From: Clostridia bacterium
GTDB taxonomy: Bacteria > Bacillota > Clostridia > Christensenellales > Aristaeellaceae
DNA length: 64,000 nt
Assembly (NCBI GenBank): GCA_017526525.1
Contig: JAFXRG010000023.1
Span: 1 to 64,000, forward strand
Direction: 5' to 3'
Shown here: positions 1-64,000 of the stretch, in pieces
How positions within the stretch are numbered: the stretch's first letter is position 1
Layout of the letters: each line of letters begins with the position of its first letter
Translations under genes and position numbers: made by a program
The notes under the pieces: model-generated
Told to the model about the DNA's origin: nothing
Seen by the model: only the letters and a program-made list of their open reading frames with translations
Database searches by the model: none

Positions 1-62
1 GACTCGAACCTATGACACTCCGGGTATGAACCGAATGCTCTAGCCAACTGAGCTATTGAGCC
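1..62 (-). tRNA. tRNA-Met (CAU), elongator type, truncated by window edge
   Basis: Read on the minus strand, the gene starts GGCTCAA at 62, has a D arm with AGCTCAGTTGGCTAGAGC, an anticodon stem TTCGG/CCGGA around a loop with CAT, and a T-loop beginning GGTTCGAGTC. The 3' acceptor strand lies outside the window. It lacks the three G-C pairs that mark initiator tRNA, so elongator Met is preferred; a tRNA-Ile with a lysidine-modified CAU cannot be fully excluded. It sits 3 bases downstream of the initiator tRNA gene and is probably co-transcribed with it. Confidence 0.85.
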
Positions 63-65
63 ATA

Positions 66-141
66 TGGTTGCGGGGGAGGGATTTGAACCCCCGACCTCC
101 GGGTTATGAGCCCGACGAGCTGCCAGCTGCTCCACCCCGCG
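66..141 (-). tRNA. Initiator tRNA-fMet (CAU)
   Basis: A complete 76-base cloverleaf on the minus strand with the 3' CCA encoded (66-68). Three features identify the initiator: the anticodon loop CTCATAA, a GGG/CCC run closing the anticodon stem, and a C1 opposite A72 at the end of the acceptor stem so that the first pair is mismatched. Its own promoter is visible just upstream at 173-201. Confidence 0.95.
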
Positions 142-172
142 TCATCCGCTGCTTTCACAAGCGGCAGAGCAT

Positions 173-201
173 ATAATACAGGACGGAGCATAAATTGTCA
201 A
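173..201 (-). promoter_or_regulatory. Sigma-70-type promoter for the tRNA pair
   Basis: On the minus strand a perfect TTGACA (201-196) is followed by 17 bases and TATTAT (178-173), about 30 bases before the 5' end of tRNA-fMet. The -35 box overlaps the stop codon of the small ThrE-like subunit gene (198-200), so the tRNAs can be transcribed independently of the exporter genes. Confidence 0.8.
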
Positions 202-668
202 GCAGTTTTTTTGCCACGGGATTCTTTCGAACGGCCAATGGGATGAAAAAGCCGGTCTATTCTTGTGCCGGCACCGAGCCCCAGGGCAATCATGGCAATG
301 GTAATCATCGCCCGGATGCCCATGGCGGTTCCGTCCGCAATCCGGTTCTGGCCCAGGAAGGACATCATCCGGTACAGGCCGAGGCCGGGAACTACCGGGA
401 CAATGGCGGACATGAGGAAAACCGTGCCGATGATTTTCATCTTTCGCGCGCTCAGCTGGCCTGCCAGGGAACCGAAGAAGGAACCGAGGAATATGGAAGA
501 GGGCTCGGAAAGGCCGATTCGGGATGCGCCCCAGTATACAAGATAGGAGAGGGCGGCGATCAGGCCGGATACCAGCCAGGACCGGCGAGGCACATGTACC
601 AGCATGGCGAATCCCACTGTGCCGAAAAAAGCGCCGAACAGGGCACGGGACAGTTCTTCCCAGATCAT
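198..668 (-). CDS. Threonine/serine exporter, small subunit (ThrE_2/DUF3815-like)
   Basis: This 156-residue membrane protein starts MIWEELSRALFGAFFG and is nearly all hydrophobic helices, about four segments. One holds the glycine-proline turn SAIVPVVPGLGLYR typical of the C-terminal ThrE_2 half of threonine/serine exporters. The full-length ThrE protein is split in many Firmicutes into this small subunit and a larger DUF1212 subunit, and the larger one is the overlapping upstream gene. The ATG at 668 overlaps that gene's TGA as ATGA, so translation is likely coupled. A longer reading frame extending to 1100 is only an open frame running across the neighbouring gene. Export of small amino acids by proton antiport is inferred from the family. 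Confidence 0.85.
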   Translation of the reverse strand: MIWEELSRALFGAFFGTVGFAMLVHVPRRSWLVSGLIAALSYLVYWGASRIGLSEPSSIFLGSFFGSLAGQLSARKMKIIGTVFLMSAIVPVVPGLGLYRMMSFLGQNRIADGTAMGIRAMITIAMIALGLGAGTRIDRLFHPIGRSKESRGKKTA

Positions 669-1471
669 CAGATTCCACCTCCCGTCAGGATTCGCATCAG
701 GGCCACCGACAGGAGCGCACCGCCGGCGATGAGAAAAGCGGTCAGAATGGCCTGGACGCCGTGGGAAAGACCGGAAACCATGTCTCCCCGCATGGAATCC
801 TGAACCGCATTGGTCATGGCCAGACCGGGCACCAGCGGCATGACGGCGCCGGCAATGATCATTTCCGTCTGCAGATGCAGGTCCGGGAAGAGCAGCGCCA
901 GCAGGTTCGGCAGCAGGGCGGTGAACAATCCGCCCAGCACAGAGGCGGCCAGCCCCCTGGAGGAACGGATCCGGCTCAGCAGCATTTCCAGCCCCTGAAC
1001 CAGGGTGGCTACCACGGCCGCGACGGCAATGGACACCCAGCCGGCACCGAAGAGAGCGGAGAAGCCGGCGGCGCACAGGCCGGCGGCCGGAAGCCCCCAC
1101 AGGCCGCGGAAGGAGCCGGGCATCCGTTCCACAGCCCGGAGCTTTTCCAGAGCCTGGGAACAGGTGAGCTGGCCGGCATAGACCTGGCGGGAAATCTGGT
1201 TGGCTTCATCCACCCGGGTCAGATTCCGGGCCAGGCGGTGTACCCTTTTTACGGAGGTGACGGGGTTGCCGTCATCTCCCAGATAGCTGATAAACAGACC
1301 GCTGGGAACGGCAAAGCTTTCCACCTGCTTCAGGCCGAAACCTTCGCCCATCATGCTGATGGTTTCCTCGGCGCGGTAGGTTTCCCCGCCGTTTTCCATA
1401 ATGATTTTTCCTGCCAGCTGCAGGGTTTCCATGAAGGAAGACTCCGCAGGGAATTCGGGACAGCTTTTCAT
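668..1471 (-). CDS. Threonine/serine exporter, large subunit (DUF1212/ThrE_1-like)
   Basis: A 267-residue protein with a soluble N-terminal region (about residues 1-115, including ENGGETYRAEET) and then about five hydrophobic helices, one with MPLVPGLAMTNAVQDSMRGD. This layout matches the DUF1212 half of the ThrE family, where the N-terminal segment is thought to act in the cytoplasm and the helices form part of the export channel. A GGAGAG ribosome binding site lies about 8 bases before the ATG at 1471. It forms an ATGA-overlapping pair with the small subunit gene downstream. The substrate is inferred from the family and was not tested here. Confidence 0.87.
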   Translation of the reverse strand: MKSCPEFPAESSFMETLQLAGKIIMENGGETYRAEETISMMGEGFGLKQVESFAVPSGLFISYLGDDGNPVTSVKRVHRLARNLTRVDEANQISRQVYAGQLTCSQALEKLRAVERMPGSFRGLWGLPAAGLCAAGFSALFGAGWVSIAVAAVVATLVQGLEMLLSRIRSSRGLAASVLGGLFTALLPNLLALLFPDLHLQTEMIIAGAVMPLVPGLAMTNAVQDSMRGDMVSGLSHGVQAILTAFLIAGGALLSVALMRILTGGGI

Positions 1472-1507
1472 GGATATTTCTCTCCGGTACGGTATGATGC
1501 TTCCGCC

Positions 1508-1579
1508 GCAGGAAGGATCCTTCGCAGGAAAGATCCTTCGCTTCGCTCAGGATGACACCCGGGGGGCCAAGGATGACAC
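1508..1579. repeat. Short tandem and direct repeats in the exporter/deaminase intergenic region
   Basis: The 300-base gap between the divergent exporter and deaminase genes holds two adjacent copies of a 16-base unit (1508-1523 and 1524-1539, 15 of 16 identical) with core GGATCCTTC. After them GGATGACAC occurs twice (1550-1558 and 1571-1579). The string ATCCTTCGCTTCGCTCAGGA in the middle is partly palindromic. No open reading frame of note lies here; the rest of the gap holds the deaminase promoter. Confidence 0.6.
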
Positions 1580-1709
1580 ATGGCACCGGAGGCATGGCCC
1601 CGGAGGGCGCGGAACGGCGGAAAACGGTTGCTCCGGAAGCATTATAGACCTCCGGAGAGGAACAATCAATCATCAATCTGTCTGCGGCTGCGATGGTACC
1701 GAACCCTGA

Positions 1710-1738
1710 TTGACGGGAAGGGTGCTTTCTTTTATAAT
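1710..1738 (+). promoter_or_regulatory. Promoter of the dCMP deaminase operon
   Basis: TTGACG (1710-1715) and a perfect TATAAT (1733-1738) are separated by exactly 17 bases and lie 33 bases before the deaminase start. With no convincing terminator until about 6380, this promoter could drive the deaminase, the DUF6062-like gene and the sensory hydrogenase cluster. Confidence 0.82.
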
Positions 1739-1771
1739 GTTCAAAAAGCGGAAAAAGGGGATACAAAGCGA

Positions 1772-2269
1772 ATGGACAAATGGGACGATCGGTTTATGCA
1801 GATGGCGTTTACGATTGCCGGCTGGTCCAGCTGCTTCCGGGAGGGCCGCAGCATCGGCTGCGTGATCGTGAAGGACAAGCGGATTATGACCACCGGTTAC
1901 AACGGCGCGCCGGCGGGAATCAAAACCTGCCGGGAAAAGGGCGAATGCCTGCGGGACAAGCTGGGCATTGCCAGCGGAACCCGAATGGAAACCTGCTACG
2001 CGGTACACGCGGAGCAGAATGCCATTGTCCAGGCGGCCAAACTGGGCGTTTCCATTGACGGGGGAACCCTGTACTGCACACACCAGCCCTGCTCCATGTG
2101 CTGCAAGATGATCATCAACAGCGGAATCAGGAGAGTGGTTTACCAGGAAGGATATCCGGATCCGTTTACCCTGGAGCTTTTTGACGAGGCCGGGGTGAAG
2201 CTGGAGAAAACCGGGGGGAGCCTGAAGATCGAACCCGTCGCTGAAAACGGGAAAGGACAGGGGAAATGA
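1772..2269 (+). CDS. Deoxycytidylate (dCMP) deaminase family protein
   Basis: A 165-residue zinc-dependent deaminase. It has the catalytic His-Ala-Glu at residues 79-81 (HAEQNAI) and the second zinc-binding motif PCSMC at 106-110, and an N-terminal TGYNGAPAG loop typical of dCMP/ComEB-type deaminases. The family converts dCMP to dUMP to feed thymidylate synthesis; ComEB homologues look similar, so the exact substrate is inferred. The ATG at 1772 is chosen because AAAGGGG lies about 11 bases upstream and a good promoter precedes it; an upstream in-frame extension runs through the promoter and is rejected. The next gene overlaps by four bases (ATGA). Confidence 0.9.
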   Translation: MDKWDDRFMQMAFTIAGWSSCFREGRSIGCVIVKDKRIMTTGYNGAPAGIKTCREKGECLRDKLGIASGTRMETCYAVHAEQNAIVQAAKLGVSIDGGTLYCTHQPCSMCCKMIINSGIRRVVYQEGYPDPFTLELFDEAGVKLEKTGGSLKIEPVAENGKGQGK

Positions 2270-3039
2270 GATACCATATCGATACCATTCCGGTGCTGGA
2301 TGCGCTGAAGCTGGAAGGAGAATGCCTGCTTTGCGCGCTGGAGAGGAAAACGGAACTGGGAGAGGCAGAACGCTACCTGGGGGCTTCCGTGATGGAACCG
2401 GATATCCGGGTTCAGGTGAACAGCAAAGGCTTCTGCCGCCGCCATCACGCCATGCTTTATGGCATGAGCAACCGGCTGGGACACGCGCTGATGCTGGAAA
2501 GCCACATGATTGAGACCCGGGAACGGACGGAAAAAATTTACAAAAAGCTGGACGGCGCCGCCGAAACGCTGAAGAATATCGGCCTGGCAGGCCGGCTGGG
2601 GGGAAAGGCCAAAGGACCCGACGCCGCTGTACAGGAAAGCATTGAGGCCCTGCAGGAGCTTGCCGGAAGCTGCCTGATGTGCGAAACCATTGAGGAAAAC
2701 ATGCAGAGATACCTGCATACCTTCCTGCACCTTTACCAGAACGACACGGATTTCCGCACGCGCTTCAGTGCCGGAAAGGGATTGTGCCTGCCCCATATGG
2801 CCCGGCTGCTGGAAGCGGCCCGGGCAGAGCTGGGGCCGAAGGAGCTGGGAGGCCTGATTTCCGTGCTGACCAAAGCCCAGCGGGAGAACATGGACCGGAT
2901 TCAGGAAGAAATATCCTGGTTCATCAAGAAATTTGACTACCGGTACGAAAAAGAATCCTGGGGAAACAGCAAGGACGCGGTAGAACGGACGGTCAATAAA
3001 CTCCGGGGATGGTGCGTCGGGAAGGAACCTGCCGAATAA
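2266..3039 (+). CDS. DUF6062-like Cys-rich protein of unknown function
   Basis: A 257-residue soluble, mainly helical protein. It contains paired cysteine/histidine motifs: CLLC near residue 20, GFCRRHH near 65, CLMC near 138 and GLCLPHMARL near 172. The two halves look like an internal duplication, each with a CxxC followed by a C-x2-H or C-x2-PH, which suggests metal binding. I recognise it only as a conserved family in Clostridia resembling DUF6062; no function is known to me. Its start overlaps the deaminase stop (ATGA), indicating translational coupling, and the sensory hydrogenase cluster follows after 42 bases. Confidence 0.7.
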   Translation: MRYHIDTIPVLDALKLEGECLLCALERKTELGEAERYLGASVMEPDIRVQVNSKGFCRRHHAMLYGMSNRLGHALMLESHMIETRERTEKIYKKLDGAAETLKNIGLAGRLGGKAKGPDAAVQESIEALQELAGSCLMCETIEENMQRYLHTFLHLYQNDTDFRTRFSAGKGLCLPHMARLLEAARAELGPKELGGLISVLTKAQRENMDRIQEEISWFIKKFDYRYEKESWGNSKDAVERTVNKLRGWCVGKEPAE

Positions 3040-3081
3040 CCCGGGAAACAGGAAAAGTAACGAAGGACAGGGGTTGATGGT

Positions 3082-3453
3082 ATGACGATTCGGGAAGTCA
3101 TGAAGATTGTGGAAGGAAAAGTGCTGGTGGGGGAAGACCGGCTGGATACGCCTGTGGAAACCGCCTGCGGATCGGATCTGATGAGTGACGTGCTGGCATT
3201 CGTGAAGGACAGGACCGTGCTGATTACCGGACTGATTAACCCGCACGTGGTTCGTACCAGTGAGATGCTTGATATTACCTGCATTGTGTTCTCCCGGGGG
3301 AAAATGCCCAGCGAGGAAATCCTGGAGATGGCGGATGAAGTCGGCATTACCGTGATTGCAAGCCCGCTGACGACCTATACAGCCTGCGGGGAACTGTATG
3401 TGCGCGGACTGCCGGGCACCAAGGCGAAGAAACCTGAACCGGAGGGAGCATAA
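3082..3453 (+). CDS. DRTGG-domain protein, first of the sensory hydrogenase cluster
   Basis: A 123-residue soluble protein matching stand-alone DRTGG-domain proteins of Clostridia: an N-terminal segment, then SDLMSDVLAF, LINPHVVRTSEMLDI and the C-terminal GITVIASPLTTYTACGELY. DRTGG domains occur in phosphotransacetylases and are thought to be regulatory ligand-binding modules; the ligand is not known. It is followed after two bases by an ATPase gene and then by a sensory-type [FeFe] hydrogenase, a neighbourhood seen in many anaerobic Firmicutes. A second DRTGG gene lies at 5269 on the other side of the hydrogenase. Confidence 0.8.
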   Translation: MTIREVMKIVEGKVLVGEDRLDTPVETACGSDLMSDVLAFVKDRTVLITGLINPHVVRTSEMLDITCIVFSRGKMPSEEILEMADEVGITVIASPLTTYTACGELYVRGLPGTKAKKPEPEGA

Positions 3454-3455
3454 AA

Positions 3456-3881
3456 ATGGCTGTATTGCTGGAAAAGAGTTTTCCCGTGGAAGCCGGCGCC
3501 TTCACCACGGCCGGGGAAGCCTCCACCACCATCAAACGGACGCTGAAACAGCTGGGGATCAATGCGGAAGTGCTGCGGCACGTTTCCGTTGCCTGCTACG
3601 AGGTGGAGCTGAACCTGGTGATTCACTCCCTGGGCGGTACGCTGACGCTGCTGGTGGATCCGGAAAAGGTAACGCTGATTTCCAAAGACGTGGGTCCGGG
3701 CATTCCGGACATTGACAAGGCAATGACGGAAGGCTTCTCCACCGCCAGCGCGGAGGCGCGGACGCTGGGGTTCGGCGCCGGTATGGGACTGCCGAACATG
3801 AAACGGAACGCCACGGAGTTTGACATTCAGAGCGAAGTCGGGGTTGGAACCACCATCACCATGAGCTTCGCCCTCCGATAA
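3456..3881 (+). CDS. RsbW-like GHKL ATP-binding protein
   Basis: A 141-residue stand-alone HATPase_c domain. Visible are the N-box (ACYEVELNLVIHS, with the metal-coordinating Glu and Asn), the G1 box (DVGPGIPD) and the G2 box (GFGAGMGLPNMKR). Proteins of this size act as anti-sigma-factor serine kinases (RsbW/SpoIIAB type), but no antagonist, PP2C phosphatase or sigma factor gene is present nearby. It is tightly packed between the DRTGG gene (2 bases) and the sensory hydrogenase (21 bases), so it probably relays the hydrogenase signal; that role is inference. Confidence 0.85.
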   Translation: MAVLLEKSFPVEAGAFTTAGEASTTIKRTLKQLGINAEVLRHVSVACYEVELNLVIHSLGGTLTLLVDPEKVTLISKDVGPGIPDIDKAMTEGFSTASAEARTLGFGAGMGLPNMKRNATEFDIQSEVGVGTTITMSFALR

Positions 3882-3902
3882 GGGAACGAAAGGTCTGCGG
3901 TT

Positions 3903-5204
3903 ATGGTTACGAAAGAAAAACGGTTTCATTCGGTGCGGCTGGAAGGGGAAAAATGCCGGGGCTGCACCAACTGCCTGAAGCGCTGTCCGACAGAGGCTAT
4001 ACGGGTTCGGGGCGGACGGGCGCATATTATCGACGAACGGTGCATTGATTGCGGGGAGTGCATCCGGGTCTGCAGCTATCACGCCAAAGTGGCGGTGACG
4101 GATCCCCTGAGCTCCATTTCACAGTTCAAATACAAAATCGCACTGCCGGCGCCGAGCCTGTACGGACAGTTCAACAACCTGAAGAGCATTTCACATGTGC
4201 TGGGCGGCCTGAAGCGCATGGGCTTTGACGATGTTTATGAGGTGGCCCGCGGGGCTGATGTTGTCAGCAAGGCAATCCGGGAGCGGCTGAAGGATCCGAA
4301 GCTGCCGCGGCCGGTGATTTCCTCCGCGTGTCCTGCCATCGTGCGGCTGATTCAGGTGCGGTTTCCGGACCTGATTGACCACATTGTGGACGTGCGCCAG
4401 CCCATGGAAGTGGCGGCGATGATTGCCCGGCAGGAGTTTGCGAGGAAACACGGGGTAAATCCGGAGGAGATCGGGTGCTTTTTCATCACGCCGTGTCCGG
4501 CCAAGGTGACGGCCATCCGGAATCCTATCGGCCATGAAAAGAGCGCGGTGAACGGGGCTATTTCCGTGCTGGAGATTTACGGACTGCTGTCCAGCCAGCT
4601 GAAAAACACGCCGGTGGACCTGACCCTGGAGGAAGCTTCCGACATCGGAGTCGGATGGGCCCGCAGCGGCGGGGAGAGCTTCGCAGTGAGTCCCGATGAA
4701 GCCATGGCGGTGGACGGAATTGAGAACTGTATCCGGGTGCTGGAGGAAATTGAAGACAACCGGCTGAAAAACCTGGAGTTTTTTGAAGGCGCTGCCTGCA
4801 CCGGCGGATGCGTCGGCGGGCCGCTGAACTTTGAAAACAATTATGTGGCCCGGTCGGAAATCCGGAAACTGGCAACCCGGCAGACGGAGCCGGAGCTGAA
4901 CGTGGACAGCGGCATGATGACCAAGTACGACCTGTACATGAGCGGAAGAATCCTGCCGAATTCGGCGATGAAGCTGGACGACGATCTGATGGAAGCCATG
5001 AGAAAGATGGAAAAGATCGAAAAACTGTACAGCGAACTGCCCGGATTCGACTGCGGAAGCTGCGGAAGCCCCACCTGCCGGACCTTTGCGGAGGACGTGA
5101 TCCAGGGCGACGCTACGAGAATGGACTGTATCCACATGATGAAGGACCAGCTGCGGGTTATGGCGCAGCAAATGGTGGATCTGGCAAAGACGACCCGCGA
5201 ATAA
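3903..5204 (+). CDS. Putative sensory [FeFe] hydrogenase (PAS-less)
   Basis: A 433-residue protein. Two [4Fe-4S] ferredoxin motifs are at the N-terminus (Cys 18/21/24/28 and 47/50/53/57). An H-cluster domain follows with motif L1 SSACPAI (140-146), L2 TPCPAKV (196-202) and L3 AACTGGCVGG (297-306), so all four cluster ligands are present as Cys143, 198, 299 and 303. At the C-terminus a CGSCGSPTC motif (384-392) plus a later Cys forms a further Fe-S domain. The proton-transfer cysteine of catalytic enzymes (the first Cys of TSCCP) is replaced by Ala142, as known for the sensory HydS group. No PAS domain is seen, unlike HydS of group C, so group D is a tentative assignment. Its neighbours are regulatory, which supports H2 or redox sensing over bulk H2 turnover. 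Confidence 0.88.
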   Translation: MVTKEKRFHSVRLEGEKCRGCTNCLKRCPTEAIRVRGGRAHIIDERCIDCGECIRVCSYHAKVAVTDPLSSISQFKYKIALPAPSLYGQFNNLKSISHVLGGLKRMGFDDVYEVARGADVVSKAIRERLKDPKLPRPVISSACPAIVRLIQVRFPDLIDHIVDVRQPMEVAAMIARQEFARKHGVNPEEIGCFFITPCPAKVTAIRNPIGHEKSAVNGAISVLEIYGLLSSQLKNTPVDLTLEEASDIGVGWARSGGESFAVSPDEAMAVDGIENCIRVLEEIEDNRLKNLEFFEGAACTGGCVGGPLNFENNYVARSEIRKLATRQTEPELNVDSGMMTKYDLYMSGRILPNSAMKLDDDLMEAMRKMEKIEKLYSELPGFDCGSCGSPTCRTFAEDVIQGDATRMDCIHMMKDQLRVMAQQMVDLAKTTRE

Positions 5205-5268
5205 CCGGGACGTTCCTGCAACGGAAGACAAAAAAAATCAAGAAAAAAGAATCCGGGAGATGAATACA

Positions 5269-5616
5269 ATGATTGTCAGGGATTTGACGGAACTGCTGGA
5301 AGCAAAGGACCGGACGCCGGAAACAGACAAGAACGCGGAGGTCTCCTGCGGCTATACCTGCGACCTGCTGAGCTGGGTCATGGCCCACGGCACGGCGGGG
5401 ATGGCCTGGGTTACGGTGCAGACCCATATGAACGTGATTGCCGTGGCCAGCCTGATGGAGATGACGGCAGTGATTATTCCCGAGGGAATCGAAATGGAAG
5501 CCCCTTCGGTGGAAAAGGCGAAGGAAGAAGGGATTACCGTGCTGGAAAGCCCGCTGACCGCCTATGAAATCTGCGCAAGACTTGCCGGAAAAGGACTGCC
5601 GGGGAAGCACGAGTGA
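5269..5616 (+). CDS. Second DRTGG-domain protein
   Basis: A 115-residue homologue of the 3082 gene product, with CDLLSWVMAH, VQTHMNVIAVASLMEM and GITVLESPLTAYEICARL. An ATG at 5260 is in frame but only one base after the GGGAG ribosome binding site; the second ATG at 5269 has a spacing of about 8 bases and is preferred. The two DRTGG proteins flank the sensory hydrogenase and may form a pair that reads a shared ligand. Their exact biochemical activity is unknown. Confidence 0.8.
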   Translation: MIVRDLTELLEAKDRTPETDKNAEVSCGYTCDLLSWVMAHGTAGMAWVTVQTHMNVIAVASLMEMTAVIIPEGIEMEAPSVEKAKEEGITVLESPLTAYEICARLAGKGLPGKHE

Positions 5617-5657
5617 AAAAAGAGGGTAACCGATGAAGGGAAAGGGGAGGAAGAAGC

Positions 5658-6350
5658 ATGCTGGCTGACCTGCATATCCATTCCTGCCTGAGCCCCTGTG
5701 CGGACGACGACATGACGCCAGCGAACATCTGCGGAATGGCGCATATCAAGGGCCTGCAGGCGATTGCCGTGACAGACCACAACACAGCCCGAAACCTGCC
5801 CTATGTGAAAGAAGCGGCAGATTACTACGGGCTGATCCTGCTGCCCGGAATGGAAATCACGACCCGGGAGGAAGTGCATCTGCTGGGCTATTTCCGGGAT
5901 GTGGAAACCGCGGTGAAAATCGGGGAAATTTTCACGGAACACCTGCCGAAAATGAAAAACAGGCCGGACTATTTCGGCAACCAGTATGTGATGAATACGG
6001 ATGACGAAATCATTGCGACAGAGGAACGGCTGCTGATCGGATCCACGGACCTGGACCTGGCGGAATGCACGAAAATCATCCGGGAAAACGGCGGCGCCGC
6101 TGTTCCCGCCCACATCAACCGGGGGCACGGACTGCTGACCAACCTGGGACTTTTTCCGGAAGAACCCGATTTCCCGGTCTGCGAGGTCCGGAAGGAGCTG
6201 CCGGTTTCAGACCGGCTGGTGGGAAACCGGCTGCGGCTGCAGTCCTCGGACGCACATCACCTGGGAGATATTCTGGAGGCTGTTTTCGACCTGGAGGTGG
6301 ACCGGTTTTCGCTGGGCGGGCTGTTTGAAAGGATCAGCGGCGGCCTGTGA
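5658..6350 (+). CDS. PHP-domain phosphoesterase
   Basis: A 230-residue protein of the polymerase-and-histidinol-phosphatase superfamily. Metal-binding motifs are in order: DLHIHSCLSPC at the N-terminus, VTDHNT near residue 40, GMEITT near 73, PAHINRG near 152 and SSDAHHLG near 197. PHP proteins are metal-dependent phosphoesterases or nucleases; this subgroup commonly lies in Clostridial hydrogenase-sensor clusters but its substrate is not established. A GGGGAGGAAG ribosome binding site precedes the ATG. It appears to be the last gene of the sensory cluster, followed by a weak hairpin and a new promoter. Confidence 0.85.
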   Translation: MLADLHIHSCLSPCADDDMTPANICGMAHIKGLQAIAVTDHNTARNLPYVKEAADYYGLILLPGMEITTREEVHLLGYFRDVETAVKIGEIFTEHLPKMKNRPDYFGNQYVMNTDDEIIATEERLLIGSTDLDLAECTKIIRENGGAAVPAHINRGHGLLTNLGLFPEEPDFPVCEVRKELPVSDRLVGNRLRLQSSDAHHLGDILEAVFDLEVDRFSLGGLFERISGGL

Positions 6351-6376
6351 TCCCCGGGAAAAGCCGCAACGGCCGG

Positions 6377-6400
6377 AAGCCTTGAGGAAAAAGGCTTTTC
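6377..6400 (+). terminator. Weak candidate terminator after the PHP gene
   Basis: AAGCCTT (6377-6383) and AAGGCTT (6391-6397) can pair around a 7-base loop and are followed only by a short TTC tail. It may attenuate rather than stop transcription between the sensory and the catalytic hydrogenase operons. Confidence 0.4.
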
Positions 6401-6447
6401 GTTAGTATAAACTAACCAAAAATCTTTCCAAAACAAATCAAAAAAGC

Positions 6448-6476
6448 TTTTCATGTGCCGAAAAATATGGTACTAT
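6448..6476 (+). promoter_or_regulatory. Candidate promoter of the bifurcating hydrogenase operon
   Basis: TTTTCA (6448-6453) and TACTAT (6471-6476), each 4 of 6 to consensus, are spaced by 17 bases, about 76 bases before hydC. The 191-base AT-rich gap is unlike the tight spacing elsewhere in the cluster, which supports a promoter here. Confidence 0.55.
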
Positions 6477-6551
6477 TAACAACTGTGAAAACGGACTTTT
6501 GCTGCGATTTTTGCAAAAGGTTCAAAATACATCAAGGAGGTCATGGACGGT

Positions 6552-7022
6552 ATGCCTGACAAAAAGGAAAAGTACGCAAAGCTGCAGGAGGTCATTGAGA
6601 AGCGCAAAGGCGAGCGCGGCGCGGTGATGCCCTGCCTGCAGGAAGCCATGAACATTTTCGGCTATGTGCCGCAGGACGTTCAGGAAATGATCGCGGACGG
6701 GCTGGGCGTGACCCTGTCCGAAGTATACGGCGTTTCCACCTTCTACTCCCAGTTTTCCCTGAAGCCCAAGGGAGAACACGTGATCGGCGTGTGCCTGGGC
6801 ACTGCCTGCTACGTAAAGGGCAGCCAGAAAATTATTGATAAAATCTCCGAAGAGCTGAAGATCCAGCCCGGTGATACCACGGAGGACGGGAAGTTCACCC
6901 TGAACGCCACCCGTTGCCTGGGCGCCTGCGGCCTGGCCCCCGTTATGATGATCGGGGAAGAAGTGTACGGCCGGCTGACTCCGGACCTGGTTCCGGGCAT
7001 CCTGGAAAAGTACCGTGCGTGA
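6552..7022 (+). CDS. hydC: HydC: NuoE-like [2Fe-2S] subunit of bifurcating hydrogenase
   Basis: A 156-residue NuoE/24-kDa-type subunit with helical N-terminus (MPCLQEAMNIFGYVP) and thioredoxin-like [2Fe-2S] fold; the ligands are in CLGTACYVKG and ATRCLGACGLAPV. In HydABC enzymes this subunit helps pass electrons between NADH, ferredoxin and the H-cluster. AAGGAGG ends at 6540: an ATG at 6543 is only 2 bases away, while the in-frame ATG at 6552 is 11 bases away. I prefer 6552, though 6543 is possible. The end overlaps the next gene by 8 bases. Confidence 0.9.
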   Translation: MPDKKEKYAKLQEVIEKRKGERGAVMPCLQEAMNIFGYVPQDVQEMIADGLGVTLSEVYGVSTFYSQFSLKPKGEHVIGVCLGTACYVKGSQKIIDKISEELKIQPGDTTEDGKFTLNATRCLGACGLAPVMMIGEEVYGRLTPDLVPGILEKYRA

Positions 7023-7572
7023 CCTGAGCCTGCATCTGCTGGATCTGGCGCAGAACAGCATCACCGCCGGGGCAAGCCTGGTGACGATACGGCTGACGCT
7101 GGAGGAAAGCGGAATGCTGATCCTGCAGCTGGAGGACAACGGGAAGGGCATGAGCCCTGAACTGCTTCAGCGGGTGACCAGTCCCTTCGCCACCACCCGG
7201 ACGACCCGCAAGGTCGGACTCGGCATTCCCATGATGAAGGAAAACGCCGAAAAAGCCGGAGGGGTATTTACCCTGGAAAGCGAAGAGGGAAAGGGCACGG
7301 TGCTTACCGCGTCCATGGACACAAAAAATATCGACTGCCTGCCTCCGGGGGATATGAGCGGCACCCTGCTGAGCCTGATGCTGACCAACCCCCTGTCGCC
7401 GGATTTCCGGATTGAAAGCAAAAGCCCGAAAGGGGAAAGCGTTTTCGATACCCGGGAGGTCCGGGCAGCCCTGGGCAGCGACATCCCATTTAACGAGCCT
7501 TCCGTGGCCGCATGGCTGAAGGAAGCACTGGACGAGGAAATGAAAACAATCTTTGGAGGTGTATGGATATGA
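7015..7572 (+). CDS. Histidine-kinase-type ATPase embedded in the hydrogenase operon
   Basis: A 185-residue protein with a HATPase_c domain in its first 105 residues: N-box LDLAQNSI, G1 box EDNGKGM, and G2 box GLGIPMMKENAE. There is no dimerisation/phosphoacceptor His domain and no sensor domain, so it is not a complete histidine kinase; the C-terminal 80 residues are unassigned. It starts with GTG inside the hydC gene (8-base overlap) and ends overlapping the next gene (ATGA), so it is tightly co-translated with hydrogenase subunits. This position between NuoE- and NuoF-like genes recurs in Clostridia. A regulatory role is inferred. Confidence 0.85.
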   Translation: MRDLSLHLLDLAQNSITAGASLVTIRLTLEESGMLILQLEDNGKGMSPELLQRVTSPFATTRTTRKVGLGIPMMKENAEKAGGVFTLESEEGKGTVLTASMDTKNIDCLPPGDMSGTLLSLMLTNPLSPDFRIESKSPKGESVFDTREVRAALGSDIPFNEPSVAAWLKEALDEEMKTIFGGVWI

Positions 7573-7937
7573 AATCTTTGGCAGATCTGGAAGCCATCCG
7601 CGCAAGAACGCTGGAAAACATCAACATGCGCAAGGATCAGGACGCGGCCCGTGTTGTGATCGGCATGGCCACCTGCGGAATTGCCGCCGGCGCACGCCCC
7701 GTGATGCTTGCCTTTATGGATGAAATTCAGAAGCGGAACCTGCAGCACGTTACCGTGAGCCAGACCGGCTGCATCGGAATGTGCCGCTACGAGCCCATGC
7801 TGGACGTGATTCTGCCCGGTCAGGAAAAAGTGACCTACATTCACGTGAAGCCTGAAATGGTACCGCGTATTGTTTCCGAGCACATTGTTAACGGCCATCC
7901 GGTGGCTGAATACACCATCGGCGCCGCAAACGACTGA
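7569..7937 (+). CDS. Small (2Fe-2S) thioredoxin-like ferredoxin
   Basis: A 122-residue protein with MATCGIAAGARP near residue 33 and SQTGCIGMCRYEP near 66. This cysteine pattern of the thioredoxin-like [2Fe-2S] ferredoxin fold is also present in HydC and in the N-terminus of HydB. ATG codons at 7563 and 7569 are both in frame; GGAGG ends at 7559, giving spacings of 3 and 9 bases, so 7569 is chosen, overlapping the previous stop as ATGA. It likely carries electrons for, or assembles with, the hydrogenase; such an extra subunit is seen in many Clostridial hyd operons. Confidence 0.87.
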   Translation: MKSLADLEAIRARTLENINMRKDQDAARVVIGMATCGIAAGARPVMLAFMDEIQKRNLQHVTVSQTGCIGMCRYEPMLDVILPGQEKVTYIHVKPEMVPRIVSEHIVNGHPVAEYTIGAAND

Positions 7938-7956
7938 TTAGAGGAGGAAAACCCAG

Positions 7957-9753
7957 ATGGAGCTTTATCGTTCTCATGTGCTGGTCTGCGGCGGCACCGG
8001 CTGTACTTCATCCGGATCCGCGAAGCTGATTGAACGTTTCGAGGAACAGCTGAAGGAAAAAGGCCTTGACAAGGAAGTCAAGGTGGTCCGTACGGGGTGC
8101 TTCGGACTGTGCGAAGCGGGCCCCGTGGTTATCGTCTATCCTGAAGGAACGTTCTACAGCCGCGTGAAAGAAGAAGACGTGGACGAGATCGTTTCCGAGC
8201 ACCTGCTGAAGGGCCGCAAGGTCCAGCGGCTGGTTTACGTGGATCACAAGACCCATGAATCCAGCGTGCAGAAGAGCCTGAGCGAGATCGGTTTCTACAA
8301 GAAGCAGATGCGTGTTGCGCTGCGGAACTGCGGCGTGATCGATCCGGAAAACATTGACGAATACATCGCGTTCGACGGCTATAAGGCCCTGGCCAAGGCC
8401 CTGACCGAAATGACCCCCGAACAGGTCATTGACGAAGTGCTGAAATCCGGCCTGCGCGGCCGCGGCGGCGCCGGTTTCCCCACCGGCAAAAAGTGGCAGT
8501 TTGCCCGGGCAACCCAGGCGGAGCACAAATACTTCGTCTGCAATGCGGACGAGGGTGACCCCGGCGCGTTCATGGACCGGTCCCTGCTGGAAGGCGATCC
8601 CCACGCGATTCTGGAAGCCATGGCCATCGGCGGATACGCCATCGGCGCGGATGAAGGCTGGATCTACGTCCGTGCGGAGTACCCCATCGCCGTAAAACGG
8701 CTGGAGAAGGCCATTGAACAGGCACATGAATACGGCCTGCTGGGCAACAACATTTTCGGCACCGATTTCAATTTTGACATTCACATCCGCCTGGGCGCCG
8801 GCGCTTTCGTGTGCGGCGAGGAAACCGCCCTGATGGCCTCCATTGAAGGCAAACGCGGCGAACCCCGGCCGAAGCCCCCGTTCCCGGCGGTGAAGGGCCT
8901 GTTTGAAAGCCCCACCAACATCAACAACGTTGAAACCCTGGGGAACGTGGCCCAGATCATTCTGAAGGGCGCCGACTGGTTCCGGTCCATCGGTACCGAG
9001 CGCTCTCCCGGCACGAAGGTCTTCGCACTGGGCGGAAAGATCAACAACACCGGCCTGGTGGAAGTTCCCATGGGAATTCCGCTCCGGACCATTATTGAAG
9101 ATATTGGCGGCGGATGCCCCAATGGCAAGAAATTCAAGGCTGTGCAGACCGGCGGTCCTTCCGGCGGATGCATCCCGGCCAGCCTGCTGGATACCCCCGT
9201 GGAATATGACACGCTGACCGCGATCGGCGCCATGATGGGTTCCGGCGGTATGATCGTAATGGACGAAGACAACTGTATGGTTGACATTGCCCGCTTCTTC
9301 CTGGACTTCACCGTGGACGAAAGCTGCGGCAAGTGCACTCCCTGCCGGGTCGGTACCCGCCGGATGCTGGAGATCCTGGAGCGGATTACCCAGGGCAAGG
9401 GCGAGGAAGGCGATATCGAGAAGCTGCAGGAGCTGGCCGAAAGCATCAAGAACAGCGCCCTGTGCGGCCTGGGCCAGACGGCTCCAAACCCCGTGCTTTC
9501 CACCATCAAGTATTTCCGGGATGAGTATGAAGCTCATATCCGCGAAAAACGGTGCCCGGCGCATCACTGCCAGGCCCTGCTGAATTACGAGATCACCGAC
9601 GCATGCCGCGGATGTACCGCCTGCGCACGGAAGTGCCCGGTGGGCGCCATTACCGGCAACGTGAAGGAACGCCATGTGATCGATCAGTCCAAGTGCATCA
9701 AGTGCGGATCTTGCATTGCAACCTGTAAGTTCGGCGCTATCGTGAAGAAGTAA
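7957..9753 (+). CDS. hydB: HydB: NuoF-like flavoprotein subunit of bifurcating hydrogenase
   Basis: A 598-residue NADH-binding flavoprotein. Domains in order: N-terminal thioredoxin-like [2Fe-2S] (CGGTGCTSSGS and RTGCFGLCEAGP), the FMN/NADH NuoF core with GRGGAGFPTGKKW near residue 169, the NuoF [4Fe-4S] motif ESCGKCTPCR near 455, and two C-terminal [4Fe-4S] motifs (CRGCTACARKCP and CIKCGSCIATCK) after 550. Size and domain order match HydB/HndC of trimeric and tetrameric NAD(P)-linked [FeFe] hydrogenases. It receives or delivers electrons at NAD(H), and its FMN is the likely bifurcation site. GAGGAGG lies 9 bases before the ATG; hydA follows after 23 bases. Confidence 0.95.
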   Translation: MELYRSHVLVCGGTGCTSSGSAKLIERFEEQLKEKGLDKEVKVVRTGCFGLCEAGPVVIVYPEGTFYSRVKEEDVDEIVSEHLLKGRKVQRLVYVDHKTHESSVQKSLSEIGFYKKQMRVALRNCGVIDPENIDEYIAFDGYKALAKALTEMTPEQVIDEVLKSGLRGRGGAGFPTGKKWQFARATQAEHKYFVCNADEGDPGAFMDRSLLEGDPHAILEAMAIGGYAIGADEGWIYVRAEYPIAVKRLEKAIEQAHEYGLLGNNIFGTDFNFDIHIRLGAGAFVCGEETALMASIEGKRGEPRPKPPFPAVKGLFESPTNINNVETLGNVAQIILKGADWFRSIGTERSPGTKVFALGGKINNTGLVEVPMGIPLRTIIEDIGGGCPNGKKFKAVQTGGPSGGCIPASLLDTPVEYDTLTAIGAMMGSGGMIVMDEDNCMVDIARFFLDFTVDESCGKCTPCRVGTRRMLEILERITQGKGEEGDIEKLQELAESIKNSALCGLGQTAPNPVLSTIKYFRDEYEAHIREKRCPAHHCQALLNYEITDACRGCTACARKCPVGAITGNVKERHVIDQSKCIKCGSCIATCKFGAIVKK

Positions 9754-9776
9754 TCGTGCGAGGAGGAACAACACAA

Positions 9777-11525
9777 ATGGAAAATCTCGTTAAGCTTACG
9801 ATTGACGGCGTCAGTGTTGAAGTCCCCGCCGGCACGACGGTTCTGGAAGCCGCGAAGAAGGCTGGCATCAACATCCCCACGCTGTGTTACCTGAAAGACA
9901 TCAACCAGATCGGCGCCTGCCGCATGTGTATCGTTGATACCGGCGCCCGCGCCTTCGGCGCAGCCTGCGTGCTGCCCGTTTCCCCGAATATGGTCGTCAA
10001 GACCAATACCCCCAAGCTCCGGGCGGCCCGCAAGATCAACCTGGAACTGCTGCTGAGCAATCACGACAAGCGCTGCCTGGACTGCGCCCGCAACCAGAAG
10101 TGCGAACTGCAGCAGATGTGTATCGACCTGGGCGTTGAAGATGTGGACAAGTTCAAGGGCAAGATGAACGAGTATGACATCGACGACCTGAGCCCCTCCA
10201 TCGTCCGGAACAACAACAAGTGCATCCTGTGCCGCCGCTGCGTTGCTGCCTGCAACAACACCCAGGCCGTGGGCGTGATCGGCCCCATGGGACGCGGATT
10301 CAAGACCAAGATCGGCAGCGCCTGGGAACAGCCGCTGAACGAAGTGGCCTGCATCAACTGCGGTCAGTGTATCGCGGCCTGCCCCACCGGCGCGCTGTAT
10401 GAAAAGGATTCCACCAAGGCGGTCTGGGACCTGCTGGCGGATGAAACCAAGCATGTGGTTGTGCAGCCCGCTCCCGCGGTCCGCGCCGCGCTGGGTGAAG
10501 AGTTTGGAATGCCCATGGGCACTTCCGTAACCGGAAAACTGGCTGCCGCACTGCGCCGCCTGGGCTTCGAAAAAGTGTTTGATACGGACTGGGGCGCGGA
10601 CCTGACCATCATGGAAGAGGGCACCGAGTTCATCGGCCGGCTGACCAAGGGCGGCGTGCTGCCCATGATCACCAGCTGCTCTCCCGGCTGGATCAAGTTC
10701 TGCGAAACCTATTATCCGGACTTCATTGACAACCTGAGCTCCTGCAAGTCTCCCCATGAGATGGAAGGCGCCATGATCAAGAGCTACTGGGCGGAGAAGG
10801 AAGGCATCGATCCCAAGGATATCCGCGTGGTATCCGTGATGCCCTGTACTGCCAAGAAGTTTGAGGCAAAGCGTCCCGAGCTGAGCCACAACGGCCTGCC
10901 GGACGTGGACGAAGTCATCACCACCCGCGAACTGGCCCGCATGATCAAGGAAGCCGGCATCGACTTCGTGAACCTGCCGGACGAAGACTTTGATCCCATG
11001 CTGGGCGAAAGCACCGGCGCAGGCGTTATCTTCGGCGCCACCGGCGGCGTGATGGAAGCCGCGCTGCGCACCGTTTACGAAAAGGTGACCGGCAAGACGC
11101 TGGACAACGTGGACTTCAACGACGTCCGCGGTATCCAGGGCGTGAAGGAAGCCACTGTGAAAGTGGGAGACCTGGATGTGAACGTGGCGGTAGCCCACGG
11201 CACCGCCAACGCGGCGAAACTGCTGGACAGCATTCGCAGCGGAGAAAAGACCTACCACTTCATCGAGATCATGGGATGCCCCGGCGGCTGCGTAACCGGC
11301 GGCGGACAGCCCATCGTGAACGCCCAGACCCGGATGGAATGCGATCCCAAGGTTCTCCGCGCGGCTGCCCTTTACCGGGAAGACGCGAACAAGCCCGAAC
11401 GGAAGAGCCACGAAAACGCTTCCATCATGGCCGTCTACAAGGACTACCTGGGCGAGCCCAACAGCCATCTGGCTCACGAGCTGCTGCATACCCACTACAC
11501 CAAGCGGGAAAAATACAGCAAATAA
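9777..11525 (+). CDS. hydA: HydA: catalytic [FeFe] hydrogenase subunit
   Basis: A 582-residue catalytic subunit. The N-terminus has a plant-type [2Fe-2S] domain (CYLKDINQIGACRMC), a His/Cys [4Fe-4S] motif (HDKRCLDCARNQKC) and two ferredoxin clusters (CILCRRCVAAC and CINCGQCIAAC). The H-cluster domain carries L1 TSCSPGW (299-305), L2 MPCTAKKFE (355-363) and L3 EIMGCPGGCVTGGGQP (497-512). The C-terminus has the small-subunit-like SHENASIMAVYKDYLGEP. This is the HndD/HydA type that oxidises or produces H2 while coupling NADH and ferredoxin. An in-frame GTG at 9756 is upstream of the AGGAGG site; ATG 9777 is correctly spaced. Confidence 0.95.
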   Translation: MENLVKLTIDGVSVEVPAGTTVLEAAKKAGINIPTLCYLKDINQIGACRMCIVDTGARAFGAACVLPVSPNMVVKTNTPKLRAARKINLELLLSNHDKRCLDCARNQKCELQQMCIDLGVEDVDKFKGKMNEYDIDDLSPSIVRNNNKCILCRRCVAACNNTQAVGVIGPMGRGFKTKIGSAWEQPLNEVACINCGQCIAACPTGALYEKDSTKAVWDLLADETKHVVVQPAPAVRAALGEEFGMPMGTSVTGKLAAALRRLGFEKVFDTDWGADLTIMEEGTEFIGRLTKGGVLPMITSCSPGWIKFCETYYPDFIDNLSSCKSPHEMEGAMIKSYWAEKEGIDPKDIRVVSVMPCTAKKFEAKRPELSHNGLPDVDEVITTRELARMIKEAGIDFVNLPDEDFDPMLGESTGAGVIFGATGGVMEAALRTVYEKVTGKTLDNVDFNDVRGIQGVKEATVKVGDLDVNVAVAHGTANAAKLLDSIRSGEKTYHFIEIMGCPGGCVTGGGQPIVNAQTRMECDPKVLRAAALYREDANKPERKSHENASIMAVYKDYLGEPNSHLAHELLHTHYTKREKYSK

Positions 11526-11595
11526 TCCCGGTTCTTTGTACCGGCATGGAGCCATCCGGCCGGCAAAACAATGAATCGCGGAACCATGCACAACT

Positions 11596-11632
11596 CCGGC
11601 GCTCTCTGTACAGAGGGCGCCGGTTTGTGTTA
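11596..11632 (+). terminator. Terminator of the hydrogenase operon
   Basis: CCGGCGCTCTC (from 11596) pairs with its complement ending GGCGCCGG (11623) around a small TGTA loop, one of the strongest hairpins in the window, followed by TTTGTGTT. It lies 70 bases after hydA. Confidence 0.82.
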
Positions 11633-11700
11633 AAATAACAGGCAGTCTGAAGACCTGAAAAACAAACGGGAAGGCGGATTCCCGGATACGGAGGCGCAGC

Positions 11701-12501
11701 ATGATTCGCGAAGTCAGGATCAGCACGGTGGAGGATCTGATGCCCCTGCTGAGTGAGCAGGAATACCGGCCGGAACTGGGAAGAAACCGGAGCGGATATC
11801 TTTACCGGGGAATGCCGGATGCTTCCTACCGGATGGTTACAAGCCTGAGCCGCTGCTGCAAGCAGCTGCAGAAGACACTGGAGCCTGCCATCCTGAACAA
11901 TTTCGCAAAATATGCCCTGCGGGACGATCCCACGGTGACCCAGAGTGTCTGGCACCAGATGATCACCGGGCAGCATAACGGACTGCCGACGCGGCTGCTG
12001 GACTGGACCCACTCTGCGCTGGTTGCCCTGCACTTTGCCATGACGGAGGAAAACCTGGCGGACATGGAAGCCAGGGATTGCACAGTGTGGCGGATTGACA
12101 TGAACGAACAGATCAATCACCTGCCGGAAAAATACCGGCTGGCGGTCGGCCGGGAACAGACCACCCTGTTTTCCGTTGAGATGCTGAGCAGGCTGGCGTC
12201 ATCGCTGGAGGAATACGATACGGACATGGGAGACCGTTCCATGGTCATCATTGAGCCTCCGAGCACCAACAACCGGATTATTATGCAATACTCCTTTTTT
12301 GCCGTCATTCCCACGGACATGACGGACATTGAAGGATTTCTGGATGCGCATACCCGGAACACGGTGAAATACGTCATCGACCGGAAACTGCGCTGGCGGG
12401 TGCGCGATATGCTGGATTCCCTGAACATCAGCGAACGCCTGCTGTATCCGGGACTGGAAGGGCTCAGCAAATGGATTGCCCGGCATTACTATGTGAAATG
12501 A
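11701..12501 (+). CDS. FRG-domain protein
   Basis: A 266-residue protein made almost entirely of one FRG domain. The Arg-Gly signature is in YLYRGMPDASYRM (residues 34-46), and the most conserved family segment is QHNGLPTRLLDWTHS (near 90) continuing into ALHFA. FRG domains are found alone or fused to other modules and have been linked to anti-phage defence and possibly nucleotide chemistry, but the biochemical function is unsettled. It stands between a strong terminator and a serine hydrolase gene; no other defence gene is adjacent. GATACGGAGGCGC supplies the ribosome binding site. Confidence 0.85.
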   Translation: MIREVRISTVEDLMPLLSEQEYRPELGRNRSGYLYRGMPDASYRMVTSLSRCCKQLQKTLEPAILNNFAKYALRDDPTVTQSVWHQMITGQHNGLPTRLLDWTHSALVALHFAMTEENLADMEARDCTVWRIDMNEQINHLPEKYRLAVGREQTTLFSVEMLSRLASSLEEYDTDMGDRSMVIIEPPSTNNRIIMQYSFFAVIPTDMTDIEGFLDAHTRNTVKYVIDRKLRWRVRDMLDSLNISERLLYPGLEGLSKWIARHYYVK

Positions 12502-12538
12502 TGAACCGAAGTAACGGACAAAGGAGAACGGCGTCAAA

Positions 12539-13897
12539 ATGAAGGGAACGGGACTGGAAAAACGAATCGAAAGCTTTGCGGAACGCCTTACCCGGGAGGA
12601 TGTGAACCTGTACGGGTTCCTTCTGTCCGTGGGAGGAAAGGAAAAGGCCGGCGCCTTCCGGCCGCCCTTTACCGAAGACCGGACGCACCGGATGTATTCC
12701 GTCAGCAAGACGATGGTCGCATGCGCCATCGGGATGCTGATGGAGAAGGGAAAACTGCGGCTGGAGGATCACATTACCGATTATTTCCAGGACCTGCTGC
12801 CGGATCATCCGAGCCCCTGGCTGCTGCATCTGACGATCCGGGACATGCTGCGCATGGCAACCTGCTACCGGGTGACGGCATACCGGGAATACGAGGACGA
12901 AGACTGGACCCGGCCGTTTTTTACCGGGCATCCGGATCACGAACCGGGCACGGTTTTCAATTACGACACGGGAAACAGCCAGGTGCTTTCCAGCCTGGTG
13001 AAACGACTGGCCGGGGAAGAGGTTATTGATTACCTGGAGCAGCGGCTGTTCACCCCGCTGGGGTGCGAGGACCGGCGGTACTGGCTGCGGGACCCCTCCG
13101 GACAGTGCACCGGCGGGACCGGCCTGTGCATGAGCCTGCGGGACCTGAACCGGGTGGCGCTGTGCCTGAGCCGCGGCGGCGACGGACTGATTCCGGACTG
13201 GTTTGTACGGGAAATGCAGAAAAAGCAGATTGATACGCTCCTGCAGGGAAACGAGGAGGAACAATACGGATACGGCTGGCAGTGCTGGCGTACCCGGGCC
13301 GGATGGGTTCTGTACGGCATGGGAGGACAGCTGGCGGTAATCTGTCCCGAAAAGGATGCGGTGCTGTGCACCATCGCGGATGTACGGCTGGATCCCTGCG
13401 GTATGCAGCGGATTTACAACGCTTTCTTTGAAGAGGTCTATCCCTGGCTGGACCGGGAGGATATGGAACCGCGGCGCTTTCAGCTGCCTCCGCTGAACCT
13501 CCGGGAAGATCCGGCGGCCGAAAAAGTCAGGGCGGGGGAATATATTTTCCCGGAAGGGAACGACCTGGGTTGGAAACGGCTCCGGGTATACGGGGACCGG
13601 CTGGAATACGAAAACGCCCGGGGAAACTGCATCCTGCCCCTGCCGGAAGGAGAAACACGGGTATGCGGATATCCCGGATGGGACGGAGTGCCTGCCATCG
13701 TATCGGCGGGATGGTTTGCGGACCGGTCGCTGCGGGTCCGCTGCCACGCCATCGGCGACTGCCCCTGCGGATTTGACATGGTGATTTCCTTTACGGAAAA
13801 TGCGGAAGCCGTGACCGTGCAGGCGCGGCGGTCCTATGACCCGCTGACGCACGGGTATGACGGAGCGGCCAGCGGCATCCGGGGAGAGCACAGATGA
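12539..13897 (+). CDS. Serine beta-lactamase-like hydrolase
   Basis: A 452-residue penicillin-binding-protein/class C beta-lactamase-fold protein without a signal peptide. The catalytic SxxK is SVSK near residue 58 (MYSVSKTM), the second motif region is NYDTGNSQ near 142, and YGMGGQ near 259 corresponds to the KTG-like strand. The C-terminal third (after about 310) is a beta-rich extension of unknown role. Cytoplasmic proteins of this group are usually esterases or amidases of unknown substrate, not antibiotic-resistance enzymes. Its stop overlaps the start of the AraC-type regulator (ATGA), so it may belong to the sugar-utilisation locus downstream. Confidence 0.82.
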   Translation: MKGTGLEKRIESFAERLTREDVNLYGFLLSVGGKEKAGAFRPPFTEDRTHRMYSVSKTMVACAIGMLMEKGKLRLEDHITDYFQDLLPDHPSPWLLHLTIRDMLRMATCYRVTAYREYEDEDWTRPFFTGHPDHEPGTVFNYDTGNSQVLSSLVKRLAGEEVIDYLEQRLFTPLGCEDRRYWLRDPSGQCTGGTGLCMSLRDLNRVALCLSRGGDGLIPDWFVREMQKKQIDTLLQGNEEEQYGYGWQCWRTRAGWVLYGMGGQLAVICPEKDAVLCTIADVRLDPCGMQRIYNAFFEEVYPWLDREDMEPRRFQLPPLNLREDPAAEKVRAGEYIFPEGNDLGWKRLRVYGDRLEYENARGNCILPLPEGETRVCGYPGWDGVPAIVSAGWFADRSLRVRCHAIGDCPCGFDMVISFTENAEAVTVQARRSYDPLTHGYDGAASGIRGEHR

Positions 13898-16068
13898 GAT
13901 ATTTTCACAGCGGGGTTTTCAAACGCCTTTTCCTGTCCTATACCCTGATTATTGTGCTGGTTTTCGGGGCTTTCATCGGATGGTCCGCGATCACCTACCG
14001 GCGGGAAACGACGGAGCTGACCCGGAGGGAATGGACCCAGCGGGCGATTGCATGGGGAACCTGGATGGACCAGCAGCTGATGCAGGCGCAGATGCTCTGC
14101 GCTTCCGTGAACGCGTCGGAAAGCGCCCGGTCTTCCCTGCAGACCGTGTTTGTTGAAAAGGGAACCATGAGTTCCCTGCAGATGTACAACCTGCTGGGAG
14201 ACCTGACCCGGATTATGGGTTCCGCACACAGCACCAGCCTGTACAGCCTGGTGCTGGCCTTTCAGGGAGAAGCGAAGGTTTATCTGCCGGGATATGTTTA
14301 TTCGGTGGAAGGCAAATGCCAGGCGCTGCCCATTTCCCCGTACCTGGGCGTATCCACGGCAGCGAAGCTTATGGGGATCAGCGGAAACCAGATGATGCTC
14401 AACAAGGAATACCTGATTTACGGGGAGGCCTATAACGGCTTCGGCAGCCAGAGCTCCATCAAGGGAGAGGTGCTGGTCCTGATGGAGCAGGACCAGATGC
14501 GCTCCGCCCTGCGGGACCGGGTGGGGGAGCAGGCTGCGGTGCGGATTCTCCGCAGGGGACAGCCGGCCTTCGGATCCGGGGATCCGGAGGGAGAGGTTTT
14601 TTCCGTTAAAAGCCTGGTGGACAATACCCTGGAATACGAGGTTTTTGTTCCGAAACGACTGATGAACGCGCCGCTGCCCCTGACCGCGCTGATTCCCCTG
14701 GCGGTTATGGGACTGGTGAGCCTGCTGTTCATTCTGCTGACCTACCATATTTCCCGGCGGTATTACCGCCCCATTGACGAGATTCACCAGCTGATGGGAG
14801 AACGGCCGGCCGCTGCCGAAACTGCCGAAAGCCAGGACAAGGACAACGAGTTTGACGCCATCATCCGGGGAATCAGCAGCCTCATCGGCGAGCGAAACGG
14901 CTATCGGGAAAAAATGGTGACCATTACCCCTTATGCCCGGCAGGGCATGCTGCAGGCGGCGATCCGCGGGGCAGACCGGCCCGGGATGCTGGTGGAGGAG
15001 CAGTTTACCGAGCTGAAACAAAATTACTATATGGCGGGGATCGTGAACCTGGCCATTACCCGGGAAACGGCGGCCGCGGAACGGAAATACCGGGACCTGC
15101 AGGCGCTGGTTCTGTCCGCCTGCAGGGATCTGGGCAATTCGGAGATTCAGGTTGCCGCAGTTCCCGAAAACCTTCAGAACACTTTTGTGATTGCTGCCAG
15201 CGATGAAAAGGAAGCTTTCGACAATTTCTTCTACCGGCTGTACAGCGAGATGCAGGAACAGGTCGGGGATGAGAACACCGTGATCACCATCGGCGTCAGC
15301 CGGCGGGAAAGCGACCTGGACCGGCTGGGCGAAGCCTGCCGGGAGGCGCAGACCTCCCTGAACCAGATGCTGACCGGAGGCCGGGGAACCGTATATTTCC
15401 CGGAGGACAGATCCGGCGATTCCGCCGGGTATTATTTCCCGAAGGATGCCCAGAAACAGATGGTGCGGCTGCTGAAGGAGGGAAACCTGGAGGGGCTGAA
15501 CGCGCTGCTGGACGATATTTACCAGAAAAATATGGTGGAGGCGGATCTGCCGGCCGCGGAGGCCCGGCAGATGGCGGACGAACTGTACTGGACGATCCGC
15601 AAAGCGCTGCGGAACGCCTACGACATGAGCACGACCCATGTGCGGATGGAGCCTATCCGGGAAGCGGCAACCATGGAGGAAATCTTTTCCTATTACCGCC
15701 AGGTGTTTGCCGCCAGCCTGCAGGAAACCCCCGCACAGGAAAACGAAAGCAGCGAGCGGTCGCTGGAACAGGAAATCTGCTCCTATCTGGAGGAGCATCT
15801 GTTTGATCCCGGCCTGAGCCTGAACCTGGTGGCGGACCGGTTCGGCGTATCCGCGAAAATGATCGGGCTGATCTGCAGGAAACGGTACGGGCAGACCTTC
15901 CTGAACTATGTACGGGATCAGCAGATCCGCCGGGCGGCAGAGCTGCTGAAGGAAACGGACCTGAGCCTGGAAGAGGTCAGCAGCCGGTGCGGATTTACCA
16001 ACATCCTGACTTTCCGGAGGAATTTCAAGGCGGTGATGGGGGTCAATCCGAGTGAATACAGGGATTAG
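13894..16068 (+). CDS. Membrane-anchored AraC/YesN-type transcriptional regulator
   Basis: A 724-residue protein with a first membrane helix at about residues 10-30, an extracytoplasmic sensing region of about 230 residues, and a second helix at about 260-285. A cytoplasmic linker region follows, and an AraC-type double helix-turn-helix lies at 625-724 (LVADRFGVSAKMIG and LEEVSSRCGFTNILTFRRNF). This architecture is typical of Firmicutes regulators next to oligosaccharide ABC transporters. It probably senses a sugar outside the cell and activates the transporter and pectinesterase genes immediately downstream. It is translationally coupled to the serine hydrolase (ATGA) and is followed by a strong terminator. 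Confidence 0.9.
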   Translation: MRYFHSGVFKRLFLSYTLIIVLVFGAFIGWSAITYRRETTELTRREWTQRAIAWGTWMDQQLMQAQMLCASVNASESARSSLQTVFVEKGTMSSLQMYNLLGDLTRIMGSAHSTSLYSLVLAFQGEAKVYLPGYVYSVEGKCQALPISPYLGVSTAAKLMGISGNQMMLNKEYLIYGEAYNGFGSQSSIKGEVLVLMEQDQMRSALRDRVGEQAAVRILRRGQPAFGSGDPEGEVFSVKSLVDNTLEYEVFVPKRLMNAPLPLTALIPLAVMGLVSLLFILLTYHISRRYYRPIDEIHQLMGERPAAAETAESQDKDNEFDAIIRGISSLIGERNGYREKMVTITPYARQGMLQAAIRGADRPGMLVEEQFTELKQNYYMAGIVNLAITRETAAAERKYRDLQALVLSACRDLGNSEIQVAAVPENLQNTFVIAASDEKEAFDNFFYRLYSEMQEQVGDENTVITIGVSRRESDLDRLGEACREAQTSLNQMLTGGRGTVYFPEDRSGDSAGYYFPKDAQKQMVRLLKEGNLEGLNALLDDIYQKNMVEADLPAAEARQMADELYWTIRKALRNAYDMSTTHVRMEPIREAATMEEIFSYYRQVFAASLQETPAQENESSERSLEQEICSYLEEHLFDPGLSLNLVADRFGVSAKMIGLICRKRYGQTFLNYVRDQQIRRAAELLKETDLSLEEVSSRCGFTNILTFRRNFKAVMGVNPSEYRD

Positions 16069-16139
16069 CGGTTTTTCATGAATCAATTCGGGAATCGGCC
16101 GGATTTGATTCATCCTGTCAAAAGAGGCAGATTTGGAAC

Positions 16140-16178
16140 CAAAAAAGACAAGCATGATTTGATGCTTGTCTTTTTTTT
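16140..16178 (+). terminator. Strong intrinsic terminator after the AraC-type regulator
   Basis: AAAAAAGACAAGCAT and ATGCTTGTCTTTTTT form a long hairpin around a short GATTTG loop, with a run of eight T. It separates the regulator from the transporter genes. The 75-base remainder before the first permease shows no clear promoter. Confidence 0.92.
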
Positions 16179-16252
16179 CGGGATTCTGCTATCGTGATTG
16201 CGAAACGGAGAGCAACCGCAAAACAAAAACGAGCAAGGGAGGGAAAGGAATC

Positions 16253-17200
16253 ATGTCCAGTCCGGTGAACGCCATTCAGCCGGGGAAGAAGACCCTGGGG
16301 CAGCTGATCAGCCGGGATCGGCAGCTGATTCTGATGTTCCTGCCTGTTTTCCTTTTCTATCTGATTTTCTGCTATCTGCCCATGGCAGGCCTGATGATGG
16401 CATTTGAAGATTTTAAAATGGGCAGCGGATTCACAGGCGTTTTCAGCAGCCCCTGGGTAGGCCTGAAATGGTTTGAACAGTTCTTCAATTCCGTATTTGC
16501 CTGGCGGCTGATCCGGAACACGTTCCTGCTTTCCTTTTTCTCACTGGTTTTCGGTTTCCCGATTCCGATTATTTTTGCCATCTGCATTACACAGCTGAGA
16601 GCCAAACGCTTCGCGAAGGCGGCCCAGGTGGTTACCTACCTGCCGTATTTCATTTCAACCGTGGTTGTGGTCGGCATGATGACCAATTTCCTGAGCCCTT
16701 CCGGCGGAATTATCAATCAGATTATCAAGGCATTCGGCGGAAAAGCCATCAACTTTATGGGCATGCCCTCCTGGTTCCGGAAGCTTTATGTGATCTCCGG
16801 ATCCTGGCAGAGCTTCGGTTTCAACGCCATTATCTTTGTGGCGGCCATCATGGGGATTGATCCTTCCCTTTATGAAGCGATGCGCGTGGACGGCGCCAGC
16901 CGGTGGCAGCAGATTGTTCACCTGATCCTGCCGATGATTTCGGATACGATTATCCTTCTGCTGATTATGACCCTCGGAAACCTGCTGAACGTCGGGTTTG
17001 AGAAGGTTTACCTGATGTATTCCCCCGCCGTGTACGAGACCGGCGATGTCATTGCCACTTACGTGTACCGCCAGGGAATTGAAAACAAGAACTTCGGCTA
17101 CGCGTCCGCGGTGGGCCTGTTCTATTCCGCAGTCGGCTTCCTGTTTGTGGTCGGAAGCAATACGCTGAGCCGCCGGGTGACCGGATCGAGCCTCTGGTAA
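16253..17200 (+). CDS. Sugar ABC transporter permease 1 (LplB/YteP type)
   Basis: A 315-residue inner-membrane permease with six predicted helices and the cytoplasmic EAA loop YEAMRVDGASRWQQIVHLILP near residue 204, which contacts the ATPase. The sequence style (RDRQLILMFLPVFLFY) is that of LplB/YteP permeases importing complex oligosaccharides. A longer frame begins at 16166 in the terminator; the ATG at 16253 follows GGGAGGGAAAGG and is chosen. It pairs with the second permease 19 bases downstream. No ATP-binding gene is in this operon, so a shared MsmX-like ATPase encoded elsewhere is likely. Confidence 0.9.
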   Translation: MSSPVNAIQPGKKTLGQLISRDRQLILMFLPVFLFYLIFCYLPMAGLMMAFEDFKMGSGFTGVFSSPWVGLKWFEQFFNSVFAWRLIRNTFLLSFFSLVFGFPIPIIFAICITQLRAKRFAKAAQVVTYLPYFISTVVVVGMMTNFLSPSGGIINQIIKAFGGKAINFMGMPSWFRKLYVISGSWQSFGFNAIIFVAAIMGIDPSLYEAMRVDGASRWQQIVHLILPMISDTIILLLIMTLGNLLNVGFEKVYLMYSPAVYETGDVIATYVYRQGIENKNFGYASAVGLFYSAVGFLFVVGSNTLSRRVTGSSLW

Positions 17201-17219
17201 GAAAGGAGAGGAGACGGGC

Positions 17220-18143
17220 ATGACAGTCCTTGCAAAGCGCAGGGTGCGCAAACCGGATTCTTTCCTGACGGAGAAAGCCGGAGACAAAACGCTGGATATT
17301 ATCATCTGGATTCTGGTGATCTTTGCGGTCGTGGTAACGGCCTATCCTTTCCTGTATGTGATTTCCATCTCCTTTTCCGAAGGCACGGCCGTGGCGAAAG
17401 GAGACGTATGGCTGCTGCCGAAGGGATTCACCGCGGAGACCTACAGCATGGTCATGGGACATTCCCAGCTGTGGACGGCCTACCTGAACACGGCGATCTA
17501 TACGATTCTCGGAACGATTGCCAATGTGGTGTTCACCTGCCTGGGGGCTTATCCCCTGAGCCGGAAACGGTTCTTCCTGCGGCGGAAACTGAATTTCTTT
17601 GCGGTGTTTACCATGTATTTCAGCGGCGGCATGATTCCCACCTATATGGTGGTTACCGGGCTGGGACTTTACAACAGCCGGCTGGCGATGATCCTTCCGG
17701 TGCTGCTGAGCACCTACAACCTGATGATCTGCCGTTCCGCCATGGAATCCGTGCCGGAAGACCTGTTTGAGAACGCTTCCCTGGAGGGCGCCAGCGACTG
17801 GTATATGATGCTTCATATTGCGATTCCGCTGATCAAGCCCACGCTGGCGGTGCTGACCCTGTATTACGCGGTGGCAAGGTACAACGATTTCTTCAATGCC
17901 ATGCTGTACCTGGGCAAAAGCGAACTGCAGCCGCTGCAGATGTTCCTGCGCCGGGTGCTGCTGATGTCCTCCGCGGAGGTATTGCAGCAGGCAGGAACAG
18001 CGGCGGCGGATGCTGCAGCCAAGAACACGCTGAAAATCCGCTACGTATGCATTGTACTGGCCGCTGTTCCGATTTTCTGCATTACGCCCTTTGTTCAGAA
18101 ATACCTGGTCAGCGGAACGATGCTGGGCGCGGTGAAAGGATAA
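17220..18143 (+). CDS. Sugar ABC transporter permease 2 (LplC/YtcP type)
   Basis: A 307-residue permease with six hydrophobic segments and the EAA loop FENASLEGASDWYMMLHIAI near residue 183. The N-terminal KAGDKTLDI-like stretch and AYPFLYVISISFSEG are characteristic of the LplC/YtcP partner of LplB-type permeases. GAAAGGAGAGGAG precedes the ATG. It would form a heterodimeric channel with the 16253 product and receive substrate from the 18200 binding protein. Confidence 0.9.
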   Translation: MTVLAKRRVRKPDSFLTEKAGDKTLDIIIWILVIFAVVVTAYPFLYVISISFSEGTAVAKGDVWLLPKGFTAETYSMVMGHSQLWTAYLNTAIYTILGTIANVVFTCLGAYPLSRKRFFLRRKLNFFAVFTMYFSGGMIPTYMVVTGLGLYNSRLAMILPVLLSTYNLMICRSAMESVPEDLFENASLEGASDWYMMLHIAIPLIKPTLAVLTLYYAVARYNDFFNAMLYLGKSELQPLQMFLRRVLLMSSAEVLQQAGTAAADAAAKNTLKIRYVCIVLAAVPIFCITPFVQKYLVSGTMLGAVKG

Positions 18144-18199
18144 TCCATTCGGTACCAGGCGGACGGAAATCCGCTTGAAATAAAAAGGAGGAGAATACC

Positions 18200-19705
18200 A
18201 TGAAGAAGACCCTGAGCATCCTGGTGGCCCTGTGCCTGCTGCTGAGCTGTGTTTCCGCCTTCGCGGACAACCCCACCATCAGCCAGCTGGCGATCAACTC
18301 CTACTACTCCACGGTGGACCTGAAAGACGCGTATCTGCTGAAGAAGATCGCGGACAACGCCGGCGTTACCGTGGACTGGAACCTGCTGGACCCCGGCACC
18401 TATGCCGAGGCTGTCAGCCCCATGCTGGCTGCCGGACAGGACCTGGCGGACGTGATCATGCTGCCCGATCTGGACACCAACCAGACCTACCTGTCTGCCG
18501 GACTGTTCGAGCCCCTGGACACGCATTTTGACATTATGCCCAACTACAAGAAGTTCCTGGACGAGAACCCCATCATCAAGGGCTCCCTGACCGCTGTGGA
18601 CGGCCACATCTACTATGTGCCCCAGACCGTGGTTACCAATAACTATCAGCCGGTTCTGATGTATAATGTCCGCTGGCTGGAAAAAGCCGGACTGGAAGCT
18701 CCCACCACACTGGACGCTTTCGTTGAAATGCTGAAGTACTACAAGGACAACGACATGAACGGCAACGGCGACACCACGGATGAAATCCCCATGAGCATCC
18801 AGAGCGCGTTCCTGCCCTACATGTTCGGACCTGCTTTCGGCCTGGACCTGGTCAGCGGTTTCTATGCGGACGACGCGGGCGTTGTGCATTATGCCGCTTA
18901 CGAATCCGAAGCTTACAAAGCCTATCTGACCTTCCTGAACGGCCTGTACAACGACGGCCTGCTGGAGGTTGAATTCACCAGCCTGAACCGGGACCAGATT
19001 GTTGAACGCTGCGCCAACGATACTACGGGCGTGACCTTCGACTTCTCCTGGCAGATGTCCACCCTGTATTCCCAGAATGCGCCCGGATATGACGGCGAGC
19101 ACGGCATCTTCGTGGGCGTTGCCCCCCTCAGCGGCGAGCATAAGGGCTTCTATGTAGGCCGGAATCCTGTCAGCAACGTGTTCGGCATCAACGCCAAGAG
19201 CCAGAACAAGGAAGCGGCCATCAAGTACCTGGATTACGCCATGGGCGAAGAGGCCCAGGACCTGTATGTCTGGGGCGAAGAAGGCCTGACCTATGAAGTG
19301 GACGCGGAAGGCAACCGTCATTTCCTGCCCCGCACCACGGAAGACTCCACCTGGTTCCAGGGCCTGGGCATCAATGCTCCGAACATGCCCTCCCAGCAGA
19401 GTGTGCCCGCAACGGATGTCCTGCTTGCGGCCTGGCACGTTCAGAACGACCGCGAATTTGAAGAACCCTACATCCGCGCTCCGTTCCCGAACGTCTACTC
19501 CACCACCGAGGAAGCCAACACCCTGAGCATGTACATGGTTGACCTGCAGACCTACGTGGACGAGCGTATGGTGGGCTTTATCAGCGGCAGCTATTCCATT
19601 GCGGATGAGTTTGACAGCTACATTGAAGCCCTGAAGGGACTGCAGATTGAAGAGCTGCTGAAGGTGAAGCAGGCGCAGTACGACCGCTTTGCCGCCGCGC
19701 AGTAA
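18200..19705 (+). CDS. Extracellular sugar-binding protein of the ABC transporter
   Basis: A 501-residue secreted solute-binding protein. The N-terminus MKKTLSILVALCLLLSCVSAFA is a signal peptide. LLSC could be a weak lipobox, but cleavage after AFA is also plausible, so the anchoring mode is unsure. The mature part has the family-1 pattern VSPMLAAGQDLADVIMLPD and a calcium-like loop NDMNGNGDTTDEIP often seen in LipO/YtcQ-type proteins. It follows the two permeases with an AAAGGAGGAG site, completing the transporter. Neighbouring regulator and pectinesterase suggest pectin-derived oligosaccharides as substrate. Confidence 0.9.
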   Translation: MKKTLSILVALCLLLSCVSAFADNPTISQLAINSYYSTVDLKDAYLLKKIADNAGVTVDWNLLDPGTYAEAVSPMLAAGQDLADVIMLPDLDTNQTYLSAGLFEPLDTHFDIMPNYKKFLDENPIIKGSLTAVDGHIYYVPQTVVTNNYQPVLMYNVRWLEKAGLEAPTTLDAFVEMLKYYKDNDMNGNGDTTDEIPMSIQSAFLPYMFGPAFGLDLVSGFYADDAGVVHYAAYESEAYKAYLTFLNGLYNDGLLEVEFTSLNRDQIVERCANDTTGVTFDFSWQMSTLYSQNAPGYDGEHGIFVGVAPLSGEHKGFYVGRNPVSNVFGINAKSQNKEAAIKYLDYAMGEEAQDLYVWGEEGLTYEVDAEGNRHFLPRTTEDSTWFQGLGINAPNMPSQQSVPATDVLLAAWHVQNDREFEEPYIRAPFPNVYSTTEEANTLSMYMVDLQTYVDERMVGFISGSYSIADEFDSYIEALKGLQIEELLKVKQAQYDRFAAAQ

Positions 19706-19821
19706 TTCCAGGAAAACCCGGTAAATCATTCTGCGGTTCAGCGGATTCCTGCCCGGAAAACCGGGCGGGATCCGCTGGACCTTCTTTGACGTTTTACGGA
19801 AACAGGAAGGAGAGAGGTCCG

Positions 19822-20808
19822 ATGACGCTGGTAGTCAGTCAGGAAGGAAAGGAAGGCTTTTCCTCCATTCAGGCGGCGGTGGACGCCCTGCCGGAAAACG
19901 GCGGGACGGAACCCCGGATCATCCTTGTGAAAAAGGGAATATACCGGGAGCGGGTTGCCATTCACCGGGATCATGTGCGCCTGATCGGGGAGGATCCGGA
20001 GAAGACGGTGATTACCTGGTCTTCCTATGCGCTGGAAATGCATCCGGACGGTACGGAGCGGACCACTTTCCGGTCCTGGACCCTGATGACCACCGGGGAG
20101 GATATCCGGGTGGAGAACCTGACGATCCGGAATGACGCCGGAGAGGGGGAAATTGTGGGCCAGGCGGTTGCTGTTTACGCCGCGGGGGACCGGGGCGCCT
20201 GGAAAAACTGCCGGATGATTGCCCACCAGGATACGCTGTACTGCGGACCGCTGCGGACTCCGGACGTTACGGAGGACCTGGGCAGCCGGACCGGCCGGGC
20301 GGAACAGGCCCCGAGGGTGCAGGACGGACCGCTGACCCGCAGCCGGCAGTATTTTGAAAAATGCCTGATCCAGGGGGACGTGGATTTCATATTCGGCTGC
20401 TACCGGTGCTGGTTTGAAGACTGCACGCTGTTCATGAATAAGCGTGGAGGATGGTACACCGCAGCCAACACGCATATGGATCAGCCCTGGGGATTTGTGT
20501 TTCACCGCTGCCTGCTGACCGGGGAGTGCCCGGAAGGCCGGGCGTATCTGGGCAGACCCTGGCGGGCCGGCGCACGAACCCTGTTCCTGGACTGTGAGAT
20601 GGACGAACATGTGGCACCGGAAGGGTTTACGGACTGGGATGAGACCCGGGTGGTGACCTCCCGGTGCGGCGAAGGCGGAACCCGGGGCGCAAGGGCGGAC
20701 CAGGCCCCGCGGCATCCGTCCCAGAAACGGCTGACGGAAACGGAACAAAAGGGGATTGCCCCGGAAACCGTGCTGGACGGCTGGAACGGCGGACGGGGAG
20801 AAGCATAA
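19822..20808 (+). CDS. Pectinesterase (CE8), no signal peptide
   Basis: A 328-residue right-handed beta-helix esterase that removes methyl groups from homogalacturonan. Catalytic residues are visible: Asp137 in HQDTLY, Asp188 in DFIFG and Arg245 in LGRPWR, with a GQAVAVYAAGD strand before them. The N-terminus MTLVVSQEGKEGFSSIQAAV matches the usual start of the fold and lacks a secretion signal, so it likely acts in the cytoplasm on imported methylated oligogalacturonides. An upstream in-frame start at 19786 is rejected because AAGGAGAGAGG sits just before 19822. It is probably the last gene of the transporter operon, with a terminator after it. Confidence 0.9.
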   Translation: MTLVVSQEGKEGFSSIQAAVDALPENGGTEPRIILVKKGIYRERVAIHRDHVRLIGEDPEKTVITWSSYALEMHPDGTERTTFRSWTLMTTGEDIRVENLTIRNDAGEGEIVGQAVAVYAAGDRGAWKNCRMIAHQDTLYCGPLRTPDVTEDLGSRTGRAEQAPRVQDGPLTRSRQYFEKCLIQGDVDFIFGCYRCWFEDCTLFMNKRGGWYTAANTHMDQPWGFVFHRCLLTGECPEGRAYLGRPWRAGARTLFLDCEMDEHVAPEGFTDWDETRVVTSRCGEGGTRGARADQAPRHPSQKRLTETEQKGIAPETVLDGWNGGRGEA

Positions 20809-20827
20809 CCTGCCGGAACCGGCAAGG

Positions 20828-20868
20828 CAGCAGGCTTTCTGACAGAATTTGCAGGCCTGCTGTTTTTC
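20828..20868 (+). terminator. Terminator after pectinesterase
   Basis: CAGCAGGC (20828-20835) pairs with GCCTGCTG (20855-20862) and is followed by TTTTTCTTTCTCTTTT. It closes the pectin-oligosaccharide operon. Confidence 0.82.
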
Positions 20869-20920
20869 TTTCTCTTTTGAGCGTTCTGTGGTATCATACG
20901 GTTCAAAGGGGGACGGAAGA

Positions 20921-22906
20921 ATGAAAAAGACCGGATGGATGGCGGCAGTGCTGACCGTGCTTCTGGCACTGGCTGCCTTTTCCGCTGCTTCCGCCGATGT
21001 GGTGATCAACGAAGTGATGGCCAGCAACGGCTTTTATGAAAACGGGGAAGCCTACGACTGGATTGAACTGTATAACGACGGAAAGAACACCGAAGACCTG
21101 AGCGGCTGGTATCTGAGCGACAGCAAAAAGGATCCGCTGAAATGGAGCTTTCCGAAGGGAACCCGGCTGAAAAGCGGGGCGTATCTGACCGTGTTCTGCA
21201 CCGGAGAGGACGGGAAGGATCCCGGAAAGGGAAATACCTTTTATACCGGGTACTCCATTTCCGCTTCCGGGGAAACCCTGATCCTTTCCGACGCGGAGGG
21301 TACGGAGATTCAGCGGGTCAAAGTGCCGGAGCAGTACGGATGCGTCAGCTGGGGAAAGCCGGCCAGGGACGGGGAATACGGTTTTTTTGAAAATCCGACG
21401 CGGGGAAAGAAAAACGACGACCGGGCTTACAGCGGACGGGTTGCGGCACCGGTTCTGTCCGGGAAGGGCGGCTTTTATTCCGGCAGCGTGACCGTGAAGG
21501 CGGAGGGGCCGGAAGGAGCGGTGCTGCGCTACACCACGGACGGAGAGACACCCACCGAAAAGAGCAAGGTTTTTCCGGCAGAAGGACTGACGCTGAAGAA
21601 AACGACTCCGCTGCGGGTGAAGGCTTTCCGGGAAGGGGCGGTAAGCTCGGAAACGGAAAGCGCCACCTATTTCATCGACGACGATCCACGGACGGCGATT
21701 GTTTCCCTGATTACCGACGACAAATACCTGTTCAACCGGAAAACCGGCATGCTGGTGAAGGGAACGGGATCCATTCCCAACTACAGCAAGGGATTTGAAT
21801 ATCCCGTGCACATTGAATACTTCAACGCGGAGGGAACACGGGAAATCAGCCAGACGGGCACCATGACCTGCTCCGGCCACAGCGCCCGGATCAACTCCCA
21901 GAAGAGCATTGCGCTGTATGCCCGGAAATCCTGGGGAGCGGAAAAATTTGTGTTCAATCCGTTCCCGACCCGGAACTACACGGAATACAAGAGCCTGCTG
22001 CTGCGGGCTGCCAACAGCGACTATTCCGCCACGCGGCTGCGGGATATTGTGGCCAGCTCCCTGGCAGAGGGACAGGGGATTCTTTACCAGGACCATGTGG
22101 TGATCCAGGTTTATATCAACGGGCAGTACTGGGGTCACTACAATCTGCGGGAGAAGATCAACAAGCATTTTGTGGCGGCCTATGAAGGCGTGACGGATCC
22201 GGACCAGATCGACCGGATTGACATCCTGGCCCGGACGGGAAGGGATGAATTCCTCCAGAACGGGGACAACAAGGACTGGCTGGCCCTGTGTGATTTCTGC
22301 AAAAAAAACAAGCTGACGGATCCGGAAAACCTGAAACGGGTGGAGGCGGAGCTGGACATTGACAACATGTTCACCCACGCCGCCTACGAGATTATTCTCG
22401 GCAACGTGGACTTTACCAACGTCCGGCTTTACCGGGTGCCGGGAGGCAAATGGAAGTATCTTCTTTTTGATGTGGAAGCCTGCTGGCGCGGACTGGACAA
22501 AACGCCGATTGAGTACTATATCAAGCCGGTCAGCGCAAAGATTCAGGGATTCCGCCACGAGCCCCTGAACGCATTGCTGCAGGTGCCGGAATACCGGGAC
22601 CGGTTCCTGCGGAGAGTGAGCGAACTGCTGAGCACGGTGTTCCGCTGGGATCACGTGGAAACGCGGTTCAATGAGGTGATTGCGCAGCTGGAACCCATCC
22701 TGCCCCGCCACATCAGCCGGTGGAAAAACATGAAACTCGAAAACTGGAAGAAGAATATCCGGGCCACCAAGTATTATGCGCGGGTGAGGCCCAAGGAGAT
22801 TCCGAAGCTGCTGAAGGCGGCCATGAAACTGACCGCGGAGGAGATGGAGGAATACTTCGGGGAGACGCTTCGCCTGCTGGAGGAAACAAACACCCTGAAG
22901 GAGTAA
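20921..22906 (+). CDS. Secreted CotH-kinase-family protein with lamin-tail domain
   Basis: A 661-residue exported protein. Order: signal peptide (first ~25 residues, ending SAASA), lamin-tail-type domain starting VVINEVMASNG with YDWIELYND, a chitobiase-type beta-sandwich (VLRYTTDGETPTEKS, near 205), and a CotH kinase domain from about 260 with GHYNLREKINKHF and LLFDVEACWRGLD. CotH proteins are atypical protein kinases first known from spore coats. In gut anaerobes, secreted forms with lamin-tail domains are common and of unclear role. ATG 20921 follows a GGGGGACGG site; the frame upstream of it overlaps the terminator and is rejected. Confidence 0.87.
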   Translation: MKKTGWMAAVLTVLLALAAFSAASADVVINEVMASNGFYENGEAYDWIELYNDGKNTEDLSGWYLSDSKKDPLKWSFPKGTRLKSGAYLTVFCTGEDGKDPGKGNTFYTGYSISASGETLILSDAEGTEIQRVKVPEQYGCVSWGKPARDGEYGFFENPTRGKKNDDRAYSGRVAAPVLSGKGGFYSGSVTVKAEGPEGAVLRYTTDGETPTEKSKVFPAEGLTLKKTTPLRVKAFREGAVSSETESATYFIDDDPRTAIVSLITDDKYLFNRKTGMLVKGTGSIPNYSKGFEYPVHIEYFNAEGTREISQTGTMTCSGHSARINSQKSIALYARKSWGAEKFVFNPFPTRNYTEYKSLLLRAANSDYSATRLRDIVASSLAEGQGILYQDHVVIQVYINGQYWGHYNLREKINKHFVAAYEGVTDPDQIDRIDILARTGRDEFLQNGDNKDWLALCDFCKKNKLTDPENLKRVEAELDIDNMFTHAAYEIILGNVDFTNVRLYRVPGGKWKYLLFDVEACWRGLDKTPIEYYIKPVSAKIQGFRHEPLNALLQVPEYRDRFLRRVSELLSTVFRWDHVETRFNEVIAQLEPILPRHISRWKNMKLENWKKNIRATKYYARVRPKEIPKLLKAAMKLTAEEMEEYFGETLRLLEETNTLKE

Positions 22907-22960
22907 GCGGACAGCCCGGAAGACTGCCGGAAAGGCAGGAAAAACAAAGGCGGTGGAGAA

Positions 22961-23632
22961 ATGAAAAAAAGACTGAAATTTCCTTGCCTGGTTCTGGACC
23001 ATGACGATACGACGGTGAACTCCACCGCTACGGTGCATTATCCCTCCTTTGTGGAATACATGGAGGTTCACCGGCCGGAGGGCATGCTGACGCTGGAGGA
23101 GTATTTCCGCTACAATTCCGACCCGGGAGTGATTGAAATGCTGACCGGGATCTGCGGACTGACGGAAAAGCAGATGAAAGAGGAGGAAGCCTTCTGGAAC
23201 GAATATGTCCAGGACCATGTTCCGGAGGCATATCCCGGAATCCGGGAAATACTGGAGGAACAGAAAGCCCGGGGCGGAAAGATCTGTGTTGTCAGCCATT
23301 CCTTCAGCGACAATATCCGGCGGGACTACCGGCAAAACGGCCTGCCGGAACCGGACCTGATTTTCGGATGGGAATATCCGCCGGAAAAGCGGAAACCGTC
23401 TCCCTGGCCGCTGGAGGAGACCATGCGGGTTCTCGGGCTGCGGCCGGAGGAACTGCTGGTCGTGGATGACCTGCGGCCGGGCTGCGATATGGCAGGGGCC
23501 GCCGGGGTTCCCTTTGCCGCGGCGGGATGGGCCAACGATATTCCGGAAATTGAAGAATTCATGCGGAAAAACAGCAGGCTGTATTTCAAAACAGTGAAGG
23601 AACTGCGTGACTATCTGTTCAGCGAACCGTGA
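22961..23632 (+). CDS. HAD-superfamily hydrolase
   Basis: A 223-residue phosphatase-like protein. Motif I is LDHDDTT (nucleophile Asp13, acid/base Asp15), motif II is VVSHS near 109, motif III is the Lys in EKRKPSP near 145, and motif IV is VVDDLRPGCD near 168. The cap inserted after motif I is helical, as in the beta-phosphoglucomutase/phosphoglycolate phosphatase type. The substrate cannot be told from sequence. It lies between the CotH gene (54 bases upstream) and the SGNH esterase (19 bases downstream), probably one operon. Confidence 0.87.
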   Translation: MKKRLKFPCLVLDHDDTTVNSTATVHYPSFVEYMEVHRPEGMLTLEEYFRYNSDPGVIEMLTGICGLTEKQMKEEEAFWNEYVQDHVPEAYPGIREILEEQKARGGKICVVSHSFSDNIRRDYRQNGLPEPDLIFGWEYPPEKRKPSPWPLEETMRVLGLRPEELLVVDDLRPGCDMAGAAGVPFAAAGWANDIPEIEEFMRKNSRLYFKTVKELRDYLFSEP

Positions 23633-23651
23633 ACAGTCAGGAGAGAATAAA

Positions 23652-24710
23652 ATGATTCAGCAAATCGGAAAACATACGGTCCGGGTCCGGGGAAGAACGG
23701 TTGAGGACGGCGGAATGCTGTGGATGTCCACCTCGCTGAGCGAAGTGGGTTTCCGGGTTTCCGGCGCTAAAAAGCTGGAAATTGTACTGCAGTCGGACGA
23801 CAGCACGACAGATGCGCTCCGGGCGTTTCAGACCCCGCGCTACAGCGTGCTGGTGGACGGGGATCCGGTGATTGACCGGCGGATGCAGGAAGCGGAGGAA
23901 ACGGTAACCGTTTTTGAATCCAACGTCCCCTGGGGGGCGGAAATCCGTTTCCGGAAGCTGAGCGAATGCACCCAGAGCATTCTGGCGGTGAAGGAAATCC
24001 GGACGGACGGACGGGTTGCTCCGCTGGAAGATACCGGGCTGCGGGTTGAATTCATCGGGGATTCCATTACCTGCGGTTACGGCGTGGAGGGAAAAAACGA
24101 ACTGGAAGGTTTTACCACCGCGACGGAGAATGCCGGAAAATCCTACGCCGGGCTGGTAACGGACTGGATGGGACTGGATTCCGTACTGACCTGCTTCAGC
24201 GGCCATGGGATCGTTTCGGGGTATACGGATGATCCTGAAAGACGGAATGTCAGCGAGCGGGTTCAGCCCTACTATGAATTCGCCGGACGGAACAGTTTCG
24301 AACTGCCCTCCGGTCGGCTGATGGAACAGATTCCCTGGGATTTCAGCCGCTGGCAGCCGGAAAAAATCGTGGTGAACCTGGGTACCAACGACCTGAGCTG
24401 GTGCAAGGGGCGGGAACCGCGGAAGGAAATGTTCCGGGGGCAGTACAAGGACTTCCTGAAAACAGTGCGGAAAAACAATCCCGGCGCCATGATCCTCTGC
24501 GTTCTGGGAATTATGGGAACGGAACTCAATGATTACATGGTGCGGGCCGTGAACGAATACCGGGCGGAAACCGGAGACGTCAGGATTCATTCCATGACGC
24601 TGCAGGACCAGGACGCGGAACGGGACGGTTACGGAAGCAATTTCCATCCGTCGGAAAGAACCCAGCAGCGGCTGGCTGTGAAGATCCAGGCCTTTATCCA
24701 GAATACCTGA
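23652..24710 (+). CDS. SGNH/GDSL esterase, CE2-like
   Basis: A 352-residue protein with an N-terminal beta-sandwich of about 120 residues followed by an SGNH hydrolase domain. The nucleophile block is EFIGDSITCGYG (Ser at about 136), block III is NLGTNDLS (near 243), and the catalytic His lies in GSNFHPSE (near 333). The two-domain layout matches CE2 acetyl-xylan/deacetylase esterases. There is no signal peptide, so it may deacetylate imported oligosaccharides. The ATG at 23652 follows AGGAGAG; an in-frame start at 23607 overlaps the HAD gene and is less likely. Confidence 0.87.
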   Translation: MIQQIGKHTVRVRGRTVEDGGMLWMSTSLSEVGFRVSGAKKLEIVLQSDDSTTDALRAFQTPRYSVLVDGDPVIDRRMQEAEETVTVFESNVPWGAEIRFRKLSECTQSILAVKEIRTDGRVAPLEDTGLRVEFIGDSITCGYGVEGKNELEGFTTATENAGKSYAGLVTDWMGLDSVLTCFSGHGIVSGYTDDPERRNVSERVQPYYEFAGRNSFELPSGRLMEQIPWDFSRWQPEKIVVNLGTNDLSWCKGREPRKEMFRGQYKDFLKTVRKNNPGAMILCVLGIMGTELNDYMVRAVNEYRAETGDVRIHSMTLQDQDAERDGYGSNFHPSERTQQRLAVKIQAFIQNT

Positions 24711-24726
24711 GGCCGGCGGAGAAGTC

Positions 24727-24755
24727 TTGACAAAAGAGAACAACTTGCATAAAAT
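24727..24755 (+). promoter_or_regulatory. Near-consensus promoter of the cNMP-binding gene
   Basis: TTGACA (24727-24732), 17-base spacer, TAAAAT (24750-24755). An alternative in-frame TTG start of the next gene would coincide with this -35 box, which is why the later ATG at 24808 is taken as the true start. Confidence 0.88.
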
Positions 24756-24807
24756 CATAAAAAAAGACAAGGCTCAGAAAGATCTATACAGCAGAGGGGA
24801 AAAGAAT

Positions 24808-25698
24808 ATGAAAGAGATCAGATTCGGAAAAGGCGAAGTGGTTTTCCGGGAAGGAACGTTGGGAAACAACTTTTATCAGATCATCAAAGGCACGGCCGGC
24901 GCTTATCTCAATTACGGCGAGGAAGGCCAGAAAAAACTGTCCGAAATGACGGAAGGACAATATTTCGGGGAAATGGCCGTGATCGAAGCCTGGCCCCGCA
25001 GCAGCACAATTGTGGCGGAGAGCGAGCTTGTGGTCAATGAAATTCCCGGAAAGGATTTCTTTTCGTATTTCCGGGAAAAGCCCGAAACGATTCTGACGAT
25101 GATGAAGCAGATCGGGGAACGGATCCGGAACCTGACCGCTGAATATGACGAAGTCTGCCAGTTTATTCGGGAAAAGCAGGAACCGGAAGCCAAAAAGAAA
25201 GAAGGCTTCCTGGCAAAGCTGAAGAAATACCGGGCGATCAGTGCCATGGCCAAAAAGAACAGCGGTGCTACGGCGGAAGACCTTCTGGTTCAGAAAACCG
25301 TATCGTCGGGCGTCGTTTCGCTGCCGGTTACCCTCTACAACCGCGGACAGATCATTTTCCGCGAAGGGGACGAAGGCGTTTACATGTACGCGGTTCACGG
25401 CGGGGCCGTGGATATCTTTACGGGATACGGTACGCCCAATGAAAACAAGCTGGCCACCCTGTATTCCGATTCCTTCTTCGGGGAAATGGCCATTGTAGGC
25501 AAGGAAGTCCGCAGTGCAACGGCGGTGGTTGCTGAGAACAATACGATCCTGGAAGCCATCCGCGAGGAGGATCTCGGAGCTCTGTTCGAATCCAATCCGC
25601 CGGAGGTGGAAATGATCCTGGCGCACCTGTGCAACCGGCTGAGAAAACTGACGGTAAGTTATTTCAAGGCATGTGAGCAGGCTGCCGAAGAGGCGTAA
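24808..25698 (+). CDS. Protein with two cyclic-nucleotide-binding domains
   Basis: A 296-residue protein with two cNMP-binding beta-barrels (about residues 1-115 and 170-290) joined by a basic linker with KKKEGFLAKLKKYRA. Each has a phosphate-binding cassette: YFGEMAVIEAWPRSSTI in the first and FFGEMAVIGKEVRSATA in the second, both keeping Glu and Arg that contact the cyclic phosphate. There is no helix-turn-helix or catalytic domain, so it is not a CRP regulator; it may be a receptor or anchor subunit. A class III cyclase is encoded two genes downstream, a plausible source of ligand. A strong terminator follows. Confidence 0.88.
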   Translation: MKEIRFGKGEVVFREGTLGNNFYQIIKGTAGAYLNYGEEGQKKLSEMTEGQYFGEMAVIEAWPRSSTIVAESELVVNEIPGKDFFSYFREKPETILTMMKQIGERIRNLTAEYDEVCQFIREKQEPEAKKKEGFLAKLKKYRAISAMAKKNSGATAEDLLVQKTVSSGVVSLPVTLYNRGQIIFREGDEGVYMYAVHGGAVDIFTGYGTPNENKLATLYSDSFFGEMAIVGKEVRSATAVVAENNTILEAIREEDLGALFESNPPEVEMILAHLCNRLRKLTVSYFKACEQAAEEA

Positions 25699-25709
25699 GA
25701 CGGATATGA

Positions 25710-25747
25710 TGCCCGGAACCGGGAAAAACCGGGAACCGGGCACTTTT
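25710..25747 (+). terminator. Terminator after the cNMP-binding gene
   Basis: TGCCCGGAACCGG and CCGGGAACCGGGCA form an interrupted hairpin around AAAAA, followed by CTTTTTAT. Confidence 0.82.
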
Positions 25748-25785
25748 TATATCTTCCGACAGAATGGCAGGAGCGTGCAGGAATC

Positions 25786-26571
25786 ATGGGAATCTATGTG
25801 GATACATGTGTGCTGCCCCGCAACCGGTTGGAAACCGCACAGGTTTACCGGGAAAGGTTCGGGAACGGACTTGGATTTGAAATCCTGATGATGTTTGACA
25901 TGCCGGAGTTTGAGGAAAACTTCCGGAAAAATATCGATTTCTTTGCGGAAGGACCGCTGATGTTTCACGAACCGGTACTGGGGGTGGATCATGCGTTTCC
26001 CCGGGGCAGCACGGTCTGGGAAGAGGGAATGTATCATCTCCGGCTGACCAAAAAGTTTGCCGAGGTGCTGCATCCGTCCCTGATGGTATACCATCTGAAC
26101 AACGGGCAGGTCATTCCGGAGAAGAAGGAGGAAATGCTCCGGAACTCCCTGGAAAACCTGGAGGAAATGCGGGAAATGTTTCCCGATACGCGGATCCTGG
26201 TGGAAAATACCGGCATCGAAATTGTCGGGAACCTTCTGCTGAACCAGCAGGAATTTACGGATGTGTGCCGGGACAGGGACCTGCCGGTCCTGATTGACGT
26301 GGGCCATGCCAACGCCAACGGCTGGGATGTTCCGAAGCTTATTGCGGACCTGGCAGACCGGATCGGCGGATTCCATCTTCACAACAACGACGGGATGCAC
26401 GATTTGCACAACCGCCTCCGGGAGGGCACCGCGGATTACGCTAAGCTGGTGCCCTGCATGGACGCGAAGACGCCGGAGGCAATCCGTGTGATTGAATACA
26501 CCCGGCCGGTATACCACGGAGAACCGCTGATGGAGGATATTGCCTATCTGCAGGCACTGTCCGGAAAATAA
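25786..26571 (+). CDS. Sugar phosphate isomerase/epimerase-like TIM-barrel protein
   Basis: A 261-residue AP-endonuclease-2/xylose-isomerase-like TIM barrel. Metal-site candidates are visible: FHEPV near 62, VYHLNN near 102, LVENTGIE near 140, DVGHAN near 166 and GFHLHNNDG near 190. The family includes sugar isomerases, epimerases and inosose dehydratases; the substrate here cannot be assigned. It starts 39 bases after the terminator of the cNMP-binding gene and is followed 27 bases later by the cyclase gene, so these two are likely co-transcribed. Confidence 0.83.
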   Translation: MGIYVDTCVLPRNRLETAQVYRERFGNGLGFEILMMFDMPEFEENFRKNIDFFAEGPLMFHEPVLGVDHAFPRGSTVWEEGMYHLRLTKKFAEVLHPSLMVYHLNNGQVIPEKKEEMLRNSLENLEEMREMFPDTRILVENTGIEIVGNLLLNQQEFTDVCRDRDLPVLIDVGHANANGWDVPKLIADLADRIGGFHLHNNDGMHDLHNRLREGTADYAKLVPCMDAKTPEAIRVIEYTRPVYHGEPLMEDIAYLQALSGK

Positions 26572-26598
26572 AAACATTCAGAAAGAACGGAAATAAAA

Positions 26599-27912
26599 AT
26601 GATTCAGGAAATGAGCGCGGACCAGGTCAGTTATATTTTCCGGAACATGGAGGACACGGTATGCCTGACAAGCCGGAAAGGGGATCTGCTTTATGCCAAT
26701 CCGGCCGCGGAAAAACTGTTCGGGCTGGACCGGACTGCTGATGCAAAAATCTGGGATGTGATTCCCTTTGTGACGGGAAATGACGAGCTGATTCAGCTGT
26801 TTATCGACGGGGTCATGGAAAAGAAATCCCTTCAGTCCCTGGTGGACTATTATCGAAAGGACGGATCAAAGGCACGGCTTCGGGTGAGCCTCACCTGCGG
26901 TTCGGACGGATTGATCCTGTTCGTGATCAGTGACCTGACAAACCTGCTGAAGCTGAAGTTTGCCTTTGCCCGGTACACTTCACCGGAGATTGCCGACATC
27001 GTAATGACCACGCCGGACGGGGAAAAACAGGGAGGCCAGACCCGTGAGGTTACGATCCTGATGAGCGACCTGCGGGGCTTTACCGCAATGAGCACCCACC
27101 TGTCGTCCATGGAACTGATTGACCTGATTAACCATTATTTTGAGTTTATGTCCGAGGCCATCAGCAGAAACAAAGGCACGGTCATTGAATTCCTGGGAGA
27201 CGGGATCTTTTCGGTTTTCGGTGCGCCCATCGACCTGCCGGATCATCCGGCAGCGGCGGTGAGATGCGCCGTTGAAATGCAGAACGCCATGGAAAAAGTG
27301 AATGCCTGGAACCGGGAAAAGGGATATCCGGAGCTGGAGATGGGAATCGGCATTCATACCGGTCTGGCGGTGGTGGGCAACATCGGGTCGGAACACAAAA
27401 TGAAATACGGGTGCATGGGAGAAACCGTCAATCTGGCCGGACGGCTGGAAAGCCTCAGCACCGGGGGACAGATTTATATTTCCGAAAAAACCCTGAAGAT
27501 GATTCCTGAGGGGGTGACCGTGGCCGGCGAAAACAGCTTCATGCCCAAGGGCGGCCGTGACGAGCTGAAGGTATTTGAAATAACCGGCATCGGGAAGGAC
27601 CTTCATCTGAATGGCCTGTCAAACAAAATCGAATGGGAAGAGCTGCCCTCCAGGGGCGTTTACCCCTTCCATCTCCTGAATGGCAAGGTTGTGGGGGAGG
27701 AAACCTACCACGGACAGTTTTTCCGGATGTCTGCGGACGGGAAATACGCCTGGATGAAAACCGACCGGCATCTGTTCCGGCTGGATAACCTGATGATCCG
27801 GATCGCTGATGCTGACGTGTATGCCAAGGTGACCGCCGTCGAGGCAAATGGCTATACGATCCGCTTCACTTCAAAGCCGGATCACCTGAAGGAACTGATG
27901 GAAAAAGCCTGA
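26599..27912 (+). CDS. PAS domain plus class III nucleotidyl cyclase
   Basis: A 437-residue protein. A PAS domain covers about residues 9-115. A class III cyclase domain follows (about 150-310) with both metal aspartates (Asp157 in SDLRGF, Asp201 in FLGDG) and the transition-state Asn278/Arg282 (VNLAGR), so it should be active. The purine-selecting Lys of adenylate cyclases is Glu197 (VIEFLGDG) and the second selector position is Gly271. The C-terminal ~100 residues (after 335) look like a beta-rich PilZ-like domain. No membrane segment is seen. A protein with two cNMP-binding domains is encoded nearby, suggesting a local signalling module. Confidence 0.88.
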   Translation: MIQEMSADQVSYIFRNMEDTVCLTSRKGDLLYANPAAEKLFGLDRTADAKIWDVIPFVTGNDELIQLFIDGVMEKKSLQSLVDYYRKDGSKARLRVSLTCGSDGLILFVISDLTNLLKLKFAFARYTSPEIADIVMTTPDGEKQGGQTREVTILMSDLRGFTAMSTHLSSMELIDLINHYFEFMSEAISRNKGTVIEFLGDGIFSVFGAPIDLPDHPAAAVRCAVEMQNAMEKVNAWNREKGYPELEMGIGIHTGLAVVGNIGSEHKMKYGCMGETVNLAGRLESLSTGGQIYISEKTLKMIPEGVTVAGENSFMPKGGRDELKVFEITGIGKDLHLNGLSNKIEWEELPSRGVYPFHLLNGKVVGEETYHGQFFRMSADGKYAWMKTDRHLFRLDNLMIRIADADVYAKVTAVEANGYTIRFTSKPDHLKELMEKA

Positions 27913-27924
27913 ACCGGAAGTATA

Positions 27925-27948
27925 GGCCCCGGAGAAGATTCCGGGGCC
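27925..27948 (+). terminator. GC-rich hairpin after the cyclase gene
   Basis: GGCCCCGGA and TCCGGGGCC form a perfect 9-base-pair stem around GAAGAT 12 bases after the stop codon. No T-tract follows, so it may act as a weak or factor-dependent terminator. Confidence 0.5.
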
Positions 27949-27954
27949 GAAGCC

Positions 27955-27968
27955 TGTAAACGTTTGCA
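27955..27968. promoter_or_regulatory. cre-like operator upstream of mglBAC
   Basis: TGTAAACGTTTGCA is a nearly perfect palindrome and matches the CcpA cre consensus TGWAANCGNTNWCA at all but one position. It lies about 65 bases before the mglB -35 box. A CcpA or other LacI-family protein is the likely binder. Confidence 0.65.
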
Positions 27969-28032
27969 GCATCGAAAACAATTTAAGAACAGGAAAATCA
28001 ACCTTTTTCGGATTAAAACAAACAAAAATCCA

Positions 28033-28062
28033 TTTACAAAACGACCTGTTTTTGTGTAAAAT
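28033..28062 (+). promoter_or_regulatory. Promoter of mglBAC
   Basis: TTTACA (28033-28038) and TAAAAT (28057-28062) with an 18-base spacer lie in an AT-rich stretch 58 bases before mglB. Together with the hairpin and cre-like site this accounts for the 208-base gap after the cyclase gene. Confidence 0.75.
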
Positions 28063-28120
28063 ATGGCCAGTATCAAACCGGATTGTTCATCCGGAAAATC
28101 AAAAAAAGGAGGATCTCTAT

Positions 28121-29170
28121 ATGAAGAAACTGGTAGCCCTGGTTTTGGCACTGATCATGGTGCTGAGCTGCACCGCGGTTTTCGCGGATGAAGCGAAAAA
28201 GGAATTCAACGTCACCGTACTCGTCTGGAAATTTGACGACACCTACGGCTCCTCTGTCCGTCAGGGCATGATGAAGTGGAAGGCTGTTGCCGAAGAAGAA
28301 CTGGGAATCACCATCAACCTGGACATGCAGGATGCTGGCGACGACATGGCCAAGCAGGTCGAACAGTGCGACCAGGCCATCAGCAAGAAGCCTGACTTCG
28401 TGATCATCAACCTGGCAGAGCCGGCCGGCGGCCAGACCCTGGTCGACAAACTGACCGCTGCGGGCATCCCCTTCCTGTTCTACAACATTCCGCCGTCTGA
28501 AGAGACCTACGAATCCGTTGTGAAGAACTCCGGCTCCTTCTTCGTCGGCACGCTGCCGCGCGAAGCGGGCGACATGCAGGGTGAAATCCTGGCTGATCTG
28601 TGGGCGAAGGATCCCGCCAAGATCGACGTCAACGGCGACGGAAAGATCCAGTTCGTTGAATTCAAGGGCGTTGCCAACAACCCCGAAGCCATTGCCCGTA
28701 CCCAGTACTCCGAAGAGACCGCCAAGGAACTGGGCGTTCCGCTGGAAATGGTCACCGACATCATCGTGGCTGACTGGGATACCACCAAGGCCAACGATGC
28801 CATGAAGGCCACCTGGTCCTCTCATCCGGAAATCGAACTGGTTTTCGCCAACAACGATGACATGGCCATCGGCGTTATCGCTGCCCTGAGCGAGACCGGC
28901 TACAACACCGGTAAAGAAGGTGACAAATCCATCGCTGTGATCGGCGTGGACGCCACCGACGCTGCCATCGAAGCCATCAAGGCCGGAAAGATGACCGCTA
29001 CCGTTAAGCAGGACGGCGATGCCATGGGTCATGCCAACATCGAGTTCATGCTGAACAAGCTGATGAACGGAGACTTCTATGCCGGCATGGAAGACAAGTA
29101 CAAGCTGAACGATGACGGCTGCTCCGTTTACATCCCCTACGCGAAGATCACCCTGGATAACCTGGACTAA
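28121..29170 (+). CDS. mglB: Galactose/glucose-type periplasmic-binding-protein homologue (MglB)
   Basis: A 349-residue exported sugar-binding protein. The signal peptide MKKLVALVLALIMVLSCTAVFA may end in a lipobox-like VLSC or be cleaved after VFA. The mature protein has the type I fold and a calcium loop DVNGDGKIQFVEF (from Asp169) that is a hallmark of the D-galactose/D-glucose-binding protein MglB. AAAAGGAGGATC lies 8 bases before the ATG at 28121; the frame upstream runs through the promoter and is rejected. ATPase and permease genes follow, giving a complete mglBAC set. Import of galactose, methyl-galactosides or glucose is inferred from the family. Confidence 0.9.
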   Translation: MKKLVALVLALIMVLSCTAVFADEAKKEFNVTVLVWKFDDTYGSSVRQGMMKWKAVAEEELGITINLDMQDAGDDMAKQVEQCDQAISKKPDFVIINLAEPAGGQTLVDKLTAAGIPFLFYNIPPSEETYESVVKNSGSFFVGTLPREAGDMQGEILADLWAKDPAKIDVNGDGKIQFVEFKGVANNPEAIARTQYSEETAKELGVPLEMVTDIIVADWDTTKANDAMKATWSSHPEIELVFANNDDMAIGVIAALSETGYNTGKEGDKSIAVIGVDATDAAIEAIKAGKMTATVKQDGDAMGHANIEFMLNKLMNGDFYAGMEDKYKLNDDGCSVYIPYAKITLDNLD

Positions 29171-29213
29171 TCATCCCGGCGTGATGAACAGGATGTAAAA
29201 AACTATTCAAAAG

Positions 29214-29247
29214 GGTTCCGGCGGCTTCGGTCGCCGGAACCTGTTTT
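29214..29247 (+). terminator. Hairpin between mglB and mglA (attenuator-like)
   Basis: GGTTCCGGCG (29214-29223) pairs with CGCCGGAACC (29232-29241) and TGTTTT follows. A partial terminator after the binding-protein gene is common in such operons and raises mglB expression above that of mglA and mglC. Confidence 0.75.
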
Positions 29248-29360
29248 GAGAAAACAATGGGGCTGAGTTTCCGGAAACAGTGGTTCCGAACCGGTTTGCG
29301 GAAGCATTGTTTGCGGAAACCCGGATGCAAGAATACATCAGAAAAGTGGTGAGACTGCAC

Positions 29361-30899
29361 ATGTCTGAGAACCAGGAAACCAAAACCCGGGAGACGTTCC
29401 TTCTGGAAATGATGGACATTGAGAAAACGTTCCCGGGCGTCAAGGCGCTGGATCACGCGAGACTTCAGCTGCGGGCCGGAACGGTTCATGCCCTGATGGG
29501 GGAGAACGGCGCCGGCAAGTCCACGCTGATGAAGTGCCTGTTCGGAATCTATACCCGGGACAGCGGCACCATTCAGCTGAACGGCACTCCCGTGACCTTC
29601 ACCAGCCCGCGGGACGCACTGGACAACGGCGTTGCCATGGTGCACCAGGAGCTGAACCAGGTGCTTCGCCGGAACGTGATGGAGAACGTCTGGCTGGGAC
29701 GGTTCCCGACCACCCGGTTCGGCACCGTGGATACCCGGAAGATGTATGCGGACACGAAAGCAGTTTTCGAGAAACTGGAAATCGACGTGGATCCGAAACA
29801 GATTATCGGGGAGCTTTCCGTTTCCAAGCGCCAGATGGTGGAAATCGCGAAGGCGGTTTCCTACAACGCGAAGATTGTGGTGCTGGACGAGCCGACCAGT
29901 TCGCTGACCGAGGATGAGGTGGAACACCTTTTCCGCATCATGAAGCGCCTGACGGCGGAAGGCGTCGGCCTGATCTATATCAGCCACAAGATGGATGAAA
30001 TCCTGCGGATTTCCGACGACGTCACCATTATGCGCGACGGCCAGTGGATTGCCACGAAGCCTGCCCAGGGGCTGACAAAGGAAGAAATCATCCGCCTGAT
30101 GGTGGGCCGGGAAATGACCAACCAGTTCCCGCCCAAGAACAACCAGGTCGGTGAAGTACTGCTGGACGTGAAAAACTTCAGCGGTATGTATGAGCCCACC
30201 TGCCATGACGTCACCTTCCAGCTGCACAAGGGAGAGGTGCTGGGAGTAGCCGGCCTGGTCGGTTCCCGCCGGACAGAGCTGCTGAACACGCTGTTCGGTT
30301 ATTTCACCAAGGGCGGCGGAACGGTGGAAATGAACGGAAAGAAAATCAGCAATGTGACCACCGCTGAAGCCCGGAAAAACGGTTTCGCCCTGATTACCGA
30401 AGAGCGCCGGGCCACCGGTATTTTTGCCGAAAACTCCATTCTGTTCAACTCCATCATCGCAAACGTGGACGCCTATGGTTCACCGCTGCTGAACGGCAGG
30501 AAAATGGACAAGGATACGGACTGGGTTATTGAATCCATCAAGGTGAAAACCCCCGGCAAGAAGACCCACATCAAGAGCCTCTCGGGCGGAAACCAGCAGA
30601 AGGTGATTATCGGGCGCTGGCTGCTGACCCAGCCGGATGTACTGCTGCTGGACGAGCCGACCCGCGGTATTGACGTCGGCGCCAAATATGAAATTTACCA
30701 GCTGATTCTGAAACTGGCGGAACAGGGAAAAGGCGTCATGATGGTTTCCTCCGAAATGCCGGAGCTCCTGGGCATCTGCGACCGGATTCTGGTCATGTCC
30801 AACGGCCGGCTGGCGGGCATTGTGGAACGCGGCAAGGATTTCGGCAACATCCCGGGAGAACAGGAAACGATCATGGCTCTGGCAGCCAAGTACGTGTGA
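29361..30899 (+). CDS. mglA: Galactose-type ABC transporter ATPase (MglA)
   Basis: A 512-residue protein with two ABC domains as in MglA/RbsA ATPases. First half: Walker [10 protein letters not shown], signature [13 protein letters not shown], Walker [11 protein letters not shown]. Second half: a degenerate P-loop region [13 protein letters not shown], signature LSGGNQQKV and Walker [12 protein letters not shown]. The second nucleotide site is probably inactive, as is usual for the family. ATG 29361 gives the normal length; in-frame GTG 29280 and ATG 29325 exist upstream and the ribosome binding site is weak, so the start is uncertain. mglC starts 14 bases after the stop. Confidence 0.9.
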
Positions 30900-30913
30900 T
30901 GAGGTGAAAAGAG

Positions 30914-32587
30914 ATGAGCAAGAAAAGGATCATTGGCATCATCATGCTGGTCGTGCTTGCGGCAGGCATCGGACTCGCAATCTACGGCGCGACGGGCATC
31001 GGGATCTATGACAACGCCGCCGCGATGCTGGGCGGGGACAAGAAGGCCGCCATCGGCTACATCCAGGATCCCTCCTCCCTGAAGGAACTTGGTTCCCTGG
31101 AGAAGCTCGGCAACGATAAGGTCGTCAGCTTCCTGAAAGGACTGGGACTGGACAGCAGCCGGGTTGAGGCGGCGGTGAACGAACGGGCTTCCTATGAAAC
31201 GGCGGTTGCCAACGCGAAAGACCGGGGCAAGTTCCTGGAGTACGCCCACAAAAAAGATGAGACCGTGACGGAGGAAAACCTGAACGATCTGATCAAGGAC
31301 CGGGAGCGGAGTGAACCCATGCGGGCCGAAATGGCCATGGAGGAGCTGGGGATCACCGACAAGGCGGAATTTGACAGAATCGCCTCCAATGAAGGCCTGC
31401 TGGGCCTGTACCGGGAAGGCCTGCCGAAGCTGCTGGAGAACGGCCGGATGACCAGCGGCGTTGTGATCCAGTTTATCGGTATCGTGCTGATTGTTGTGGC
31501 GCTGGCTTACTTTGTGATCCAGGCCATGGACATCAAGCCCCGGGCCAAAACCCGGGCAGCAAACCCGAAAACGGCCAAACTGACCAATTTCTTCCTGAAC
31601 TATGCACTGTTCATTATTCTGGGCCTGATTCTGGTGGTGGTTTCCATCATCCGGATTGACTTCCTGAGTATGAACAACATTCTGAACATCCTGCAGAATG
31701 CTTCCACGAAGGGTATCCTGGCCCTGGGCTGCGCGGGCCTGATCGTGCTGGCCGGTACGGACCTGTCCATCGGCCGTGTGCTGGGTATTTCCGCAGCCGT
31801 GACGGCTTCCCTGGTACAGTCCACCACCTATGCCAGCCGGATGTTCCCCACGATGGTTCAGCCGCTGGGAGCTTTCGGTCTGCTGGTTCCGCTGTTTGCC
31901 TCCATCGCCGTGGCTGTGGCTTTCAGCCTGATCAACGGCTTCGGCGTGGCCAAGCTGCATCTGCACGCGTTCATCGTAACCCTGGGCACGCAGCTGATCG
32001 CCTACGGCGCCAACTGCCTGTATATTGAATCCCAGCCATCCGGTACAGCCCAGGCACTGTCCACGTTTGATCCCACGTTCCTGAATATCGCTGCCGGTGC
32101 CATCTACATCGGCGAGCTGCGTATTCCCCTGGTGGTCATCTACTTCCTGGTGCTGTCCGCCATTGTCTGGGTGATCTGGAACAAGACGAAACTGGGCAAG
32201 AACATGTTCGCCGTGGGCGGCAATACCGAAGCGGCGGCCGTTTCCGGCGTGAACGTGGCCAAGACCATCATGCTGGTTTATCTGCTGGCCGGCGTGCTCT
32301 ACGGTACAGCTTCCTTCCTGGAAGCGGCCCGGATCACCTCCGTCGGCGCCAACACCGGCCTGAACTACGAACTGGACGCCATCAGCGCGGTGGTGGTCGG
32401 CGGCGTCAGCTTCTCCGGCGGCGTCGGTACCATCCAGGGCGTTGTGATCGGCGCGGTGATCATGCAGGCCATTGTGTATGCCCTGCAGTTCCTGGGCATC
32501 AACCCCTATATTCAGTACATTATCCGCGGCCTGATCATTATCCTGGCGGTTTCCATCGACGTACGCAAGTACATTGTGAAGAAGTAA
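30914..32587 (+). CDS. mglC: Galactose-type ABC permease (MglC) with N-terminal extension
   Basis: A 557-residue permease, against about 336 for E. coli MglC. The C-terminal ~340 residues have the family core (LALGCAGLIVLAGTDLSIG, FIVTLGTQLIAYG, VGGVSFSGGVGT). The extra N-terminal ~200 residues comprise a membrane helix (5-27), a largely helical hydrophilic segment rich in Lys and Glu (about 40-180), and another helix (183-205). Topology would place that segment outside the membrane, where it could interact with MglB. Longer MglC homologues are found in other Firmicutes, but the role of the extension is unknown to me. Confidence 0.9.
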   Translation: MSKKRIIGIIMLVVLAAGIGLAIYGATGIGIYDNAAAMLGGDKKAAIGYIQDPSSLKELGSLEKLGNDKVVSFLKGLGLDSSRVEAAVNERASYETAVANAKDRGKFLEYAHKKDETVTEENLNDLIKDRERSEPMRAEMAMEELGITDKAEFDRIASNEGLLGLYREGLPKLLENGRMTSGVVIQFIGIVLIVVALAYFVIQAMDIKPRAKTRAANPKTAKLTNFFLNYALFIILGLILVVVSIIRIDFLSMNNILNILQNASTKGILALGCAGLIVLAGTDLSIGRVLGISAAVTASLVQSTTYASRMFPTMVQPLGAFGLLVPLFASIAVAVAFSLINGFGVAKLHLHAFIVTLGTQLIAYGANCLYIESQPSGTAQALSTFDPTFLNIAAGAIYIGELRIPLVVIYFLVLSAIVWVIWNKTKLGKNMFAVGGNTEAAAVSGVNVAKTIMLVYLLAGVLYGTASFLEAARITSVGANTGLNYELDAISAVVVGGVSFSGGVGTIQGVVIGAVIMQAIVYALQFLGINPYIQYIIRGLIIILAVSIDVRKYIVKK

Positions 32588-32590
32588 GCC

Positions 32591-32821
32591 ATGAAGGACG
32601 AAAGAAGCATCCGCAATGCCCGGGCGGAGATGGAGGTTGCGAAAACGCAGTCGGAAAAAACCTTCTCCGAAAAGCCTGCTGGCCCCCGGCGCTACAAGCT
32701 GTATGACAAGATCAAGGATCGTGTGTCCCTGCGAACGGTGGACCTGGTGATTGTGATTACCTCCGTGCTGCTGGTTGCGGCGCTGGTGATCGGAATTCTC
32801 ACCGGAAGCCGTGCAAAGTAA
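32591..32821 (+). CDS. Small single-pass membrane protein in mgl operon
   Basis: A 76-residue protein with a charged N-terminal half (MKDERSIRNARAEMEVAKTQ) and one hydrophobic helix (about residues 51-71, VDLVIVITSVLLVAALVIGI), then a short basic end. It starts 3 bases after mglC and ends directly at a strong terminator, so it is the last gene of the operon. I do not recognise a family; a small accessory subunit of the transporter is possible. Confidence 0.72.
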   Translation: MKDERSIRNARAEMEVAKTQSEKTFSEKPAGPRRYKLYDKIKDRVSLRTVDLVIVITSVLLVAALVIGILTGSRAK

Positions 32822-32823
32822 CG

Positions 32824-32863
32824 AAAGCTCCTTCCTGCCAAACCGCAGGAAGGAGCTTTTTTT
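32824..32863. terminator. Bidirectional terminator between mgl operon and miaA
   Basis: AAGCTCCTTCCTGC pairs with GCAGGAAGGAGCTT around CAAACC and ends in seven T on the plus strand. It serves the mgl operon; the convergent miaA gene ends 18 bases further on and could use the same hairpin in reverse. Confidence 0.92.
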
Positions 32864-32880
32864 GAAAACAGGTAGCCGGT

Positions 32881-33771
32881 TCAGCCGTCCTTCAGGAATT
32901 CCCGGATACAACCGGAAGCCTCCTCCAGCGGATCTCCGGCCATGTCCAGCCAGTGAATCCGGGGATCCCGGCGGAACCAGGTCATCTGGCGCTTGGCAAA
33001 CTTTTTGATGGCGTTTCCCAGCTCTTCCACCATCTGATCATATCCGATCCTGCCCGTGAGGTACCAGGTCAGATACTTATACTCAAGGCCGAGCTTTACA
33101 AGGAACTCTTCGGAAACGCCTTCTTCCAGCAGGGCTTTTACCTCATCCACCATGCCTTCCTGCAGGCGCTTCTCCAGCCGCTCGTCAATCCGCTGCTTCA
33201 GGATTTCCCGGGGCCAGGTGACCCCCAGCTTCAGCAGGGTATAGCGGGGAGATTTCCCGGCAGGATGATAGTCGTCCGCCGCCAGGCGCTCCAGGGCCCG
33301 CATCACCCGATGGCGGTTGCGGGGATCGATGTCCGTATCCGGCAGCTGCTTTTTAAGCATTTCATACAGGGCCGGCGTGTCAAAGGTTTCAAAATGCGCC
33401 CGGAGGGAATGATCCGGCGCCTGGTCACTGAGCTCGTATCCGTCCGCCACGGCATCCACATACAGCCCGGTACCGCCCACAAGAAAGGGAACGCGGCCCC
33501 GGGAAAGGATTCCGTCAATGGCTTCGAAGCCGAGGCGCTGGAAGTCCGCCATGGAAAAAAATTCGCCGGGTTTTCGCACGTTCAGCAGGTGATGGGGAAT
33601 CCCGCGGGTTTCCTCCGGCGTGATTTTGCCGGATCCGAGATCCAGCCGCTCATATACCTGACGTGAATCGGCGGAAACGATTTCCCCGCCGAAGCGCTCT
33701 GCCAGCGAAACGCCCAGGGAGCTTTTTCCCGAGGCGTTGGTCCCTTCGATTACGATGAGCTTTGGCAGCAT
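32881..33771 (-). CDS. miaA: tRNA dimethylallyltransferase MiaA
   Basis: A 296-residue enzyme that prenylates A37 of tRNAs reading U-starting codons. The P-loop is GTNASGKSSL (residues 10-19, usually GPTASGKT), followed by the family signature VSADSRQVYERLDLGSGK, then PHHLL and FLVGGTGLYVDA near 95. The C-terminal part keeps KFAKRQMTWFRRD. Size is normal (about 300). It is convergent with the mgl operon and divergent from the HU gene. Confidence 0.93.
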   Translation of the reverse strand: MLPKLIVIEGTNASGKSSLGVSLAERFGGEIVSADSRQVYERLDLGSGKITPEETRGIPHHLLNVRKPGEFFSMADFQRLGFEAIDGILSRGRVPFLVGGTGLYVDAVADGYELSDQAPDHSLRAHFETFDTPALYEMLKKQLPDTDIDPRNRHRVMRALERLAADDYHPAGKSPRYTLLKLGVTWPREILKQRIDERLEKRLQEGMVDEVKALLEEGVSEEFLVKLGLEYKYLTWYLTGRIGYDQMVEELGNAIKKFAKRQMTWFRRDPRIHWLDMAGDPLEEASGCIREFLKDG

Positions 33772-33882
33772 ACAGCACCCCTCCTACAACAGGTTTATGA
33801 TACCACACAAAGCCAAATAACCGCAAACAGGTTTCCAATGGCCTGTAAACCATGATTTTTTAACCATTGATGCGGAAAATGC

Positions 33883-33910
33883 TTGACAGAGAAAGGTTTT
33901 CGTATATACT
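33883..33910 (+). promoter_or_regulatory. Promoter of the HU gene
   Basis: TTGACA (33883-33888), 16-base spacer, TATACT (33905-33910), 36 bases before the HU start. It lies in the AT-rich divergent gap between miaA and HU, which holds nothing else that I can assign. Confidence 0.82.
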
Positions 33911-33946
33911 GAAGTAGCATCAATTTTTGCAAGGAGGGTTTTCTCA

Positions 33947-34231
33947 ATGAATAAGGGAGAACTGGTTGCTGCTCTGGCGGCTAAAACCGAAATGACGAAA
34001 AAAGAATCCGAAGCGGCTCTGAACGGCATCATCGACGTGATCGCTGAGAGCATGGCCAAGGGTGAAAAAGTCCAGCTGATCGGCTTCGGCACCTTCGAAG
34101 CCAAAGAACGGCCCGCCCGCGTTGCCCGCAACCCCCGCACCGGTGCTTCTGTGAAGATCGCTGCCTGCAAGGCCCCCGCTTTCAAAGCCGGCAAAGCCCT
34201 GAAGGACCTGGTCAACAAGAAGAAAAAGTAA
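33947..34231 (+). CDS. HU-family DNA-binding protein
   Basis: A 94-residue histone-like nucleoid protein with the usual helical N-terminus ([11 protein letters not shown]) and the beta-arm signature [23 protein letters not shown] dimers bind and bend DNA with little sequence preference. It has a strong AAGGAGGG site, its own promoter and its own terminator, typical of a highly expressed single gene. Confidence 0.95.
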
Positions 34232-34245
34232 TTTAATCGGTTGAA

Positions 34246-34280
34246 CAAAAAAACCGCGGAAACAGCTTCCGCGGTTTTTT
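34246..34280. terminator. Bidirectional terminator between HU and mscS
   Basis: AAAAAACCGCGGAA and TTCCGCGGTTTTTT form a symmetric hairpin around ACAGC. T-runs on both strands let it end transcription from both convergent genes. Confidence 0.92.
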
Positions 34281-34301
34281 GATGCCGGTTTTCCGGCCGG
34301 C

Positions 34302-35219
34302 TTACGTTTTCGGCACGGTATAATGCGGCATAATAATGCCTTCCTGATCAAAGCGGGCTTTCACCCGGGTGCGGATATCCCGTTCCACCCGCCAGTGCTG
34401 TCCGACGGGGCAGGGAACGGCAATCTGCAGCGTGCAGCAGTTGGAGTCAAAGGAAACAATGCTCATGACCTCCGGAACGGAAGAGATGCCTTCGATTTCA
34501 ACGGCGGCCTTTTCCATTTCCTCCCGCACCATGGCAACCAGGCGCTCCTGGTTTTCCTCATAGGGACAGGGAACATTGACAATTGCGCGCTTGAATCCCC
34601 GGCTCATATTGATGATGGCCCGGATATCGCCGTTGGGAATGATAAACACGTTTCCGTTGTAATTCCGGATGGTGGTGGTGCGGATGGAGATGGATTCCAC
34701 GGTGCCGCTCAGATCGTTGACGGTTACCACATCCCCGACCATCAGGCTGCGTTCCGCCCAGATAAACAGACCGGAAAGCAGGTCCTTTACCAGGGTCTGG
34801 GCGCCGAAGGCCACGGAAATACCGACCACCCCGGCCGCGGCCAGGATTGAGGTGATATCCAGGCCGAAAAGGCTGAGGATGACGCCGACGACGATAAAAT
34901 ACCAGATATAGGAAACGACGCTGGAAATAATGGAGCGGGAGGTGTCCGTCCTCCGGATGGCTTCCGGGGAAGCCTTCCCGCGCCGGTGTACAATCACCCG
35001 GATCAGCAGCCGGAAAAGGCGCATCAGCAGAATGCCGGCAATCAGCACCACGGCGGCGATGGCCAGGCGGGTCAGGAATGAAGGAAGATTCTGAAAAAAA
35101 GTATCGGTTTTATCCCGGGCGGATCCCACAACGCCCTTAAGTTCATTGACAACCTGCGTGTTGATATCCGGGACCGGCGTGGCTTTTGCAGATGCCATTA
35201 AATGCTGAGGCAAAATCAT
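34302..35219 (-). CDS. Small-conductance mechanosensitive channel (MscS family)
   Basis: A 305-residue MscS-type channel. It has about three N-terminal helices (first around residues 45-70) and the pore helix VGISVAFGAQTLVKDLLSGLF. The cytoplasmic beta-domain follows with GDVVTVNDLSGTVESISIRTTTIR and the conserved IPNGDI. Such channels open on osmotic downshock. Two near ATG codons exist: the one at 35225 is 1 base from the GGAGGG site, that at 35219 has 7-base spacing and is chosen. A long upstream in-frame extension overlaps the divergent promoter region and is rejected. Confidence 0.92.
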   Translation of the reverse strand: MILPQHLMASAKATPVPDINTQVVNELKGVVGSARDKTDTFFQNLPSFLTRLAIAAVVLIAGILLMRLFRLLIRVIVHRRGKASPEAIRRTDTSRSIISSVVSYIWYFIVVGVILSLFGLDITSILAAAGVVGISVAFGAQTLVKDLLSGLFIWAERSLMVGDVVTVNDLSGTVESISIRTTTIRNYNGNVFIIPNGDIRAIINMSRGFKRAIVNVPCPYEENQERLVAMVREEMEKAAVEIEGISSVPEVMSIVSFDSNCCTLQIAVPCPVGQHWRVERDIRTRVKARFDQEGIIMPHYTVPKT

Positions 35220-35303
35220 ACGCATCCCTCCGATCACGGAATATTTTACCTTTTTTCCCGGGAACTGTCCACCCGGAGCGGGATAACCCGCTGCCTGTGT
35301 CGA

Positions 35304-35332
35304 ATTATACAGAAGATAAAGAGATAAAAATA
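35304..35332 (-). promoter_or_regulatory. Candidate promoter of mscS
   Basis: On the minus strand a perfect TATAAT (35309-35304) lies about 85 bases before the channel gene; the -35 region (TATTTT) is poor. It is divergent from the transglutaminase promoter 45 bases away. Confidence 0.45.
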
Positions 35333-35353
35333 AGGAACGCTTCTCAGAAATTG

Positions 35354-35382
35354 TTGCAAACAATCCCGGATTGTGATACTAT
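35354..35382 (+). promoter_or_regulatory. Promoter of the transglutaminase/pilus operon with internal inverted repeat
   Basis: TTGCAA (35354-35359) and TACTAT (35377-35382) have a 17-base spacer. ACAATC and GATTGT within the spacer form an inverted repeat that could be an operator. Confidence 0.68.
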
Positions 35383-35423
35383 AACTGTAACTGTAAACGG
35401 ATATAACAGGGGAGGAAAAAGCC

Positions 35424-36251
35424 ATGTTTGCTGGGAAGACCGTAAAGCACAGTATCGGAATTCTCATTGCGTTGCTTCTGGCATTCGGCGTGGTGCTTTT
35501 CTCTTCGGCTGAAGTACTGATGCCGGAAGCATCGGGAAAACAGGTTAAATCTGACGGCAATCTTACAGTGGACAGCAGCAACTCGGCTGACGGATATATT
35601 ATGGTCAAGGCCAAAAAGGACAAGAAGCGTCTGAAAGTACGTATATCCATCGGCGGCAGTGCCCTGAACTACGATCTGAACGGCGAAGGCGAATTCGAAG
35701 TTTTCCCGCTGCAGTTCGGCAGAGTCAACTACACGGTTACGCTGTACCGCAATGTGGAAGGCAAGAAGTATAAGCCGAAGGGACAAGTAACGGTGTCGCC
35801 GAAGGGAATGGAAGACGAGCTCAGGTGCTTCCTTTATCCAAATCAATATGTGAATTATACGGCGGATACCGAGTGCGTGAAAGTCGCCACGGATCTGTGC
35901 AGCGGAATGACCTCGCAGCCGGATATCTACAAAGCCGTATGTGACTATGTTCTGAAAAACTTTTCCTACGACTTTATCAAGAGTGTGACCGTTCAGTCCG
36001 GTCAGCTGCCGGATATCGACTATTGCTGGGAAAAGAAAATGGGCATCTGCCAGGATCTGTCCGCGCTGACCTGCGCCATGCTTCGCAGCCAGGGCGTGCC
36101 GGCCCGGCTGATGATCGGCACGCTGGGTTCCGGAACGCCCCACGCGTGGGTCCTGGCTGTGGTCAACGGTGAAGACAAGTTCTTTGATCCCACGGCGGAA
36201 CTGAACGCCAGTTCCAAGACGGATACCTATACCACGGAACGCTGGTATTGA
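35424..36251 (+). CDS. Exported transglutaminase-like protein
   Basis: A 275-residue protein with an N-terminal signal or anchor helix (SIGILIALLLAFGVVLFSSA), a beta-rich segment, and a transglutaminase-like domain. The Cys-His-Asp triad is visible as Cys209 (GICQDLSA), His240 (PHAWV) and Asp255 (FFDPTAE). Bacterial members are mostly peptidases or have unknown activity. It is the first gene after the promoter at 35354 and is followed by the pilus-like operon after 38 bases, so it may process or crosslink an exported component of that system; this is inference. Confidence 0.85.
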   Translation: MFAGKTVKHSIGILIALLLAFGVVLFSSAEVLMPEASGKQVKSDGNLTVDSSNSADGYIMVKAKKDKKRLKVRISIGGSALNYDLNGEGEFEVFPLQFGRVNYTVTLYRNVEGKKYKPKGQVTVSPKGMEDELRCFLYPNQYVNYTADTECVKVATDLCSGMTSQPDIYKAVCDYVLKNFSYDFIKSVTVQSGQLPDIDYCWEKKMGICQDLSALTCAMLRSQGVPARLMIGTLGSGTPHAWVLAVVNGEDKFFDPTAELNASSKTDTYTTERWY

Positions 36252-36289
36252 TCTGAAAATCAGAAACCGACAGATGGAGGGGAAAAGGG

Positions 36290-37357
36290 ATGGCAATCGG
36301 AGGAAAAAAGAAAAAAAGAATCATGTCCTCTGAAGAGCTGAGCAGCTTCTGCGACCAGATCGCGCTGATGCTGAGTTCTGGCATGACCCTGCGGGACGGC
36401 ATCGAGATGCTCGCGGAAGACGAGATGAAGGAAAAGAACCTCAAGGTTACGCCGTACACCAACCTGTACAAGGTTGTGGACGAAACCGGTTCTCTGTACG
36501 TCGCCATGAAGGAGAATGAGGAAGACTGGCCTTCCTACATGATCGAAATGGTGGATATCGGTGAACAGACCGGCCGCCTGGAAGATATCATGATCAGCCT
36601 GTCCACGTATTATCAGCGTGAAGGCCGGATCCGGAGCGCGGCGGTCAGCGCCATTACGTATCCGCTGGTGCTGGGCGTTATGCTGGTGGTCATCATCGGC
36701 ATCCTGCTTTGGCGCGTGCTGCCTGTATTCCGCCGGGTTCTTGAATCCCTGGGCGTGGGCGCTTCCGGCAGCGGCTCCTTCCTGATGTCTGTCGGTACCT
36801 ATGCCGGCTGGGCAGTGCTGGTTCTGATCGGCCTGGTTGTGGTGGCGGCCATCGTCATCATGATCCTGCTGAAAACCAAAGCCCGCTCCAAGACCCTGAA
36901 GTTCCTGAAGAACTTGTTCCCGCCGGTGCGCAAGCTGACGGAAAAGCTTTCCGCTTCCCGTGTGGCCGGCATTCTGGGACTGATGATGTCCAGCGGCTTC
37001 CCGATGGAAAATGCCCTGGAGATGGCTCCTGCCGCCCTGGCGGATGAGGAATCCATTGAAAAGGTCAAGTTCATCCGGGATGAGATGAAGAAGGACGAAA
37101 CCTTCAGTGACGCTCTTGCCAAGAGCGGACTGTTCGCTGATTTCCACAACCGTATGCTGAAAGTCGGCGCTGCCTCCGGTCATGAACCGCAGGTGATGGA
37201 CAAGATTGCCGAGATCTACGAGGAACAGGTTGAAGACGGTCTGGACCATCTGATTTCCATTGTGGAGCCCACGCTGGTGGCTCTGCTGAGCGTCGTAATC
37301 GGCGCCATCCTGCTGAGCGTCATGCTGCCGATGGCCGGTGTCCTCAGTTCCATGTAA
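36290..37357 (+). CDS. Type IV pilus/type II secretion platform protein (GspF/PilC family)
   Basis: A 355-residue inner-membrane protein with two T2SSF repeats. The first is at about residues 20-130 (LMLSSGMTLRDGIEML and MVDIGEQTGRLEDI) and the second at about 220-340 (LMMSSGFPMENALEM and VGAASGHEPQVMDKIAEIYEEQVEDGLD), with membrane helices after each. It forms the membrane platform that works with the PilT-type ATPase encoded at the end of this operon. Length is slightly shorter than the usual 400, with a reduced N-terminus. Confidence 0.9.
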   Translation: MAIGGKKKKRIMSSEELSSFCDQIALMLSSGMTLRDGIEMLAEDEMKEKNLKVTPYTNLYKVVDETGSLYVAMKENEEDWPSYMIEMVDIGEQTGRLEDIMISLSTYYQREGRIRSAAVSAITYPLVLGVMLVVIIGILLWRVLPVFRRVLESLGVGASGSGSFLMSVGTYAGWAVLVLIGLVVVAAIVIMILLKTKARSKTLKFLKNLFPPVRKLTEKLSASRVAGILGLMMSSGFPMENALEMAPAALADEESIEKVKFIRDEMKKDETFSDALAKSGLFADFHNRMLKVGAASGHEPQVMDKIAEIYEEQVEDGLDHLISIVEPTLVALLSVVIGAILLSVMLPMAGVLSSM

Positions 37358-37393
37358 TGAAAGAAAGAATTCACGGGGAAAGGAGCGAACGAG

Positions 37394-37705
37394 ATGAGCA
37401 TCAATAAAAAGGATGTCGCGGCGATTCTCATTTTCGTCGCTTTGATTCTTGCCTTCGTGCTTCTCGTCAACAACATCACCGGAAAAGGCAACGGCCGGGA
37501 GCTGGAGATTGTCCGGGATGCTGTGAAGAATGCGGCACTGACCTGCTACGCAGTGGAAGGCATGTATCCGGATGACCTGAAATACCTGCGCGAGCATTAC
37601 AATCTCTCCTACAACGAGGAACGATATATTGTTTATTACCGCCCTCTCGCATCCAACCTGATGCCTTCCATCAAGGTTGCTGAAAGGGGGAACAGCGACC
37701 TGTGA
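37394..37705 (+). CDS. Small pilin-like or accessory membrane protein 1
   Basis: A 103-residue protein with a short basic N-terminus and one membrane helix (AAILIFVALILAFVLLVNNI, about residues 9-29), then a small soluble domain (ALTCYAVEGMYPDDLKYL) resembling the C-terminal part of small pilins. The classical prepilin cleavage motif with Glu at position 5 is not evident. It lies between the platform gene and a gene starting with GTG that overlaps it by 4 bases. Confidence 0.65.
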   Translation: MSINKKDVAAILIFVALILAFVLLVNNITGKGNGRELEIVRDAVKNAALTCYAVEGMYPDDLKYLREHYNLSYNEERYIVYYRPLASNLMPSIKVAERGNSDL

Positions 37706-38202
37706 GCAGAAAAGCGATCGGAAATACACCCAAGACCATTCAGAACGTGTTCGTGCTGCTGCTGCTTTCGCTGTTTGCATGCCTGAGCACCTTCCTGGTA
37801 ACCATCGGCGCACAGCTGTACCGGGGAACCGTGGACAGCGCGGAGCGCAACAATACCAGCCGGATCATGACGGCGGTTGTCCGCAGCGCCATCTGGGCTG
37901 AGGACGGCGGGAATGTTAAGGTCGAAAAGCTGGACGGATGGGATATCACCGCGCTGACCGTGGTGGAGGAAATCGACGGCGAAGTCAACTACAAGCGGCT
38001 GTTTGCCTATGAAGGTTCCCTGCTGGAGACCTACACGGACGATGAGCTGGGGTTTGATCCCAAGTACGGCGAGCCGCTGTGTGACCTGAAGGAATTTGTG
38101 CCGGAAATCAACGGAAAGGTGCTGACGGTTCATCTGAAAGCGTCGGATGACACGGAAAGCTCCATCCGGATGACCCTGCGCGCGGGAGGTGCCGAAGAAT
38201 GA
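37702..38202 (+). CDS. DUF4860-like pilin-related membrane protein
   Basis: A 166-residue protein that starts at GTG, overlapping the previous stop (GTGA). It has an N-terminal membrane helix (VFVLLLLSLFACLSTFLVTI, about 16-37) followed by a soluble beta-rich domain. The arrangement is that of minor pseudopilins, although no prepilin peptidase motif is clear. I associate it tentatively with DUF4860. It overlaps the next gene by 4 bases. Confidence 0.6.
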   Translation: MSRKAIGNTPKTIQNVFVLLLLSLFACLSTFLVTIGAQLYRGTVDSAERNNTSRIMTAVVRSAIWAEDGGNVKVEKLDGWDITALTVVEEIDGEVNYKRLFAYEGSLLETYTDDELGFDPKYGEPLCDLKEFVPEINGKVLTVHLKASDDTESSIRMTLRAGGAEE

Positions 38203-38600
38203 GAGAAGGACACCGCGCAAACGCTTTGCTGGTGGAACTGCTGCTGGTTATCTTCTTCTTTATGCTGGGCGCTACCACCCTGGTGGAACTTTTCGCCGGT
38301 GCGAAGCATAAAACCATGCAGGCAAAAGCCACCAACTTCGCCATCATGGAAGCGGAGAATATTGCTGACGACCTGTACGGCTCCGACGATCCGGACGCCA
38401 CGCTGGCAAACCTGGGGTTCACCGCCGAAAACGGTGTATGGACGCTGACCGGCAAGGACTATACCCTGCAGGTGACCCAGGCGGATGAGGAAACGGAAGC
38501 CGGATCCCTGAGAACCTTCACGATAACCGGTACCGGCGACGGGAAACAGCTGTTCTCCCTGCCGAGCACACGGTATCTGCCGAAGGAGGTGAGCCCGTGA
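38199..38600 (+). CDS. Type IV pilin-like protein with position-5 glutamate
   Basis: A 133-residue protein with N-terminus REGHRANALLVELLLVIFFF. If cleaved after Asn, the mature protein would be ALLVE..., placing Glu at position 5 as in type IV pilins. The residue before the cut would then be Asn instead of the usual Gly, so processing is uncertain. A beta-rich soluble domain follows. The gene overlaps both neighbours by 4 bases (ATGA), showing tight coupling. Confidence 0.65.
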   Translation: MREGHRANALLVELLLVIFFFMLGATTLVELFAGAKHKTMQAKATNFAIMEAENIADDLYGSDDPDATLANLGFTAENGVWTLTGKDYTLQVTQADEETEAGSLRTFTITGTGDGKQLFSLPSTRYLPKEVSP

Positions 38601-39037
38601 ACAAGCGTAAAATCGCGCTCGGACCGGGCGCCGCTTCCCTGATCCTCATTGTGGTGGTTCTGTCCCTGTGCATGCTGGCCATGCTGGCGCAGATCGGATC
38701 CCGGAACGATTACAGCCTGGCTTCCCGCAGCGCCGAGATGATCACCCGGGTTTACGAACTGTCCGAAAAATCCGAACGCCGGTTTGCGGCGCTGGACGCG
38801 ATTCTGGCTGAATGCCAGAAGGAAACACAGGATAAGGAAGCCTATCTGCAGAAGGTGGCGGAAGCGCTGCCGGAAGATATGGAGCTGGATGAAGATATCG
38901 TTTCCTGGAGTGAACCCCTGGACAACCGCACCATGAACTGTGAAGTTAAACTGCTTGATCCGGGCGAGTTTCCCCGGGCCAAGTGGATTACCTACAAATT
39001 AAAGGTCGACGAACCGGAGGAAGATTGGGAATGGTAG
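38597..39037 (+). CDS. Small membrane protein of the pilus-like operon
   Basis: A 146-residue protein that starts at GTG (GTGA overlap). One membrane helix lies at about 12-34 (LILIVVVLSLCMLAMLAQIG), followed by a soluble domain with a coiled-coil-like helix (ARSAEMITRVYELSEKSERR region). It is probably another pilus assembly or pseudopilin subunit; I do not recognise the family. It overlaps the ATPase gene by 7 bases. Confidence 0.6.
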   Translation: MNKRKIALGPGAASLILIVVVLSLCMLAMLAQIGSRNDYSLASRSAEMITRVYELSEKSERRFAALDAILAECQKETQDKEAYLQKVAEALPEDMELDEDIVSWSEPLDNRTMNCEVKLLDPGEFPRAKWITYKLKVDEPEEDWEW

Positions 39038-40098
39038 AGACACTTGATGAGATCCTGAGAAAGGCTCTTGAATACAAGGGATCCGACGTATTCGTGGTTC
39101 CGGGTTCCCAGATTATGACCAAGGCCAGCGGCCGGATGATTCCGATCACGGAAGAACGGGCGCTGCCCAACGACATTTCCATTCTGGTGGATCGCGCCTA
39201 TGAACTGGCCGGAAGAAACCGGGAAACCCTGAAGGAAGAGGGAGACGACGACTTCTCCTTCGCCGTGCGGGATCTCTCGCGTTTCCGCTGCAACGCCTAC
39301 CGGCAGCGCGGCTCCCTGGCGATGACCTGCCGTGTGGTTGCCTTCGGTATTCCCAATCCCGAAGACTGCAATATTCCGGAAGTTGTTATGCGGCTGGCGG
39401 ATCTGCGCAGCGGCATGATTCTGGTAACCGGTCCTGCCGGCAACGGTAAATCCACAACGCTGGCATGCCTGGTGGACAAGATTAACCGCACCCGCAGCGG
39501 CCACATCATTACCATTGAGGACCCGATTGAGTACCTGCATCCCCACAAACAGTGCCTGGTCAGCCAGCGCGAAGTGCCTGGAGATGCTTCCACCTTTGCC
39601 CGGGCCCTGCGCGCCGCCCTGCGTCAGGCTCCTGACGTAATCATGCTGGGTGAAATGCGTGATATCGAGACCATTTCCACCGCCATTACCGCGGCGGAAA
39701 CCGGCCACCTGCTGCTGTCCTCCCTGCATACGCTGGGCGCTGCCAAGACCATCGACCGCGTGATCGACGCCTTCCCGGCCAACCAGCAGAACCAGATCCG
39801 TTCGCAGCTGTCCATGGTGCTTCGCGCCGTGGTATCCCAGCGACTGATCCTGACCAAGGAAGGAAAGCTTCATCCGGTCTTTGAAGTCATGTGCGTGAAC
39901 CCCGCCATCCAGAACCTGATCCGTGAGGGCAAGACGCACCAGATCGATAACGCCATCTTCGGCGGCGGTGCGGACATGCTTTCCATGGATACAGAACTGG
40001 CCCGGCTCCTGCGGGACAACAAGATCGACAAGGAGCAGGCAGCGCTGCTGGCCATCCATCCCGAAACCGTGGAACGCCAGGCACGCTTCATGAAATAA
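39031..40098 (+). CDS. PilT-type pilus ATPase
   Basis: A 355-residue hexameric secretion ATPase of the PilT subfamily. Walker A is GPAGNGKST (134-142), the Asp box lies around TIEDPIEYLH, Walker B is DVIMLGEMRDIET and the His box is LLLSSLHTLGAAKTIDRVIDAFP. PilT proteins normally power retraction. No PilB-like extension ATPase is nearby, so this one may drive both directions or partner with a distant gene. ATG 39031 follows GGAGGA; an in-frame start at 38983 within the previous gene is less likely. A terminator follows. Confidence 0.92.
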   Translation: MVETLDEILRKALEYKGSDVFVVPGSQIMTKASGRMIPITEERALPNDISILVDRAYELAGRNRETLKEEGDDDFSFAVRDLSRFRCNAYRQRGSLAMTCRVVAFGIPNPEDCNIPEVVMRLADLRSGMILVTGPAGNGKSTTLACLVDKINRTRSGHIITIEDPIEYLHPHKQCLVSQREVPGDASTFARALRAALRQAPDVIMLGEMRDIETISTAITAAETGHLLLSSLHTLGAAKTIDRVIDAFPANQQNQIRSQLSMVLRAVVSQRLILTKEGKLHPVFEVMCVNPAIQNLIREGKTHQIDNAIFGGGADMLSMDTELARLLRDNKIDKEQAALLAIHPETVERQARFMK

Positions 40099-40117
40099 TC
40101 ACAAAAGGATAATCCAG

Positions 40118-40142
40118 GGTGCCGGAAAGCCGGCACCTTTTT
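40118..40142 (+). terminator. Terminator of the pilus-like operon
   Basis: GGTGCCGG and CCGGCACC pair around AAAG and are followed by five T. Confidence 0.9.
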
Positions 40143-40168
40143 CCATCCCGCAGCGAAAGGAAAATTTC

Positions 40169-41575
40169 ATGAAGATCAGGAAATTCCGGAAGGGGATCGC
40201 TTTTCTGGCCGGCATCACGCTGGCCGCATTCCTGCACTGCGGAAGCGCGGAAGGCTTCCCGGAGGATAAAGGATCCAATCCGGAAAACGGAGGAACCGCA
40301 ATGAACGAAGCATACACTTTCCCGGAACCGCAGGATCTTGTTCCGATCCGGGAACTGCCGGACCCGCTGGTGTTTCTGAACGGCGAAAAGGTGGAAACTG
40401 CGGAGCAGTGGCAGGAGAGAAGACAGGAAATCTTTGCGCTGTATGAAAAATATGTTTACGGGAAGCTGCCGGACCGCCGGGAAGAAGAGGTTTCCTGGAC
40501 CCTTGAGGACACCGGAACGGAAAACTCCCGGAAAAAACAGATGACCGTTACGGTCCGACGGAACGGGCGGGAAGCTTCCTTTCCTGTGAAGATCACCCTT
40601 CCGGAAGCGGCAACCGCCGCATCCGCCTGCTGGATTGAATACTGTCCCTTTTCCTGGTTCGGAAAACCCATGGAATCCCCGAATGCAAAGATTGCTGCTG
40701 AACGGGGATACGCGGCGATTCAGTATGATCCAACCGCTGTGGCCTCAGACAATGACCGGCATCAGGGCGCCTATTACGACCTGTATCCGTTCCATGAAAA
40801 CACGGACTGGCAGGACGGCGTTCTGCTGAACTGGGCCTGGGGCGCCATCAAAATCCTGGACGCCCTGGAAAACGGCGCGGCCCGGGAACTGGGCATCGAT
40901 CCCGGCCAGTGCATTGTAGCGGGTGTTTCCCGTTACGGAAAAAGCGCGGCGGTGGCCGGCGCCTATGATGAACGCTTCCGGGTAACGGTTCCTTCCTGCT
41001 CAGGTGCCGGAGGAATTGCCATTTTCCGGACGGACAATCACGGAAAGGAATACGATCTTTCTTCCCTGAAGGGACCGGAAGCCTGGATCAACGATTCCAT
41101 CAACGAGCCTTTTGACAACCTGAAGGGCGGGGAAGGATACTGGTTCTGTCAGAACTTCCGCCGGATCAAAAGCGCGGAATACCTGCCGGTGGACCAGCAT
41201 CTGCTGTGCGCGCTGGCAGCCGGAAAGAACCGACACCTGCTGATTGTGACCGGAATTACCTCGGAAGGATGGAACAACACGGAAGGGCAGTGCCTGGCCT
41301 TTGTTGCCTCTCAGCCGGTCTGGGAACTGCTGGGAGCCGGAGACCACAACAATCTGCTGATTCACCGGGACGGCCATGCCATCCTTCCGGAAGATATGCA
41401 GAAGATCCTGGATTACTGCGATGTTCATCTGCGGGGAAAGCCACGGGAATCTGTCCGGCTGTCTGAAATGAAAGGCAATCTGTTCCTTGACAGCAACCGG
41501 GACAGACTGGGTGAAGAATTTGACCGTTATGAAACGGAAATCCGGACCGTTCTTTCCTATGACCGCAGGGAATGA
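40169..41575 (+). CDS. CE15-like glucuronoyl esterase
   Basis: A 468-residue alpha/beta hydrolase with a probable N-terminal signal or lipoprotein-like sequence (FLAGITLAAFLHCGSAEG). The nucleophile motif GVSRYGKSA (Ser254) corresponds to the CE15 GCSRxGKxA signature, and the catalytic His is in HRDGHA (His403). Upstream, PDPLVFLNGEKV and an Arg/Glu-rich helix match the family's N-terminus. CE15 enzymes cut ester bonds between lignin and glucuronoxylan. This fits the plant-fibre lifestyle suggested by the pectinesterase and CE2-like genes. It is followed 21 bases later by an AlkZ-related gene. Confidence 0.87.
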   Translation: MKIRKFRKGIAFLAGITLAAFLHCGSAEGFPEDKGSNPENGGTAMNEAYTFPEPQDLVPIRELPDPLVFLNGEKVETAEQWQERRQEIFALYEKYVYGKLPDRREEEVSWTLEDTGTENSRKKQMTVTVRRNGREASFPVKITLPEAATAASACWIEYCPFSWFGKPMESPNAKIAAERGYAAIQYDPTAVASDNDRHQGAYYDLYPFHENTDWQDGVLLNWAWGAIKILDALENGAARELGIDPGQCIVAGVSRYGKSAAVAGAYDERFRVTVPSCSGAGGIAIFRTDNHGKEYDLSSLKGPEAWINDSINEPFDNLKGGEGYWFCQNFRRIKSAEYLPVDQHLLCALAAGKNRHLLIVTGITSEGWNNTEGQCLAFVASQPVWELLGAGDHNNLLIHRDGHAILPEDMQKILDYCDVHLRGKPRESVRLSEMKGNLFLDSNRDRLGEEFDRYETEIRTVLSYDRRE

Positions 41576-41596
41576 CCGGAACGCAGGAGGACAGAA

Positions 41597-42328
41597 ATGG
41601 AAACCATTGACGGAAACTGGATCATGAAGGGCTGCCGGCGCTCGGACAGGGGCTGCCTTCATTCGCCGGAGGATCTTCTGGACCTGATTCAGAGAATAGG
41701 ATTCCTTCCGCTTTTTTCAAACAGCATTCCGGGATTTTCCGTGGAAGAACATACGCCGGGCAGCGACTGGTGGACGGATGATCCGGCAACGGATCCCTGG
41801 GCCTGGCGGCAGGTGCTGGCGCCGAACCGCTATGTGGCGTACGGAAAGTTTTTTGACAGGAAAGCGGGCTTTGTGTCAAAGGAATGGTTTCCCGCCTTCG
41901 CCAACTACCGTCGGGACGGATATGATTACGAAGGCATGTATGAAGACGGAAAGCTGAACAGCCGCTGCAAGCGGATTCTGGATGTGCTGGAACTGAATGA
42001 GGATGCGGAAGGGAAAGCCTGTCTGACCAGCGAGCTCCGGAAGAAGGCCGCCCTGGAGAAAGGCTTTGAAGGCGCCCTGACGGAACTGCAGATGAAAAGC
42101 TTTCTGCTGATGAGCGAATTCCGACAGAAACGGAACAAAAAGGGAATCGAATACGGATGGCATGTGGCGGAAATCATGACGCCGGAGACCAAGTGGGGAT
42201 GGAATGACGTAAACAGCGTTTCAGAATCCCCGGAGGAATCCTGGCAGCGAATCCGGCAGCAGATCCGGAAGTATTTCCCCGACGCGAATGAACAAAGCCT
42301 GCGGAATATTCTGGGAATCCGGAAATAA
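41597..42328 (+). CDS. AlkZ-related protein
   Basis: A 243-residue soluble protein with IQRIGFLPLFSNSIPGFSVE near the N-terminus, DPWAWR, YGKFFDRKAGFVSKEWFP near residue 80, FANYRRDGYDYE, and LTELQMKSFLLMSEF near 165. I recognise this pattern from Clostridial proteins annotated as AlkZ-related. AlkZ/YcaQ are winged-helix DNA glycosylases that act on crosslinks, but the catalytic QxQ-type residues were not confirmed here, so activity is uncertain. GGAGGA precedes the start. It is probably co-transcribed with the CE15 gene. Confidence 0.65.
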   Translation: METIDGNWIMKGCRRSDRGCLHSPEDLLDLIQRIGFLPLFSNSIPGFSVEEHTPGSDWWTDDPATDPWAWRQVLAPNRYVAYGKFFDRKAGFVSKEWFPAFANYRRDGYDYEGMYEDGKLNSRCKRILDVLELNEDAEGKACLTSELRKKAALEKGFEGALTELQMKSFLLMSEFRQKRNKKGIEYGWHVAEIMTPETKWGWNDVNSVSESPEESWQRIRQQIRKYFPDANEQSLRNILGIRK

Positions 42329-42437
42329 GTCGGAATCCGGGTGTCTTTTTACGAACAATCGGCGACATGACAGTTACATCGTTCGCAAAAACAAGCAATA
42401 GCAAATAACGAGAGAAAAACAAAACTGAATGCAAGGG

Positions 42438-42479
42438 AAAAACGGCATCCGCTCCTGAAAAAAGAGCGGATGCCGTTTT
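42438..42479. terminator. Bidirectional-type terminator before the surface-protein locus
   Basis: AAAACGGCATCCGCTC and GAGCGGATGCCGTTTT form a 16-base-pair stem around a loop of CTGAAAAAA. Confidence 0.88.
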
Positions 42480-42514
42480 GCTAAAGAAATATTGAAAAAG
42501 AAATGTATAGGATG

Positions 42515-42543
42515 TTGCAAACAAATAAAAACCGTGGTATATT
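42515..42543 (+). promoter_or_regulatory. Promoter of the acidic secreted protein gene
   Basis: TTGCAA (42515-42520), 17-base spacer, TATATT (42538-42543), with the ATG 128 bases downstream of the -10 box. The long AT-rich leader (42544-42671) has no reading frame or clear hairpin and may be a regulated 5' UTR. Confidence 0.68.
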
Positions 42544-42671
42544 TTATTTGGGTATTTATAACAATTATAAAAATAACAGACACGTATGAGACTTCTGACA
42601 TGTAACCAAAATGTAACCGAGTGCTTTAGAGTATTTTTAAACGACCAACCAGATATAAAGGGGTAAGAAAC

Positions 42672-44951
42672 ATGACGAAACGGTTCAGAACAATGATCTC
42701 CATCCTTTGTGCACAGGCTCTCATGCTGAACGGCGTTTCAGCAGCTTTTGCCGCGGAAGTCAATCCGGCGGAAGATAATGAGGCGGCGGTGGAGAATGTT
42801 TGCAATTCCATATTGCCGGAAGAGAAATCCGAAGAGGAACAGCTTCCGGAAGAAAGCGAATCCCAGCCGGAGCTGGCCTCTGCTCCGGTGAACAACCCGG
42901 AAGAAGAAGCCGTACCTTCCGGAAAAGCGGATCCGGAAGCGGAACCTGCTCCGGCTTCCGCGCAGCAAACCGTTCCGGAAACAGAGCGGGAAATTACTTC
43001 CGAATCCATTCCGGAATCTTCGGAAGAGGCATCCCCGGAAAACAAGCCGGCGGATGCTGCTTCGGATGCAGGAATCCTGGAAGAGGTCGTTTCTGAGGCC
43101 ATGACCATTCAGGAAGCCGTAAATTCGGAAAAGGACACAATTCCTGCCGCAGGAACACCTGAACAGGAAGAAACGGAAGAAACCGAAGAAAACGGAACGG
43201 AAAATCCTGAAGAGGATAAAACGGCGCCTGAGGGAAAAACCGTTTCCGAAGAAAATGAGAAAGCGGAGGAAGAGACTGTTCCTGCCGAAGAAGTTCCTGG
43301 GGAAAATCCGCCGTCCGAATCAGACGAAGCCCCTGTGACGGAAGAAGAGAAGACCGAAAAACAGACAGAGGAAAAACCGAAAGGGGAATCTGCGGAACCT
43401 GCCGGGGACACTGAGGACAAACCGGAGGACCAGGCAGAAGGAAATCCGGAAGAAACCAACGAAGAAACAGCTCCTGCGGGCGAAGAAGCAGAAGCAGGGA
43501 AGAAGGACATTCCCGAAACCGAAGAAAACCCGGAGGCCGATAAGCCGGAAGAAAAACCTGCGGAGACACCCGAAACGGAAAATCCTTCCGCCGCAGAGGA
43601 CGGGATTCCCACAGAGCAGGAAGCAGATCCTGCCGAAGAAGTAAAGGATCCTGAAGAAGAGGAAGTTCTCCCGACAAAAGACAACACGGATTCCACAGAA
43701 GAGGGAAACCTTCCCACAACGGAAGAGAATCTCCCCGCCGAAGAGGAAACCGTTCCCACGGAAGAAGTCAAAGAACCAGAAAAAGAGGAAAATCTTCCTG
43801 CGGAAGAGGACACTGACTCCACCGGAGAAGAAAGCCTGCCTCCTGCGGAGGAAACCCTCCCCGCTGAAGAGGAAACCGTTCCTGCGGAAGAGAACACTGA
43901 TTCCACTGAAGAAGAAAGCCTTCCTCCTGCGGAAGAAAACCTCCCCGCCGAAGAGGAAACTGTTCCAACAGAGGGCGAAGACAAAGCGCCTGAAGCAGAC
44001 GATGAAGCAGAAGCAGAACCCGAAACCGATGCTGAAGAGATTCTGCTGAATCTGAACGGAAAGAAAAACATCCAGGGAGAAGTCTCCAGGGAAGCCCCGT
44101 TTACGGTGAAAGCTTCCGATGACGAGTCCCGTACCCTTCTCTTTACCCTGAAGGTTCCCACAGAAAACTGCATTATCGTCACACTGGACGAAAAGGAAAT
44201 TCAACTGACGAAGTCCGAAGATGAAAGCTCTTTCGGACCGGACATTGTGTACACCTTTGAGAAGCAGCTGGAAAAGGGACAGATCTATTCCTTCCTTCTG
44301 AAAACCGAAAAGGATGCAGCTGTTTCCTTCACAATGACGATCCGGGAGAAGGAAGAAGCAATGCCTGCAGAAGAAACCATGCAACCGGAAGAAACGGTTG
44401 CGGCCGGCGAAGAACCTGAAACCTCTGAGGCTCCGGAAGAGGATGAAGCTCCGGAAAGTGCCCGCATGGAAGAGACGGATAAAGAAACCAATCCGGATGA
44501 AGAAAACGGAGAACAGCCGGAAAATGCCGAAGAGGCGGATGAACAGGATAACAAACCGGAAACGGAAACCGAGGATCCGGGGATGATCAACGAGGAAGCA
44601 GAGCCTTCAGAGAAACAACAGGAAACCGCGGAAAACGAAATATACGGGAATGAGCCTTCGGCTTCAGGCGGAACAGAAGAAGAAACGGAAAAGGATTCGC
44701 CCCTTCTTCCAGAAGACCGGGAAGTGAAGGTTTCCCTTTCCTGGGATGACGAACAGCCTTCCATTGGTTCGGTTGCTCATTTTTCTGCAATCCTGACCGG
44801 ATATGACGGTCTTGAATATACCTTGCAATGGCAGTACAGCGAAGACGGTGAGAACTGGGAAAACATTGAGGATGGAATCGGGGAACACCTTGATGTGATC
44901 GTAACGGAAGAGAACAGTGTGTATCACTGGCGCGTCAAAGTCATCGTTTAG
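42672..44951 (+). CDS. Secreted Glu/Pro-rich acidic protein
   Basis: A 759-residue protein. The signal peptide MTKRFRTMISILCAQALMLN ends near SAAFA. Residues ~30-455 are low-complexity, dominated by Glu, Pro, Thr and Ala, and include 28-residue repeats with core SLPPAEE and LPAEEETVP. A small folded region follows (about 455-560), then a second Glu-rich stretch, and a C-terminal beta-sandwich-like segment (KVSLSWDDEQPSIGSVAHF to WRVKVIV). No LPXTG or membrane anchor is seen. The very acidic composition suggests an extended cell-surface or matrix protein. Its stop is 70 bases before the giant adhesin-like gene, and the two are probably expressed together. Function unknown. Confidence 0.8.
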   Translation: MTKRFRTMISILCAQALMLNGVSAAFAAEVNPAEDNEAAVENVCNSILPEEKSEEEQLPEESESQPELASAPVNNPEEEAVPSGKADPEAEPAPASAQQTVPETEREITSESIPESSEEASPENKPADAASDAGILEEVVSEAMTIQEAVNSEKDTIPAAGTPEQEETEETEENGTENPEEDKTAPEGKTVSEENEKAEEETVPAEEVPGENPPSESDEAPVTEEEKTEKQTEEKPKGESAEPAGDTEDKPEDQAEGNPEETNEETAPAGEEAEAGKKDIPETEENPEADKPEEKPAETPETENPSAAEDGIPTEQEADPAEEVKDPEEEEVLPTKDNTDSTEEGNLPTTEENLPAEEETVPTEEVKEPEKEENLPAEEDTDSTGEESLPPAEETLPAEEETVPAEENTDSTEEESLPPAEENLPAEEETVPTEGEDKAPEADDEAEAEPETDAEEILLNLNGKKNIQGEVSREAPFTVKASDDESRTLLFTLKVPTENCIIVTLDEKEIQLTKSEDESSFGPDIVYTFEKQLEKGQIYSFLLKTEKDAAVSFTMTIREKEEAMPAEETMQPEETVAAGEEPETSEAPEEDEAPESARMEETDKETNPDEENGEQPENAEEADEQDNKPETETEDPGMINEEAEPSEKQQETAENEIYGNEPSASGGTEEETEKDSPLLPEDREVKVSLSWDDEQPSIGSVAHFSAILTGYDGLEYTLQWQYSEDGENWENIEDGIGEHLDVIVTEENSVYHWRVKVIV
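43683..43976 (+). repeat. Tandem 84-base (28-residue) repeats in acidic protein gene
   Basis: Units starting at 43809 and 43893 are 84 bases apart and encode near-identical 28-residue segments beginning DTDST or NTDST. A diverged copy begins at 43683, 126 bases before the first. They lengthen the Glu/Pro-rich region. Confidence 0.8.
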
Positions 44952-45020
44952 GTGCCTGCTGAGAAATAAGATGCTGTATTATCGGATCTCCCTGAATGAC
45001 AAAGAAAGAGGCTGGATAAT

Positions 45021-48000
45021 ATGAAAAACACCGCCAGAAAAATATTCGCCATCCTGCTGGCCATGATGATGGCGTTTGATGTTATTCCGTTTTACGCAGC
45101 AGCGGAAGGAAACGGAACGGATAAGGATACCGGAGAATACGGTGGAACGTTCCGGGATGTATTGAAAAGCACTCCGGGAGCCGGTACCAGCGTTTCTATA
45201 GAAAGTGAAGCCTCCGTATCAGATGGGTATTACGTTATAGCTGTTAGTACATTAGGTGGTGTCTTTGCAGCCGAAATCACCGGAAATACAGTTGGTGAGT
45301 TTGTTAATAAATCAGGAGTTCCTAGTCAACCAGGAGAAAACTGGACATATCTAATTCTCTACAATACGGCTATTTCCAGCACTAATACTTCCAAAGCCCA
45401 AGCTGTTGCGGATGATTATTATTACAATCGTGATGGAATATCTGGCACACTGCTTAAGGCAAGCGGAGTGGCCGGCGACTATTATTTTTCATGGTCCAAT
45501 ACCCCTACGGAGGGGAAAATAACAATAAAGGTTCAGCCAAATGCAACAGCAGCAGTTGTCAGATTTGTTGATCAGAATGGAAGTACGTTTGCTGCCGGTG
45601 CATCACTGGGAGCATTGAAAAACAAGACGTTGGTTGTTTTTAAACAAAATCTCAACAATCAGGTATATCATTATTGTGCTCAGATTAATCAACCGTCAGT
45701 TGCAGAACAGAGTTTTTCTTTAGCAAACAACAACAACAGATTTCAGTATCCAAACGAAAATGCGTATAATTCTCAGGAACCGCTTGAAATCGGAATATAT
45801 ACACTAGGACAAAATAATGATCCAAGGGACGTTCTTTATAACGGCACGCCTGTAAATACAGACGGAATAAGCGGAGATTATGTTCTTGATAGCATAGGAT
45901 ACGAGTATGAGTCATCACCCCAAAGGTACAACAAAGTATTTACTTTTAAAAAGCTTCCTCCGCGAACTGTCAATATAAACTACTATGAAGTGGATGGAAA
46001 AACTCTGGATACAAGTCCGTCGATTCCAGCCGGTTATTATCTTGCTGCGCTCTATAATAATAATTGGTCTATCTATGCAACGATCAATACAAACGGTACT
46101 ATAGGACAATTTAAACAGAATGGAACTGCAATTGAACTGCCCGAAGTGCAGGGATTTAAGGTAATAAATAATATTACTAATATAGGCTGGGAGTCCTGCG
46201 ATTTATCAATTTATGAGATAACAAATCCATCCCCGATGGAGACGGATTCAAACAATACATATCAGATCAGAGCTCAGAAAAAGAAAGCATATACAGTAAA
46301 GATCGAGTTTTATTCAGGCAATGAAAAATACTCATTATCCAATGCAGATGCTGCTACACTGAATAACGGAAACTATTATCTGTTTTTAAACACGCCGGGA
46401 CGATACAACAATGAAAATCTTTATTATGTCAATACAATTCCGTTAAACAATACTTTTACTGCCGGACAATCAGAAACCAGTTATGCTGTTACTTCGTTCA
46501 GCATGGGAAATGCCGGTAATCCGCAGCAATATGAAAGCGAGCGCGAGGTGAACGTTTCTCTTACAGCTGGCAATCCTGACTATGAAGTTAATGGGGGTGG
46601 TGACAATCCACCGCGCGGCACACTGAAGAATCAGTCAAACGTTCTTGGAGCAGCTGATGCGTTTGGAAACGGATTTGCGATTTCTTCCATCACATCAAAT
46701 AAGACAAACGGAATCACTACCATCCGCGTTTCAAAGGTTGATCCATACCAGTATACAATCAGTGAATCAGCGAATAAGGATATTGCATTTGATTCCAATT
46801 ACGGAAGCAACTGGTATTATCTGGCAACGTTGATTAAGCCAAGCGGAAAGAAGTATTATTACGCGAAGCCGCTGACAATCCAGGGATCGACAATGAGCAG
46901 CGGAGACGGGGGTCGGATCGCTAAATTCTACTCAAATGAACAGCTTAGCAATATTTCTATAACAGATCCGGATAATTCCTCCGGGGTCATGACGAATCTT
47001 TATGTTACCGGGGATACGGTTATCAATGAACTGGTATACTGCGGGAAAAGCGCAAGTAATTATGGTGAAATTATCAATGGCTTTTCCGATCCCAATATCA
47101 TTCACAAAATCTTTGGAAATTCAGAAATCGTCAATAAATATACCATTCAGACTGCCAGCACAAACGGAACAGGAGTTATCACACTGACCAAGCTGGCAGA
47201 TCTGAAAACAAGCCAGCAGTTTAATCAAACAAACGGCCAAGCACAGAGTTACAGCGACATTCCGGAAAACGCAAAGAACTACAGACTGCTGATTACCCTG
47301 ACGGATGTGGAGGGAAATTCATATTATGCCCTGAAGCAGCAGGGCACTGCAGAAGGATTTAATCCGTCCGCAGTGGAGACAACCGGTTTGATCTTCCACA
47401 GCCTGAAGAGCGATGGGTCCATCAATACAAACGATCCGCATTACTATTCAGGAACCGGCGGAGAAAGGCTTGATGTTTCTGTTATATCCGGCTTGACGGA
47501 TAATCAGCTAACCCAAGCTGTGATTAACGGAACCGCGGCAGGAATCACAAAGTATCACGAAGGGGATATTACCACAGAACTGTATACTTTCTCCAGCAAA
47601 TTGGCTGAGAACAATGTTCTGAAGACGATCTTCACTAAAGTATCCAATAATGGTATTTCTCATGAAATTGCTACAGAGTTTTACCACTCCAAAGAGGGAA
47701 GCGCATATACCGGCGGAGAAACAGATAATCCCAAAATCAATGTGGGATCTGATCAGGTTTATTTCCGGGTGCTCCTGAAGAAGAAAAAAACAGACCAGGT
47801 GGTAGCATATTCCATTTTCAAAGCAGAGGATTATGTTACCAAGGTTAATGCTGATGGTAAGACAACCGTGGAAATTCCTGCAAATACAGGATACATCATG
47901 GTTGACGAAAACGGGAACGATAAGGTCAAGACACACGGCAGCGGAGAAAATCCGGCAACCTACTACATCGTACAATATGATCCGACAGTTTACGATATTG

Positions 48001-51000
48001 ATGTACGTTTGTATCACAGTTCCAACAATCCGACGAATTTACATACCATATCAGCATCAGACGATTCAATTCCTGGTTTTGATTTCTGGGACAATACCTA
48101 TACCGAGACAAAGGATGCAAATGATGCTGTTACCAAGTCTAAAACAACACTGCGGCTGTACGACGAGTACACAAAAAAATATCAGGTACTGATTGAAACG
48201 CCAGTGGCAATCGCCTCTGCTGACGGTATCACGCTTGAGGTGCAGGCAGTACATGAAAACACAGGGACTGATATATATACCAGTTCTGAGGCCCTGAACA
48301 ACATTGGCGCGAATAATATGGAGCCCATTGTTATACAGGATGAAACTAAAAAACCTGCAGAATACCATTGGGATACATCGGGAAATAAACCCGGGAAGGT
48401 CAGCGGAAACGAAAAATTCATTGTTTCCCTGGCACAAAACGGAAAAGCAATCGCTGAGGGATATCCTGTCAAAATCAATGGCGAATACTATGTTGTCAGT
48501 TATGAAAAGAAACAGCAGAAGGAATACGACAACAACGCGAAGACCACAACGATAACCGACTATGTTGTGTTGACAAAGTATTCCGGAGAATCCGCATTAA
48601 CACCTGGGCAGATCCTCGGAGACGCTGTTGAATACGGTATTGTTGCAGATCATTACATTCAGAGGGGACACACTGAAACAAACTTTGCAGTCAATACATA
48701 TACAACAGGAACAAGTGATAATATTGATATTGACGGAAGCGGAACAAATCCCATTCCATTCTGTGTAGGAAACATTGAGCAGCAGCTTTGGCTTTCAGCG
48801 GGTAATCAGGTCAACATTGATGTTTATGCAGGACAGAATTCCAGTTCGGTGGTTCACGGGCATGAAGGATACAAAAATTATAAGATTTGGGATACAACCG
48901 GGAACGACGTTACTGTGAATGTGATTCCGCAGCCCGAGTCTGCCATTTCAGGGTATGTAAACAGCCTGGTTGCGGCCGGACGAACGAACTCGGCAGCCAT
49001 GAGCCGGAAAAAAACAATCAAACCAGCCGGGTATCTGACAGGTAATGTGTTGATTGATACCCGCCTGTTCCCGGAGGGCAAGACCATCTATGTTGACTGC
49101 ACGGATGTCAGGGACATCATTGCTGCAGGCGGATGGCATATTCAGAAACTGCCGGGGCAGAGCATTGTGTTTAACATTCCGGGAACAGGTAATGTTAACA
49201 TCGGAGAATTCTATGTGGAAGTATATGATCCCGATAATCCTGATACGCTGAAGGATCTGACAAACGACCACGGAAAACCGGAAAATCCTGTTCAAAGCAC
49301 CACGAACGCGCTGAACGGAGACAAATGCAAAAACCAGGCGGTTGATGACGTGATTCTCGAACATATCACGTTCAATGCCTATGAAGCTACAGGAACCGTT
49401 CACCTGCAGAACTCCTCCGCCCTGTTCCTGGCACCCAACGCAGCCCAGGTTACACAGGAAAACGGCGCCGGCTGGATTCTGACCGGCGGCACGGTCAACA
49501 GCGGCGCAGAGTGGCACTTCTACCGGCACACACGGAGTTATAATGGTACATTGACCGGTTTCGGGGCCAAAAAGTTTATCAAAATCGGTGAAAATAAGAC
49601 GGCACCGGCAGCAGGAAAAAGCTTTGCGTTTGTCATGGAAACTCTGAATATTGACACAGGCGCATGGTCAACTGATGCCTCCAGTACTGTCAGCAACAAC
49701 GGATCCGATATCACATTCCCGGAAATCAGTTTCCCGAATCCGACCGACGAAGGAGATCATTATTTCCTGATTTATGAGCAGATTCCGGAATCCAATCCGA
49801 AGGACGGAATGAAATATGACACGGTTCGCTATGTTGTTAAATCCACGGTAAAAGTCTCCGCTGACCTGCAGAGCAGCACAGTGGAAAACACGTATTATAA
49901 ACTTCCGGACGGTGCGCCGGCCAAAGAGAACCTAAAGAAGAAATATTCTGCAACAGTTCACAAGACAAACAGCGAGCACAACGGACTTCTTTCGGAAACA
50001 GAACAAAAAGAACGCTGGCAGGTAGACGAGCAGTACTTAACGGAGCCTCTCGCCGGCGGGATCAGCGATGTTGAATTTGTCAATGAATACAGTTCTTCGA
50101 GTCGTATCGATTTCAAAGTCAATAAGGTATTTACAAACGGAAGCCTGAAAGATCATCAATTCAATTTCAGGTTGACTCAGGTGAAGAGTCCGACGGACCC
50201 GACTCAGGCTACCAAAGATGTGAAGCTCAGTGCGCCGGTTCTTGCAAACACTTCTGCAAACAACACAGACAATCACGAGACGGTTTCGCTGGGAAATTCA
50301 ATAGAGTTCACAAATCTGGATGACGGAAAGACATTCTATTTCCTGCTGGAGGAAGTACTTCCCGCCGGTACGGAAAATCATATCTGCGACGGCATCCGGT
50401 ATGATGAAAATTCCCGGAAGCTCATTACGGTTACAGTAAGCGATAACGGGCAGGGCGTTCTGACTGTAACAAAGAATCCGGGACGCGCCAGCGGCGTGGA
50501 TTATGATGCGGAATTTATCAATGAACAATTGGGCTCACTGTCAGTCAGGAAGATTGTGACAGACACGCAGAACCTTTCGACGGATCAGACACCCTTTACG
50601 GTGGTTGTGACCGCACCGGCCGGTGCAGATTTCTCAAACGTGACAGCGAAAGACAATACAGATGCAAATGTGACGCTGACGAAGACTCCCCAAAGCGGAG
50701 AAAACTGCGCAACAGCAACCTTCACCATTACGAAGGACAAGACGGTTACACTGAGCAATCTGAAACTGGGGAGATATACGGTTCAGGAAAGCTTGCCAAA
50801 TGGGGTTTCTTACAGTGCGACATATGCTGCCACAAACAGCACAGCGACAAATGTTACGGCAGACAATGACACAAATCACAATGCGGTGGCAGTCCTGAGC
50901 ACCAATGCCAAATCAGCAGGCATAACCATTACCAATACGTATACCCAGCAGACCGGCAGCCTGAAGTTCGTGAAGGCAGTACAGGTAAACGGAGCAGCCG

Positions 51001-54000
51001 TTGGCGCATCGGATACAGCAGGAAAAGCGCTGGTGGCCGGAGCTTATGTATTCACTGTTGCGAGCATTAATCTGACTCCGGCAGTGAGCAAGACGATTAC
51101 GGTGAACTTTGATAATACCGGCGCTGCGGTGTCTGCAGTGAGCAGTGTATCCGGAGACACCAGCGTATCGCTTGTGAACGGAGAAGTAACGGTAACCGGC
51201 CTGAAAGCAGGCAGCTATACAATCACCGAAACTCAGCCGACGAACGGAACGAGCCTGATAAGTGCAACCGTCAGCAGCGGCACCGGAAACAGCGTTAACA
51301 GCGAGACAAAGGTTGTGACGGTGGGGGTTGAGGCAGGAAATACAGCCACTGTTCCGATGGCAACGTTTACCAACAACATTGATACAGGAAATCTGAGCCT
51401 GACGAAGAGCGTCAGCGGTGTAACGGACAACAGCACAGCCTTTACTTTTGAAATTGCACTGACCGCGCCTGCAGGCGTGACACTGGCGAACAGCTATCCG
51501 GCCACGCACACCGGCGACAGTACGATTCAGTCTGTGACTGTTACCAAAGACACCACCAATAACACCACAAAGATTACCGGGATCAGCTTGAAAAACAGTG
51601 ATATGCTGACGATCAGCGGCTTGCCGGCCGGAACGGAATATACGATTACTGAAACAAATCCGCCGGCAGGCTATACGCTGAACACATCGGGCAGCACCAA
51701 CCTGAGCGGAACCATTCCGGCAAGAGCGTCCAACGGAACGGTACAGACAGCGGCTGCTACAGCTGAGAACACGTATGCTGCAAATGGCGACGTCATTTTC
51801 CAGGCAGAGAAGACCTTCACCAACGGTAATCTGGGCAGCAAATCCTTCAGCTTCAGACTGACGCAGGTGACCGGTGTAGGCAACACGGTGCAGATGACAA
51901 CGAAGCTGGCGCAGGCGGACGAAAAGACTACAGCCAAAGGGGGCAGCGGAAGCACCCGGACGGTTACTTTTGATGTCATTTCCTTCACCCAGGAAGACAT
52001 CGGGAAAACATACTATTTCATGATCGAGGAAATCGGTCTTCCGAATGGTGTGAGTGAAACGAACCCTGTCGGGGCTGAGGATCATATCCGGTACGATCTG
52101 AGCAAACACTATTTCACTGTAAGCGTTGCACAGGGTGCCAACGGACTTGTGATCACCAAATCCGCGAATACAAGCGGAGACGAGGGAACTATTGCAAAGT
52201 TCACCAACGAACAGCGGGGCCGGCTGGTGATTACCAAGAGCTTCAGCGGAACTGCGGCAGGAGACCTGGATGACACGCAGAAGGGACAGATCCTGTTCTC
52301 GGTGACCGGACCGGCCGGATTTGCGGCGGTGACGAACAAGACGCTGACGGACACGACGGCGCCGGCGTTTGTGAAGGACAGCAGTAGCGGAGTTTACACG
52401 CTGACGCTGGACAACGTGCCGCTTGGAACATACACGGTAACGGAAAGCAACGATACGATCGGAAATTATGCGCATACTCGTACGATTGCCGTGACCGGAG
52501 GCAGCAGCACCACCGAAGCGAGCACAAGCCTGACGCTGGATGCGGCAAATACTGAAAAAACCGCGGCCATTACCAACACCTATGACAAGTATCAGATGGA
52601 GATCACGAAGACCTTCAGCGGGGAAAACATCCCCGACGCGGACAAGAACAAGATCACCTTCACGATTACAGGCGGAGACCTGAAGGGAGAAACAAGCAGG
52701 ACCTGGGCGCAGATTGACGCGATGGCGAACGACAAGTGGATTCTGACGACGGCGATGAACAATATTCAGCCAGGCGTGGTATACACCGTGACGGAATCCA
52801 ACGCGGACGTGGGCGGATATACCCGCACGACAACGATTGCCGCAACGCCCGGGACTACCACCACGCCGGCAGGAACCCAGCCGAATACCACCATTCAGTT
52901 GTCGGAGAGCAACAAGACTGGGACCATTCACTTCACCAACAGCTATGTGGAGCAGACCGGCAGCCTGAAGTTCCGGAAGACAGTGCAGGTGAACGGAGCA
53001 GCTATTAATGCATCGGATACGGCAGGGAAAGCGCTGGTAGCCGGGAACTACATATTCACGATTGCGAGTGCCAATCTGACTCCGGCAGTAAGCAAGACGA
53101 TCACGGTGCGCTTTGATAGTACCGGCGCTGCGGTGTCCGCAGTGAGCAGTGTATCCGGAGACACCAGCGTAACGCTTTCAAACGGAGAAGTAACGGTAAC
53201 CGGCCTGAAAGCAGGCAGCTATACAATCACCGAAACACCTGCGACGAATGGAACAAGCCTGCTGAGCACAACAGTGACTCCGACGACCGGAGGAGACGTC
53301 GATGAAACCACAAAGGTGGCAACCGTCACGGTCACAGCAGGGGATACGGCTACCGTTCCAACGGCAACGTTCATCAACAACATTGATACAGGAAATCTGA
53401 GCCTGACGAAGAGCGTCAGCGGTATAACGGACAACAACACTGCCTTTACTTTTGACATTGCACTGACCGCGCCTGCAGGCGTGACACTGGCGAACAGCTA
53501 TTCCGCCACACACAGCGGCAATACTTCAATCCAATCTGTAGTTGTTACCAAAGACACAACCAACAACACCACAAAGATAACCGGCATCAGCCTGAAGAGC
53601 GGTGAAACGCTGACGATCAGCGGACTTCCGGCCGGAACGGGGTATACGATTACTGAAACAAATCCGCCGGCAGGATACACGCTGAACACATCGGGCAGCA
53701 CCAACCTGAGCGGAACTATTCCGGCAAGAGCGGCTAACGGAACGGTACAGACAGCGGCTGCTACAGCTGAGAACACGTATGCTGCAAACGACAGTGTTGT
53801 ATTCAGCGCAGAGAAGACCTTCACCAACGGTAACCTGGGCAGCAAATCCTTTAGCTTCAGACTGACGCAGGTGACCGGTGTAGGCAACACGGTGCAGATG
53901 ACAACGAAGCTGGCGCAGGCGGACGAAAAGACTACAGCCAAAGCGGGCAGCGGAAGCACCCGGACGGTTACCTTTAATGCCATTCCTTTCACCCAGGAAG

Positions 54001-57000
54001 ACATCGGGAAAACATACTATTTCATGATCGAGGAGATTAGACTTCCGGACGGCGTAGATGCAACGAACCCTGTCGGAACTCTGGATCATGTCCGGTATGA
54101 CTTAAGCAAACACTATTTCACTGTACAAGTTGAAAAGGGAACCAACGGACTTGTGATCACCAAATCCGCGAATACAAGCGGAGACGGTGAAACCAGTGCA
54201 AAGTTCACCAACGAACAGCGGGGCCGGCTGGTGATTACCAAGACCTTCAGCGGAACCGCGGCAGGAGACCTGGATGACACGCAGAAGGGACAGATCCTGT
54301 TCTCGGTGACCGGACCGGCTGGATTTACGCCGGTGACGAACAAAACGCTGACGGACACGACAGCGCCGGCGTTTGTGAAGGACAGCAACGGAGTATACAC
54401 GCTGACGCTGGACAACGTGCCGCTGGGAACATACACGGTAACGGAAAGCAACGATACGATCGGAAATTATGCGCATACCCGTACGATTGCCGTGAGCGGA
54501 GGCAGCAGCACCACCGAAGCGAGCACAAGCCTGACGCTGGATGCTGCAAATACTGAAAAAACCGCGGCCATTACCAACACCTATGACAAGTATCAGCTGG
54601 AGATCACGAAGACCTTCAGCGGAGAAAACATCCCCGACGCGGACAAGAACAAGATCACCTTCACGATTACAGGCGGGAATCTGAAGGGAGAAACAAGCAG
54701 GACCTGGGCGCAGATTGACGCGATGACGGATGACAAGTGGATTCTGACGACGGCGATGAACAATATTCAGCCGGGCGTGGTATACACCGTGACGGAATCC
54801 AACGCGGACGTGGGCGGATATACCCGCACGACAACGATTGCCGCAACGCCCGGGACTACCACCACGCCGGCAGGAACCCAGCCGAATACCACCATTCAGC
54901 TGTCGGAGAGCAACCGGACCGGGACCATTCACTTCACCAACAAATATGAAGAGGAAAAAGCTTCCCTGACTATTCAGAAGGAACTGGTCGGCGGAGATAC
55001 CGGTACCTTTGTGTTCACCGTTACAAAGGGCGGCAAATGGTACAAGCAGAACGGCGAGGAAAGCAGCACCGAAGTGCAGCTGACGCTGGAATGGTCGGAT
55101 ACGAACAGAAGCCTGACCGTGCAGAACCTGAATGCCGGGACTTATACGGTGACGGAAGTGACCAGCGGAAATGAATACCTGGTGGAGGCTTCCAATTCCG
55201 GCACGTCCTACACGGCCACCCCGACAACAACCGGCACCCTGGAAACAGGAACGAACACCACGGTCTGGTTCCGGAACACCCGGAAGGGAAGCCTGGCAAT
55301 TGAAAAGAAGGTTGCTGTCAACGGGACCGACATCGGCACGGGCACACCGGCAGCGGAACAGAACCTGGCGGACGGAACCTACGAATTTGAGATTCAGGGA
55401 CCGGACAGCACAACGGTTGCGAAGACGGTAAAGATCACCTTTGTCAACGGGAAGGCAAGCTTTGCCCAGATCGACAGTGAATCCGCAACGGTTTCCGCGG
55501 AGAACGGAAAGGTTACGGTGAGCGGCCTGGTTCCCGGCAGCTATACCATTCTGGAGAAAACGCCTGCAAACGGGGCGAAACTGCTGGAAGCGTCAGTCAG
55601 TGCCGGAAGCGGAAACAGCGTGAACAGCACGACCAAGGCTGTGACGGTGAAGGTTGAAGCCGGGAATACGGCCAACGTTCCGACGGCGACCTTCCGGAAC
55701 AACATGATGGCGGCCTCCATTCCGCTGAAAGCAGAAAAGCATATCACCGGCCGGGAATTCCGGAACGGGGATGCCTGGACCTTCACGGTGACGGCAGCGG
55801 CAGGAACTCCCATGCCTGCCAATCCTTCCGTGACAATCCGGCCTGAGAACGGAACTGCAGCCGTTGCGGACTTCGGAACCATTGCATACGGCCCTGCGGA
55901 CGCCGGAAAGACCTATGTCTATACCATTACGGAAACCGGGGAAGCGGCGGGAGTCGTTAACGACAAAAACAATCCGAAGACGGTGACTGTGAAGGTTACC
56001 GCGGACGGAAACGGAAAACTGACGGCCGCGGAGGAGAATGGCAAGGCGGCCGTCAACGTGAGCTTCACAAACACCTATACGGCTTCCGGGTCCACCGACC
56101 TGAAGGCGTTAAAGACGCTGACCGGGCGCACCTTCCGGAACGGGGATCAGTGGACCTTTACGGTGACGGCGGATCCGGCAACGGCGCCGATGCCGGAGAG
56201 AGCCGTGGTCCGGGTGACGCCTGAAGCAGGGAAGACGAGCTTTGAGGTGGACTTCGGGTCCATTGCCTACACCCTGGAGGATGTCGGAAAGACCTATGTA
56301 TATACCATTACGGAAACGGGAAGCGGCGAAGGCGTCGTCAACGACAGTCCGAAGACGGTAACGGTCCGGATCAGCGACAACGGCGACGGAACCCTGAAGG
56401 CGGAAAACAGCTCCGTAACAAAGGCGGTTTCCTTCATCAACAAGTACAGCGCCGAAGGGGAAACGACCCTGAAGGGAACCAAGGTGCTGTCCGGACGCGA
56501 GTTCAGGGCCGGCGACGAATGGACCTTTACGGTGACAGCGGATTCCGCCGATGCTCCGATGCCGGAGAGGACGACACTGACAGCGAAGCCGGTGAGCGGA
56601 AACAGCACGGTGCTGGACTTCGGAAAGATTCGCTATACGCTGGCGGACCTGAAGGGAGCTTCCAGCCGGAATATTGCTTACACCATTACGGAAACCGGAA
56701 ACGTCGGGCATGTGCGGAACGACACGGCAAAGACCGTACGGGTCACCCTGAAGGATTCCGGCAGAGGAAAACTGGACGTGTCGATCGATACCGCCGAAAA
56801 TCCGCTGGTATTCACCAATACCTATGACCAGGGAAGCCTGACGGTGGAGAAGCACGTGGTGAACGGAACGGATCCCGACCGGGAATTCGCCTTTACGGTG
56901 ACGCTGAGCGATAACGGAATCACCGGCACCTACGGGGAGATGAAGTTCGTCCGGGGCGTGGCGAAGTTCACGCTGAAGGACGGCGAAAAGAAGACGGCCA

Positions 57001-59738
57001 CCGGACTGCCTGCCTTGATTTCCTACCAGGCGGAGGAAGAAGCGGCGGCCGGATACACCACGCAGGCGGTGAACGCGCAGAGCGTGATTGACAAGGACGG
57101 CACCAAGACGGCCATCTTTACCAACACCTACAGCGCTGCCGGACGGATTCAGCTGAAGGCGGAAAAGGTCATGATCGGCCGCGAACTGAAGGCGGAGGAA
57201 TTCAGCTTCGAACTGAAGAACGCCGCAGGAAAGACCCTGCAGATCAAAAAGAACGCGGCGGACGGAAGCATCCTGTTTGATGAGATACAGTATACCGAAG
57301 CGGACATTGCCGCCAGCCCGATTCTTTACACCATTTCCGAGGTAAAGGGAACGGACGGGAATGTCACCTATGACGAACACGCCGTCACTGTGAAGGTGAC
57401 CCTGACCGACAACGGAGACGGAACGATTACGGCAGCGGCGGATGAAGCCGGCCGCCAGGCTACTTTCATCAACACCTGCAGCGCGAAGGGCGAGATCGTC
57501 CTGACGGCGCAGAAGATCCTGACCGGCCGGGAACTGAAGGAAGAAGAATTCTCCTTTGAACTGAAGGATGCAGACGGCAACGTGCTGCAGACCCGGAAGA
57601 ACGCGGCAAACGGAACTGTGGTCTTTGATCCGATTTCCTATACGAGTGAAGACGCGGCAAAGAGCCCGGTTGTATACACAATCTCCGAGGTTCCGGGCAG
57701 CGACAGGACGGTGCTTTACGACAGGAACGTTGAAAAGATTACCGTGACGCTGAAGGATAACGGCGACGGGACGGTGACAGCGGAAGCGGACCGGACGGGG
57801 GCTGCCGTTGCCTTTACCAACCATGTGATCCGGGTACGGAAACAGGATATTGCCTCCGGGGATGAAGTGAGCGGATGCGAAATCCGGATTCTGGACGAAG
57901 ACGGAAAGACCGTGGACGAATGGACATCCGAGGAAGGGAAGCTCCACGAAGTCCTGAACCTGGAAACGGGAAAAACCTATATCCTGCATGAAAAGACAGC
58001 GCCGGACGGCTACACCGTTACCGCGGACGCCACCTTTACCGTGGATGAAGCGGGACAGATTACCGGAACGGCCATGGTTGATTCCGACGGTGTACTGCTG
58101 GTGAAAGACGCGAAGACCCGGATCCGGGTGCTGAAGACCGACATCGCTACCGGCGAGGAACTGGAAGGAAGCCATATTCAGATCCTGGACCGGGACGGCA
58201 ATGTGGCGGATGAATGGATCTCCACCCTGGAAGCCCACGAGACCGAAGGCCTGAAGACCGGCGAGGAATACATCCTGCGGGAAACGGTGGCACCCCTGGG
58301 CTACAACCTGACCACGGATACGAAGTTTACGATTGACGAAACCGGGAAGGTGACGTCCACGGGAACCATCCGGGAAGACGGCGTGATGCTGGTGGAGGAT
58401 GCCCTGGCCACCACGGAGGCAGCGGTCCGGAAGATCTGGAAAGACGGGGAAAACCGGGACGGCAAACGGCCGGCTGTGCTGACTGTGAAACTGCTGGCCA
58501 ACGGGGAAGTCCTGGCTACCCGCCAGCTGATGGCTGCCAACAACTGGACGCTGATTGAGAAGAACCTGCGGAAGACGGATCGGGACGGCAGGGACATTGT
58601 GTACACATGGGAAGAGGTTCTGCCGGAAGGGTACACGCAGGAAGAACCCCGAACAACAGGTGCACTGACCATCCTGACGAACACTTACGGTCCCGAAAAA
58701 ACAGAGATTTCCGTGAGAAAGATCTGGGACGACGACAACAACTCCGCCGGCAAACGGCCGGCAGAAATCCGGGTACAGCTGTTCGCGGAGGGTGAAGCTG
58801 AAGGCAATCCCGTAATCCTGAACGAAGGAAACGGATGGCGCCATACCTGGAAGGACCTGTACAGGAACATTTGTGAAAAGGACGGCGAAAGCCGGCCGGT
58901 CCGGTACACCGTGGAAGAAACCGAGGTGCCGGAGGGCTATGAACCCCGGGTGACCGGAGACGCGGCGAAGGGATTTGTCATCACCAACCGAATGGAAAAG
59001 GGCCGGCTGGTGATTGAGAAACAGTTTGAGATCGTGGAGAAGGAGGAAGAACCGGAAGAAATGCAGGCCCTGATCGACATCCCCGTGAACAAGATCTGGG
59101 ATGACGACAATAACCGGGACGGCAACCGTCCGGCAGGCGTTACGGTACGGCTGTACGCCGGCGGCGAGGAAATCGACCGGGTGACCCTGTCGGAGGACAA
59201 CGGATGGGCGCATACCTTCACGGAACTGCCGAAGTATCTGCAGAACAAGACCATCCGGTATTCCATCAGCGAGGATCCGGTGGATATGTATGTATCGGAG
59301 ATCCACGGATTTACGGTGGTGAACAAGTATCGCCCGCAGCTGACCAGCACGGTGGTGCAGAAAATCTGGGATGACAACGACAACGAGTTCAGGATCAGGC
59401 CCGGCAGTATCCGGATGACGCTGAGCAACGGAACCAGCGTGCTTCTGAACGAGGGCAACCACTGGACCGCCGTAATAAGCAACCTGCCGGCGGTGATCAA
59501 CGGTGAACCTGTCACCTATACCTGGACGGAGCAGGAAGTGCCCGGATACAGGCTGGTGAAAAAGGAAAACCACGGAAACGTGACGGTCTTTACCAACGAA
59601 CCGGTGAAACTGGCAAAGGTGCCCGCGAACGAGGTCCAGCCCAAGTACGCCGGAGAAACCTGGGTCGTCTTTGAAGAATACGATACCGCGCTGGGCGGGG
59701 AGACGATCATCAACCATGTGGGAGACTGCTTCGACTAA
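45021..59738 (+). CDS. Giant secreted Cna-B/FctA-type adhesin-like protein (4905 aa)
   Basis: Signal peptide (about residues 1-28, ending YAAAEG). Residues 50-1300 form several related beta-rich modules with motifs such as GYYVIAVST, GNYYLFLNT and NYRLLITLTD, AT-rich in DNA. A choice-of-anchor-A-like domain follows (about 1338-1508: TGNVLIDTRLFPEGK, ALFLAPNA, GAEWHFYRH). Then come FctA/Spy0128-type pilin domains (from 1513 and 1694), a Cna-B-like domain (1836), and two 668-residue duplicated blocks (1977-2644 and 2645-3310), each of five domains. After them lie about fourteen further Cna-B/FctA-like domains (FRNGDAWTFTVTA type near 3567-3935; RKIWDDDNN type near 4469-4800). Lys plus YTITE and FTNTY motifs suggest internal isopeptide bonds. 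It ends TALGGETIINHVGDCFD with no LPXTG or helix. Likely a fibrous surface adhesin. Confidence 0.9.
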   Translation: MKNTARKIFAILLAMMMAFDVIPFYAAAEGNGTDKDTGEYGGTFRDVLKSTPGAGTSVSIESEASVSDGYYVIAVSTLGGVFAAEITGNTVGEFVNKSGVPSQPGENWTYLILYNTAISSTNTSKAQAVADDYYYNRDGISGTLLKASGVAGDYYFSWSNTPTEGKITIKVQPNATAAVVRFVDQNGSTFAAGASLGALKNKTLVVFKQNLNNQVYHYCAQINQPSVAEQSFSLANNNNRFQYPNENAYNSQEPLEIGIYTLGQNNDPRDVLYNGTPVNTDGISGDYVLDSIGYEYESSPQRYNKVFTFKKLPPRTVNINYYEVDGKTLDTSPSIPAGYYLAALYNNNWSIYATINTNGTIGQFKQNGTAIELPEVQGFKVINNITNIGWESCDLSIYEITNPSPMETDSNNTYQIRAQKKKAYTVKIEFYSGNEKYSLSNADAATLNNGNYYLFLNTPGRYNNENLYYVNTIPLNNTFTAGQSETSYAVTSFSMGNAGNPQQYESEREVNVSLTAGNPDYEVNGGGDNPPRGTLKNQSNVLGAADAFGNGFAISSITSNKTNGITTIRVSKVDPYQYTISESANKDIAFDSNYGSNWYYLATLIKPSGKKYYYAKPLTIQGSTMSSGDGGRIAKFYSNEQLSNISITDPDNSSGVMTNLYVTGDTVINELVYCGKSASNYGEIINGFSDPNIIHKIFGNSEIVNKYTIQTASTNGTGVITLTKLADLKTSQQFNQTNGQAQSYSDIPENAKNYRLLITLTDVEGNSYYALKQQGTAEGFNPSAVETTGLIFHSLKSDGSINTNDPHYYSGTGGERLDVSVISGLTDNQLTQAVINGTAAGITKYHEGDITTELYTFSSKLAENNVLKTIFTKVSNNGISHEIATEFYHSKEGSAYTGGETDNPKINVGSDQVYFRVLLKKKKTDQVVAYSIFKAEDYVTKVNADGKTTVEIPANTGYIMVDENGNDKVKTHGSGENPATYYIVQYDPTVYDIDVRLYHSSNNPTNLHTISASDDSIPGFDFWDNTYTETKDANDAVTKSKTTLRLYDEYTKKYQVLIETPVAIASADGITLEVQAVHENTGTDIYTSSEALNNIGANNMEPIVIQDETKKPAEYHWDTSGNKPGKVSGNEKFIVSLAQNGKAIAEGYPVKINGEYYVVSYEKKQQKEYDNNAKTTTITDYVVLTKYSGESALTPGQILGDAVEYGIVADHYIQRGHTETNFAVNTYTTGTSDNIDIDGSGTNPIPFCVGNIEQQLWLSAGNQVNIDVYAGQNSSSVVHGHEGYKNYKIWDTTGNDVTVNVIPQPESAISGYVNSLVAAGRTNSAAMSRKKTIKPAGYLTGNVLIDTRLFPEGKTIYVDCTDVRDIIAAGGWHIQKLPGQSIVFNIPGTGNVNIGEFYVEVYDPDNPDTLKDLTNDHGKPENPVQSTTNALNGDKCKNQAVDDVILEHITFNAYEATGTVHLQNSSALFLAPNAAQVTQENGAGWILTGGTVNSGAEWHFYRHTRSYNGTLTGFGAKKFIKIGENKTAPAAGKSFAFVMETLNIDTGAWSTDASSTVSNNGSDITFPEISFPNPTDEGDHYFLIYEQIPESNPKDGMKYDTVRYVVKSTVKVSADLQSSTVENTYYKLPDGAPAKENLKKKYSATVHKTNSEHNGLLSETEQKERWQVDEQYLTEPLAGGISDVEFVNEYSSSSRIDFKVNKVFTNGSLKDHQFNFRLTQVKSPTDPTQATKDVKLSAPVLANTSANNTDNHETVSLGNSIEFTNLDDGKTFYFLLEEVLPAGTENHICDGIRYDENSRKLITVTVSDNGQGVLTVTKNPGRASGVDYDAEFINEQLGSLSVRKIVTDTQNLSTDQTPFTVVVTAPAGADFSNVTAKDNTDANVTLTKTPQSGENCATATFTITKDKTVTLSNLKLGRYTVQESLPNGVSYSATYAATNSTATNVTADNDTNHNAVAVLSTNAKSAGITITNTYTQQTGSLKFVKAVQVNGAAVGASDTAGKALVAGAYVFTVASINLTPAVSKTITVNFDNTGAAVSAVSSVSGDTSVSLVNGEVTVTGLKAGSYTITETQPTNGTSLISATVSSGTGNSVNSETKVVTVGVEAGNTATVPMATFTNNIDTGNLSLTKSVSGVTDNSTAFTFEIALTAPAGVTLANSYPATHTGDSTIQSVTVTKDTTNNTTKITGISLKNSDMLTISGLPAGTEYTITETNPPAGYTLNTSGSTNLSGTIPARASNGTVQTAAATAENTYAANGDVIFQAEKTFTNGNLGSKSFSFRLTQVTGVGNTVQMTTKLAQADEKTTAKGGSGSTRTVTFDVISFTQEDIGKTYYFMIEEIGLPNGVSETNPVGAEDHIRYDLSKHYFTVSVAQGANGLVITKSANTSGDEGTIAKFTNEQRGRLVITKSFSGTAAGDLDDTQKGQILFSVTGPAGFAAVTNKTLTDTTAPAFVKDSSSGVYTLTLDNVPLGTYTVTESNDTIGNYAHTRTIAVTGGSSTTEASTSLTLDAANTEKTAAITNTYDKYQMEITKTFSGENIPDADKNKITFTITGGDLKGETSRTWAQIDAMANDKWILTTAMNNIQPGVVYTVTESNADVGGYTRTTTIAATPGTTTTPAGTQPNTTIQLSESNKTGTIHFTNSYVEQTGSLKFRKTVQVNGAAINASDTAGKALVAGNYIFTIASANLTPAVSKTITVRFDSTGAAVSAVSSVSGDTSVTLSNGEVTVTGLKAGSYTITETPATNGTSLLSTTVTPTTGGDVDETTKVATVTVTAGDTATVPTATFINNIDTGNLSLTKSVSGITDNNTAFTFDIALTAPAGVTLANSYSATHSGNTSIQSVVVTKDTTNNTTKITGISLKSGETLTISGLPAGTGYTITETNPPAGYTLNTSGSTNLSGTIPARAANGTVQTAAATAENTYAANDSVVFSAEKTFTNGNLGSKSFSFRLTQVTGVGNTVQMTTKLAQADEKTTAKAGSGSTRTVTFNAIPFTQEDIGKTYYFMIEEIRLPDGVDATNPVGTLDHVRYDLSKHYFTVQVEKGTNGLVITKSANTSGDGETSAKFTNEQRGRLVITKTFSGTAAGDLDDTQKGQILFSVTGPAGFTPVTNKTLTDTTAPAFVKDSNGVYTLTLDNVPLGTYTVTESNDTIGNYAHTRTIAVSGGSSTTEASTSLTLDAANTEKTAAITNTYDKYQLEITKTFSGENIPDADKNKITFTITGGNLKGETSRTWAQIDAMTDDKWILTTAMNNIQPGVVYTVTESNADVGGYTRTTTIAATPGTTTTPAGTQPNTTIQLSESNRTGTIHFTNKYEEEKASLTIQKELVGGDTGTFVFTVTKGGKWYKQNGEESSTEVQLTLEWSDTNRSLTVQNLNAGTYTVTEVTSGNEYLVEASNSGTSYTATPTTTGTLETGTNTTVWFRNTRKGSLAIEKKVAVNGTDIGTGTPAAEQNLADGTYEFEIQGPDSTTVAKTVKITFVNGKASFAQIDSESATVSAENGKVTVSGLVPGSYTILEKTPANGAKLLEASVSAGSGNSVNSTTKAVTVKVEAGNTANVPTATFRNNMMAASIPLKAEKHITGREFRNGDAWTFTVTAAAGTPMPANPSVTIRPENGTAAVADFGTIAYGPADAGKTYVYTITETGEAAGVVNDKNNPKTVTVKVTADGNGKLTAAEENGKAAVNVSFTNTYTASGSTDLKALKTLTGRTFRNGDQWTFTVTADPATAPMPERAVVRVTPEAGKTSFEVDFGSIAYTLEDVGKTYVYTITETGSGEGVVNDSPKTVTVRISDNGDGTLKAENSSVTKAVSFINKYSAEGETTLKGTKVLSGREFRAGDEWTFTVTADSADAPMPERTTLTAKPVSGNSTVLDFGKIRYTLADLKGASSRNIAYTITETGNVGHVRNDTAKTVRVTLKDSGRGKLDVSIDTAENPLVFTNTYDQGSLTVEKHVVNGTDPDREFAFTVTLSDNGITGTYGEMKFVRGVAKFTLKDGEKKTATGLPALISYQAEEEAAAGYTTQAVNAQSVIDKDGTKTAIFTNTYSAAGRIQLKAEKVMIGRELKAEEFSFELKNAAGKTLQIKKNAADGSILFDEIQYTEADIAASPILYTISEVKGTDGNVTYDEHAVTVKVTLTDNGDGTITAAADEAGRQATFINTCSAKGEIVLTAQKILTGRELKEEEFSFELKDADGNVLQTRKNAANGTVVFDPISYTSEDAAKSPVVYTISEVPGSDRTVLYDRNVEKITVTLKDNGDGTVTAEADRTGAAVAFTNHVIRVRKQDIASGDEVSGCEIRILDEDGKTVDEWTSEEGKLHEVLNLETGKTYILHEKTAPDGYTVTADATFTVDEAGQITGTAMVDSDGVLLVKDAKTRIRVLKTDIATGEELEGSHIQILDRDGNVADEWISTLEAHETEGLKTGEEYILRETVAPLGYNLTTDTKFTIDETGKVTSTGTIREDGVMLVEDALATTEAAVRKIWKDGENRDGKRPAVLTVKLLANGEVLATRQLMAANNWTLIEKNLRKTDRDGRDIVYTWEEVLPEGYTQEEPRTTGALTILTNTYGPEKTEISVRKIWDDDNNSAGKRPAEIRVQLFAEGEAEGNPVILNEGNGWRHTWKDLYRNICEKDGESRPVRYTVEETEVPEGYEPRVTGDAAKGFVITNRMEKGRLVIEKQFEIVEKEEEPEEMQALIDIPVNKIWDDDNNRDGNRPAGVTVRLYAGGEEIDRVTLSEDNGWAHTFTELPKYLQNKTIRYSISEDPVDMYVSEIHGFTVVNKYRPQLTSTVVQKIWDDNDNEFRIRPGSIRMTLSNGTSVLLNEGNHWTAVISNLPAVINGEPVTYTWTEQEVPGYRLVKKENHGNVTVFTNEPVKLAKVPANEVQPKYAGETWVVFEEYDTALGGETIINHVGDCFD
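50949..52952 (+). repeat. Tandem duplication, copy 1 (2004 bp)
   Basis: Begins CAGACCGGCAGCCTGAAG. It encodes five domains beginning TGSLKFVK, GNLSLTKSVSG, VIFQAEKTFTNG, GRLVITKSFSG and YQMEITKTFSG. The same string starts copy 2 exactly 2004 bases later, so the frame is preserved. Confidence 0.93.
52953..54950 (+). repeat. Tandem duplication, copy 2 (about 1998 bp)
   Basis: It repeats copy 1 with high identity, highest in the last three domains. A one-codon deletion (DSSSG becomes DSNG) reduces the offset to 2001 bases near its end. Similarity stops after ACTTCACCAACA, where copy 1 continues with an AGCTATGTGGAG junction. Confidence 0.93.
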
Positions 59739-59773
59739 ACCGGAGGGAGTGCGAAAACACGCCTCCGGCCCCA

Positions 59774-59804
59774 GGGGGAACCGGCTTTGCCGGTTCCCCC
59801 TTTT
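59774..59804 (+). terminator. Terminator of the giant adhesin gene
   Basis: GGGGGAACCGGC and GCCGGTTCCCCC pair around TTT with TTTT after. A second, longer inverted repeat CCGGAGG...CCTCCGG lies just before it (59740-59767). Confidence 0.9.
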
Positions 59805-59818
59805 CAGCAAAGTGAATC

Positions 59819-59847
59819 TTGCGTGAAAACGTTTGCTGTGTTAAGAT
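59819..59847 (+). promoter_or_regulatory. GH94 promoter overlapped by a cre-like operator
   Basis: TTGCGT (59819-59824), a 17-base spacer and TAAGAT (59842-59847) form the promoter. TGAAAACGTTTGCT (59824-59837) overlaps the -35 box and spacer and matches the cre consensus at 12 of 14 positions, so binding there would block RNA polymerase. Confidence 0.65.
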
Positions 59848-59890
59848 GAACACAGTGATCAACCGCACAGAACAGAGGAGGAACCAACGG

Positions 59891-62278
59891 ATGCAGTACG
59901 GCTATTTTGACGAGAAAGCCAGAGAGTATATCATCACCAATCCCAACACCCCCGCACCCTGGGCGAACTATCTCGGAAGTCCGGACTACGGCGCGATCAT
60001 TACGGTGAATGCAGGCGGCTACAGCTTTGTAAAGAGCGGTGCGGCCGGCAGAATCCTCCGCTATATGTTCAACCAGTTTGACGAACCCGGCCGGTATATT
60101 TACCTGCGGGATGAAGAAACAGGCGACTTCTGGAGCGCCAGCTGGAAACCGGTGGCCAGGCCGCTGGAAGAATACAAAACAGAATGCCACCATGGCACCA
60201 GCTATACCGAGTTCATCAGCGAATACAAGGGAATCCGGAGCCGGGCCCTGTATTATGTTCCCATGGGGGCCACCCATGAAGTATGGGCCATTACGGTGGA
60301 AAACCTGACGGACAAGCCCCGGAAGATCGGTGTTTTCGGCTACGCGGAGCTGACCACGGACAGCTTTTATACCCAGGACCTGGTGAACATGCAGTATACG
60401 CAGTTCATTACCCGGACGGAGTTCCACGACAATTTCCTGCTGGAACAGATTAACGAATTCAACTACCCGAATCCGGACGGTACTACCGGACGGGAGCGGT
60501 TTTTCGGCCTGGCCGGCGTGCCGGTGGCCAGCTACACCGGACGGCGGGAGCAGTTCCTCGGAAGGAACCGGTTTGACGCGCCGCAGGCAGTGCTGGACGG
60601 CAAATGCGACAACAGCGTGAACTATAACGCCAATCCCTGCGGAGCACTGCAGTTCTCCGTGACGCTGGGAGCGGGGGAAAAGAAGACGGCAGCTTTCCTG
60701 CTGGGCCAGAAGAACGTTTTCGAAGCGAAGAAAATCATGGACCGCTACACGGATCCGGAGAAGATCATTGAAACGGAAAAGGCCGAACTGATCCGTTACT
60801 GGCACGGCGAACTGGAGAACCTGAAGATCTCCACGCCTGACCAGAACTTTGACGCCATGATCAATACCTGGAACGCTTTCCAGTGCTTCACCACCTTCGT
60901 ATGGAGCCGGGCGGCCAGCCTGATCTACTGCGGAGAACGGAACGGATACGGATACCGGGATACGGTGCAGGACATCCAGGGCATTATGCATCTGGATCCG
61001 GAACTGGCCCGGAAACAGCTGACTTTCATGCTGAGTGCCCAGGTGCATCACGGGGCGGGCCTGCCGCTGGTCAAATATTCCCACAACGCGGGACATGAGG
61101 ACACGCCGGAGCAGGACAGCTACGTGAAGGAGACCGGCCATCCCAGCTACCGGGCGGACGATGCCCTGTGGCTGTTCCCCACGGTTTACAAGTATGTGGC
61201 TGAAACGGGCAACACCGCCTACCTGGACGAGGAGATTCCCTTTGCGGACAAGGATACGGGTACGGTACGGGAGCATCTGAAGCGGGCGATCAACTTCAGC
61301 ATGACCCACCTGGGCCCCCACGGCATGCCGGCCGGCCTGCACGCGGACTGGAACGACTGCCTGGTGCTGGGCTCCCAGGGCGAAAGCACCTTCGTGGCTT
61401 TCCAGCTGTATTATGCGCTGAACATCATGAAGGAATTCTGCGAGAACGAGCCGGAATACCTGAAGTACCTGGATGAGCAGGCGGAGAAGCTGCTGAAGAT
61501 TCTCAACGAGAAATGCTTCGAGGGTGACCGGTTCATCCGCGGCTTCCGGGATACGGGGGACGTGATCGGCAGCAAAAAAGACAAGGAAGCCAGCATGTGG
61601 CTGAACCCCCAGAGCTGGGCCGTGATTTCCCGCGGCGCAACGGCGGAACAGGCGGAGGTTATTCTGCAGACGGCCAACGAAAAGCTGAATACTCCCTATG
61701 GCCTGGAACTGATGCAGCCCAGCTACCGGTACGAATATTTCGAAGGCGCCCGGATGCGCCTGTTCAACCCGGGCACAAAGGAAAACGGCGGCATTTTCTG
61801 CCAGCCCCAGGGATGGGCGATCCTGGCGGAAGCCCTGGTGGGCCACGGAAACCGGGCGTTCCGGTACTTCACGGAAAGCAGCCCCGCCAGTTTCAACGAT
61901 AACGCGGACCTGCGGGTGATTGAGCCCTATGTTCACGGACAGTTCATTGAAGGCCATGAGAGTCCCTTTGCTGGACGGGCCCATGTGCACTGGCTGACGG
62001 GAACCGCCAGCACGGTGATGGTTGGATGCGTGGAAGGCATCCTGGGCCTTCGGCCGACGATCCGGGGCATCGAGATTTCTCCCGCCATTCCCTCGGAGTG
62101 GGACGGCTTCACCATGGAAAAGGTTTTCCGCGGAAAGAAGCTGCACATTACGGTGGACAATATGGCCCACAAGGAAGGGAAGCCGGAAAAGTATATCCTG
62201 AATGGCAAAGAGCACGCGGCCGGCGTGATTGACGAGAGCGAACTGCTGGAGGACAATATCATTACGGTTGTCATGTAA
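59891..62278 (+). CDS. GH94 family disaccharide phosphorylase
   Basis: A 795-residue protein colinear with cellobiose phosphorylase from its N-terminus (MQYGYFDEKAREYIITNPNT) to the C-terminal beta domain. The catalytic Asp is in HADWNDCL (Asp486). GYRDTVQD (near 355), FNPGTKENGGIFCQPQGW (near 630) and WLTGTAST (near 700) line the active site. GH94 enzymes cleave beta-linked disaccharides with phosphate, giving sugar-1-phosphate and saving ATP. GYRDTVQD in place of the GFRDSNQD of cellobiose phosphorylase leaves the acceptor (glucose, GlcNAc, gluconate or other) undecided. No signal peptide, so cytoplasmic. GAGGAGG precedes ATG 59891; an in-frame upstream start overlaps the promoter. Confidence 0.9.
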   Translation: MQYGYFDEKAREYIITNPNTPAPWANYLGSPDYGAIITVNAGGYSFVKSGAAGRILRYMFNQFDEPGRYIYLRDEETGDFWSASWKPVARPLEEYKTECHHGTSYTEFISEYKGIRSRALYYVPMGATHEVWAITVENLTDKPRKIGVFGYAELTTDSFYTQDLVNMQYTQFITRTEFHDNFLLEQINEFNYPNPDGTTGRERFFGLAGVPVASYTGRREQFLGRNRFDAPQAVLDGKCDNSVNYNANPCGALQFSVTLGAGEKKTAAFLLGQKNVFEAKKIMDRYTDPEKIIETEKAELIRYWHGELENLKISTPDQNFDAMINTWNAFQCFTTFVWSRAASLIYCGERNGYGYRDTVQDIQGIMHLDPELARKQLTFMLSAQVHHGAGLPLVKYSHNAGHEDTPEQDSYVKETGHPSYRADDALWLFPTVYKYVAETGNTAYLDEEIPFADKDTGTVREHLKRAINFSMTHLGPHGMPAGLHADWNDCLVLGSQGESTFVAFQLYYALNIMKEFCENEPEYLKYLDEQAEKLLKILNEKCFEGDRFIRGFRDTGDVIGSKKDKEASMWLNPQSWAVISRGATAEQAEVILQTANEKLNTPYGLELMQPSYRYEYFEGARMRLFNPGTKENGGIFCQPQGWAILAEALVGHGNRAFRYFTESSPASFNDNADLRVIEPYVHGQFIEGHESPFAGRAHVHWLTGTASTVMVGCVEGILGLRPTIRGIEISPAIPSEWDGFTMEKVFRGKKLHITVDNMAHKEGKPEKYILNGKEHAAGVIDESELLEDNIITVVM

Positions 62279-62297
62279 AAAGCATGGCCGGGAAAGC

Positions 62298-62960
62298 ATG
62301 AAGATTATTGCGAGAATTCATAACGCCTATGACGAAAAGTTCGGCGTGCCCCGCCAGAGCGGACTGGCGGAGGAAGTGGTTTCCACCGTTGTATTCGAGG
62401 AAGAGTACCGGGTTCCGGAAGCGCTGCGGGGGATTGAGGATTTTTCGCATCTGTGGCTGATCTGGGCCTTTGACCGGGCGGAACGGGATATATGGTCTCC
62501 CACCGTCCGGCCGCCCCGGCTCGGAGGAAACAAGCGGGTGGGCGTTTTTGCCACCCGTTCTCCTTTTCGGCCCAACGCCATCGGCCTGAGCTGCGTGAGG
62601 CTGCTGGGAACGGAAAAGACGGCGGAGGGAACGGTGCTGAAGGTGGCCGGGGCGGACCTGGTGAACGGAACGCCGATCTATGATATCAAACCCTATCTGC
62701 CTTATACGGACTGCCGGACGGAAGCCACGGGGGGATTTACGGATGAGGTGGAAAAACGGACGGCGATCGTGCGCTTTTCCGGGGAGGCCCGCAAAAGACT
62801 GACGGAAGATGAAATGAAAGCACTGGAGTCCGTCCTGAAGGAGGATCCGCGGCCGGGGTATCAGACAGATCCGGAGAGGGAATACGCCTTTTCCTTCGGC
62901 GGAAAAAACATCCGTTTCAGGGTGGCGGACGGAATCCTGACGGTATTCGGTGCGGACTGA
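62298..62960 (+). CDS. trmO: tRNA (t6A37) N6-methyltransferase TrmO
   Basis: A 220-residue TrmO/YaeB-family enzyme, which methylates N6-threonylcarbamoyladenosine at position 37 of tRNA-Thr. Family motifs are visible: GVPRQSGL near residue 17, FSHLWLIWAFD near 46, GVFATRSPFRPNAIGLS near 82-98 and the AdoMet-site loop GADLVNGTPIYDIKPYLPY near 123-140. It lies 19 bases after the GH94 gene and may be transcribed with it. A terminator follows. Confidence 0.9.
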   Translation: MKIIARIHNAYDEKFGVPRQSGLAEEVVSTVVFEEEYRVPEALRGIEDFSHLWLIWAFDRAERDIWSPTVRPPRLGGNKRVGVFATRSPFRPNAIGLSCVRLLGTEKTAEGTVLKVAGADLVNGTPIYDIKPYLPYTDCRTEATGGFTDEVEKRTAIVRFSGEARKRLTEDEMKALESVLKEDPRPGYQTDPEREYAFSFGGKNIRFRVADGILTVFGAD

Positions 62961-62971
62961 ACGGTGATCGG

Positions 62972-62994
62972 GAGGGGGAGACCCCTCTTTTTTT
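62972..62994 (+). terminator. Terminator after trmO
   Basis: GAGGGG and CCCCTC pair around GAGA, followed by seven T. Confidence 0.88.
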
Positions 62995-63020
62995 GTTCCT
63001 GTTTTTGTCCTGTACTGGCC

Positions 63021-63049
63021 TTGACAAGGGGGAAGGAAATATGCATAAT
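63021..63049 (+). promoter_or_regulatory. Promoter of serC
   Basis: A perfect TTGACA (63021-63026) and CATAAT (63044-63049) with a 17-base spacer. In the leader, GGGAC and GTCCC around AAAAAC form a small hairpin about 15 bases before the ribosome binding site. Confidence 0.85.
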
Positions 63050-63119
63050 AGGGGACGTGGTTCAAATATATCCCAGTGGGACAAAAACGTCCCGCATAAA
63101 CAACAGGAGGAATGAAAGA

Positions 63120-64000
63120 ATGGAACGCGTATACAACTTCTCCCCGGGACCTTCCCAGCTGGCACTGCCGGTACTTGAAAAAGCCCAGAAGGATCTGCTC
63201 TGCTACGGTGATACGGGAATGTCCGTGATGGAAATGAGCCATCGCAGCAAGATGTATACCGATATTTACGATAAAACCGTGGCGGATGTCCGGGAACTGA
63301 TGAATATCGGCGATGATTACGACGTGGTGTTCCTGCAGGGCGGTGCGACCCAGCAGTTCTCCGCGGTGCCGCTGAACCTGATGGTCAACAAAAAGGCGGA
63401 CTACATCGACAGCGGTAACTTTGCCCATCTGGCGGCGGAGGAAGGCAAGCGCTACGGCGAAGTGAACGTGGTGGCCTCCAGCCGGGACGACGTATACACC
63501 TATGTGCCGGACGTGAATGCCATCAAGTTTAATGATGATGCGGATTACCTGCACATTACCCAGAACAACACCATCTACGGAACCCGGTATGTGGAGCTGC
63601 CGAAGTGCAAGGCGCCCATCGTGTGCGACGCCAGCAGCATGATCCTCTCCGAGGAGATGGACGTGAGCAAGTACGGCGTGATCTATGCCGGCGCACAGAA
63701 GAACATCGGACCCAGCGGCCTGTGCCTGATGATCATCCGGCATGACCTGCTGGGAAAGGCCATGGATATCTGCCCGAAGCTGCTGAACTGGACGGTTCAG
63801 GTGGAAAAGGCCAGCATGTACAATACTCCGAACACCTGGGGCATTTACCTGGCCGGCCTGACCTTTGAGTGGCTGAAGAGCATTGGCGGCGTGAAAGCGG
63901 TGGAAAAGATCAACATCGAAAAAGCGGCCATGCTGTACGATTTCCTGGACAACAGCAAGCTGTTCAAGGCGACTGCCGACAAGAAGTACCGCAGCCGGAT
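63120..64000 (+). CDS. serC: Phosphoserine aminotransferase SerC (3' end outside window)
   Basis: The first 293 residues of a class V PLP aminotransferase that converts 3-phosphohydroxypyruvate and glutamate to phosphoserine, the second step of serine synthesis. It starts MERVYNFSPGPSQLALPVL, has FLQGGATQQFSAVPLNL near 62-78 and the PLP-binding Lys194 in YAGAQKNIGPSG. CAGGAGG lies 9 bases before ATG 63120. The reading frame is open to the window edge; the full protein would be about 360 residues. Confidence 0.95.
   Translation, partial: MERVYNFSPGPSQLALPVLEKAQKDLLCYGDTGMSVMEMSHRSKMYTDIYDKTVADVRELMNIGDDYDVVFLQGGATQQFSAVPLNLMVNKKADYIDSGNFAHLAAEEGKRYGEVNVVASSRDDVYTYVPDVNAIKFNDDADYLHITQNNTIYGTRYVELPKCKAPIVCDASSMILSEEMDVSKYGVIYAGAQKNIGPSGLCLMIIRHDLLGKAMDICPKLLNWTVQVEKASMYNTPNTWGIYLAGLTFEWLKSIGGVKAVEKINIEKAAMLYDFLDNSKLFKATADKKYRSR

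Follow-up and report, generated by a model that had tools for sequence, protein, structure and literature searches.

A conserved gene module around a group D-type [FeFe] hydrogenase and its probable sixth member in the hyd operon

The window, that is, the whole 64,000-nucleotide stretch of clostridial DNA analysed here (on contig C50 of its genome), carries five ORFs on the + strand at 3082-6350, which are followed by an operon for an NADH-dependent [FeFe] hydrogenase (Table 1). All five had been reported in a preliminary description of this DNA and were recovered in the ORF list of the window. H2, a second small ATPase encoded within the hyd operon, was not included in that gene set. Intergenic gaps within the module are short or overlapping, with a median of 153 bp ahead of hydC among the loci of the class set described below; the start codons in our gene-order maps are longest-ORF picks. 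FD2 matches both 2Fe-2S_thioredx (18.6 bits) and fdxn_Clost (36.8 bits) below the cut-off, and its true start probably lies later than the annotated one, with which the ORF overlaps H2.

Table 1. Genes and features of the module and the adjoining hyd operon.
Feature	Position	Strand	Basis or remark
D1, stand-alone DRTGG-domain protein, 123 aa	3082..3453	+	Pfam DRTGG
H1, SpoIIAB/RsbW-like GHKL ATPase, 141 aa	3456..3881	+	HATPase_c, HATPase_c_2
HydS, group D (M2e) [FeFe] hydrogenase by sequence, 433 aa	3903..5204	+	Pfam, conserved cysteines, tree
D2, diverged DRTGG-like protein, 118 aa	5260..5616	+	hhalign to D1; start perhaps 5269
PHP-family phosphoesterase, 230 aa	5658..6350	+	Pfam PHP, conserved residues
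Inverted repeat GTTAGT-ATAA-ACTAAC	6401..6416	.	between PHP and hydC; possible operator
HydC, NuoE-like subunit, NADH-dependent hydrogenase	6543..7022	+	2Fe-2S_thioredx 179.5 bits
H2, another small GHKL ATPase of 185 aa, C-terminal extension conserved	7015..7572	+	proposed sixth member
FD2, small thioredoxin-like [2Fe-2S] protein, hyd operon	7512..7937	+	matches below cut-off
HydB, probable NuoF-like flavin subunit	7957..9753	+	ORF; homologues throughout 101-locus class set
HydA, catalytic subunit, NADH-dependent [FeFe] hydrogenase	9756..11525	+	NF040763 910 bits, cut-off 765

HydS comprises two N-terminal [4Fe-4S] motifs, the H-domain and a C-terminal FeS domain (Pfam Fe_hyd_lg_C and FeS), and no PAS family appears in its Pfam listing at E 0.01. 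Across 101 sequences its cluster cysteines are conserved at 0.99-1.00, and the H-cluster ligands are kept. The protein is 55% identical to the HydS of T. wiegelii, with which it shares a branch of our tree; 23 group D rows fall on one side (support 100/99), apart from groups A and B, and the group C and MCP rows form long branches whose placement is unsure. The pocket differs from that of the genome's own HydA (SSACPAI vs TSCSPGW, TPC vs MPC, GAAC vs IMGC), with Ala at the L1 position where HydA has Cys. Using diagnostic proton-path and pocket residues chosen from a part of PMC8163306, we found both the proton-path Cys and the pocket Met replaced in HydS, as in group D. Its sequence thus places HydS in group D (M2e) of the [FeFe] hydrogenases, which makes the class of sensor a known one, and its previous designation as a PAS-less hydrogenase of sensory type holds. 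A separate, group C-like hydrogenase accompanied by SpoIIE is encoded on contig C16 of the same genome.

The two DRTGG proteins described previously proved to be of unequal standing. D1 belongs to this family by both score (37.4 bits, cut-off 25.2) and fold, whereas D2 gave no Pfam DRTGG match of its own, only MurD-like_N at E 0.0036, below the cut-off. The kinship of D2 emerges from its profile-profile alignment with D1 (hhalign probability 99.6%, 118 columns) and from the T. wiegelii protein at the D2 position, which exceeds the DRTGG cut-off with 29.1 bits. D35, S38, T52 and N58 of D2 are conserved at 1.00 in 94 sequences, while R72 and K74 of D1 have no counterpart in D2. The conserved Ser was examined as a candidate phosphosite by alignment to 2ioj; D1 S35 and D2 S38, both conserved, may be structural rather than phospho-acceptors. 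In contrast to the DRTGG domains of AF1212 (2ioj) and CBS-pyrophosphatase (3l2b, 3l31), D1 and D2 form a stand-alone pair, and in one of the two the conserved polar set is incomplete.

H1 carries the GHKL motifs, including a putative catalytic Glu (E49) of the type that is catalytic in SpoIIAB/RsbW. Among 96 sequences, E49, N53, D78, G80 and G82 are conserved at 1.00 and the lid GFGAGMGL at 0.99-1.00. A HisKA or other His-acceptor domain was found in neither H1 nor H2, for which Pfam at E 0.01 gave HATPase families only. Pfam also confirmed the phosphoesterase (29.8 bits against a PHP cut-off of 26.4). Its metal-binding His/Asp/Glu set is kept, with H6, H8, H41, E66, H74, H152, D198 and H200, each presumably a metal ligand, conserved at 0.99-1.00 in 96 sequences; its nearest solved structures by sequence are EndoQ and a 5'-3' exoribonuclease.

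Three partly overlapping samples of loci were compared (L214/L281 and L066/L248 are apparently identical contigs): a class set of 101, comprising the window and 100 of 138 outside places chosen by contig room; a named set, the best 80 of 590 confirmed loci; and a phylum set of 39, chosen by hand with some preference for long ORFs or odd copies, for which reason its fusion and array rates are not population rates. A locus was testable if its contig extended 1.7 kb upstream and 2.7 kb downstream (96/101, 54/80 and 37/39, respectively). Accepting either DRTGG label at the D places and either HATPase label at the H1 place, we found the D1-H1-HydS-D2-PHP array kept in 89/96, 49/54 and 25/37 of these, which bears out the recurrence in anaerobic Clostridia that had been claimed in the preliminary description. 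A HATPase occupies the H1 position in 94/96, 54/54 and 36/37. Losses of D1, D2 or H1 suggested in several loci by the first choice of ORFs were mostly recovered in six frames; several loci, L049, L105, L289 and L290 among them, had no PHP that could be found adjoining HydS. Early profiles confused H1 with H2 and HydS with HydA, and the gene-order maps settled ties by single seeds; the array counts and the fusion scan used clean, separated profiles.

Across 291 genomes, HydS and PHP occur together in 134, HydS alone in 4 and PHP alone in 1. The corresponding numbers are 136, 2 and 3 for HydS and H1 (four genomes with weak H1 hits omitted) and 134, 4 and 14 for HydS and H2. Synteny and co-occurrence rule out a chance gene array, although p-values exaggerate independence, as the loci are related by descent. 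Among the genomes that carry the module are numerous Clostridia MAGs from rumen and gut, as well as Thermoanaerobacter.

Among HydA-bearing genomes, H2 is present in 129 of the 132 with HydS but in only 14 of the 114 without it, and we regard it as the probable sixth member of the module. In the window, as in about 50 relatives, its gene is flanked by those of HydC and the [2Fe-2S] protein; in 28 of the 101 class loci no hydC-H2 or H2 was found within eight downstream genes, contig ends explaining some of these cases. Fold comparison ranks domains of MutL/PMS2, topoisomerase VI and GyrB highest for H2, with no histidine kinases among the 50 fold rows listed, and its nearest solved chain by sequence profile is KinB. 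Since those domains work through ATP-driven dimerisation, phosphotransfer by H2 is doubtful. Unlike the ATPase domains of MutL/PMS2, topoisomerase VI-B and GyrB, H2 is a stand-alone protein of hyd/rnf operons.

Natural fusions were few (10 ORFs in 223 scanned loci) and joined D1-H1 (6), H1-HydS (1), HydS-D2 (2) and PHP-H2 (1), which suggests that these proteins probably act together; a complex of HydS, H1, D1 and D2 is, as judged from the fused ORFs, fairly well supported. In relatives, the module adjoins hydABC or rnf-type operons. Two genomes (G211, G269) have D1-H1-D2-PHP-H2 ahead of an rnf-type operon and a third (G226) has H1-D2-PHP-HydC-H2-FD2-HydB-RnfC, all without HydS, indicating that the remaining parts can work without an adjacent HydS.

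The gene set, synteny, co-occurrence, fusions and conserved active-site residues are what the sequences show, whereas the signal, the phosphotransfer and the target are inferences. In the reading that we prefer, and whose chances we consider evenly poised, the six components would constitute one module, in which HydS sets a switch made of H1, D1, D2 and PHP, and H2, as the output, acts on ferredoxin:NAD enzymes. The H-cluster of HydS would sense H2 and/or ferredoxin potential; acting in complex with H1, D1 and D2, HydS would control the activity of H1 through its own state. H1 might phosphorylate a DRTGG partner or switch it in an ATP-dependent manner, and PHP might undo the signal by taking off the phosphate or nucleotide. 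The signal would then pass to H2, the MutL-like ATPase encoded in the hyd/rnf operon or beside PHP, which may act on HydABC and Rnf and thereby tune electron flow post-translationally. HydS itself we take to be a weak catalyst, by analogy with TamHydS of Thermoanaerobacter mathranii. Given the co-occurrence of H2 with HydS, the fusions and the rnf linkage, a sigma-factor pathway is no more likely than a direct action on ferredoxin/NAD enzymes, and the earlier view that the output pathway is simply missing finds no support in that form. Counting against the preferred reading, 114 of 246 HydA genomes, about half, lack HydS, and a passage of PMC13104023 reports that H2 gas does not reduce the C-terminal [4Fe-4S] cluster of TamHydS. 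The small number of fusions, the modules without HydS, the fold of H2 and the loci in which PHP or H2 was not found nearby count against it as well. Tentatively, the module could even represent a new signalling type: a D1-H1-HydS-D2 complex in which the hydrogenase is the sensor head, and whose output, PHP and H2, directly gates electron-bifurcating or ion-pumping ferredoxin:NAD complexes. Such a system would depend on no sigma cascade and no two-component relay, and in the absence of HydS it could take other inputs.

Partner switching in trans, with H1 as an anti-sigma-type kinase and the sigma factor, STAS antagonist and SpoIIE encoded elsewhere, appears unlikely. SpoIIAB is the best PDB profile match of H1 and its nearest solved relative by sequence (1til, E 1e-11), and SpoIIAB/RsbW kinases share with it the GHKL fold family, the catalytic Glu/Asn positions and the glycine-rich lid; against the curated SpoIIAB model, however, H1 scores 46.9 bits, below the cut-off of 135. 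In line with the preliminary description, no SpoIIE, STAS or sigma-70 region 2 match is found on contig C50, where the partners of H1 are instead DRTGG-type proteins and PHP. Elsewhere the genome, rated 64% complete, has 10 SpoIIE, 5 STAS and 8 sigma-70 region 2 matches, which could supply the components in trans. A SpoIIE directly upstream of D1 in L134, 44% identical to that of the group C-like operon on C16, also fits, but it is the only one among eight representative D1-upstream genes scanned, and the observed H1 fusions are to DRTGG or HydS, not STAS.

Output through transcription, by a two-component or other DNA-binding regulator, is quite improbable in our estimate. Directly upstream of D1, both L265 and L266 have an NtrC-type sigma-54 regulator, and L265 also has a histidine kinase that carries FeS and PAS domains; L281 has a histidine kinase and an OmpR-type regulator ahead of H1-HydS, and L276 an OmpR-type regulator ahead of H1. 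Such regulators were seen in few loci, however, and the KdpD/KdpE-like pair of L283 may lie there by accident. According to a passage of PMC8163306, TamHydS is flanked by an AraC regulator, but the T. wiegelii HydS is flanked by HATPase and DRTGG proteins (Pfam) with no HTH family listed; judging from T. wiegelii, 'AraC' may be a wrong name for D2. A role in assembly or quality control of the H-cluster or of Fe-S enzymes, with H2 as a MutL-like ATP-driven clamp, is just as doubtful: the fold and position of H2 would suit it, but H2 is absent from 100 of the 114 HydA genomes without HydS, which indicates that HydABC as such needs no H2. That HydS is a minor catalytic hydrogenase among unrelated neighbours is very improbable, for although it keeps the H-cluster ligands, the conserved array, the co-occurrence, the fusions and the L1 Ala all argue otherwise.

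TamHydS, described as sensor-like in part of PMC8163306, resembles HydS in its domain layout, in having no PAS, in the changes to the L1 cysteine and to the pocket methionines, and in lying upstream of a bifurcating hydrogenase with an adjoining HK-like ATPase. The TamHydS passages of PMC8163306 and PMC13104023 mention a single ATPase together with an AraC regulator, whereas the present module has D1-H1-HydS-D2-PHP plus H2, and its relatives show fusions and rnf linkage. M2e hydrogenases beside kinases and bifurcating hydrogenases are noted in a passage of PMC3561251. Group C (M2f; HydDB C1-C3), e.g. T. maritima HydS and the hfs operons, likewise combines a sensory-type H-domain and C-terminal FeS with linked signalling genes, for which part of PMC5037454 gives, from HydDB, a histidine kinase, an MCP or a Ser/Thr phosphatase. 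A passage of PMC8163306 ascribes a PAS domain to group C, whereas this locus has neither PAS nor SpoIIE. An MCP fusion was not taken as a new kind, as the same part of PMC5037454 already includes a chemotactic class C2. How a group D hydrogenase transmits its signal is a question posed in a passage of PMC8163306, and in the open-licence literature we found no paper that links this hydrogenase to proteins of the DRTGG or PHP families. The fixed gene set, H2 and the natural fusions provide proteins to co-purify and naturally occurring single-chain constructs. That an apparently sensor-converted hydrogenase is accompanied, in many anaerobes, by one recurring set of ATP-binding and other small regulatory proteins suggests a signalling device that runs hydrogen- and ferredoxin-handling enzymes. 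Thermoanaerobacter is of interest for ethanol production, and there the control of H2 versus other reduced products matters.

A constant gene upstream of D1 was rejected as the output: a SPOR-domain family lies there in 18 of the 101 class loci, and other loci have PRK, HD, AAA, histidyl-tRNA-synthetase-like, SpoIIE or unassigned genes. A neighbour guessed from its length to be PFOR turned out to be UvrD-like. Dihydroorotate dehydrogenase genes adjoin the module in one family and were taken as ordinary neighbours. Rex-like boxes (<=2 mismatches) occur in 26 of 66 hydC upstream regions vs 4 of 94 D1 upstream regions, where shuffles preserving base composition only gave an expectation of ~0.7 each; hydABC transcription in many relatives is better explained by Rex. 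The best match at the window's own hydC has 5 mismatches, and we therefore do not propose Rex control here; the inverted repeat ahead of hydC is a poor Rex box. In a comparison without a control, the close relative L173 has a similar repeat, GTTAG-N6-CTAAC.

An ORF check placed the five genes of the module (D1, H1, HydS, D2 and PHP) at the positions given in the preliminary description. Pfam and NCBIfam identified D1 as a DRTGG protein, H1 as a HATPase and the fifth protein as PHP. HydS comprises an [FeFe] hydrogenase and a C-terminal FeS domain with no PAS family matched in either database, in agreement with its earlier designation as PAS-less. The naming of D2 as a second DRTGG protein held only in part: neither database returned a DRTGG match, but profile comparison showed it to be kin of D1 (99.6%). 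On the 3′ side of the module, ORFs and domain matches gave, in order, HydC, a second small GHKL ATPase (H2), a [2Fe-2S] protein (FD2), HydB and HydA. Immediately 5′ of it lie a deaminase-like and a DUF6062 gene, each with relatives in 11 of 101 class loci.

Coordinates of the features, in the window or in other loci (L-numbers)
Feature	Sequence	Positions
Deaminase-like and DUF6062 genes	window	1580-3039
Five-gene module	window	3082-6350
Inverted repeat	window	6401-6416
HydA	window	9756-11525
Low-GC stretch	window	44001-50000
SPOR-domain protein (example)	L045	6171-7064
Solitary HydS and flanking genes	L130	7129-14183
Separate hydrogenase set on C16 of the window's own genome	L136	5644-10156
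Histidine kinase and NtrC-type regulator	L265	9091-12001
NtrC-type regulator	L266	9266-10639
MCP-hydrogenase protein	L281	4537-6447

HydS is a sensor of a known class. The tree places it in one branch with HydS of T. wiegelii (support 100/99), with the rows of groups A and B outside that branch; the row for group C is long-branched and its position uncertain. Its cluster cysteines are 0.99-1.00 conserved across 101 sequences, while loops L1, L2 and L3 are changed relative to the genome's own HydA. The group D enzyme TamHydS is changed at the corresponding positions, according to PMC8163306. Since Pfam finds HATPase and DRTGG genes beside HydS in T. wiegelii, the AraC label of the TamHydS neighbour may, by analogy, be D2 under a wrong name.

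The neighbourhood, previously said to recur in Clostridia, indeed does so. The five genes stand together in 89/96 testable loci of the class set (100 of 138 places in class-level genomes), 49/54 of the named set (the best 80 named loci) and 25/37 of the phylum set (39 hand-picked loci). The steadiest partner is the HATPase at the H1 place (94/96, 54/54 and 36/37), and the partner that keeps its place least often in the phylum set is D1 (28/37). Across 291 genomes, HydS and PHP co-occur in 134, with HydS only in 4 and PHP only in 1; the corresponding numbers for HydS and H1, excluding four genomes with merely weak H1 matches, are 136, 2 and 3. At E 1e-100, a threshold that the genome's own HydA falls short of, 157 of 398 phylum genomes contain a HydS-type match. 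A SPOR-domain protein of ~298 aa is found directly 5′ of D1 in 18/101 class loci, and L251 and L252 carry an extra PHP-family match upstream of D1.

We scanned 223 loci for ORFs uniting two different module domains and found D1-H1 in six (L213, L271, L285, L286, L287 and L304), HydS-D2 in two (L265 and L266), H1-HydS in one (L267) and PHP-H2 in one (L297); Pfam confirmed one example of each type. L265 and L266 belong to different genera within a single family, and their linkers are similar. The single-genome fusions L267 and L297 could be sequencing or assembly errors. These fusions are the best evidence that D1, H1, HydS and D2 work in one complex. Within the mechanism that we propose, support is moderate for the complex and weak for the phosphotransfer and target steps. 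Our search of the open-licence literature found no description of the module around HydS, its probable sixth member or the fusions.

That probable sixth member is H2, which 134/138 genomes with HydS encode, as do 14 genomes lacking HydS. Among 246 genomes with HydA at E 1e-150 (224 of them above the curated cut-off), H2 occurs in 129/132 with HydS versus 14/114 without, and thus tracks the sensor module, not hydABC. It lies ~2.2 kb from HydA in the eleven family f10 genomes measured and ~329 kb from HydS in G193; in 11/101 class loci the module sits between hydC and H2.

The module lies 5′ of hydC and H2 in 54/101 class loci, counting the window, and neither gene occurs within eight downstream genes in 28/101, some of these being cut by a contig end or having hyd genes upstream. 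The genes downstream of PHP-H2 in L082 and L126 match those of rnf in size and order, a judgement for which domains were checked in part; an RnfD-family protein was verified in L121. Genomes G211 and G269 carry D1-H1-D2-PHP-H2 ahead of an rnf-type operon, and G226 carries H1-D2-PHP-HydC-H2-FD2-HydB-RnfC, all lacking HydS in the set; RnfC domains were verified in G211 and G226. HydS of G269 and G211 is sited elsewhere (L130 and L131), in L130 without the remaining module genes, with a NAD kinase 5′ and an NqrF-type protein/reductase among the genes 3′. Hence the signalling part can be separated, with a tendency to accompany ferredoxin:NAD enzymes.

Within the module, neighbouring genes overlap or lie close together (median spacing -4 to 17 bp, with approximate start codons), and the PHP-hydC gap exceeds 60 bp in 51/52. 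Rex-like boxes with at most two mismatches were found in 26/66 hydC versus 4/94 D1 upstream regions, base-composition shuffles predicting ~0.7 per set, and at 8/36 hydC in the named set, a count taken without shuffle control. This distribution makes Rex-mediated NADH/NAD control of hydABC likely in many relatives, and the module may operate at another level. No Rex-like box was found at the window's own hydC, the nearest match having 5 mismatches. The PHP-hydC gap of the window does contain an inverted repeat, resembled by one in L173, which is a possible operator for some other regulator.

Five Fe-hydrogenase places were located in the window's own genome (completeness rating 64%): two in the window, two on contig C16 and one on C2. 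In the separate C16 set, a SpoIIE phosphatase accompanies a [2Fe-2S] protein and two [FeFe] hydrogenases, one of them group C-like; the set resembles hfs operons. The L1 loop of the window's HydA reads TSCSPGW; prototype hydrogenases carry TSCCP there. The low-GC stretch of the window (0.42-0.47, against 0.50-0.60 in other 2-kb bins) is possibly acquired DNA.

Other signalling genes adjoin the module in some loci. In L281, a 637-aa protein joining an [FeFe] hydrogenase H-domain, an FeS domain and an MCP chemotaxis signalling domain adjoins H1-HydS and a histidine kinase/OmpR pair. Directly 5′ of D1, L265 and L266 both encode an NtrC-type sigma-54 regulator, accompanied in L265 by a histidine kinase with FeS and PAS domains.
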